Positions 1 through 39,710 of a stretch of 39,710 bases of DNA are shown in pieces. This DNA is from Minisyncoccota bacterium. Its GTDB lineage: Bacteria > Patescibacteriota > Minisyncoccia > UBA6257 > 02-FULL-45-10c. Below the pieces are notes generated by a model. That model was not told where the DNA came from. It made no database searches and worked only from the letters and a program-made list of their open reading frames with translations. How positions within the stretch are numbered: the first letter of the stretch is position 1; each line of letters opens with the position of its first letter. Where the stretch lies: NCBI GenBank assembly GCA_028715395.1, contig JAQURY010000002.1:11977-51686 (forward strand), in the 5' to 3' direction. The position numbers and the translations under genes are program-made.

Positions 1-127
1 GAGTTACCTCCATTGCGAATGCGGCTTTAACAGAAGCGCAGATAACGTCCATCCTTTCCTTACTTTCAACGTTTGGAGCTGATGCGACTACAGTTGCTAA
101 CGTAAACGCTTCATTGCGTGGACAAGC
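1..127 (+). repeat. Perfect 127-nt direct repeat, copy 1 (identical to 5442-5568)
   Basis: Base-by-base comparison; first mismatch at 128 (t) versus 5569 (c). Confidence 0.97.
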
Positions 128-3100
128 TACTACTGGGACGACAACTACAACCACAGGCACAGCGGTATCAACCGTTCTCGCTAATTCCGGCGCCCTCACT
201 GTCGGAAGCAGAGGAGAAGCGGTAAAAGCTTTACAGCAATACCTCAATGCCAATGGCGCAGTAGTTGCCACTTCCGGAGCTGGCTCAGTCGGCAATGAAA
301 CCACTTACTTTGGTAACGCGACAAAAGCTGCTTTAGCCAAATGGCAGGCGGCGAATGGAGTTTCCCCAGCGGCTGGATATTTTGGTTCTATAACAAAAGC
401 CAAAATGGTTTCACTCGCCGGAGGAGCGACCACTACAACAACAACCGGAACAACTACCACGACAACCACAACCTCAAGTTCCAATGGAACTTTGACCGTT
501 TCGGCTGGCGTGCAGCCTGTTTCCTCTCTCGCTCCTGCGAGTTCTTCAAACGTTCCTTTCACTAAGGTCGTTTTGACAGCAACTGGCGGAGCAGTAACAG
601 TTAATTCATTAACTGTTGAAAGACAGGGATTGGCCGCGGACGCGGTATTCTCCAGCGTTGTATTGTTGGATGAAAATGGCAATCAGATCGGTCTCACAAA
701 GACCTTGAATGCCAATCACCAAGCGAGCATCGGAGAAGCATTTACAATTGCTGCTGGATCTTCCAGAACTCTGACTATCGCTGCTAACCGCGCGGCTTAC
801 AACGGAACCTATAACGGCATGACCGTTTCTTTGGCTCTCGTTGGAATCAGCGCGACACCTTCAATCACATTAGCTTCCAATATTACTGGAGCTACGCATA
901 CAGTTAACGAAACATTAACAATTGGTTCAGTGTCAGTTGCACGCGGTCCTTTGGATCCGGGCGCTGGACAGACCAAGGAAGTCGGCACAACCGGATACAC
1001 GTTCTCTTCTTTGAAGATTACTGCCGGATCTGCTGAAAAGGTTTATCTTAAGTCCATCCGCTGGAACCAGACCGGTTCTGTAGGATCTGCTGACTTAGCG
1101 AATCTCAAGACTTACGTTGATGGCGTTGCTTATGACTCGACGATCAGTTCCGATGGAAAGTATTATCTTACCAATTTTGGAACTGCTCTCTTGATTGATA
1201 AAGGAGGATATAAAGAAGTTTCCATTAAAGGTGATATCGTTGGCGGATCCGCAAGGACCATCGACTTCGATGTTGCTAAGAGAACAGATATCGTCGTAGT
1301 AGGAGAAACCTACGGTTATGGAATTCTCGCGGCGTTCGGCAGTGGTACAACCACTACTTTGGATGACGGCGAAATCATGACTGCGGATGATCCGTACTAT
1401 GATGCTTACCAGGCGGAAGTTTCTGCCGGAACAATGACCGTTTCTACTTGGAACGGAGTTGCCGCCCAGAACATTGCGCTTAACTTAGCTGACCAGCCGA
1501 TTGGTGGTTGGACAGCTTCTGTAAAGGGTGAGCCGATTTCTGTTGCTAGTCTTGTATTTGCCATTTACACCCCTAATGACACCACTGCTGAAGTTGATAT
1601 GGTGAAATTGGTGAAGGAAGATGGAACAGTGGTAGCTGGACCGGTCGATCCGACTGGAACAGGCACTACTGGAACAATTACGTTCACAGATACAATTACA
1701 TTCCCAGTTGGAACAACTAACTTGAAGTTGTTGGCCAAGATGTCTACGGATATCGGAAATGGACACACAATTAATGCTTCCACTTCTCCGCAAACACAAT
1801 GGACTTCAGCTACAGGTCAGACAACCGGTAAAACAATTACCATTGCTCCTAATTCCATGTTGGCTGGACAGACAATGACTGTTAAGGGCCCAGCTCTTAC
1901 AATCAGCGTTTCTTCAGTTCCGATAGCGCAAACAGTTATCGGCGGAAACACAACAGAGTTTGCTAGATATATCTTAGACACCTCCGCTTCCGGAGAAGAC
2001 ATCCGTTTGGTAAGTTTGCCAATCGCGTATGATCAGACCGGTGGAGCTGCTACAGATGTTTCTAACTGCCAACTCTACGATGGAACTGCGTCTTTGACGA
2101 CTGGTTCTAACGTTAAGAATCCTACAGCGGTCAGCTCTTCAACTGCGTTTACGTTTGACGGAACTGGATTGGTTATCTCAAAAGGATCCTCCAAGACCCT
2201 CACTCTTAAGTGCGATTTGAAAGCCGCAGCTGCGGGAACTTATTACTGGGGCTATGACTCTGACGCTTCTCCGTCTCCGACCGGCGTAACTTCCGGACAA
2301 TCGGTGGCGGCCGCTGATTTGGTTGAGAACGACAGCGTGGGACAGAGGATGACTTCGACAACTCAGGGCAGCATGACTGTTGCTTTGGATTCCGGATCAC
2401 CTTCTTACGCGGTTGCCGCTCCTGGCCAGACAGTTGAATTAGCCAGAATCAAGTACACTGCTACTAATGAAGACGTCAAAATCAGGCAAGTTGCTTTGCA
2501 GCTCACAGGTGGAGCGAGCAATACTCCTGTTGACTTGACTTACCAGACAGTCACTTTGAACACCGTTGACGGAGTTCAGATCGGTACTGCTGTATTCTCT
2601 TCGGGCGATACCGCCACTTCCAGCCAAATTGCTGATGGCGCGTTTACAGTTGCGAAGGACGGATACAAAGTATTGGTCATCAAGGGAACTATTGCGGGAA
2701 TTTCCGCTTCCGGTCCTTTGACAGCTTCCGGCGACTTGATAAAAGTTGACTATGATGGAGACAATGTAGGAACAGATGGTAACTATGGTGTTGGATCTTC
2801 TTCGGGAAGCAACATCAGCGGAACAGCTACAGATACAGCTTCTTCGGGAGCTCGCATCATGAAGTCCTATCCGACATTTGCCAACATTGCTTTGTCTACA
2901 GCTGAAAAAGTTTTGGTTGAAGGAGATGCGAAGACATTGTACAAATTCAGCGTTACTGCCAATAATGGCGATATCGCTTTGTACAAATTAGCCTTCAGCG
3001 TTTCATCTTCATCCGTTAAGGCGACTACCAGCAAATTTGCTTTGTACGCCTTTACCGATTCTGCGATGACCACGGGCGATTCTACGGCCGCGGGCGTAGG

Positions 3101-3593
3101 CGGATTGGTTAACTTCGGCAGCTGCTACAACGGTCTCGGTGACAACTATTCTTCGACAACCAGCCCTACTTCCGGACAGCTTAGGCATCCGGGTACCTTG
3201 GGAACTGGTTCTATGGGAGTAGACATCGTGCCGGATAAGACTGGATGCAACACTGGTACAACCACTATGGTTATTGCCAGCGGTCAGACCCGCTACTTCA
3301 AATTAGTCGGATCTGTCAGTGCATTAGCCGCTTCCGGAACTTCCGAGAGCATTCAGGTCAGATTGGATGGCGATGCCGCGTTCCCGGTTAACTCTGCTAA
3401 TTTGATGCAGAAAGCCGCCAACATTAATTCTGCCAGAGCTGCAGGTATTGATAACGACACCAATAACAAGTTTATTTGGTCGCCGAGATCAACATCTACT
3501 GCTGCCAGCATTAATGACTTGGATTGGACAAACGGATACGGATTATCCGGATTGCCTGGAACAGGTATGACATCTGAAACACTCAGCAAATAA
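1..3593 (+). CDS. Secreted surface protein, 5'-truncated: PG-binding_1-like domain, Thr-rich linker, multiple beta-sandwich-like modules
   Basis: Frame is open from nt 3 (VTSIANAALTEAQITSILSLLSTFGADATTVANVNASLRGQAT...), so the listed TTG start at 114 is not the real start. The paralog at 5375 shows the missing signal peptide. PG-binding-like KALQQYLNANG...YFGNATKAALAKWQAANG, then TTTTTTGTTTTTTTTSSS. Confidence 0.85.
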   Translation, partial: VTSIANAALTEAQITSILSLLSTFGADATTVANVNASLRGQATTGTTTTTTGTAVSTVLANSGALTVGSRGEAVKALQQYLNANGAVVATSGAGSVGNETTYFGNATKAALAKWQAANGVSPAAGYFGSITKAKMVSLAGGATTTTTTGTTTTTTTTSSSNGTLTVSAGVQPVSSLAPASSSNVPFTKVVLTATGGAVTVNSLTVERQGLAADAVFSSVVLLDENGNQIGLTKTLNANHQASIGEAFTIAAGSSRTLTIAANRAAYNGTYNGMTVSLALVGISATPSITLASNITGATHTVNETLTIGSVSVARGPLDPGAGQTKEVGTTGYTFSSLKITAGSAEKVYLKSIRWNQTGSVGSADLANLKTYVDGVAYDSTISSDGKYYLTNFGTALLIDKGGYKEVSIKGDIVGGSARTIDFDVAKRTDIVVVGETYGYGILAAFGSGTTTTLDDGEIMTADDPYYDAYQAEVSAGTMTVSTWNGVAAQNIALNLADQPIGGWTASVKGEPISVASLVFAIYTPNDTTAEVDMVKLVKEDGTVVAGPVDPTGTGTTGTITFTDTITFPVGTTNLKLLAKMSTDIGNGHTINASTSPQTQWTSATGQTTGKTITIAPNSMLAGQTMTVKGPALTISVSSVPIAQTVIGGNTTEFARYILDTSASGEDIRLVSLPIAYDQTGGAATDVSNCQLYDGTASLTTGSNVKNPTAVSSSTAFTFDGTGLVISKGSSKTLTLKCDLKAAAAGTYYWGYDSDASPSPTGVTSGQSVAAADLVENDSVGQRMTSTTQGSMTVALDSGSPSYAVAAPGQTVELARIKYTATNEDVKIRQVALQLTGGASNTPVDLTYQTVTLNTVDGVQIGTAVFSSGDTATSSQIADGAFTVAKDGYKVLVIKGTIAGISASGPLTASGDLIKVDYDGDNVGTDGNYGVGSSSGSNISGTATDTASSGARIMKSYPTFANIALSTAEKVLVEGDAKTLYKFSVTANNGDIALYKLAFSVSSSSVKATTSKFALYAFTDSAMTTGDSTAAGVGGLVNFGSCYNGLGDNYSSTTSPTSGQLRHPGTLGTGSMGVDIVPDKTGCNTGTTTMVIASGQTRYFKLVGSVSALAASGTSESIQVRLDGDAAFPVNSANLMQKAANINSARAAGIDNDTNNKFIWSPRSTSTAASINDLDWTNGYGLSGLPGTGMTSETLSK

Positions 3594-3623
3594 TTTTTAG
3601 AACTTGAGATTCTAAAAGTTATG

Positions 3624-3652
3624 CAAACACCCCTCTTTTCGAGGGGTGTTTG
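3624..3652 (+). terminator. Hairpin terminator after surface protein gene
   Basis: caaacacccctc-ttttc-gaggggtgtttg: perfect 12-bp stem, 5-nt loop, followed by attttatg. Confidence 0.8.
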
Positions 3653-3704
3653 ATTTTATGCCCGGTTTTTGCCAACTCTATTATTTTTATCGATTAAAGA
3701 GTAA

Positions 3705-3710
3705 TATTAT
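3705..3710 (+). promoter_or_regulatory. Candidate -10 box (TATTAT) 5 nt before ATG 3716
   Basis: gtaaTATTATttacaATG; no Shine-Dalgarno between box and start. Confidence 0.4.
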
Positions 3711-3715
3711 TTACA

Positions 3716-5356
3716 ATGATTGCCTTGAAGAGATTTTTAACTACCAGAAATATTTTAATTGCTGTTTTGGTTTTAGGGGCGGTTTTGCGTTTTTGGGGAA
3801 TTAATTCGGCGGAAATTTTCCATGATGAGGGATTATACGCTTTTCGTTCCATCGGATATTTCGATTATATTCAGAATCAGGACCAAACTCAGCCGGTTCA
3901 ATGGTTCAAAGATTTAAAGGAAATGCCTTTTTGGACGAATTTGTCTTTTCATGACGCGCCTCCGCTTTTTTTCCTGACCCAGCACTTGTCTTTCAATGTT
4001 TTTGGTGAGAATCTTTTTGCGGCGCGTCTTCCCTCGGTTTTAGCCGGAATAATCCTGATATATCTTATTTTTTTGACAGTTAAGGTAATTTTACGCGACG
4101 AAAAAATGGCGCTTTTGGCGGCGTTTTTTGCGAGTATTAACCACGCTATGGTTTGGATTTCCCGCTCCAGCCTGATGGAATCGGTTTTATTTTGCCTGGT
4201 TGCTTTTAATTTTTACGCCTTTTTGAAAATTATCGGGGAGGAAAAACAGGGAAAGTGGTGGTGGATTTTTGGAGTAAGCCTGGGTTTGTGCTTTTTGACC
4301 AAATACACGGCTGTTTTTCTTATTCCGGCTTACGCGCTTTATATTTTGTTTTTTGAGGCGAAGATTTTGCGCGAATGGCGTTTCTACGCGGGTTCATTTT
4401 TGGCATTTCTGATTTTTTTGCCGGTTATAATTTATAATATTTATCTTTATAAATCGACCGGCCATTTTGATTTGCAAATTGCTTATGCTTTGGGCCAAAA
4501 AACTCCGGAGTGGCAGGCGTCAATCGGGAAAATTCAGGAACCGTTTAATAATTTTGTTTCCAATCTTTTATCAATATTTACAATTTCTTCTTTATTCGCG
4601 TTTTTGGGAGCCGTAGCTTTATCGGCCTGGCTTCTTGTAAAAAAACAAAATAATCTGGCGATTTTGGGCTGGCTGGCGGCTGTTTTTATGATTTTAATGT
4701 TTATTTTGACGGGGACGGCTTTTCGTTTTGTCGCGTTGTTCAGCTTGCCGCTGGTTATTACAACCATTCTGGCTTTTTCATATTTAAAAGAAAAATTCGA
4801 CAAGAGCGTTATTTTAAAGGTTTTATTGGCTGTTTTTTTGGCTTATGAATTGTTTTTTACGGTCGGAGGATTATTTTTTGAATTTCCCGATTATGGAGTG
4901 GTAAAACTGGATAAATATTTTGACGAAACTTTTGGGGACGTCCGTTCGGCCGCAATGCCTAATTCTCCAAACCCACATTTGGAGAAGGTGATTAAAGACA
5001 ATCTCGTAAATTATAAAGCGAGCACAACTTCTTTTATGGTTGTTTTTGATGAAAATATAATTCTTTCAACAAAGCTGTGGGTTTTCGCCAGGAGGAATTT
5101 TTATCACGGAATACCGGCGATAGCCACGGGCCAATTCAAGAATTTCTTGCAAACGGCAGGCGAATCGTATTTTAAGGGCTATGACATTTATTTTGTGAAG
5201 GCAAGCCCTTATACGGCGATAAATCCCAATATCGATGTTCCTGAGGCGGGAATATTGGAAAATTTTCTCAGGACATCCATGAAGCTGAATCCCATAAAGA
5301 TAATTTACGACCGGCAAAATATTCCAATGTATTTTGTATATAAATTTACTTTGTAG
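3716..5356 (+). CDS. GT-C fold glycosyltransferase, ArnT/PMT (GT39/GT83)-like integral membrane protein
   Basis: N-terminal TM followed by FHDEGLYAFRSIGYFDY acidic loop motif; many hydrophobic segments; C-terminal soluble domain. Confidence 0.8.
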   Translation: MIALKRFLTTRNILIAVLVLGAVLRFWGINSAEIFHDEGLYAFRSIGYFDYIQNQDQTQPVQWFKDLKEMPFWTNLSFHDAPPLFFLTQHLSFNVFGENLFAARLPSVLAGIILIYLIFLTVKVILRDEKMALLAAFFASINHAMVWISRSSLMESVLFCLVAFNFYAFLKIIGEEKQGKWWWIFGVSLGLCFLTKYTAVFLIPAYALYILFFEAKILREWRFYAGSFLAFLIFLPVIIYNIYLYKSTGHFDLQIAYALGQKTPEWQASIGKIQEPFNNFVSNLLSIFTISSLFAFLGAVALSAWLLVKKQNNLAILGWLAAVFMILMFILTGTAFRFVALFSLPLVITTILAFSYLKEKFDKSVILKVLLAVFLAYELFFTVGGLFFEFPDYGVVKLDKYFDETFGDVRSAAMPNSPNPHLEKVIKDNLVNYKASTTSFMVVFDENIILSTKLWVFARRNFYHGIPAIATGQFKNFLQTAGESYFKGYDIYFVKASPYTAINPNIDVPEAGILENFLRTSMKLNPIKIIYDRQNIPMYFVYKFTL

Positions 5357-5362
5357 ATTTGT

Positions 5363-5368
5363 TATAAT
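5363..5368 (+). promoter_or_regulatory. Candidate -10 box TATAAT, 6 nt before ATG 5375
   Basis: gtTATAATtaatttATG. Confidence 0.5.
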
Positions 5369-5374
5369 TAATTT

Positions 5375-6496
5375 ATGAGTAAATTATCAGTTAAAATCTC
5401 AATTGCTGCGGTTTCAGTTTTAACCGCTCTTTCGCTCTCTGGAGTTACCTCCATTGCGAATGCGGCTTTAACAGAAGCGCAGATAACGTCCATCCTTTCC
5501 TTACTTTCAACGTTTGGAGCTGATGCGACTACAGTTGCTAACGTAAACGCTTCATTGCGTGGACAAGCCACCTCGGCAAGCTCGGGGCAGGCCACTTCTG
5601 GGACGACAACTACAACTACTTCTAGCACAGCGGTCCCCGCTGTTCTTTTGACTTCCGGCAATCTTACGGTCGGATCAACGGGAGAAGTAGTTAAAGCTTT
5701 GCAGCAATATCTTAATGCAAGCGGTTACGCAGTTGCCCTTTCCGGAGCTGGCTCAGTCGGCAATGAATCTACTTACTTTGGTAACGCGACAAAAGCTGCT
5801 TTGGCCAAATGGCAAGCGGCGAATGGGATTTCTGCGACTGGATATTTCGGATCAATAACGATAAGCAAGCTTAATGCGCTGGCTTTGGCGGCAAAGGCTT
5901 CGGTAATAACAACGCCAGCAACTCCGGCGGAAACTTCAACAACAATTTCAACTTCAACGGCAGTTTCCGTTCCGGAAACAACGGCAACTACCACTCCGGC
6001 AGTTGTAACGCCCTCATGTCCAAAGGAATATTCATTGAAGATGACGGTTGAATATCCATCACATACTGTCAGCACGTATACGGACATGATTTTAAATGAA
6101 TTTGTTTTTTCGGCCACTCAGCCGACGGCAATTACCAAAATAAAATTTACCAACTCGGGAACGATGCCCGATTATAATTTTTTCAGTGAAATCAGACTGA
6201 TTAATTCCGCGACGGACGCTATTTTGGCAACTTCTACCATCAGTAACGGAACGATTCAATTTAATTTAACCGCCGATCCGGCAAAAGCCGACAAAAATCT
6301 GATGGTTTCCGGAGGCAGATATTATATTCAAACCACGATTTTAACTCCGGGATACGAAGTTAAAAAGAAAATTACTTTGGACGTCAATTTGGCTACGGAC
6401 ATAACGGCGGTCGATTATAATGACCTGAGTTGCGCCGTTGAGACCGCAAAAAACAATACTTTCCCGATCGGAGGACCGATATTGGTTATTTATTAA
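5375..6496 (+). CDS. Secreted PG-binding_1-like surface protein, paralog of the first gene
   Basis: Signal peptide MSKLSVKISIAAVSVLTALSLSGVTSIANA; KALQQYLNASGYAVALSGAGSVGNESTYFGNATKAALAKWQAANG; Thr/Ser/Ala-rich linker; one C-terminal beta-rich module. Confidence 0.85.
   Translation: MSKLSVKISIAAVSVLTALSLSGVTSIANAALTEAQITSILSLLSTFGADATTVANVNASLRGQATSASSGQATSGTTTTTTSSTAVPAVLLTSGNLTVGSTGEVVKALQQYLNASGYAVALSGAGSVGNESTYFGNATKAALAKWQAANGISATGYFGSITISKLNALALAAKASVITTPATPAETSTTISTSTAVSVPETTATTTPAVVTPSCPKEYSLKMTVEYPSHTVSTYTDMILNEFVFSATQPTAITKIKFTNSGTMPDYNFFSEIRLINSATDAILATSTISNGTIQFNLTADPAKADKNLMVSGGRYYIQTTILTPGYEVKKKITLDVNLATDITAVDYNDLSCAVETAKNNTFPIGGPILVIY
5442..5568 (+). repeat. Perfect 127-nt direct repeat, copy 2 (identical to 1-127)
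   Basis: Base-by-base comparison with the window start. Confidence 0.97.
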
Positions 6497-6559
6497 AAAT
6501 GCGTTTTTATCGGCATTTAATTGACTCTGATTAAAATCGGGGGTATTTTAAAATGGTTC

Positions 6560-8191
6560 ATGGGTAAAAATCATAAATTGATTTATAAAATAATTTTGTT
6601 TTCCATTATTGTTTTGGCGTTCGGAATAAGAATATACGGGCTGGAAAACAAAGACATAATCGGCGATGAAGGGGCGTATTCTTTCAGGGCGGAAGGATAT
6701 CTTGATTATTTGGGAACGAGTTTCCAGACCCAGCCGATTGAATGGTTTAAGGATGCCGATTTGCCGTTTTGGACGAAACTTTCGTTTCATGACGCTCCGC
6801 CGCTTTATTTTTTAATACAGAATTTATTCTTCAATATTTTCGGGGATAGCGGAGTGACGGCGCGGCTGTCGTCTGTTGTTCTGGGGGCGGCTTCGGCCTG
6901 GCTGATTTATGCGCTGGCAAAAATGTTCGCCGGAGAAATCGCGGCTTTGTTGGCGGCTTTTGTATTTGCTGTCGGCAACGCGGGCGTGTTTCTGGGAAGG
7001 GCGGCTTTAATCGAGCCGGTCTTGCTGTTTTTTGTTTTGCTGAATATTTACGCATTTTTCAGGTTTATCAGGGATAATCGCTGGTGGTGGGCGTTTGGAG
7101 CCAGCTTCGGATTAGTTATTCTGGCCAAATATACCGGAATATTTTTGATTCCCGCATATCTTATTTATATGCTTTTGGCGGAACGGAAATTATTCGGGAA
7201 CTGGAAGTTTTACGCCGCTTTTCTGATAGCGCTTGTATTATTCAATCCCGTGATAATTTATAACATCCAGCTTTACCGCGCTGTCGGGCATTTTGATCTC
7301 CAAGTTTCTTATTTTTTGGGACAGGATACTCCGGAATGGAGCGGATTGGTTGGCAAGACACAGTCTCCGTTCAGCGACATTTTGAAGAATTTGAAAGAGA
7401 TTTACGGATTGACCGGATTAATTGCAGCGGCAATCGGATTTTTGGCGGCAATTTTCATGATTTTAAAGAAAAAAATCAGAGAAATCTGGTTTGTTTTCGC
7501 GTATATTCTATGCCTGACTTTAATGCTTATTGCCATTGGTTCGGCCACCAGGTTTGTGGCGCTTTATGCTCCGGCTTTTGCGATTTTGATTGCGGCGGGC
7601 GCGGTTTTAATTTGGGAAATATCAAAAAACCGTTATGTAAAATTTATTTTATTGATTTTACCGGCCGGATTTTTGGTTCAGCAGGCTTATTTTACGTATG
7701 AAAAGAATTTCACGGAATTTCCGGATTTCGGGATAGCAAAACTTGATAATTTTTTGCAGAAAGAATTTAAGGGAATAGCATCGGGCGCGATTCCCCAAAC
7801 CGATAATAAACATCTTAACGATGTAATAAATAAATTTTCCAAGAAAGACGCAGATAGCGCCAAAAGATTGTTTGCGGTGGTTTATAACGACAATATCGCC
7901 CTGCCCACCTTGGAATGGATTTTTTACAGAAGGTTTTTCTATCATGCTGTTCCTACTATGTATGTGGAAAATTTTATAAGATCGTTGAAAGAGCAGGATT
8001 TTAATAATTTTGACATTTACTTTGTTCAAAGCACGGAAAATACGCTTTTAAATCCTTTCAAAATAGAAAAAACCGCCGGTTTTCAGTTTGAAGAAAATCT
8101 GAAAAATTCCGGGAAAATGCCGGTAGAAATAATAAGGGGAGATGAAGACAGAGAAATGTTCAGGGTTTACAAATTCAGCCTTAAGGGCTAA
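6560..8191 (+). CDS. GT-C glycosyltransferase paralogous to 3716-5356
   Basis: IGDEGAYSFRAEGYLDY..QTQPIEWFKDADLPFWTKLSFHDAPPLYFL aligns with the first copy. ATG at 6560 (MGKNHKLIYK) preferred over TTG at 6521. Confidence 0.8.
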   Translation: MGKNHKLIYKIILFSIIVLAFGIRIYGLENKDIIGDEGAYSFRAEGYLDYLGTSFQTQPIEWFKDADLPFWTKLSFHDAPPLYFLIQNLFFNIFGDSGVTARLSSVVLGAASAWLIYALAKMFAGEIAALLAAFVFAVGNAGVFLGRAALIEPVLLFFVLLNIYAFFRFIRDNRWWWAFGASFGLVILAKYTGIFLIPAYLIYMLLAERKLFGNWKFYAAFLIALVLFNPVIIYNIQLYRAVGHFDLQVSYFLGQDTPEWSGLVGKTQSPFSDILKNLKEIYGLTGLIAAAIGFLAAIFMILKKKIREIWFVFAYILCLTLMLIAIGSATRFVALYAPAFAILIAAGAVLIWEISKNRYVKFILLILPAGFLVQQAYFTYEKNFTEFPDFGIAKLDNFLQKEFKGIASGAIPQTDNKHLNDVINKFSKKDADSAKRLFAVVYNDNIALPTLEWIFYRRFFYHAVPTMYVENFIRSLKEQDFNNFDIYFVQSTENTLLNPFKIEKTAGFQFEENLKNSGKMPVEIIRGDEDREMFRVYKFSLKG

Positions 8192-8202
8192 AATAATACA
8201 TT

Positions 8203-8979
8203 ATGAAGAAAAATATAATTTTAATAGCAATAGTATTGATTTTGGCCGCGGGAGCCGTATGGCTTGCTTCAAAAAAACCGGTTTCCCAGCCTATTTCGGA
8301 AAATCCCGGCGCTGGCGATAATGCCGCGACAACAACGGATAGCCAGACAAACAATGGCGGTTCAACGAATCCGGCGGTTGATGGCAATAAAACAAAAGCG
8401 TTTGAGATTTTAGATAAGGAATTTGTTTTCAAAACAGATATCCCCGAAAACGATAAGCAGAAAATAACGGCAAAATTGAACGAATTGGCGGACTTATTGA
8501 AAAAAAATTACAAGTATTTTGAAGCCTGGATAGATTTTGGAAACTACAAGAAGTTGGGAGGCGATTATACCGGCGCGATAGAAGCGTGGAAGTTTGCGAG
8601 CATTATTAATTCCGTTAACGCGGTTCCTTACCACAATTTGGGAGATGTATATACTTTTACTTTGAGGAATTATTCCGAAGGCGAAAAATATTTTTTGAAA
8701 TCAATCAGTGTGGCGCCGGGAAATACCGATGCCTATGTCCAGCTGGCGACTATTTACCAGTATTTGGATTTATCAAAATCCGATCAAGTTGAATCGATCT
8801 TGCTTAAGGGCGTAAACGCCAATACGGGAAGTCCCACTTTAAGGGTGCGATTAGCGGATTATTACCTGGAAAAAGGAGATAAAGTTAACGCTTTGAAATA
8901 TTACGAAGAAGCATTTCTATTGGATCCTGCCAATAAGGCGCTGGAGCAACAGGTAGCGGAACTTAAGGCGGCGCTTTAA
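8203..8979 (+). CDS. Membrane-anchored TPR-like protein
   Basis: Single N-terminal TM, Thr/Asn-rich linker, then TPR-like helices (YFEAWIDFGNYKKLGGDYTGAIEAWKFASIINSVNAVPYHNLGDVY...ALKYYEEAFLLDPANKAL). Confidence 0.75.
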   Translation: MKKNIILIAIVLILAAGAVWLASKKPVSQPISENPGAGDNAATTTDSQTNNGGSTNPAVDGNKTKAFEILDKEFVFKTDIPENDKQKITAKLNELADLLKKNYKYFEAWIDFGNYKKLGGDYTGAIEAWKFASIINSVNAVPYHNLGDVYTFTLRNYSEGEKYFLKSISVAPGNTDAYVQLATIYQYLDLSKSDQVESILLKGVNANTGSPTLRVRLADYYLEKGDKVNALKYYEEAFLLDPANKALEQQVAELKAAL

Positions 8980-10076
8980 GCTTTGTATATTTCTTCCGTC
9001 TTGGAAATCATCTTTGAGATGAGGAATTTTTCTTGGACGGTTTTAGCGGCCGAAGTTTTAAATTTGACGGCAAGTGTTTGATTATTCCGGACTTTAGAAA
9101 TCGCGTCGGCAAGAGCTTGAGGATTTTTTTGTGGAACAACGAACCCGTTTTCGTTGTTTTTTATAATTTCGGGCATTCCGCCCGCTTTCGTAACTATGGC
9201 GGGCAATTCCGCGGTCATGGCTTCCAGAAGCGTATAAGGAAGGCCCTCTTTTATTGAAGAAAGAGTAAAAACATCAAATGCCGTCAGGTATTTAAAATCT
9301 TCTCCTTCGGGTTCAATAAGAAATAAGTTATTAAGTTTTAAGTTATAAGTTATAAGTTTTAATTTTTCCGATTCGGGCCCGCTTCCGATTATAAAAAACG
9401 GAGTACTTGGCAATAAGGCTGCGGCGCGTATTAATGTTTCATAATTTTTTTCTTTAGTAAGACGGCCGATAGAGCCAATCCAACGCTTATTTGATAATTC
9501 AGGACTGAAAGCCGGAAGCTTTTTGATTATTTTATTACGAGCTTCATTTTTATCCAGAAAATTGATATCCGGATTTACACCGTTATAAATCGTCACGATT
9601 TTTTCTTGCGGGGCGATTTTATATCTTATCGCCAGTTGGCGGTCGTATTCGGAAACGCAGATTATTTCGTCTTGGAACAAAGCCGCGATTTTATGGAGTA
9701 AAATGTAAAATTGGCGGACGGGCGCGGCTATCGCGTTATCCGGATTAAAAACCCAGCCGTGAGCGGTGAAAATTATTTTTCCCTTTCCGTATATTTTTGC
9801 AGAGATAGTTCCGAGTACGCCGGCCTTGGAACTGTTCAAGTGAATTATGTCGGGATTTTCTTTTTTAAATAATTTCACCATTTCAAAAATAGCCATCCAA
9901 TCGTTAAAAAACAAAAACCAGGGGCTGGTTTTGTTCGAAAGCCATTTAAGGTCTTTTCCTCCGTAAATAATCCTGGATTTAAATTCATTTTTATCCAGAT
10001 TTTCGGACAAATCCCTCACGTATTTTTGCGCTCCGCCGGTATCGGATTTTGTTATAATATAGAGGACTTTTTTCAT
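8976..10076 (-). CDS. GT4-family glycosyltransferase
   Basis: N-terminal TKSDTGGAQKYVRDLSENL; GRLTKEKNYETLIRAA; GSGPE; SSIKEGLPYTLLEAMTAELPAIVTKAGGMPEII. Confidence 0.85.
   Translation of the reverse strand: MKKVLYIITKSDTGGAQKYVRDLSENLDKNEFKSRIIYGGKDLKWLSNKTSPWFLFFNDWMAIFEMVKLFKKENPDIIHLNSSKAGVLGTISAKIYGKGKIIFTAHGWVFNPDNAIAAPVRQFYILLHKIAALFQDEIICVSEYDRQLAIRYKIAPQEKIVTIYNGVNPDINFLDKNEARNKIIKKLPAFSPELSNKRWIGSIGRLTKEKNYETLIRAAALLPSTPFFIIGSGPESEKLKLITYNLKLNNLFLIEPEGEDFKYLTAFDVFTLSSIKEGLPYTLLEAMTAELPAIVTKAGGMPEIIKNNENGFVVPQKNPQALADAISKVRNNQTLAVKFKTSAAKTVQEKFLISKMISKTEEIYKA
9322..9357 (-). repeat. Heptanucleotide tandem repeat (ACTTATA-like on coding strand) inside GT4 CDS
   Basis: + strand aataagt t attaagt tttaagt tataagt tataagt; reverse complement gives ACTTATA-ACTTATA-ACTTAAA-ACTTAAT; encodes KLITYNLKLNN. 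Confidence 0.85.
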
Positions 10077-10117
10077 TTATATATAGTTATATATTAATAA
10101 CACTTTTAACTAGACAG

Positions 10118-11299
10118 ATGTTACAAGAAAAACCAAGAATTGCCGCGTTTTCCCTGGCCTTCAGTCCTTTTGAGGGCGGAGCCGAAGTGGCGGCAAGAGA
10201 AATAATAAAACAGCTGCCGGGCTATAGTTTTTCCATTTTCACTTATAAGTTCGATGAGGCCTGGCCGGAAAAAGAATCGGAGGCCAATTATGAAATAATC
10301 AGGGTGGGAAGGGGCAAGCGGGAAAACGGCAAATACGGCCGGATTTTAGACAAAATAGCTTATGTCCATAAAGCGTGGCAAGAAGCGGAAAAGTCCCATA
10401 AGAAAGGCAATTTTAAGGCAATTTGGGCGATAATGGCGTCTTATGGCGGCATAGCGGCTTTATTTTTCAAGCTGAGGCATCCGGAAATTCCGATGCTTTT
10501 GACCGTTCAGGAGGGCGACAGCGAGCGCCATTTGATTTTCGGAAAATTCGGACTAGTGGGATTTTTCGGAAAGTGGATAATTAAAAAAGCGGATTTCATA
10601 CAAGCTATAAGCAATTATCTGAAAAATTTCGCGGCAAAAAGGGGAGCGAGATGTCCGATTAAGGTAATTCCCAACGGAGTAAACATGGAGCTTTTCGGAA
10701 AAAAATATTCCGACGAAGAATTGAATTCTCTCCGGAAAAATACGGAAATCACGGATGAATATGTGATTGTTACGACTTCCAGGCTGGTTTATAAAAACGG
10801 GGCAGATATTCTTATCGGAGCTGTCGGGATTTTAAAGAAAAGAATTCCCAATTTAAAATGTCTGATTATCGGAGATGGTCCGGAACGTCATAAGTTAGAA
10901 GTTCAAAGCGAGAAGCTGGGAATTAAAAAAAATGTTTTGTTTTTGGGGCAGATGAAACAGGAGGACACGGTGGCCTATCTGAAAATTGCGGATGTTTTTG
11001 TCAGGGCTTCTCGGTCGGAAGGGCTGGGTAATTCTTTTTTGGAAGCAATGGCGGCGGGCATTCCGGTTATTGGCACGCCGGTTGGCGGAATAACGGATTT
11101 TTTGTCGGACGGGAAAACCGGCTTGGTTACGGAACCGGAAAATCATGAAATGCTGGCGGACAAAATATTGGAATTGGTGCGCGACAAGCATATAAGGAAA
11201 CAGATTGTCGCCAACGGGCAGGATTTAATCAGGAGAAATTACACATGGGACTCAATAGGAGAAAAGTTCAGAGAAATTTTCAGTAAACTTATAAAATGA
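10118..11299 (+). CDS. GT4-family glycosyltransferase
   Basis: FSPFEGGAEVAAREI; NGVNMELF; TTSRLVYKNGADILIGA; GDGPERHKLE; SRSEGLGNSFLEAMAAGIPVIGTPVGGITDFL. Confidence 0.9.
   Translation: MLQEKPRIAAFSLAFSPFEGGAEVAAREIIKQLPGYSFSIFTYKFDEAWPEKESEANYEIIRVGRGKRENGKYGRILDKIAYVHKAWQEAEKSHKKGNFKAIWAIMASYGGIAALFFKLRHPEIPMLLTVQEGDSERHLIFGKFGLVGFFGKWIIKKADFIQAISNYLKNFAAKRGARCPIKVIPNGVNMELFGKKYSDEELNSLRKNTEITDEYVIVTTSRLVYKNGADILIGAVGILKKRIPNLKCLIIGDGPERHKLEVQSEKLGIKKNVLFLGQMKQEDTVAYLKIADVFVRASRSEGLGNSFLEAMAAGIPVIGTPVGGITDFLSDGKTGLVTEPENHEMLADKILELVRDKHIRKQIVANGQDLIRRNYTWDSIGEKFREIFSKLIK
10892..10919 (+). repeat. Degenerate heptanucleotide tract in opposite orientation (AAGTTAG-AAGTTCA-AAGCGAG-AAGCTGG)
   Basis: Four consecutive 7-nt units starting AAG, directly after the GDGPE codons. 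Confidence 0.55.
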
Positions 11300-12420
11300 G
11301 AATTTTAATAACAACCGGGATTTTTCCGCCGGATATCGGCGGACCGGCAACGCAAATAGAACATTTGGCTTCGGGATTGGCCGGAGCGGGATTTGGCGTA
11401 TCGGTTTTGACTTACGGAAGTCCCGAAAATAAAAAAAGAAATTATGAATTAACCGGCGTTTCAAGAAAATTAGGACCGCTGAAACAGGTTTTTTACGGAA
11501 TTAAAACTTTTATGCTGGCGCAGAAAACCGACGCGATTTATACGACCGATCTTTATTCGCCGGGTTATTTTTCGATGCTGGCCGCAAAATTTTGGAAAAA
11601 GAAATTTGTCGTAAGATTTGCGGGTGATTCGGCCTGGGAAACGGCGTTAAACAAGGGATTGACGCAGGACGGCATCCTGGAATTTCAGGATAAAAAATAC
11701 AATTCTTTTATTGAAAAGCTGAAAGGCCGCCGCGCCCGGATTTTAAAATCAGCCGATACTGTGGTGGCGGTAAGCAATTTTATGAAGGATTTGGCGGTAA
11801 AAATAGGCGTTGATTCGCGCAGAGTCAGCGTTATTTACAATGCTGTTGATTTCCGGGATAACTTGCCGAAACATGAAAATTCAAACGCGCCGACGCTGGT
11901 TTTTGTAGGCAGGCTGGTTCCGTGGAAGGGAGTGGAAATGTTAATTAACGCCGTTTCAAAATTGAAAAATAAATATCCGGATATTATGCTGGAAATTTTG
12001 GGAGATGGTCCGGAAATGAAAAACTTGCAACTTATAACCGATAACTTAAAACTAAAAAACAACATTAATTTCAGGGGGCGGATTAATTCGCGCGAAACAA
12101 TGGAAATTTTGGCAAAAGCGGCTGTTTTTGTTTTGAATACAAATTATGAAGGATTGCCGCATACGGTTTTGGAGGCGATGAGCATAGGCGTTCCTGTGAT
12201 TACCACGCCGGTTGGCGGCAACGTTGAAGTGGTGCAAAATGGAATAAACGGCCTTTTGGCGCGATATAACGATGAGGGCGCCTGGATAAAGGCGATTTCC
12301 GAACTTCTGAATGACGCGAATCTGCGAAAAAAATTAGCCGAAAATGCCAAAAAAATGCTGGAGAAATTCAAATGGGAAGAATTGATGGCGAAAACAGTAG
12401 AGGTTTTTAAAAAATTATGA
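11296..12420 (+). CDS. GT4-family glycosyltransferase
   Basis: TGIFPPDIGGPATQIEHLASGLAGAGFGVSVLT; YNAVDF; GRLVPWKGVEMLINAV; GDGPE; NYEGLPHTVLEAMSIGVPVITTPVGGNVEVV; 4-nt ATGA overlap with upstream gene. Confidence 0.9.
   Translation: MRILITTGIFPPDIGGPATQIEHLASGLAGAGFGVSVLTYGSPENKKRNYELTGVSRKLGPLKQVFYGIKTFMLAQKTDAIYTTDLYSPGYFSMLAAKFWKKKFVVRFAGDSAWETALNKGLTQDGILEFQDKKYNSFIEKLKGRRARILKSADTVVAVSNFMKDLAVKIGVDSRRVSVIYNAVDFRDNLPKHENSNAPTLVFVGRLVPWKGVEMLINAVSKLKNKYPDIMLEILGDGPEMKNLQLITDNLKLKNNINFRGRINSRETMEILAKAAVFVLNTNYEGLPHTVLEAMSIGVPVITTPVGGNVEVVQNGINGLLARYNDEGAWIKAISELLNDANLRKKLAENAKKMLEKFKWEELMAKTVEVFKKL
12023..12057 (+). repeat. Heptanucleotide tandem repeat inside GT4 CDS
   Basis: ACTTGCA-ACTTATA-ACCGATA-ACTTAAA-ACTAAAA; encodes NLQLITDNLKLKN after GDGPEMK. 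Confidence 0.85.
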
Positions 12421-13874
12421 GAAAGATAATTTTAATAAATCCTGCTTTTAATACGGTTAAATCGAAATATGACACCAGTTTGTCGGTGGGGCTTTTGTGC
12501 ATTGCTTCATATCTTCACAAAAGGCAGGCGCCGGTGAAAATTATCGATTGCGCCAGGCAGGAAAATTGGGAATCGGAGCTGGAAAAAGAATTGCCGGACG
12601 CGGGCTATGCGGGACTTTCGGTTATGACCTCGCAAATTCCTTCGGCCATGCAGATTGCGGAAAAAATCAGAAAATCAAATCCGAAAATAAAATTAATCTG
12701 GGGAGGAGCGCATGTGACATTTTTCCCAAAAGAAACTTTGGAAAACAAGCTGGTTGATTTTATCGTTTTGAACGAAGGAGAAGAAACTTTGATGGAATAC
12801 ATGAAAGAGGAGGAAGGCGCAAGGCAATTTTCAAAAGTAAACGGGCTGGGCTATAAGGAAAACGGAAAAATATTTATAAATCCTCAGCGGGCGCTTTTGC
12901 CGATGAGCGAGATACCTTTGCCGAATTGGGATCTGATGCCTTTGGAAATTTTGAAGCGCCTGGAACTTGTGCCGACGCACACTTCGCGCGGCTGCCCGCA
13001 CCGCTGTTCTTTTTGCATCAATGCCATTACCAAAAATCGCTGGAGAATGAGAGACGCGAAAGAGGTTTTGAAAGACATTGAAATTATCAGGTCCAAGCCG
13101 TATTTCAAAGGGAAGAAAATCCGTTTTTGGGACGAGAATTTTTTTGTGGATTTGGACAGAGCTAGGGAAATAGCCGAACTGATGGTTTCGCAAAATATGG
13201 TGATTCCCTGGGAAACCACCATCAGAGCGGATTATTTTTCGCGTCCGGAACTGACAGAAGAGTTTATTTCCAAGCTGAGGAAATCGGGATGCTATCTGCT
13301 TTCTTTCGGAGCGGAATCGGGTTCGGTTAAAATACTGAAAAAAATAGACAAGGACATCACCAAGGAAGAAATTTTGAATTCCGCGAAAAGATGTTTAGGA
13401 CAGGAAATAATTCCCCAGTATTCGTTTATGGTGGGACTGCCGGGCGAGCAGAGGGAAGACATGGACCAGACAATGAATTTAATCGATGGCTTGCTGAAAT
13501 TGAGCGGTAAGGTTCAGATTTTGGGGCCGCAGGCGTTCAGGCCTTATCCGGGTTCGCCGCTATATCAGGAGTGCCTTGACGCGGGCTGGAAAGCGCCGCA
13601 AGGAATGGAAGAATGGGCCAATGCCATTAAAAATGAAATGAGCTTTTTAACGCCATACCAATTTCCGTGGGTTAAGGATCCGGATCTGGTAAGTTCTCTT
13701 GAGGCGTATGCCAGATTTGGAGCGCAAAGCCTGAAGAGCGCGCTCGGCTCAACCGTCACTTCAAATAAGTTTCTGAAATTTTTATTCGCTTTGATATGCA
13801 AATTGAGGTGGAAATTGAGATTTTTCAAATGGCCGATAGAATATAAATTGGCGAAAAAATACGTAGCGGGATAA
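12417..13874 (+). CDS. B12-binding-type radical SAM protein
   Basis: N-terminal Rossmann-like domain (SVGLLCIASYLHKR...IKLIWGGAHVTFFPKETL), then TSRGCPHRCSFCINAI (CxxxCxxC). Confidence 0.85.
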   Translation: MRKIILINPAFNTVKSKYDTSLSVGLLCIASYLHKRQAPVKIIDCARQENWESELEKELPDAGYAGLSVMTSQIPSAMQIAEKIRKSNPKIKLIWGGAHVTFFPKETLENKLVDFIVLNEGEETLMEYMKEEEGARQFSKVNGLGYKENGKIFINPQRALLPMSEIPLPNWDLMPLEILKRLELVPTHTSRGCPHRCSFCINAITKNRWRMRDAKEVLKDIEIIRSKPYFKGKKIRFWDENFFVDLDRAREIAELMVSQNMVIPWETTIRADYFSRPELTEEFISKLRKSGCYLLSFGAESGSVKILKKIDKDITKEEILNSAKRCLGQEIIPQYSFMVGLPGEQREDMDQTMNLIDGLLKLSGKVQILGPQAFRPYPGSPLYQECLDAGWKAPQGMEEWANAIKNEMSFLTPYQFPWVKDPDLVSSLEAYARFGAQSLKSALGSTVTSNKFLKFLFALICKLRWKLRFFKWPIEYKLAKKYVAG

Positions 13875-13878
13875 ATTT

Positions 13879-15036
13879 ATGCTTAAAGTTTTAATGCTGT
13901 CCAGCGACAGAAACATATTCAAAGAAAATTCTCCGGCACGGAAAAGAATGGCCGAATACGGGAAGATTTTTGAAGAATTGCACATAGTGGTTTTAAACAA
14001 GCGGAAAGTCGGAAGTCCCGGAGAAAAGCATCAAAGTTTGGGAAATGTTTTTTTGCATCCTACCAATTCTCCAGGCAGGTGGTTCTTTGTTTTTGACGCA
14101 ATCGTGACGGGAGCGGGAATAATCAGGGGCTGGAAACTGGGAGTGGACGAATGCGCGATCACATCCCAGGATCCTTTTGAAATGGGACTGGCAGGATATC
14201 TCCTGAAAAGAAAATTCAATCTGCCGCTGCAGCTTCAAGTCCACACGGATTTTTTAAGCCCGTTTTTCAGGCGGGAATCGTTTTTAAATAAGATCCGGGT
14301 ATTGCTGGCGAAATTTTTGTTGCCGCGGGCGGACGGAATCAGGGTTGTTTCGGAAAGGATTAAAAAATCTTTGGAAGCGTTAGACGCTGAAAATAAGATG
14401 CCGGAAATCACAGTTTTGCCGATTTTCGTGGATATCGAAAAAATCAGGGCGGAAGAAAAAAGCGTGAATCTTCATGAAAAATATCACGGACACGATTTTA
14501 TTATTTTGATGGCATCGCGCCTGACGCGGGAGAAAAATGTCGGAGCGGCGATTGAAGCTTTTGATAAAATCAGGCATGGAGCGTTCAGCGTGAGTAAGCC
14601 ATTGCTGCTTATAGTGGGCGAAGGGCCGGAAATGAAAAACTTGCAACTCATAACTCATAACTTACAACTTGAAAGAGATGTGGTGTTTGAACCGTGGACG
14701 GAGGATTTGATCCCGTATTATAAATCGGCAGATTTGTTTTTAATGACTTCCAATTACGAAGGATATGGCCTGGCCGCGGTTGAAGCGCTGGCCGCCGATT
14801 TACCGGTTATCATGACGGACGTGGGGGTTGCCGGAGAAGTAATAATAGACGGCTCAAGCGGAATGGTGGCTTCATCTGACAATCTTGGAGATAAAATAGT
14901 TGAATTTTTAAGAGACAGGAGAGTAGCGGAAAAATTCAGGCAAAATAGCCGGAAATTATTCGGAAAATTTCCGACAATGGAAAAATATCTGCGTTTGTAT
15001 AGGGAATCTCTTGAAAAATTGTTATTATTAAAATAA
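13879..15036 (+). CDS. GT4-family glycosyltransferase
   Basis: ASRLTREKNVGAAIEAF; GEGPE; TSNYEGYGLAAVEALAADLPVIMTDVGVAGEVI. Confidence 0.85.
   Translation: MLKVLMLSSDRNIFKENSPARKRMAEYGKIFEELHIVVLNKRKVGSPGEKHQSLGNVFLHPTNSPGRWFFVFDAIVTGAGIIRGWKLGVDECAITSQDPFEMGLAGYLLKRKFNLPLQLQVHTDFLSPFFRRESFLNKIRVLLAKFLLPRADGIRVVSERIKKSLEALDAENKMPEITVLPIFVDIEKIRAEEKSVNLHEKYHGHDFIILMASRLTREKNVGAAIEAFDKIRHGAFSVSKPLLLIVGEGPEMKNLQLITHNLQLERDVVFEPWTEDLIPYYKSADLFLMTSNYEGYGLAAVEALAADLPVIMTDVGVAGEVIIDGSSGMVASSDNLGDKIVEFLRDRRVAEKFRQNSRKLFGKFPTMEKYLRLYRESLEKLLLLK
14639..14673 (+). repeat. Heptanucleotide tandem repeat inside GT4 CDS
   Basis: ACTTGCA-ACTCATA-ACTCATA-ACTTACA-ACTTGAA; encodes NLQLITHNLQLE after GEGPEMK. 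Confidence 0.85.
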
Positions 15037-16706
15037 TGAGTACCGCAAAATTAAAGGATTTCATTTCAAAACCGCTGGGAATTCTGACGATTATTCTCAT
15101 GTTCGCTTTTTTGGTAAGAATAGCGGGAATAAATTACGGATTGCCTTTGTGGGTTTACGACGATGAGCCGCCTTTTACGCTCTCGGCCCTGAAAATGATA
15201 CAGCTAAAATCGCTGATTCCGGCTTTACACATGGAAGATTTCGCGGGGATTTTATATTATCCGCCGTATCTTTCTTATTTATATATGCCGTTTTTTTCGG
15301 TTTTGGTTGGCTTAAAATATCTGTCTTTCGGCGGGGACATGGGCCAGTTTGCGGATTATCTGGGCGGAGATTTGTCGGGATTTTTTTTGATAGCCAGATT
15401 TTTGAATGTTTTAATCGGAGTGGCGTCAGTTTGGCTTATTTATAGAATAGCCAAGAGCATTTTTAACAGCGAGAGGGCCGGATTAATCGCTTCGTTTTTG
15501 ACGGCAACCAGCCTATATCAGATTTTAATGTCTTCCAATGGCCGGCATTGGCTGGCAGTTTCCTTTTTTATTCTTTTGGGATTATTTTTTTTGACGAACC
15601 GCAATTTTTCTTTCAAAAAACGGTATGGCTTGGCGATTTTAACGATGGGCGCAGGCTTGGGAGTCAGTCCGATAATCGGCTTGCTGGGGCCGATGATAAT
15701 TTACTGGTATTTGTTCTATGACCGGAAGCCTCTGAAGGATTTCTTTGGGGAAAAATATTTTTATTTTATAATTGTCGCGTTTCTTATTCTGGCGGCGTTG
15801 CCGGCGATTTTATATCCGGCAGCTTTCGGATTTCGCGGAGATCTGACCGCCAAGAGCGCAAAAACAATTTTGGGGGCGGCGGAAAGTCCGTTTTTGTTTG
15901 CCGAACCGGTGGCGCTGTCGGAGCCGATTTTGACTTTGTTCGCGGTCGGAGGATTGGTTTATTTATTGTTTAAGAGGCGCAGTATTTTCTGGCCATTCCT
16001 TCTTTTTATTTACACCTACAGCATTTCTTTTTACATGTTTTTCCGTTATGAACACAGGTTTGCGATATTATTTGTTCCTATCTTCGCCATTTTGGCAGCC
16101 GGGATTTTGGACATAATTTTATCTGCGCTCAAAAACAAGGTTTTGAAAGCGGTTTTGCTTCTGATTCTGGTGGCTCCGCTGGTTTTTTCCGTGCGGCTCG
16201 GATACCTGATGTTCCGCGACGATTCGAGAATTTTGGCGATAAACTGGGCAAGAGAGAATATTCCGGCTGGCGCGAAAGTGATAACTTACGCCAGGGCGGG
16301 CAGAATTCCTTCGGACAAAGAATCAATCGGAGAACAAAGGCTGCTTGACCCGTCTTCTTTGCGGAAAGTTGATATTGCCGAAGAAAAATTCGGAACGGCG
16401 GACGGAATATCTTTTCACGCGCTTAATTTGTATCTGGTAAACAATCCCGAATTTTTCAATAATCTGGAAAAATATGTCTCCAAAAACAAATATCAATATC
16501 TTATCGCAACTAAAGAGGATTTAAGAAAGCGCCCGGAAATTTTCAGCCATTTCCAGAACTTAATGGATAAATCGGAATTGGTAAAATATTTTGAGGGCTC
16601 TAAAATCGAATATTCTCCTTCAATGAGTCAGATCTGGGGAAGCCCGCTTTATTTGTTCGGAATAAAAGAACTGGGTCCGGCGACTGGAATTTATAAATTA
16701 AAATAA
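15036..16706 (+). CDS. GT-C (ArnT/PMT-like) membrane glycosyltransferase
   Basis: N-terminal TM then INYGLPLWVYDDEPPFTLSALKMIQ; multiple TM segments; TAATG junction with upstream gene. Confidence 0.7.
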   Translation: MSTAKLKDFISKPLGILTIILMFAFLVRIAGINYGLPLWVYDDEPPFTLSALKMIQLKSLIPALHMEDFAGILYYPPYLSYLYMPFFSVLVGLKYLSFGGDMGQFADYLGGDLSGFFLIARFLNVLIGVASVWLIYRIAKSIFNSERAGLIASFLTATSLYQILMSSNGRHWLAVSFFILLGLFFLTNRNFSFKKRYGLAILTMGAGLGVSPIIGLLGPMIIYWYLFYDRKPLKDFFGEKYFYFIIVAFLILAALPAILYPAAFGFRGDLTAKSAKTILGAAESPFLFAEPVALSEPILTLFAVGGLVYLLFKRRSIFWPFLLFIYTYSISFYMFFRYEHRFAILFVPIFAILAAGILDIILSALKNKVLKAVLLLILVAPLVFSVRLGYLMFRDDSRILAINWARENIPAGAKVITYARAGRIPSDKESIGEQRLLDPSSLRKVDIAEEKFGTADGISFHALNLYLVNNPEFFNNLEKYVSKNKYQYLIATKEDLRKRPEIFSHFQNLMDKSELVKYFEGSKIEYSPSMSQIWGSPLYLFGIKELGPATGIYKLK

Positions 16707-16710
16707 AAAT

Positions 16711-17472
16711 ATGAAAATTACGGTAATAGTCCCGACTTACAATGAAAAAAGCAAAATCGGATTGGTTATAGACGCCCTGGAAAAAGAATTCCGTTCGGTT
16801 AATAACCATCAAGCGGGGATTTTGGTTGTGGACGGGAATTCCAGCGACGGGACGCTTGATATAGTCAGGGAAAAATCCAAAGAATATTCCAATGTGGAAT
16901 TATTGATTGAGAAAGAAAAAAGAGGCCTCGGAATGGCTTACATAGAAGGAATGAATTATGCGATGAATGTTTTGAAAACAGACGCCTTCATAGAGTTTGA
17001 CGGAGATTTCCAGCATGACCCTGCGGATGTTCCGCGGCTCATCAGAGAATTGGATAACGGATACGATTACGTAATCGGCTCGAGATATGTTCCGGGAGGA
17101 AAAATTCCTTCGGCATGGGGACTGCACAGGAAAATACTCAGCAGATTCGGAAGCTTATTCGTCAAAATTCTTTTAGGCCTTAAAACAAACGACAACACTT
17201 CGGGCCTCAAATTATCCCGCGTAAAAAATTTCGCGGAAAAGCTGCCGCTGGACGGGAATAAAATTTTATCCAAAAGATATGCCTATAAAGTCCATCTTTT
17301 GTATGAGATGGCCGCGCTGGGCGCCAAAATAAAGGAAATCCCCATTGTTTTTCTGGAAAGAGAGGGGGGCGTTTCAAAAAGTTCGGTTAAGGACGTGATT
17401 GATACTTTAAGAGTGGCTTGCGTTCTTTTTTTGAGGAAAATAAAAAGAGTTTTTGGTGGAAACGCGGCTTAG
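16711..17472 (+). CDS. GT2, polyprenol-phosphate-sugar (DPM1-like) synthase
   Basis: IVPTYNEKSKIGLVIDALEKEF; VVDGNSSDGT; FDGDFQHDPADVPRLI; VIGSRYVPGG. Confidence 0.85.
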   Translation: MKITVIVPTYNEKSKIGLVIDALEKEFRSVNNHQAGILVVDGNSSDGTLDIVREKSKEYSNVELLIEKEKRGLGMAYIEGMNYAMNVLKTDAFIEFDGDFQHDPADVPRLIRELDNGYDYVIGSRYVPGGKIPSAWGLHRKILSRFGSLFVKILLGLKTNDNTSGLKLSRVKNFAEKLPLDGNKILSKRYAYKVHLLYEMAALGAKIKEIPIVFLEREGGVSKSSVKDVIDTLRVACVLFLRKIKRVFGGNAA

Positions 17473-17504
17473 GGCGGTTCGGTTATATTGATGGGATTTG
17501 ATTT

Positions 17505-18623
17505 ATGGATACCGAAAGAAAGAGAAAAATTTTATTTGCGATAAATGACTTGGGCTATGGAGGAGGGCAATTGACTGTGGTCCACGAGGCCAATCTTTTT
17601 TTTAAAAACGGGCACGATGTTAAAGTGCTTTTGTTTTTGCCGCGCGAGAAACAGGAGTTGGCGGATTTTCTGATAATCCCCAAAGAAAATGTTTCAATCA
17701 TTCCTTTCAAGTCATTTTTTGACGCAGGATCTTTCATCAAGCTGATTAAGTTTTTGAAGGCCAATAAACCGGACGTAATTTTGAGCAATTTGTTTTTCAC
17801 CAATTTTATGACGCGGACGGCGAAATTGTTTTTCCCGCGGATTAAGGTTTTTGTCAGAGAAGGCAATGTGCCGGTGGAGAAAAGCTTATGGATGAAGATT
17901 TTCGATTTCAAGGCGTCTTTTTTGACCAAAAAAATAATCGTAAATGCCGCGGCTATCAAAGAAAGCTTCATAAAAGAATTAAAAATTCCGGCGCGTAAAA
18001 TGGAGGTGATTTACAACGGAATAGACGAGAAGTTTTTCAAAAAGAACGATTTCAGGGATAAGCGCAAAGATTTCGGTTTGAAAAAAGACGATTTTGTTTT
18101 AATTAATGTTTCCAGCATGAATTCCGTCAAAAAAGGGCATTCGTATCTTATAGAAATCGCCGAGAAGCTTGTTAAAAACAACAGCGATAAAATCAAATTG
18201 GTCATGGTGGGAGACGGCAAGCGGAAAAAAGAATTGGAAAAAATGGCTTATGACAGAGGCATAAGCGGCAATGTTCTGTTTGCGGGAGGCCAAAATGACG
18301 TTGAGAAATGGCTTGGAATGGCCGATGTTTTTGTCCTGACGTCATTATGGGAGGGAATGCCCAATGCTATGCTGGAAGCGATGGCAATGGGGCTGCCGGC
18401 CGTGGCGTTCAACGTCGGGGGGGTGGAAGAAGCGCTGGAAGACGGGGTTAACGGATTTTTAATCAAGCCAGAAGATCAGAACGGATTTATCGGAGGAGTT
18501 CTGGAAATTATGGCGAACAGGGAGCTGAGAGGCGTTATGTCCAAACGGGCGATTGAAACTGCAGAAAGATTTACCTGGTCGAATCATTTTGAACAATTGG
18601 AAAAACTTATATGTGCGGAATAA
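17505..18623 (+). CDS. GT4-family glycosyltransferase
   Basis: FAINDLGYGGGQLTVVHEANLF; YNGIDEKFF; GDGKRKKELEKMA; TSLWEGMPNAMLEAMAMGLPAVAFNVGGVEEAL. Confidence 0.88.
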   Translation: MDTERKRKILFAINDLGYGGGQLTVVHEANLFFKNGHDVKVLLFLPREKQELADFLIIPKENVSIIPFKSFFDAGSFIKLIKFLKANKPDVILSNLFFTNFMTRTAKLFFPRIKVFVREGNVPVEKSLWMKIFDFKASFLTKKIIVNAAAIKESFIKELKIPARKMEVIYNGIDEKFFKKNDFRDKRKDFGLKKDDFVLINVSSMNSVKKGHSYLIEIAEKLVKNNSDKIKLVMVGDGKRKKELEKMAYDRGISGNVLFAGGQNDVEKWLGMADVFVLTSLWEGMPNAMLEAMAMGLPAVAFNVGGVEEALEDGVNGFLIKPEDQNGFIGGVLEIMANRELRGVMSKRAIETAERFTWSNHFEQLEKLICAE

Positions 18624-20335
18624 GCGGATTTAATTTTAAAGACGAAAATTTGCTGGGGAAAATGATGGACGAGCAATGGCATCGCGGTCCGGACCAGTCC
18701 GGGACTTTTTTTGATAACTCGGTGAGCTTGGGGCACAACAGATTATCAATTATAGATTTGTCGGAAAAAGCCAAGCAGCCGATGGTAAGCGATGACGGAA
18801 ATTACAAGATTATTTTTAATGGGGAAATTTACAATTTCAAGGAACTTAGAAAAAAGCTGGAAAAGAAATATAAATTTTTCAGTGATTCCGATACCGAGGT
18901 CGTTTTGCGCGGCTACGAGGAATATGGAGACAAGATTTTCGGGATGCTGGACGGAATGTGGGCGCTGGCAATTTATGACAAGCAAAGAAATGAGCTTGTT
19001 TTGAGCAGGGACTATGCCGGCATAAAGCCTCTTTATTATTATTGGAATGACGGCAAATTTGTTTTTGCCTCCGAATTGGCGGCGATTAAAAAATTGAATA
19101 TTCCTCTTACGGTTAATAAAGAAATTTTTACCGCGGTTTTATCGTTCGGTTTTGTTCCGGCGCCGTATTCCTTATATAAGGAAGTCAGCAAGGTTTTGCC
19201 CGGAGAGATTTTGAAGCTTGATTTGGATAAGAAAATTTTAAATAAAAGCGGGATAGAACTAAGTCCGTTGGAGGGAATAAATAACGATAAAGAAATCATT
19301 GAAAAGGCGGAAGAAATTTTGGCGGAAAGCGCCGAGCGCCATTTGATAGCGGATGTAGAGGTAGGGCTATTCTTGTCGGGAGGAAACGATTCCAGCCTGC
19401 TGGCGGCTATTTTGAAGGAAAATGGCCGTAAAATACCGGCTTTTTGCCTTGAAATAGAAGGCCGGAAAGACGCGGAATATGCCCGGAAGGTGGCGGAGCG
19501 GCTGGACTTAAAGCTTTATACGCATAAAGTTACGGTTAAGGATTTCAGGGAGGTATACGATAAAATTTTCAGCGGACTAAAAGAACCTTTGGCCGATACG
19601 GCGATTTTTTCTTCTTATCTGATTTCGCGTTTTGCCAGGGAAAAAGTAAAAGTGGTTTTGTCCGGAGAGGGCGGAGATGAATTGTTCGGCGGATATTTTA
19701 CGCATCGCCATCTGGCCGATTTGAAAAATCCCAAATGGCCGGAAAGCAATTTCGTAGACAAAATATTTTCAAGATTTCCTGATTTTAAAGGAAAAAAGAC
19801 TTTATTGGATTTTATTTATAAGCTTCAAAGTGATGCCTTGGGATTATATTTGAACAATCTTTCTACGGCTTATTTGTATGATACGGCGGCGCAGAGAAAG
19901 TTTTTCCATAAATTGAAAAACATCCGGCCGTTTTATTACGATTTGAATTCCTATCTCCCCGACAGGCTGCTCTATAAATTGGATTATTCCGCCATGGCTT
20001 TTTCGCTTGAAGGAAGAGTGCCTTTTTTGGACAAGGAAATGATAAGATTTTCTTTAAATGAAAATGTGAGAAAGTTTTCGGAGAAAAACAAAAACAAATT
20101 TATTCTTAAATCATTGCTTAAGAAATATTTACCCGAAGAAATCGTAAATCGTCCCAAGGAAGGATTCAGTGTTCCGTTGGCGGAATATTTTGAAAAAATG
20201 CCGGAATTCCAGAATGATTATCAAAAAGCGCTGAGGTGGGCGGAGTCCAATGTCGGCTTGCCGATTTCCAAAATCAAAAATGCGGCCGGAAAAACGAAAT
20301 TTAATCTGGTGGCGTTATATAAATCATTGGCATGA
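18611..20335 (+). CDS. asnB: Glutamine-dependent asparagine synthase-like amidotransferase
   Basis: MCGISGF (Cys2 nucleophile), HRGPDQSG, NGEIYNF, synthetase PP-loop LFLSGGNDSSLLAAI, SGEGGDELFGGY, SLEGRVPFLD. Confidence 0.88.
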   Translation: MCGISGFNFKDENLLGKMMDEQWHRGPDQSGTFFDNSVSLGHNRLSIIDLSEKAKQPMVSDDGNYKIIFNGEIYNFKELRKKLEKKYKFFSDSDTEVVLRGYEEYGDKIFGMLDGMWALAIYDKQRNELVLSRDYAGIKPLYYYWNDGKFVFASELAAIKKLNIPLTVNKEIFTAVLSFGFVPAPYSLYKEVSKVLPGEILKLDLDKKILNKSGIELSPLEGINNDKEIIEKAEEILAESAERHLIADVEVGLFLSGGNDSSLLAAILKENGRKIPAFCLEIEGRKDAEYARKVAERLDLKLYTHKVTVKDFREVYDKIFSGLKEPLADTAIFSSYLISRFAREKVKVVLSGEGGDELFGGYFTHRHLADLKNPKWPESNFVDKIFSRFPDFKGKKTLLDFIYKLQSDALGLYLNNLSTAYLYDTAAQRKFFHKLKNIRPFYYDLNSYLPDRLLYKLDYSAMAFSLEGRVPFLDKEMIRFSLNENVRKFSEKNKNKFILKSLLKKYLPEEIVNRPKEGFSVPLAEYFEKMPEFQNDYQKALRWAESNVGLPISKIKNAAGKTKFNLVALYKSLA

Positions 20336-21489
20336 ATAATAAAATAAAAGTGGCTTTTTTCGGCGAAGATTTTTCCAGAAGAGGAAAAGGGACGGCTTTG
20401 GTTATCCAGAAAATAGCAGAGCAGTTCGCGGACAATTTTTCCGACAAAATTGAATTGATTATCGCAAGCAAGCGGGGAAAGTGCGAAAGCGGGGTTTGCC
20501 AAAAAGCCAGGTATATTGAAATAAAAACGCTGAAATTGCCGTTTTTTTCCACATTTTTTTCTTATCTGGCGTTTTTCTTTTTCAATAAAGAGAAATTCGA
20601 CATAGCGGTTTTTAACAGGAGAATTTATCCGGGATTTAATTTTTTAAAAGCCAAAAAGATTGTTTTAATTTCCCATAACGTTCCGGTAAGTCCCGCATAT
20701 GAAGAAAAAATTTCTTTTGCCAACAGGATTTTTGATTTTTTCATTAGGTGGATAGGAAAATACCGGATTGACGCGGTGATCGGGGATTCCAACGATGCGG
20801 CGGAAGGAATAAGAAAATATTACGGAATAAAAAAAGAAAAGGTTTATTCCATTTATTGCGGCGTTGGAGACGAATTTGGGGTTTTATCGGACAAAGAGAA
20901 AGAACGGGCAAAAATAAAGCTGAAAGAGAAGTACGGCATTCAGCCTCCATATATATTGGATGTTTCCCGCTTGGATCCGCACAAAAACGTGGCTGCGCTC
21001 ATTGAGGCGTTTTCGATTGTAGCGAAAAAAGGATTTCCCCATAAATTGGTGATTGTCGGAGGGAAACATATCGAAAGCTATTATGAAGTTGTTATGGATA
21101 AAATAAAAAAACTTGGTTTAACGGAAAAAGTTTTTTTTGCCGATTACATAGAAGCGGAAGATTTGCCGGCAGTTTATAATCTGGCGGATGTTTTTGTTTT
21201 CCCGTCGCTGATGGAAGGATTCGGATTGCCGGTTTTAGAGGCCATGAAAAGCGGCGCGCCGGTGATAACGTCAAATGTCTGTTCTATGCCGGAAGTGGCC
21301 GGAGAAGCGGGAATTTTGATAAATCCCAAGAGAGTTGAAGACATTGCTCGCGGAATAACCAAGATTTTAAGCGATAGCGGGTTCAAAAAAGAACTTATCC
21401 AAAAAGGAATCAAAAGGGCGGAAGAATTTTCCTGGCGCAAATCGGCGGGCGAATATATAAAATTATATGAAAATATTTTACGCGGCTAA
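20332..21489 (+). CDS. GT4-family glycosyltransferase (mannosyltransferase-like)
   Basis: YIVGVGDEF-type motif; ILDVSRLDPHKNVAALIEAF; FPSLMEGFGLPVLEAMKSGAPVITSNVCSMPEVAGEAGILINP. Confidence 0.9.
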   Translation: MNNKIKVAFFGEDFSRRGKGTALVIQKIAEQFADNFSDKIELIIASKRGKCESGVCQKARYIEIKTLKLPFFSTFFSYLAFFFFNKEKFDIAVFNRRIYPGFNFLKAKKIVLISHNVPVSPAYEEKISFANRIFDFFIRWIGKYRIDAVIGDSNDAAEGIRKYYGIKKEKVYSIYCGVGDEFGVLSDKEKERAKIKLKEKYGIQPPYILDVSRLDPHKNVAALIEAFSIVAKKGFPHKLVIVGGKHIESYYEVVMDKIKKLGLTEKVFFADYIEAEDLPAVYNLADVFVFPSLMEGFGLPVLEAMKSGAPVITSNVCSMPEVAGEAGILINPKRVEDIARGITKILSDSGFKKELIQKGIKRAEEFSWRKSAGEYIKLYENILRG

Positions 21490-22603
21490 TTTAAGATTGC
21501 CTACGGACAAAGCGCACGGATTACAGATAATGAAAATGTGCGAAGCGATGGCGGAGAACGGAGCGGAAGTGGAGCTGGTCATTCCGGAGCGCTTTAATGA
21601 AAACAAGGAGAATCCTTTCGACCATTACGGAATTAAAAAGATTTTTTCCATAAAAAAAATAGGAAAGACCGATTTTATAAATTACAGGTTCCTGCCGAGA
21701 ATTCTGGCGTTTTTGCTGGAAACGATTTATTTTTCCGCAAAATCTTTTTCTTACCTTAAATCAATCAAAGAAAATTATCTGGTTTACGCGCGGGACAGGG
21801 AAATCGCCTGGCTTTGTTTGTTTTTAAAAAAGCCCTTTATCTGGGAAATCCATTTTTTGCCCAAAATGCTTTTCATTTACAAGCCGGTATTGAAGCGCTT
21901 GTTTAAAATAGCGACTATAACGGGATATATGAAAAATAAGCTGGCCGAAGCGGGAATAAGGCCGGAGAAAATAGTGTTTTTGCCGGATGCGGTTGATCTG
22001 GAAAAGTTCACAGTCAAGGAATCAAAGCAGGCAATAAGAAAAAAATTAAATTTGCCGGCAGACAAAAAAATAATAATGTATTCCGGGCAATTATATGGCT
22101 GGAAAGGAGTGGACACGCTTGTCAAAGCAAGTAATTTTTTAAGCAATAATTTCAATGTTGTCATAGTGGGGGGGCATGATAACGAGATAGAGGAATTAAG
22201 GAAGATTCCCCATAAAAATATTCTGTTTGCCGGCCAAAAGAACAATAAAGAAGTCCCTTTTTGGCTTAAAGCGGCCGATATCCTGGTTTTGCCAAACAGT
22301 GGAAAGTACGAGATTTCACGGCATTTCACTTCTCCAATGAAGCTTTTTGAATACATGGCTTCGGGGGTTCCGATTGTCAGTTCGGATTTGCCTTCGCTTA
22401 GGGAGATTTTAACCGAGGACGAGGCGATATTTTTCAGGCCGGACAGCGCCGGTGATTTGGGCGCGGTTTTGCTGGGCAACGCCGGAAAAGAGGAGTTTTT
22501 GAAAAAAATATCCGGCAACGCTTTAAAAAAGGTCCAGAAATATACCTGGAAAAACAGAACGAAAGAAGTAATTGGCGGATTGGAAAGCGTTCTAGTAAAA
22601 TAA
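21467..22603 (+). CDS. GT4-family glycosyltransferase
   Basis: NLRLPTDKAHGLQIMKMCEAMAENGAEVELV; MYSGQLYGWKGVDTLVKA; SPMKLFEYMASGVPIVSSDLPSLREIL; 23-nt overlap with upstream CDS. Confidence 0.88.
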   Translation: MKIFYAANLRLPTDKAHGLQIMKMCEAMAENGAEVELVIPERFNENKENPFDHYGIKKIFSIKKIGKTDFINYRFLPRILAFLLETIYFSAKSFSYLKSIKENYLVYARDREIAWLCLFLKKPFIWEIHFLPKMLFIYKPVLKRLFKIATITGYMKNKLAEAGIRPEKIVFLPDAVDLEKFTVKESKQAIRKKLNLPADKKIIMYSGQLYGWKGVDTLVKASNFLSNNFNVVIVGGHDNEIEELRKIPHKNILFAGQKNNKEVPFWLKAADILVLPNSGKYEISRHFTSPMKLFEYMASGVPIVSSDLPSLREILTEDEAIFFRPDSAGDLGAVLLGNAGKEEFLKKISGNALKKVQKYTWKNRTKEVIGGLESVLVK

Positions 22604-22607
22604 CTTT

Positions 22608-23921
22608 ATGGATAAGCATAAAAAAATTCTGATAATTTTTTTGGCGATTGTTTTCGCGGTTAACATCGCTTATTCTTTTTATTTCAAAATTCCGCCGGCG
22701 GTTGACGCGCGCGCTTATGAAAATATTGCCTGGAATATTGTCCAGGGGAACGGCTACAGGGAATCCCTTGATGTTCCGCTGAACAATGACAATGCCATTA
22801 TCAGGGTGGGGCCGGGATACGAATTTTTTATCGCGGGCATTTATTCCGTTTTTGGGCGGCACTATGAAGTTGTCTGGGTGATTCAGGCGCTGCTGGTTGT
22901 TTTATCGGCGCTGATGATTTTTCTGATTACCAGGGAAATTTTTAAAACTCAGTGGAGTTTTGGGGCGGGAATTGCCGCGGCGGCGCTGATAGGACTTTCT
23001 CCGGATATCATTACTCTCCAAGGGATGCTGATGACTGAAACGCTCGGAGTTTTTTCGGTTATTCTGGCGGTTTATGTATTTTTCAGATATATAAATTACG
23101 GGCAAAGATTGTGGCTGGCGGGACTGGCGGGAATATGTTTGGGATTGGCTGTTTTGGTAAGGACTCCGGCGGCGTTTTTATTTTTCCCGATGGCCGCATA
23201 TTTGCTGTTCCATAAAAAATGGAAAGATTTTTTGATAATGGGCTTTATGGTTTTTCTGGTTTTGCTGCCTTGGACCATAAGAAATTACAATATATTTCAC
23301 GCGTTTATTCCGACTAACGAAGCAACGGGATTCAATTTGCTGGCGGGAAATCATTCCGGCGCCACCGGAGAACAGGATCCTTATCCCGCGCTGGAGCAAT
23401 ATGTCCAGGAGCTTGGATATGTCGGCGCAAACAACCGGGCAACCAAGGAGGCGTTGAATTTCGTAGCTGGAAGTCCGCTGGAATTTATAAAATTAACGGC
23501 TTATCGCGCTTCAATTTATTTCAGCTTCGCGCGTCCGACGGGATTCTGGTTCCATCTTAATGGGCTTAGCAAAGCGCTGACCCTGGTTTTTTCTTCAATT
23601 TATTCGGTCTTTCTTTTTGTCTTGGGTTTTTGGGGAATTTGGAAAATAAAAGATTTAATCGATAAGAAAAACGCCAAATTGCTGTTATGGATGCTGATAA
23701 TGATGCCGCTGGCCGTAGTGGGAATAATAGTTGAAACGAGATACAGATTTTTAATTTATCCGTTTTTGGCGATTTTCGCCGGTTATGGATTTCAGGAATT
23801 GATAAATAAAAGACTGCGGCTGGGACCGGCTTTGTATATTGCGGGGATTTTATTTTTAAATGCGGGTTTTGATATTTTGAGGAATTTGGGCAGAATTATG
23901 GAGAGAATTAAGGGTTTATAA
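22608..23921 (+). CDS. GT39-like GT-C membrane glycosyltransferase
   Basis: IPPAVDARAYENIAWNIVQGNGY...GPGYEFFIAGIYSVFG; about 10 hydrophobic segments. Confidence 0.75.
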   Translation: MDKHKKILIIFLAIVFAVNIAYSFYFKIPPAVDARAYENIAWNIVQGNGYRESLDVPLNNDNAIIRVGPGYEFFIAGIYSVFGRHYEVVWVIQALLVVLSALMIFLITREIFKTQWSFGAGIAAAALIGLSPDIITLQGMLMTETLGVFSVILAVYVFFRYINYGQRLWLAGLAGICLGLAVLVRTPAAFLFFPMAAYLLFHKKWKDFLIMGFMVFLVLLPWTIRNYNIFHAFIPTNEATGFNLLAGNHSGATGEQDPYPALEQYVQELGYVGANNRATKEALNFVAGSPLEFIKLTAYRASIYFSFARPTGFWFHLNGLSKALTLVFSSIYSVFLFVLGFWGIWKIKDLIDKKNAKLLLWMLIMMPLAVVGIIVETRYRFLIYPFLAIFAGYGFQELINKRLRLGPALYIAGILFLNAGFDILRNLGRIMERIKGL

Positions 23922-23922
23922 T

Positions 23923-24663
23923 ATGGAAGAATTTAAACAACATGAAGTTTCTTGGACGCCGGAGAAATCCAGGAGGTTTTGGAATAGCTATTCTTCGAAT
24001 AAGGCGATGGAAGGATTTTATTTCAGCAAACAAGTCGGAGCGTCTATTCTGAAGCAGGTAAAAAGCAAAATAAAATTAAAAGGAGAAATCCTTGATTTCG
24101 GATGCGGGCCGGGATTTTTTCTCCAAGAGCTGGCCAAGAATAAAATAAAAAGCGATGGGTTGGATTTTTCCGAAGAGTCCCTGAAATTGGCGGCTTCGCG
24201 GCTTGGCGATTCCCCGTATCTGGGAGAATTGATATTGGCAAAGGGCATTCCTACGCCGGTCAGAAATTCTTCTTATGACTCTGTATTTTTTATTGAAACA
24301 TTGGAACATATTTTGGATGAAGACTTGCCGAATAATTTAAAGGAGCTGAACCGCGCGCTTAAAATCGGCGGCCATTTGATTATAACCGTGCCCAACGAAG
24401 AAAATCTGGATAAATCAAAAGTTTGCTGCCCGGATTGCGGAGCGGTTTTTCACAGGGTCCAGCACGTAAGGACTTTTTCCGCTCAAAGTATTTCCGAATT
24501 GTTTAAGCAGTACGGATTCAGAGCGGTTTTCTGCAAAGCGGTAATGTTCAGAAGTCCCTCGGCTCTTAATTTTTTCAGGAATTTAGTCCAGTTTTTTTAC
24601 GGAAAGTTTTACAAGGCGAGATATCCCCACCTTCTTTTAATCGCGGAGAAAATCAGCAATTAA
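23923..24663 (+). CDS. Class I SAM-dependent methyltransferase
   Basis: GEILDFGCGPGFFLQEL (motif I), DSVFFIETLEHI, CxxC pair (CCPDCGAVF) with adjacent His. Confidence 0.82.
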   Translation: MEEFKQHEVSWTPEKSRRFWNSYSSNKAMEGFYFSKQVGASILKQVKSKIKLKGEILDFGCGPGFFLQELAKNKIKSDGLDFSEESLKLAASRLGDSPYLGELILAKGIPTPVRNSSYDSVFFIETLEHILDEDLPNNLKELNRALKIGGHLIITVPNEENLDKSKVCCPDCGAVFHRVQHVRTFSAQSISELFKQYGFRAVFCKAVMFRSPSALNFFRNLVQFFYGKFYKARYPHLLLIAEKISN

Positions 24664-25376
24664 AAAAAATCTTTTATCAGGATTCTCCAGGGCGAAATTA
24701 TTCCTTCAATAATAATAGCTAGGGACATTTTTGATTTTCCCTCGCCGCGTTCTTCGAAGAAAATGGGGAACTCGATTGTTTTCGCTCCGGCTCTGAACAA
24801 ATAATATTTCAGGCTGGAAATAAAAGCGTAGCCCTTGGGATTGAGATTATTGAAATCTATTTTTTTTAAAAGCTCCGCGTTGATTATGTTGTAGCCGGTT
24901 GTCCAGTCGTTAATCCTGTATTTTCCGAAAAGAATTTTTAAATAAGAATTTCCGGCGGCGCTCAGAAATCTCCTGAAAATATTCCATTTTTTCGTAATAT
25001 CTCCTCCTTTCGTGTAGCGGGAGCCGATCACCAAATCGTAATTTTCCGACAAAGCCAGCATGCCGCGCAGATATTTCGGGTCATGCGAAAAATCGCCGTC
25101 CATCATAGTGATGGTTTTGAGCTCGCCGTTTTCCAGCGCTTTCCGGAAGCCGGCAACGTAAGCTGCTCCTAGGCCGTTTTTTCCGGCCCGTTTTATCAGC
25201 GAAAGGCCGGGAAATTTTTGCTTAAGATTTTCAACAATTCCGGCGGTGCCGTCGGGAGAGTTATCATCTACTATCATGACTCCGGTTTCAGGAACAAGTT
25301 CAAAAATTTTTTCCACCAGTGCGCCAATGTTCTCTTTTTCGTTATAAGTCGGGATTATGACCAAATTCTTTGCCAT
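24660..25376 (-). CDS. GT2, polyprenol monophosphomannose synthase-like
   Basis: VIIPTYNEKENIGALVEKIF; IVDDNSPDGTAGI; MMDGDFSHDPKYLRGML; VIGSRYTKGG; FEERGEGKSKMS. Confidence 0.9.
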   Translation of the reverse strand: MAKNLVIIPTYNEKENIGALVEKIFELVPETGVMIVDDNSPDGTAGIVENLKQKFPGLSLIKRAGKNGLGAAYVAGFRKALENGELKTITMMDGDFSHDPKYLRGMLALSENYDLVIGSRYTKGGDITKKWNIFRRFLSAAGNSYLKILFGKYRINDWTTGYNIINAELLKKIDFNNLNPKGYAFISSLKYYLFRAGAKTIEFPIFFEERGEGKSKMSLAIIIEGIISPWRILIKDFF

Positions 25377-25409
25377 TTAGTTATATTTTACTATAATACC
25401 TGCGTAATT

Positions 25410-25415
25410 TATAAT
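25410..25415 (+). promoter_or_regulatory. Candidate -10 box TATAAT, 8 nt before ATG 25424 (divergent region 25377-25423)
   Basis: aatTTATAATgtagcaatATG. Confidence 0.45.
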
Positions 25416-25423
25416 GTAGCAAT

Positions 25424-26122
25424 ATGCATAAACTTTCAATAATAATTCCTTCTTACAACGAAAAAGCGACCATTGAAGAGCTGATTAAACGGGTGAAAGC
25501 GGTTAATCTGGACAATATCGAAAAAGAAATTATCGTCATTGACGACGGCTCAAAGGACGGAACGAGAGACATAATAAAATCCATTCCGGGAATAAAATAC
25601 GTTTTTCATGAAAAAAATCTCGGCAAAGGAGGGGCGGTGAAAACCGGTTTCCATAAGGCTACTGGAGATATTGTGATTATTCAGGACGCCGATTTGGAAT
25701 ACGATCCGGAAGATTACAAAAAAGTTTTGAAGCCGATTTTAATCGGCCAGGCTGATGTCGTTTACGGTTCGCGTTTTTTGACCGGCGAACCGAAGAGAGT
25801 TTTGTTTTTCTGGCATTTGATGGGCAATAAATTTTTATCTTTTATTTCTAATTTATTGACCGGGCTGACTTTGACCGATATGGAAACTTGCTACAAGGTG
25901 TTTACCAAAGAAGTAGTGGATTCGTTTAAAGACAAGCTGGTGTCCCAAAGATTTGGCATAGAGCCCGAATTGACGGCGAGAATGGCAAAAGGAAAATGGA
26001 GAATATACGAAGTGGGAATCGCATATTACGGCAGATCATATGAAGAAGGCAAAAAAATCGGTTTTTGGGACGGAGTATCCGCGATTTGGCACGTAATAAG
26101 ATTTAATATATTCAGCAGATAA
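25424..26122 (+). CDS. GT2 glycosyltransferase (DPM1-like)
   Basis: SIIIPSYNEKATIEELIKRV; VIDDGSKDGT; NLGKGGAVKTGF; QDADLEYDPEDY; YGSRFL. Confidence 0.88.
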   Translation: MHKLSIIIPSYNEKATIEELIKRVKAVNLDNIEKEIIVIDDGSKDGTRDIIKSIPGIKYVFHEKNLGKGGAVKTGFHKATGDIVIIQDADLEYDPEDYKKVLKPILIGQADVVYGSRFLTGEPKRVLFFWHLMGNKFLSFISNLLTGLTLTDMETCYKVFTKEVVDSFKDKLVSQRFGIEPELTARMAKGKWRIYEVGIAYYGRSYEEGKKIGFWDGVSAIWHVIRFNIFSR

Positions 26123-27537
26123 TGAAAAGATTAAAAGTTCTCTTGATGAGGCCGGGCTCCCGGTCTGATGAATTAATTCCGCCTTTCGGCTTGGGTTATT
26201 TGACTACCGCCATAAGAAAAAAACACGACGTTGAGGTTTTGGACGGAATCAAAGAACAGCTGACGCCGGAAAAATTAGAGGAAATTTTAAAAACAAAAAA
26301 ATATGACATTATCGGAATCCAGATATTCACTTTTCACGTGGTGGCGGCGAAAGAATATATTAAAGCGATTAAAAAAGTCAGCCGGAAAATTAAAATAATT
26401 TTCGGCGGACCTCATCCGTCCTGCGGTTTTGCCAATATATACCAGCTTTTTCCGGATATTGATTGGGCATTCAGGGGAGAGGCCGAAGTCGGCCTGGCCA
26501 GATTGCTGGATTTGATTGCCGAGGGCAGAGCCGAAGAAAAAGAGCAATTAATGACGGTTCCGGGATTAATTTGGAGGATGGACGGAAGAACAGTGGTAAA
26601 TCAGCAGATATTCGTCGATGATTTGGACGAGCTGGGAACGCCGAGCTGGGATATTTTGAGACCCGATACTTATCCACTGGCTCCTCACGGAGGTTTTTTC
26701 AAAAATTTTCCGATAGCTCCGATTGTCATTACTAGGGGATGTCCGTTTTCCTGCACTTATTGCGCGGGCAATCTCATAAGCGGAAAGAAAATAAGATTCA
26801 GAAGCGTGGACAATGTCATTGAAGAAATAAAATTATTGCATAACGAATACGGCATAAAAGAAATTCACATAGAAGACGACAATTTTACTTTCAGTCCTGA
26901 TTTTGTGAAAGATTTTTGCAGAAAACTGAAAGCGACGGGATTTAACATGACTTGGACGTGCCCGAACGGAGTCAGGCTTGATTCTTTGTCGGAGGAAATG
27001 CTTATGACCATGAAAGACGCCGGGCTTTACAGTATTTCCGTCGGAATAGAATCGGGCTCAGATAGAATCCTGAAAGAAATGAAAAAAAATCTGACCAAAG
27101 ACGTTATCCGCGAAAAAGTGGCTCTGATTAAAAAATGCGGACTGGAAATTTCGGGATTTTTCATAATCGGTTATCCGGGAGAAACAGTTAAAGACATAAT
27201 GGATACGATTGATTTTTCGATAGAGCTGGGACTGAAGCGCGCCGGGTTTTCTCTTTTCAAGCCTTTTCCGGGAACGGAAATTACGAGAAATCTTATAGAG
27301 AGAGGAGAGTTGAAAGAAATGTCCGATGAGGATTGGGGAAGGTTCGTTCTGGCGGACGCGATTTATGCGCCCAGAGGATTTACCGTGGAACAGATGAAAA
27401 AATTGAGGCGCAAAGCTTTAATGAGATTTTATTTCAGGCCGGTGATAGCCTGGAAATTCCTGAGGGAAATCAGGAACTTTAAGCATCTGAAACTGGTTAT
27501 ACATAGAATATACAGCTGGTTGTTTAAGGCCAGATAA
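26122..27537 (+). CDS. B12-binding-type radical SAM protein
   Basis: PPFGLGYLTTAIRKKHDVEVLDG...IIFGGPHPSCG; VITRGCPFSCTYCAGN (CxxxCxxC); SVGIESGSDRIL; FIIGYPGET. Confidence 0.88.
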   Translation: MKRLKVLLMRPGSRSDELIPPFGLGYLTTAIRKKHDVEVLDGIKEQLTPEKLEEILKTKKYDIIGIQIFTFHVVAAKEYIKAIKKVSRKIKIIFGGPHPSCGFANIYQLFPDIDWAFRGEAEVGLARLLDLIAEGRAEEKEQLMTVPGLIWRMDGRTVVNQQIFVDDLDELGTPSWDILRPDTYPLAPHGGFFKNFPIAPIVITRGCPFSCTYCAGNLISGKKIRFRSVDNVIEEIKLLHNEYGIKEIHIEDDNFTFSPDFVKDFCRKLKATGFNMTWTCPNGVRLDSLSEEMLMTMKDAGLYSISVGIESGSDRILKEMKKNLTKDVIREKVALIKKCGLEISGFFIIGYPGETVKDIMDTIDFSIELGLKRAGFSLFKPFPGTEITRNLIERGELKEMSDEDWGRFVLADAIYAPRGFTVEQMKKLRRKALMRFYFRPVIAWKFLREIRNFKHLKLVIHRIYSWLFKAR

Positions 27538-27546
27538 AAAATAGAA

Positions 27547-28725
27547 ATGAAAAGAACTTATCTCGATTATGCCGCCACGACCTACATAGATCCGGCGGTT
27601 TTGCGGAAAATGAACCCTTTTTTGAAGGGGTCTTTCGGCAATGCGTCTTCTTTGCACGCGGCCGGACGCGAAGCGCGATTTGCGATTGAGCAGGCGAGGA
27701 TCGGAACGGCGAAAATTTTGGGATGCGGAAGCGGAGAAATTATTTTCACCGGTTCGGGAACGGAGTCCGATAATTTGGCGATTTTTGGAATTGCCGATTT
27801 TTATAAAGATAAGGGCAAGCATATTATTGTTTCAAAAATAGAGCATCCGGCGGTTATGGAAGCGGCGAAAAAACTGGAAAAACGGGGATTTGAAGTTTCT
27901 TATTTAAGAGTCGATTCTGACGGATTAGCTGATTTGGAGGAATTGAAAAAAATTATCAGGAAAGACACGATTTTAGTTTCAATAATTTACGCCAATAACG
28001 AAATCGGGACAATCCAGCCGATTTCCGAGATTTCGGAAATAATAAAAAGCGCCAGAAAAAATAATTCTTCGGAATTTCCTTTGTTTCATACGGATGCCTG
28101 CCAGGCGGCCGGAGCGCTGGATTTGAACGTGAAAAAAATGAGAGTTGATTTGATGACGCTGAATGGCTCGAAAATATACGGACCGAAAGGAGTTGGGTGC
28201 CTTTATGTTTCTAAGAATGTAAAATTGGAACCGATGATAGTCGGCGGAGGCCAGGAAAGCGGTTTGCGCGCCGGAACGGAAAATGCGGCCTTGATTGTGG
28301 GTTTTGCCGAAGCCTTGAAACTGGCCGATAAAATAAAAATCGGAGAATCAAAACGGCTGAAAGTTTTGAGGGACTATTTAATCAAAAATATTTTAAAAAA
28401 TATTAGCCGCAGCCGGCTGAATGGTAATGCGGTTAAACGTTTGCCGAATAACGTTAATGTTTCCATAAAAGGAGTGGAGGGCGAAGCCATGGCCTTATTG
28501 CTGGATAAGTACGGCATTTGCGCGTCTACCGGCTCAGCTTGCTCTTCCAGAAAACTTACGCCTTCCCATGTGCTTTTGGCGATAGGAATAACGCCGGAAT
28601 TGGCGCATAGCAGCTTGAGGCTGACGCTGGGAAGAAAAACAACCAAGCGTGACGCGGATTATATTTTGAAAGTTTTACCAAATGTAATAGAAAAATTAAG
28701 GGAAATATCTTCAATAAAAATATGA
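27547..28725 (+). CDS. iscS: Cysteine desulfurase (IscS/NifS-like)
   Basis: TYLDYAATTYIDPAVL; GSGTESDNLAIFG; HTDACQAAGALDL; NGSKIYGPKGVGCLYV (PLP Lys); STGSACSSRKLTPSHVLLAIG (catalytic Cys). Confidence 0.93.
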   Translation: MKRTYLDYAATTYIDPAVLRKMNPFLKGSFGNASSLHAAGREARFAIEQARIGTAKILGCGSGEIIFTGSGTESDNLAIFGIADFYKDKGKHIIVSKIEHPAVMEAAKKLEKRGFEVSYLRVDSDGLADLEELKKIIRKDTILVSIIYANNEIGTIQPISEISEIIKSARKNNSSEFPLFHTDACQAAGALDLNVKKMRVDLMTLNGSKIYGPKGVGCLYVSKNVKLEPMIVGGGQESGLRAGTENAALIVGFAEALKLADKIKIGESKRLKVLRDYLIKNILKNISRSRLNGNAVKRLPNNVNVSIKGVEGEAMALLLDKYGICASTGSACSSRKLTPSHVLLAIGITPELAHSSLRLTLGRKTTKRDADYILKVLPNVIEKLREISSIKI

Positions 28726-29129
28726 TTCAAGAAAATTGGGCATACAGCGAAACGGTAAAAGACCATTTTTTCAATCCGAGAAATTATCTGAGGGAAACGG
28801 ATGATTTCAAGGCGGACGGAAAAGGAACCGCGGGCAGTCCCGTTTGCGGCGATTTGCTTACGGTCTGGATAAAAGTGGACGGAAATAAAATAAAAGAGTG
28901 CAAATGGCAGACATTCGGCTGCGCTTCGGCCATCGCGTCTTCTTCGATGATGTCGGTGATGGCGACGGAAAACGGCGGAATGGATTTGGATGAAGCAATG
29001 AAACTGGAGCCGAAAAAAATAATGGAACGGCTCGGCGGTTTGCCGGACGAAAAATTCCATTGCTCGGTTTTGGGGCATCTGGCTTTGAGGGAGGCGATAA
29101 AGGATTACCGCAGTAAAAACGCCAAGTAA
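28722..29129 (+). CDS. iscU: Fe-S cluster scaffold (IscU/NifU-N-like)
   Basis: Three Cys motifs: GSPVCGDLLTVWI, TFGCASAIASSSMMS, KFHCSVLGHLALREAI; ATGA overlap with iscS. Confidence 0.9.
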   Translation: MIQENWAYSETVKDHFFNPRNYLRETDDFKADGKGTAGSPVCGDLLTVWIKVDGNKIKECKWQTFGCASAIASSSMMSVMATENGGMDLDEAMKLEPKKIMERLGGLPDEKFHCSVLGHLALREAIKDYRSKNAK

Positions 29130-29130
29130 A

Positions 29131-29346
29131 TTACTTCTGGATCTTTATGATTTTTACGGGGCAAACATCCGCCGCTTCTTTGGCGCAATCCGCATCCGCG
29201 GTTTCAAGCTCTAAATTGCCGCTATTTTCCTTGGAATTTTTGAGGGTGGCCTTGCTGTCTTCGGACATTTCAAACATTGAGGGACAAACCGAAACGCAGG
29301 CGCCGCAGCCGATACATTTATTTCTTTCTTGGATAATTTTCGCCAT
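29131..29346 (-). CDS. Small 4Fe-4S ferredoxin
   Basis: CIGCGACVSVCPSMF plus distal CxxxxxDVCP; 71 aa, N-terminal MAKIIQERNK. Confidence 0.9.
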   Translation of the reverse strand: MAKIIQERNKCIGCGACVSVCPSMFEMSEDSKATLKNSKENSGNLELETADADCAKEAADVCPVKIIKIQK

Positions 29347-29370
29347 ATGTATTAAGATTAAAATAATTAT

Positions 29371-30114
29371 ATGCTAAATGGAAAAAAAATAATAGTGGTT
29401 CTTCCGGCTTACAATGCCGAAAAAACTCTGGAAAGAACTTTAAACGCCATACCCAAAGGATTCGCGGACGATATAATTTTAGTTGACGATTGCAGCAGGG
29501 ATAAAACAGTGGAGGTTTCGCGGAAGCTAGGAATAAAAACGTTTGTTCACGAGAAAAATCTTGGCTATGGCGGCAACCAAAAAACCTGCTACAGAGAATC
29601 TTTGAAGTTAGGAGCGGACATCGCCATTATGGTTCATCCGGATTTTCAATATGACCCGACTTTTATTCCGCAAATGCTGGAGCCGGTGGCGAAAGGAGAA
29701 GCGGATGCGGTTTTCGGTTCGCGGATGAAAATTCCGCAGAATGCGCTCAAGGGAGGGATGCCTTATTGGAAATTTTTGGCGAACATATTTTTGACCAAAG
29801 TTGAGAATTTTATTTTGGGAATGAATCTGAGCGAATATCATTCGGGGTTCCGCGCTTACAGCAAAAAAGTGATGCAGCTGCCGCTGGAGCTGAATTCCGA
29901 TGATTTTGTTTTTGACACGGAAATAATCGTCCAGATGAAAGTGGCAGGAATGAAAATAAACGAAATCCCAATTTCCACCCGTTATTTTCCGGAAGCATCG
30001 ATGATCGGATTTATCAGAAGCTCGCAATACGGATTGGCAATTCTGGGAGTGCTGAAAAAATATATATTGCTTAAGCTCGGCTTAAAAAAGTATGAGCAAT
30101 TTAACGTCAAATAA
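29371..30114 (+). CDS. GT2 glycosyltransferase (DPM1/WcaA-like)
   Basis: VVLPAYNAEKTLERTL; LVDDCSRDKT; HEKNLGYGGNQKTCYRE; MVHPDFQYDP; FGSRMKI. Confidence 0.87.
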   Translation: MLNGKKIIVVLPAYNAEKTLERTLNAIPKGFADDIILVDDCSRDKTVEVSRKLGIKTFVHEKNLGYGGNQKTCYRESLKLGADIAIMVHPDFQYDPTFIPQMLEPVAKGEADAVFGSRMKIPQNALKGGMPYWKFLANIFLTKVENFILGMNLSEYHSGFRAYSKKVMQLPLELNSDDFVFDTEIIVQMKVAGMKINEIPISTRYFPEASMIGFIRSSQYGLAILGVLKKYILLKLGLKKYEQFNVK

Positions 30115-31519
30115 ATATTTTAATTTCGGGCTGATTGCGCTGGCGATTGTCTGGGTCGTCGTTTATTCAAGCATTACTTTAACGACCAAGCCGCGGCTTT
30201 GGGTTGATGAGGCAAAAAGCATTGAGCTGGCGGAAAGTTTTGCCGATTACGGAAAATTGGATATTCAAACCGCGCCGGGAAAATTTTCCGGTATCCCGCA
30301 ATTGCTGCAATCCACTGGTTATCCGGTAACTGCGCCACTGGCTTTGATTTTCAAGATTTTCGGCAACAGCCTGGTTGCGGCAAGGGTTTTCATGCTGGCC
30401 TGGATGATTGCCGCTTTAATCGGGATTTATTCGCTGGGAAGGAGAATTTTTGGCGAGAAAGAGGCGATTTTAGCCGTATTTTTAACGGCTTCATTTGCTT
30501 CGTTTTTTGACAGCGGAAGGACGGTTGTCGGCGAAATTCCGGGATTTGTTTTTTTGACGTGCGGAATATATTGCTGTCTTTTGAAAAAAAATTATTATCT
30601 GAGCGGATTGTTTCTCGGGCTGGCGGTTGTAACCAAGCCGTCGGTATTTTTAGCGATAGCGCCGGCGATTTTCCTGGCTTTTATTTTTGAAGGCAGGGGA
30701 TTTATCGGAAAAATTTTGAAAACCGGCATAGGAATGATTCCGGCGGCAATCGGCTGGATATTGCTGGTTTTGGGAAACCCATTCGTAAAATCTTCCTGGG
30801 AGAGCATTTTAAATTTTTTCAAAAATCCTTATAGTTCCGATTCGGTTGGCGGAAACATGCTTAGTAATTTTCTCGGATTTTTCCATTCAACAACCCTGAT
30901 TTATTTCGGAATTTTATTTTTAGTCGTAATAACGGCAAGGTTTTTTTTGAACGATCAGAAATTAAAATCAATTTACAATTTCGCGATTATTTACGGAGCT
31001 TTGGCCTTTGTTTATTATCTGCGTAGTCCGGGCTGGCTGAGATATATAGTAGTCGCCGAACTCTTGATTTTATTTTTATTGCCGGAAGCTTTGCGGATTA
31101 TCGCGGATAAAATTCCTAAAATTGGAGGATGTGCCGTGCGGCTGGTGGCCACAGGCGCCGTTTTTCTGATTGCCGTCCAGACATTCCATCTTTTCACGGC
31201 GGCGCAGATTTATACGTCCGATACGGCCATCAAAACCGCGGATTATCTGAATGAAAAATTTTCCGGAAAATCCATCGGCGTGATGAATTCTTTGGGAGTT
31301 TCAATTTTATTGGATGCGGATAAAAAATATCAGATTGTCGAGATGGCGGGCATTCCTGTTATAGGAGAAAATCCTTTATCCGCGAATCCGCTTCCGGAAG
31401 TTATCGTTTCGGTTATCGGGGACAAGTTTTTGGAACAGGGAAGACCGGTTTTGGAGAAAAAATACCGCTTAACCGATAATTTTGACGGATACGATATCTA
31501 TACTTTAGCCGGTTTTTAA
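30092..31519 (+). CDS. GT-C (PMT/ArnT-like) membrane glycosyltransferase
   Basis: TTKPRLWVDEAKSIELAESFADYGKLDI; repeated TM segments; 23-nt overlap with preceding GT2. Confidence 0.78.
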   Translation: MSNLTSNKYFNFGLIALAIVWVVVYSSITLTTKPRLWVDEAKSIELAESFADYGKLDIQTAPGKFSGIPQLLQSTGYPVTAPLALIFKIFGNSLVAARVFMLAWMIAALIGIYSLGRRIFGEKEAILAVFLTASFASFFDSGRTVVGEIPGFVFLTCGIYCCLLKKNYYLSGLFLGLAVVTKPSVFLAIAPAIFLAFIFEGRGFIGKILKTGIGMIPAAIGWILLVLGNPFVKSSWESILNFFKNPYSSDSVGGNMLSNFLGFFHSTTLIYFGILFLVVITARFFLNDQKLKSIYNFAIIYGALAFVYYLRSPGWLRYIVVAELLILFLLPEALRIIADKIPKIGGCAVRLVATGAVFLIAVQTFHLFTAAQIYTSDTAIKTADYLNEKFSGKSIGVMNSLGVSILLDADKKYQIVEMAGIPVIGENPLSANPLPEVIVSVIGDKFLEQGRPVLEKKYRLTDNFDGYDIYTLAGF

Positions 31520-31521
31520 TT

Positions 31522-31550
31522 TTGACAATAAAGGAAGTTTTCCTTAATCT
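31522..31550 (+). promoter_or_regulatory. Sigma70-type promoter for gmd: TTGACA - 17 nt - TAATCT
   Basis: TTGACA 31522-31527; TAATCT 31545-31550; spacer contains AAGGAA-GTT-TTCCTT inverted repeat (31531-31545). Confidence 0.7.
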
Positions 31551-31597
31551 TTAAATCAGTTGTTTCCTAAAATGAAAATTGACTGAAGAGGAGGACT

Positions 31598-32578
31598 TTG
31601 ATGTCAAAAAGAGCTTTGATTACCGGCATAACGGGACAAGACGGTTCTTATCTGGCGGAATTCTTGCTGGAACGGGAATATGAAGTCTTCGGACTGGAAA
31701 GAAGAAACAGCCAGAAGAACAGACAGAACATCGAGCACATTCTGGACAGCATAGAACTTGTTTCGGGAGATTTGTCGGATCAGGGCTCGATTATACTTGC
31801 CTTGAACGAAGTTGTTCCCGACGAGGTCTACAATCTGGCTTCCCAGTCGTTCGTCCACGAGTCGTGGAAACAGCCGATATTTACGGCTGATGTAACGGGC
31901 CTGGGGGCGGCGAGAGTTCTGGAAGCGATTCGGCAGATAGACCCGAAGATAAAGTTTTACCAAGCTTCTTCTTCGGAAATGTTCGGAAAGGTCCAGGAGA
32001 TGCCGCAAAGGGAAAAGACGATGTTTTACCCGAGAAGCCCTTACGGCGCGGCGAAACTTTACGCGCACTGGATGACGGTGAATTACCGCGAATCATACGG
32101 GATGTTCGCCGCGTCCGGGATTTTGTTCAATCACGAATCTCCGAGGAGAGGACTGGAATTCGTCATGAGAAAAATCACCAACGCGGCGGCTAGAATAAAG
32201 CTGGGCATGGCAAAGGAATTGCGGCTCGGCAATCTGGACGCTAAACGCGACTGGGGATTTTCCGGCGATTACGTAAAGGCAATGTGGATGATGCTCCAGC
32301 AGGAAAAACCGGACGATTTTGTAATCGCCACGGGAGAGGAGCACTCGGTCAGAGAATTCGTCGAGGAAGCGTTCGGCTGTCTGGATCTTGACTACGAGAA
32401 ATACGTAGTCATTGACCAGAAGTTCGTCCGCCCGGCCGAAGTGGACATATTGAAAGGAGATGCCTCCAAGGCCAGGAATATTTTGAAGTGGGAGCCGAAA
32501 GTGACTTTCAGAGAACTTGTCCAAATGATGGTTGAGTCGGACATGAAGATTCTGCAAGGTTCGACTGCCCGAGTTTAA
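31598..32578 (+). CDS. gmd: GDP-mannose 4,6-dehydratase
   Basis: [96 protein letters not shown] gaggagg upstream of ATG 31598. Confidence 0.95.
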
Positions 32579-32589
32579 CGGAAAAAAAT

Positions 32590-32621
32590 AGCCGCCCTAT
32601 TTTATCAAAGGGCGGCTTTTT
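32590..32621 (+). terminator. Rho-independent terminator after gmd
   Basis: agccgccc - tattttatcaaa - gggcggct followed by tttta. Confidence 0.88.
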
Positions 32622-32651
32622 ATTGAATGACAAAATTGCCGGTTTTAAAGT

Positions 32652-32657
32652 TATAAT
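32652..32657 (+). promoter_or_regulatory. Candidate -10 box TATAAT, 7 nt before ATG 32665
   Basis: agtTATAATtaatacaATGAATTTGCC, just downstream of the gmd terminator. Confidence 0.55.
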
Positions 32658-32664
32658 TAATACA

Positions 32665-33771
32665 ATGAATTTGCCAAAAATTTGCTTTATAATTCCGGAA
32701 TATGACAGAAAGACTCCGACCCATTTCAATTATTTATATAATTTTATAAAAATTATTTCCGAGGACCTGGATGTTTTTTTGATTGTGGAAAAAGGCGGGA
32801 AGCCGGACATCAGCCTTAAAAACGGGAAGATTTTTTTTGCCGGAGGATTCGCGCCATGGCGTCTTTTAAAAACCAAATTGCTGATTTTTTACGCGCGCTT
32901 TTTGGGATATAGGGATTTTTATGTCCATTATTCTTTTTTTGCCGCCTATATAGCTTCTTGCATAACAAAAATTTACGGAGGCAGAGTTTTTTACTGGAAT
33001 TGCGGATTGCCGTGGAATTACAGAAGATTTTTTTTGCGCGACTGGTTTGAACGATTTGTTTACAAAACAGTCTCTTTTTTAGTGACCGGAACGGAAGAAT
33101 TAAAGAAGGAATACGCTCGCCATTACGGTTTGCCTCTTGAAAAAATAAAAGTGATGCCGAACTGGATTGATGTTGAAAGCGTTAAAAGCCGGGCCGCGGG
33201 CGTTAAAAAAGACAAATTGAAGGCCAATCTGGATATTTCTCCGGACAAGAAAATTATTCTTTTCGCGCACAGGCTCTCAAAAAGAAAAGGCGCGCATTAT
33301 TTGCCGGAGATTTTGAGGGGCTTGAAAAACGAAAATATTGTTTTGCTGGTTGCGGGCGACGGGCCTGAACGAACGGATTTGGAATTAAAAATAAAGAATG
33401 ACGGATTAAGCGATAAGGCGAGATTTTTGGGGTGGGTGCCGCAGGAAAAAATAGCTGAATATTTTGCCATTTCAGATTTATTTTTGATGCCTTCGGAAGA
33501 GGAGGGATTTCCGCACGTTATCCTGGAGGCTATGGCTGCCGAAGTCCCATTTTTGGCTTTTGAAGTCGGGGGCGTAAAAGAGATAATTCCGCCTCAATTA
33601 AGTGACTTTATGGCGCTTCCGGGAGGTATTAATATGATAGTTTCAAAGGCAAAAGAACTGATTAAAAAACCGCCGCAGGAATTGAATAATATTAAATCCG
33701 CGGAGCGGGAATGGGTTAAGAAATTCGATATTTCGGAAGTTGCCGATAAATTTAAAAAACTGTTAATATAA
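32665..33771 (+). CDS. GT4-family glycosyltransferase
   Basis: MNLPKICFIIPEYDRKTPTHFNYLYNF; FAHRLSKRKGAHYLPEIL; GDGPERTDLELKIKNDGL; MPSEEEGFPHVILEAMAAEVPFLAFEVGGVKEII. Start moved from 32623 to 32665. Confidence 0.85.
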   Translation: MNLPKICFIIPEYDRKTPTHFNYLYNFIKIISEDLDVFLIVEKGGKPDISLKNGKIFFAGGFAPWRLLKTKLLIFYARFLGYRDFYVHYSFFAAYIASCITKIYGGRVFYWNCGLPWNYRRFFLRDWFERFVYKTVSFLVTGTEELKKEYARHYGLPLEKIKVMPNWIDVESVKSRAAGVKKDKLKANLDISPDKKIILFAHRLSKRKGAHYLPEILRGLKNENIVLLVAGDGPERTDLELKIKNDGLSDKARFLGWVPQEKIAEYFAISDLFLMPSEEEGFPHVILEAMAAEVPFLAFEVGGVKEIIPPQLSDFMALPGGINMIVSKAKELIKKPPQELNNIKSAEREWVKKFDISEVADKFKKLLI

Positions 33772-33778
33772 ACCAATT

Positions 33779-34966
33779 ATGAAATACGATTTGTGCATTA
33801 TAGGCGGAGCCGGGCATGTCGGTTTGCCGTTCGGAGTCGTTGCCGCAACCAAAGGAATAAAAACCGCGCTTTTCGACCTCAATAAAAATTCTCTGGAAAA
33901 AATCAGCCGGGGAGAATTTCCTTTTACGGAAGAAGGGGGAGAAAAAGAATTGAAGCTTGCCTTAAAGAAAAAGAAACTTTTTGTTTCCGATTCTCCGCGC
34001 GTAATAAAGCAGAGCGATATGGTTTTGCTGGTAATCGGAACGCCGGTTGATGAATATCTGAGTCCCGACGTAAGCCAGATTATGAAAGCAATCGGCGCTT
34101 ACCTTCCTTATTTCAAAAACGGGCAGATTTTAATATTGCGGAGCACGGTTTATCCGGGTACTTCGGAAAGAATCCAAAAATTTTTGTTGAAGAACAGGAA
34201 AAAAGTGGATGTGGTTTTTTGCCCGGAAAGAATCGTTCAGGGGAAAGCCGTAAAGGAATTGAAAGATTTGCCGCAGATTGTTTCAGGCTTCAACGAAAAA
34301 GCGGTTTCAAAAGCGGAAAAGTTTTTCAAAAAAATAACTTCCAGAAAAATCGTCAATCTTAAGCCAATAGAAGCGGAGCTGGCGAAATTATTCTGCAATG
34401 CCTGGAGATATATCCAATTTGCCGCGGCAAACCAGTTTTTCATGATTGCCAAGGACCATAACCTGGACTACAGGGCGATTTACAAAGGCATGAAAGAAGA
34501 TTATTCGAGGATGAAGGATTTGCCTTCGCCGGGATTTGCGGCCGGGCCGTGCCTGCTTAAAGATACAATGCAGCTTTCGGCTTTTCACAATAACAGATTT
34601 TTCCTGGGGCATTCGGCGCTGCTTATCAACGAGGGATTGCCGAATTACGTTGTTAATAAATTAAAAGAGATGGGCGGATTGGAAGACAAAACAGTCGGGA
34701 TTTTGGGAATGGCTTTTAAATCGGAAATCGACGACATCAGGGATAGCTTGTCTTACAAGCTGAAAAAAGTCGCTCATTTGGAAAGCAAGAACGTCCTTTG
34801 CCACGACCCCTATGTCAAAGATGCTTCGCTGAGCCCGTTGGACACGGTTTTAACCGAATCGGATATCGTTATTTTAGCCACTCCTCATGCCGCGTATAAG
34901 AAAATAAAGCCCGAAAAATATCCCGATAAAAAATTCATAGATATCTGGCATTTTTGGGGCAATTAA
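33779..34966 (+). CDS. Nucleotide-sugar (UDP-sugar) dehydrogenase, WecC/Ugd superfamily
   Basis: IIGGAGHVGLPFGVVAATKG; VIGTPVDEYLSPD; STVYPGTSE; FAAGPCLLKDTMQL (catalytic Cys); GMAFKSEIDDIRDSLSYKL. Confidence 0.9.
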   Translation: MKYDLCIIGGAGHVGLPFGVVAATKGIKTALFDLNKNSLEKISRGEFPFTEEGGEKELKLALKKKKLFVSDSPRVIKQSDMVLLVIGTPVDEYLSPDVSQIMKAIGAYLPYFKNGQILILRSTVYPGTSERIQKFLLKNRKKVDVVFCPERIVQGKAVKELKDLPQIVSGFNEKAVSKAEKFFKKITSRKIVNLKPIEAELAKLFCNAWRYIQFAAANQFFMIAKDHNLDYRAIYKGMKEDYSRMKDLPSPGFAAGPCLLKDTMQLSAFHNNRFFLGHSALLINEGLPNYVVNKLKEMGGLEDKTVGILGMAFKSEIDDIRDSLSYKLKKVAHLESKNVLCHDPYVKDASLSPLDTVLTESDIVILATPHAAYKKIKPEKYPDKKFIDIWHFWGN

Positions 34967-34971
34967 CGGCT

Positions 34972-35487
34972 ATGCATAAAAAAGTGGTTCCCGCCGGGAA
35001 ATTCATCAAAAAATCTCTTTTTGATAAAATACAGAAATCAATTCCGATTGTCTGCGTTGATTTGGTGTTTTTCAGAAACCTCGGGAAAAAAGCGGAAACG
35101 CTGCTTTTAAAAAGAAAAATATATCCCGAAATAGGGAAGTGGTGCGTTATCGGAGGCAGAGTTTTAAAAGGCGAGCAGCTTCGGAATACGATTGACCGCC
35201 AGGCGGGACGGGAACTGGGAGTGAAAGTAAAAGTGATTTCTCCCTGGAATTTCAATAATCCGGTCGCGGTTTTCAGCGAACCCAAAGCGGACGCCCAAAA
35301 GCATTATGTAGTTTTGGTTTATCCCGTAATAATGAAGGGAAAGTCTTATAATGAAAGCGGGCCGGAATTCAGCGAGGCCAAGTGGTTTCCAATTAACAGA
35401 ATTCCGGGCAAAATGGCTTTTAAACATTTGAACGAAGTAAAATGCGCGATAAAGCTTCTAAAAAAAGAAGGAAAAATAAATGGATAA
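34972..35487 (+). CDS. Nudix-family protein, GDP-mannose mannosyl hydrolase (Gmm)-like
   Basis: IPIVCVDLVFF; GKWCVIGGRVLKGEQLRNTIDRQAGRELGVKV (modified Nudix box); HYVVLVYPV. ATG 34972 preferred over 34954, which lies inside the upstream CDS. Confidence 0.8.
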   Translation: MHKKVVPAGKFIKKSLFDKIQKSIPIVCVDLVFFRNLGKKAETLLLKRKIYPEIGKWCVIGGRVLKGEQLRNTIDRQAGRELGVKVKVISPWNFNNPVAVFSEPKADAQKHYVVLVYPVIMKGKSYNESGPEFSEAKWFPINRIPGKMAFKHLNEVKCAIKLLKKEGKING

Positions 35488-36490
35488 TAAAAATAAAAAA
35501 ATTCTTATTACGGGCGGAGCCGGGTTTATCGGATATTTTTTGACCAAGCATCTCTTGGAAGAATACGGGGATAATTGCGAATTAGTTTTGGTTGATAATT
35601 TCCAGCGCGGAAAAACTGACGAAGATTTTAAAAAACTTATTGGAGACAAAAGAATAAAATTTTTAGAGCTTGATCTTACAGATATCAATTCTTACGGAAA
35701 GCTGGGAAACGGCTACGATTACGTTTATCATTTGGCGGCGATAAACGGAACGAAAAATTTTTACGCGATGCCGCACGAGACTTTGCGGATAAGCACACTT
35801 TCCCTTATTTACATTCTTGAATGGTTCAGAAAAGAAAATAGCCAGGGGAAAATCTGCTTTACTTCTTCTAACGAAGCTTATGCGGGAGCTTTGAGCGCTT
35901 TCGGCAAGCTGCCGATACCTACCCCCGAAAACGTTCCATTGGTTGTCGAGGATACTTATAATCCGCGCTGGTCTTATGCCGGCTCGAAATTGGTCGGAGA
36001 ACTTTTCATGATCAATTACGCCAAAATGTATAATTTCAGAGGAGTGATAGTGCGGCCGCATAATTTTTACGGGCCGAGAGCGGGCTATGATCATGTGATT
36101 CCGGAATTTTCGCAGAGAATCGCCCAAAAAGTAGATCCGTTTCCGATTTATGGCGCGGATGATACCAGAACTTTTTGCTATATAACCGACGCGGTGCGCG
36201 CTATGCGGATGCTGATGGATTCCCAAAATACGGACAGTCAGCCGATAGAAACGGTCCATATCGGAGATTTCAAAGAGGTGACTATGAAAGAATTGGCTGA
36301 AAAAATGTTTGAAGTTACAGGATGGAAACCCAATGCTTTGGATATTAAAAACTCTCCGGAAGGAAGCGTGAAAAGAAGGCTGGCCGATGTTTCCAAACTG
36401 CAGAAGCTTACCGGCTGGAAGCCGGAAATATCCCTGGAACAGGGGCTAAAAACAACATATGACTGGTATCTGGCGAACCCGAAGAAATAA
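35480..36490 (+). CDS. NAD-dependent epimerase/dehydratase (extended SDR)
   Basis: ILITGGAGFIGYFLTKHLLEE; YHLAAINGTKNFY; SYAGSKLVGE (YxxxK); RPHNFYGPRAGYDHVIPEF. Confidence 0.92.
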   Translation: MDNKNKKILITGGAGFIGYFLTKHLLEEYGDNCELVLVDNFQRGKTDEDFKKLIGDKRIKFLELDLTDINSYGKLGNGYDYVYHLAAINGTKNFYAMPHETLRISTLSLIYILEWFRKENSQGKICFTSSNEAYAGALSAFGKLPIPTPENVPLVVEDTYNPRWSYAGSKLVGELFMINYAKMYNFRGVIVRPHNFYGPRAGYDHVIPEFSQRIAQKVDPFPIYGADDTRTFCYITDAVRAMRMLMDSQNTDSQPIETVHIGDFKEVTMKELAEKMFEVTGWKPNALDIKNSPEGSVKRRLADVSKLQKLTGWKPEISLEQGLKTTYDWYLANPKK

Positions 36491-36514
36491 AAAACCGCGG
36501 TTAACGCGGTTTTT
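36490..36514. terminator. Bidirectional terminator between convergent genes
   Basis: aaaaaccgcg-gttaa-cgcggttttt; 10-bp perfect stem; overlaps the stop codons on both strands. Confidence 0.85.
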
Positions 36515-37538
36515 AAATCTTAACTGTTTTTCCGGTCCGGATGGATTTATTCCATTTTTCCGCTAAAATAACCGATTTTATTGCGCTGTTTATGTCTGCG
36601 CCGGTCCATTTTCCTTTTTTGAGGACAGTTTGATTGAAATTTTCCACCTCCTTCTGATAAAGATCGATTTTTTTAGAGAATTTTTTAACAATTTGTTTTT
36701 TAGGCGTTTTAAGCTCCAGTGTTCCCGTTCCGTTCGGTGTGAAAGCATCTTTTAATATCAGCCGTCCGTTGCTTCCGTAAATTACCAGGCGATTTTCCGC
36801 AAAAGGTATTTGGCGGCCGGTGGTTACTTGAACGAGCATTCCCGGCAAGCGGATAATGCCGACGGTCAGTTTGTCCGGTACATTATTTTTTTCGTCTTTA
36901 ACAGCTGTCAGCTCCATGGCTTTTCCGGAAAAAAGAAAATCAAGCAGATCCAGAAGATGTATTCCTCGGGACATTAAAGCTCCTCCTCCCGACAATTTTA
37001 AATTTTCCCGCCAAAGCATATGTTTCGGCAGGGGCGGAAATTTTATTTCTCCGGCGCGGCCGGTTGACCAGTGTATTTCGGCCAAGCGCACCTTCCCCAG
37101 AATTTTTGAATTTATTATTTTTTTGGCTTCCAAAAGCGCGGGATGAAAACGCAGCTGAAAGCCGACGCCGAACAGGCGGCCGTTTTTTTTGGCGGCTTGG
37201 CCGATTTTCAGGGCATCGGCGCTTTTCAAAACCAGCGGTTTTTCGCACAGAACATTTTTTCCAGCGGAAATAGAAAGCAAGGCATGGCCGGCATGCCGGT
37301 AGTTTGGGCTGGAGATAAAAACGGAATTTATAAAATCATTCTTTTTATCTGCGGAGAGCAATTTGTTGAGAGAGTCGGAATGTTTTGCCACATTGTGATT
37401 TCTGGCGAAATTTTCCGTGTGGCGGGAATTATCGCCGGCTACGGCGCTTAATACTCCCATCTTGGAATTTTTTATGGCCTTGGCGATTGTTTCCGCCTGG
37501 TGCCCCAGGCCAACGATAGCCCAATTATTTTTATTCAT
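36513..37538 (-). CDS. Gfo/Idh/MocA-family oxidoreductase
   Basis: WAIVGLGHQAETIAKAIKNSKMGVLSAVAGDN; ISSPNYRHAGHALLSISAGKNVLCEKPLVLKSADALKI; GVGFQLRFHPALLEAK. Confidence 0.9.
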   Translation of the reverse strand: MNKNNWAIVGLGHQAETIAKAIKNSKMGVLSAVAGDNSRHTENFARNHNVAKHSDSLNKLLSADKKNDFINSVFISSPNYRHAGHALLSISAGKNVLCEKPLVLKSADALKIGQAAKKNGRLFGVGFQLRFHPALLEAKKIINSKILGKVRLAEIHWSTGRAGEIKFPPLPKHMLWRENLKLSGGGALMSRGIHLLDLLDFLFSGKAMELTAVKDEKNNVPDKLTVGIIRLPGMLVQVTTGRQIPFAENRLVIYGSNGRLILKDAFTPNGTGTLELKTPKKQIVKKFSKKIDLYQKEVENFNQTVLKKGKWTGADINSAIKSVILAEKWNKSIRTGKTVKI

Positions 37539-37541
37539 GGA

Positions 37542-38783
37542 TTATTTTACGAGTTTTGCTTTTGGCAGGGGCATTATGAATTTTCCTTTGTATCCGATCT
37601 GGCGTATTTTTTTCATTAATTCTTCGCCGATATGCCAAGACAAAATAAGCAGATATTCCGGCTGGTCTTTGAAAATTTTATTTTCGTCCATTACGGGAAT
37701 ATGGGTGCCCGGAGTGAGAAGCCCGATTTTCGGAGAGCCGGCTTTTTCCACCAAATAATCAAGGATATCTTTATCCAGATGGGTAAAATTAAGCAGGGTA
37801 TTGGCGCGAGCCGGAGAACCGAGGCCGACAACCCGTCCCTTTTTGGCGCATTCCAAAACAAGGCTTACTATGTCTCGTTTGGCGGAAACCGCCCGTTCGG
37901 AGAATTTTTTCAGTTTTTTAGGGTTGTAAAGCCCGATTTTTTCTTCGGCTTGGATAAGCTGTTTGATTCTGGCGGTCTGGGGATGTTTTCCTTTCATCGC
38001 GAAAACCCTGATAGATCCTCCGGCAGCGGAGATTCTTTCGGCGTCGGCGGCGGTGAATCCCGCTTTTGAAAGAAGTTTTACCAGCGGCTTAAGAGTGTAA
38101 AATCTTATGTGTTCGTGATAAACGCAGTCGAATTCCAATTTTTCGAAAGTATCCATAAAATACTGCGATTCGGAAATAAAAATTCCGTCTTTGTCCAAAA
38201 GAGAATGGATTCCGGAAACCAATTCGTCGAGATTGTTAATGTGGGCAAAAACATTGGTAGCGGTAATTAATTTCGCGGGGCCGTATTTTTTGATTATTTT
38301 TTTGACGAGTTTTTTATTGAAGAATTCCTGAATGGTCGGAATTTTATTTTTATTGGCGACTTTGGCGGCGTCGGTCGGTTCAATTCCGAGAACGCGTATA
38401 CCCTTGTCTTTGAATCCCTGGAGCAAGGTGCCGTCGTTTGACCCGATATCGATAACTAGGTCGCCCGGCTTGAGATTATATTTATTCACAACCAAATCGG
38501 TCAGACTGCGGAAATTTCTGACAAGCATATTGGTAAGTCCGGTCCGGTAAGGATAATTTTTAGGAAAAACTATTTTTGGATCAACTATATAATCAAGCTG
38601 GAGTAGGCCGCATTCCGCGCAATAAACGAGATTAAGGGGATAGGTCGCTTCGGCCTGGGTTGTAAGCTGTTCCGGCCGCAAGTAGGCCTGGACTATCGGC
38701 TGGTTGCCGTAGCGCAGGACGGGGATTAATTTTTTCGATTTACAAATTTGGCACTTAATGACGGGACCTGTTATATTTTCCAT
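37542..38783 (-). CDS. Sugar C-methyltransferase-like SAM methyltransferase with N-terminal Zn-binding domain
   Basis: CQICKSKKLIPVLRYGNQPIVQAYL...YCAECGLLQLDY; LVIDIGSNDGTLLQGFKDKGIRVLGIEPT; YHEHIRFYTLKPL; three-domain layout as in NovU/TylCIII-type C-methyltransferases. Confidence 0.88.
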   Translation of the reverse strand: MENITGPVIKCQICKSKKLIPVLRYGNQPIVQAYLRPEQLTTQAEATYPLNLVYCAECGLLQLDYIVDPKIVFPKNYPYRTGLTNMLVRNFRSLTDLVVNKYNLKPGDLVIDIGSNDGTLLQGFKDKGIRVLGIEPTDAAKVANKNKIPTIQEFFNKKLVKKIIKKYGPAKLITATNVFAHINNLDELVSGIHSLLDKDGIFISESQYFMDTFEKLEFDCVYHEHIRFYTLKPLVKLLSKAGFTAADAERISAAGGSIRVFAMKGKHPQTARIKQLIQAEEKIGLYNPKKLKKFSERAVSAKRDIVSLVLECAKKGRVVGLGSPARANTLLNFTHLDKDILDYLVEKAGSPKIGLLTPGTHIPVMDENKIFKDQPEYLLILSWHIGEELMKKIRQIGYKGKFIMPLPKAKLVK

Positions 38784-38827
38784 ATTATATGTAACTGATT
38801 AGGTTTATAATTTGTTTATATTATAAC

Positions 38828-39583
38828 ATGAGGATATTTTTTATCACTTCCAAACTTAATTTTACCAAGTCCGGAGGATCCATCGAGGAATTCGACGTGA
38901 TGATCAGGAACTTAATAAAGCTGGGCAACGAGGTTACGGTGGTCACCACATTTTCTTATTCCAACGACATTTCCCAGCCGCTGCCTTATAAGGTTATTGA
39001 AGAAAACGTCATGAGCAGGCACCTTTTGGGAATTCAGAGGGGAGTTTTTAAGATATTGAAGAAATATGAAAAGCAGGCGGACTTTTTTCATATTGACGGT
39101 CATAATTTTCTTTACGCTGCCGGTCTTTATAGGAGACTGGGCGGCAAAGTTCCGGTTTCGGCTTTTTTCAACAGAGAGCTGTTTGTTTTTCCGGAAAATG
39201 TTTCCACGTTGTTCAGTAAAAACAAAAGGAGCCCCTTTGCCGAGTTAAAAAGAAAAATCCGCTGGTGCGCCGAAAAATATATTGGCATGCCCATTGCCAG
39301 CGGCATAGATATTTATATGTTCACCAATCCGATACTCAGGCAGGTTTACGAGAATTTCGGCCTGAAAAAGGATGAGCATTCTTTTATTATCGGCGACCCG
39401 ATAGAATACCGCGAAATAATGAAACGCAACGGCATTACAGAAAATTTTTACAGGAATCGGGTCAAAGACAGCGGGAAGGTAACTCTTTTTTATTCCAGCC
39501 GGATGGCGCCGGGCAAGGGATTTGATTTGCTGGTAGCGGCTTTTTCCGAAATTAAAAACAAGGAAAACTTCCGCCTGATTCTC
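38828..39583 (+). CDS. GT4-family glycosyltransferase, 3'-truncated at an apparent assembly junction
   Basis: FFITSKLNFTKSGGSIEEFDVMIRNLIKLGNEVTVVTTF; FYSSRMAPGKGFDLLVAAFSEIKNKENFRLIL; the expected GxGP region is missing because sequence character changes at about 39584. Confidence 0.75.
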
Positions 39584-39710
39584 CGATCCGACCACGGCCA
39601 GCGGCACCATCGGGACGCCGAACATCGCCGGTTTCAAGATTGAAGCGCATTGTTCCTCCGGCAAGGTCTGCGTCTTCGGCTGCGAGGGTTTCACGACGCC
39701 AGACGCGTGC
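39584..39710. other. Compositionally foreign right tip (probable chimeric or assembly-overlap sequence)
   Basis: 81 of 127 bases are G/C by hand count (~64%), clearly higher than the sequence just before; the GT4 reading frame loses family motifs here. Confidence 0.65.

Follow-up and report, generated by a model that had tools for sequence, protein, structure and literature searches.

An S-layer-like surface-protein locus with neighboring GT-C glycosyltransferase genes in Patescibacteria

We analyzed a 39,710-nucleotide stretch of genomic DNA (hereafter the window) and found at its left end an S-layer-like surface-protein locus, in which the surface-protein genes A1 and A2 alternate with the GT-C glycosyltransferase genes B1 and B2. 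The reading that we prefer, and hold with about even confidence, is that the GT-Cs of this locus glycosylate the surface proteins or their glycans, that B1-A2 is an older insert, and that the N-terminal end of A2 has been converted from A1. The locus belongs to the known S-layer-glycosylation kind and is not a new system, and a literature search found no description of this particular locus.

Results

Layout of the locus

The genome carrying the window (G000) comprises 715 kb in 41 contigs. Its named relatives are Patescibacteria (Harrisonbacteria, Paceibacterota, 'Ca. Paceibacter'). Consecutive open reading frames, all on the + strand, encode A1 (3-3593), B1 (3716-5356), A2 (5375-6496) and B2 (6521-8191), in the order that an earlier sequence-only reading had described. 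The A1 locus also has a conserved gene for a membrane-anchored TPR protein (8203-8979, + strand; domain match and synteny), which starts 11 nt past B2. It is followed on the - strand by a GT4 glycosyltransferase gene (8976-10076; Pfam and synteny), a conserved syntenic boundary that marks the start of a 25 kb glycan biosynthesis cluster. This cluster (10118-36490, + strand with one GT2 on the - strand; Pfam scan of ORFs) contains many GT4 and GT2 genes, three more PMT_2 genes, and genes for an asparagine-synthase-like protein, a GDP-Man dehydratase, a UDP-Glc dehydrogenase and an epimerase. One GT2 (25424-26122, + strand) resembles polyprenyl-phosphate hexose/HexNAc synthases by profile match, under the curated cut-offs, and is a candidate supplier of the GT-C donor.

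The A1 surface protein

The A1 gene (1-3593, open from position 3, + strand) is truncated at its 5' end by a 100-N scaffold gap (G000:C5:11877-11976) directly left of window base 1. The 67 nt left of the gap, which begin with an ATG at G000:C5:11810, are the same as the first 67 nt of A2, so that A1 would be about 1219 aa long if the gap is spurious; the A1 of a relative from the same genus (G015) has a nearly equal N-terminal length. The protein consists of a signal peptide (a signal-like N-terminus judged by eye from the sequence), an N-terminal helical part, a PG_binding_1 domain above the Pfam cut-off (210-407, + strand; residues 70-135 of the open ORF; E 7.7e-9), a Thr-rich linker, about six tandem Ig-like beta-sandwich repeats and a conserved C-terminus. 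The repeats match one another by profile (hhalign up to 99.5%) and are visible as tandem beta-sandwiches in a structure model with a mean pLDDT of 82. The A1 body has no Pfam or solved-structure relative beyond generic Ig-like/cohesin-like folds, and a fold search with the whole A1 model returned generic multi-Ig proteins only. The C-terminus was considered as a shared sorting motif and rejected, there being no second copy in the genome.

A homologue of A1 was found in 161 of 244 genomes of the order, a count in which many distant matches span only part of A1. There is usually one strong copy, with a typical ORF of 1,050-1,250 aa. Homologues of the A1 body (239-290 bits) also occur in Buchanan- and Portnoybacteria, joined to a different N-terminal module. 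We infer that A1 is an order-wide S-layer-like coat protein that probably forms a coat or lattice. It would be exported via its signal peptide and held on peptidoglycan by PG_binding_1, projecting its Ig-like repeats, about six in number.

The B1 and B2 glycosyltransferases

B1 (3716-5356, + strand) and B2 (6521-8191, + strand; TTG start, with an in-frame ATG at 6560) both exceed the Pfam PMT_2 gathering score of 26.1, with 95.3 and 97.0 bits, respectively (E about 1e-27). They are 41% identical end to end (E 4e-130), which agrees with their earlier description as paralogous yet diverged, and a DE motif early in the protein (D49-E50 in B2) is invariant across B1, B2 and B3. Neither matches a curated protein-glycosylating subfamily. 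The curated NCBIfam ArnT/Agl23 cut-offs were missed (29.5 against 126 for TIGR03663; 25 against 567 for ArnT), and the best-scoring curated model for the GT-Cs was that of the flippase-associated Agl23 subfamily, again under its cut-off. Both enzymes would be expected to move a polyprenyl-phosphate sugar onto exported acceptors. The genome contains 11 PMT_2 genes in total, so the term 'dedicated' glycosyltransferase, used in the sequence-only reading, is unproven.

In the B tree, B1 (99/97) and B2 (100/100) form separate clades that each extend across the family, indicating that the duplication is old and that B split before the family radiated. Both clades have so far been found only in Patescibacteria. 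The B1 clade is older than the family and is also represented in other families (f19, f25) by solitary genes away from A genes. When relatives were checked for A-B adjacency, all 13 of the B2-clade genes with an informative contig were found at the A1 locus, and two more lie at contig edges.

Gene order in relatives

The order HTH-A1-(B1-A2)-TPR-B2-GT4 is kept across genera, the TPR gene standing before or after B2 depending on the relative. The form HTH-A1-TPR-B2-GT4 occurs in G015, G005, G003, G188 (with GT4 not adjacent) and at one locus of G011, and the form A1-B1-A2-(TPR)-B2 in G000, G002, G004, G012, G013, G014, at the second locus of G011 and, across contigs, in G016. Within the paceibacterial family of the window (f1), B1 at the locus and A2 were both present in eight cases and both absent in six, with no discordance (Fisher 3e-4, indicative only, as the loci are related). 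Because G015 lacks B1-A2 within the same genus, the insert was either lost there or gained elsewhere. The ancestral-looking locus appears to be A1-TPR-B2, with B1-A2 as an older insert between A1 and TPR/B2. The tandem duplication first proposed for an A+B cassette, taken as a recent event, is contradicted by the separate multi-genome clades of B1 and B2 and by the linked pair being B1-A2.

Two genomes, G006 (97% complete) and G007 (99% complete), have A1 without B1 or B2 anywhere (E<=1e-60). The GT-Cs are therefore optional, and the notion that A1 requires one had to be dropped. A specific co-divergence of A and B was likewise not recovered: the correlation of distances was low for A1-B2 (rho 0.33) compared with A1-TPR (0.77), B2-GT4 (0.82) and B2-HTH (0.73), values computed from distance pairs that are not independent. 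The Thr/Ser-rich linker was tried as a signature of GT-C presence and set aside, no relation being seen by eye (T/S of 0.77 in G241, with no adjacent B; 0.24 in G003, which has B2).

These patterns could also arise if the order of unrelated surface genes were simply kept in slowly rearranging small genomes, with A and B functionally unlinked. The ClpB, UpM and HTH genes upstream of the locus are conserved as well, and relatives freely drop B1-A2 or B2, as such neutral clustering would allow. However, the distant Buchanan- and Portnoybacteria also group an A1-type protein with TPR and GT-C/Wzy_C genes, and B1 and A2 co-occur in 8/8 cases without discordance; we consider this explanation unlikely.

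A2 and the overwriting of its N-terminal module

A2 (5375-6496, + strand) is a small A1-like surface protein with a signal peptide, PG_binding_1, a Ser/Thr linker and one A1-type beta domain (body about 6014-6496), as assigned by profile and domain matches. Its body matches one A1 repeat (hhalign 94%, score 52; column-shuffled decoys <=18), so that the bodies of A1 and A2, first taken to be unrelated, are in fact related and A2 is a miniature A1. The A2 model is cohesin-like, with modest confidence (pLDDT 68). The A2 body was found in 8 of 244 genomes, all from f1 and each time directly after B1; two further weak matches both lie inside A1-type ORFs.

The near-identity of the A1 and A2 N-terminal modules in DNA was confirmed. 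Positions 1-127 of the window (+ strand), a likely gene-conversion tract, equal 5442-5568 exactly (A2 nt 68-194), and the two N-termini are 81% identical over 429 columns. With the 67 nt left of the gap the identical tract in G000 reaches 194 nt, and past it the identity of A1 to A2 is a mosaic of 68-93%. The tract touches the gap, and 127 nt is a common k-mer setting in assemblers; how far it truly extends there is therefore unsafe. The A2 N-terminal module (5375-5860, + strand) is of the A1 type and, from the module tree and DNA identity, was replaced or converted from A1.

In the module tree, where many inner branches are weak and the points on conversion rest on strong branches or DNA, G012, G013, G014 and G016 retain A2-type modules, which form one clade (100/99), whereas the A2 modules from G000, from G002 and from one locus of G011 fall among the A1 modules. 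In G002, 310 bp at 94.8% are common to A1 and A2 within otherwise diverged genes and with no assembly gap. No A1/A2 DNA match was found in G012, G013 or G016, and 30 bp only in G014. The A2 bodies are orthologous across genomes despite module replacement. Together, tree placement, DNA identity and the kept orthology of the A2 bodies point to at least two independent A1-to-A2 module replacements (G000, G002), in accordance with the suggested homogenization of the N-terminus by gene conversion. Either gene conversion or exchange of the whole module has repeatedly overwritten the export/anchor end of A2 with A1 sequence. The expectation that copies within a genome resemble each other more than their orthologues holds for the A N-terminal module only and fails for B1 and B2. 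A genome-wide family of A modules was looked for and rejected, as the genome has only two copies.

In the sequence-only reading, tandem duplication acted on a co-evolving unit made up of a surface substrate and the O-glycosyltransferase serving it, and the bodies diversified. The paralogy of both A and B, their adjacency and the N-terminal homogenization are what such a history would leave. We nevertheless regard it as very improbable, since the B1/B2 split predates the family, the linked unit is B1-A2 rather than A1-B1 plus A2-B2, the A2 body is one A1 repeat, and A1-B2 distances hardly correlate.

Wzy_C genes at the A1 locus of other families

Among the non-f1 genomes checked, at least 32 of 66 have a Wzy_C gene no more than about 6 kb from A1, mostly on its downstream side; among the matches listed, 0 of 12 f1 genomes have one beside A1. 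Of the large membrane proteins encoded at A1 loci in other families and phyla, the ten examined are all Wzy_C (10/10). C-terminal TPRs are present in nine of these ten genes, the tenth being cut by a contig end, and some A1-neighbor Wzy_C ORFs of about 450-500 aa are probably without TPR. In f1, the TPR gene and B2 stand at the place that Wzy_C(-TPR) holds beside A1 in many other families. Similarity between the TPR protein and the Wzy_C tail (hhalign 97%) was discarded as evidence, as any TPRs match. The Wzy_C-TPR gene of G000 lies on another contig (C33), beside a Wzx-like flippase gene and an initiating sugar transferase gene. An en-bloc pathway thus also exists in this genome, and that enzyme, rather than B1 or B2, could be the one that glycosylates A1. 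A wider scenario, in which the Wzy_C-TPR oligosaccharyltransferase usual at an order-wide S-layer glycosylation locus was swapped for a split TPR and GT-C pair, and the second GT-C came with its own small S-layer protein, the anchor of which gene conversion keeps similar to that of the major protein, is in our view possible and somewhat doubtful.

Discussion

On the preferred reading, B1 and B2, the latter paired with a membrane-anchored TPR protein on the extracytoplasmic side, would take a sugar from a polyprenyl-phosphate carrier at the outer face of the membrane. Most likely the acceptors would be A1 and A2 or glycan on them, and the B1-A2 insert would add a second GT-C together with a one-repeat version of A1. 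Glycosylation of A1 and A2, its acceptor and its chemistry are predictions from sequence; the order-wide occurrence of Wzy_C genes beside A1 strengthens the case for glycosylation.

A different role for B1 and B2 would be to decorate a surface polysaccharide or lipid-linked glycan that the GT4/GT2 cluster downstream produces, by ArnT-/Agl23-like extracytoplasmic side-branching, with A1 and A2 as mere neighbors in a cell-surface region. The 25 kb cluster, with its three further PMT_2 genes, lies directly downstream, B2 co-diverges more with its GT4 neighbor than with A1, and the best curated model, below its cut-off, is the flippase-associated Agl23. Yet the entire B2 clade has remained at the A1 locus, flanked by A1/A2/TPR and GT4, B1 in f1 is always paired with another surface protein, A2, and a protein-OTase-like Wzy_C-TPR stands at the same place in other families. 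We therefore judge the polysaccharide role less likely, though a substantial possibility.

The gene for a coat protein beside genes for membrane sugar transferases suggests that Patescibacteria, which are ultra-small and uncultured, probably put sugars on their coat. As these bacteria use their surface to meet hosts, the locus points to a specific coat-protein candidate of order-wide occurrence and to membrane enzymes by which that protein may be glycosylated. From the gene context one can predict in which relatives a Wzy_C ligase, and in which a GT-C, is used at this position, and in the paralogous A1/A2 pair gene conversion has recurred within the export and anchor module only.

Comparison with known systems

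Like bacterial S-layer proteins, A1 has a signal peptide, an N-terminal wall-binding module and a long beta-sandwich array; its anchor is PG_binding_1 instead of SLH or CWB2. B1 and B2 share the PMT_2 profile, the DE motif and multiple membrane spans with the PMT/ArnT GT-C family (PMT1-PMT2, 6p25; ArnT, 5ezm), although their sequence match to these two structures is weak, and they differ from ArnT and Agl23 in falling below the curated cut-offs.

In Geobacillus slg loci, the TPR protein WsaA adjoins the OTase WsaB, WsfB/PglL carry TPR, and the S-layer gene lies near the slg cluster in two Geobacillus species and not in P. alvei or Aneurinibacillus (PMC2943079). As in the slg loci of Geobacillus/Paenibacillus, the window has a surface-protein gene close to a glycosyltransferase cluster, a small TPR gene beside a membrane transferase gene (as with WsaA/WsaB), and a counterpart of the asparagine-synthase homologue WsfA (18611-20335). 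The slg loci, from a different phylum, differ in having Wzy_C OTases, whereas the window transferases are GT-C PMT_2, and a Wzm/Wzt ABC transporter, of which there is none among the Pfam-scanned window ORFs; the window protein is anchored by PG_binding_1. The Wzy_C-TPR O-oligosaccharyltransferases (PglL/WsfB type) resemble B2 in that a TPR module accompanies the enzyme; they adjoin A1 homologues in many other families, whereas f1 has TPR and GT-C genes at that place.

Divergence of A1 and TPR

Distances for the body of A1, the large S-layer-like surface protein, correlated with those for the membrane-anchored TPR protein (window 8203-8979 and relatives) with a rho of 0.77, and ClpB distances were tracked by neither (rho of 0.28 with the A1 body and 0.14 with TPR). 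Judged from these sequence distances, A1 and TPR behave as if they moved or evolved as one unit. The A1 coding sequence is interrupted by a 100-N scaffold gap (G000:C5:11877-11976), which lies immediately before window base 1 and falls within the A1 stretch identical to A2, the miniature A1.

Variation among homologous loci

Distant A1 homologues at L031, L035, L044, L049, L055, L059, and L060 keep the repeat body but carry an N-terminal module other than PG_binding_1, which in most of them is of the SGDL(V/I)K...YxWYxDF type. These differences point to anchor exchange across Patescibacteria. Other proteins, of 444-468 aa, that join a PG-binding module to an unrelated body (L135:2089-3441, L148:5951-7357, and L151:16534-17868) adjoin or stand near A1 in genomes of families f2 and f25. 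The A2 homologue of G004 (L130:9540-10181) has 213 aa without an N-terminal module, and is possibly frameshifted or decayed. G011, a 76% complete bin, has two differing A1 loci, L124 and L136, with B1-A2 present in one and absent from the other; the extra copy is either a second locus or a contaminant contig.

Further genes of the glycan cluster

The glycan cluster contains two B12-binding radical SAM proteins (window 12417-13874 and 26122-27537), an embedded pair of IscS-like aminotransferase and NifU/IscU-like genes (window 27547-29129), and an asparagine-synthase-like protein (window 18611-20335). The S-layer glycosylation (slg) locus of Paenibacillus alvei likewise has an asparagine-synthase-like protein, WsfA (PMC2943079).
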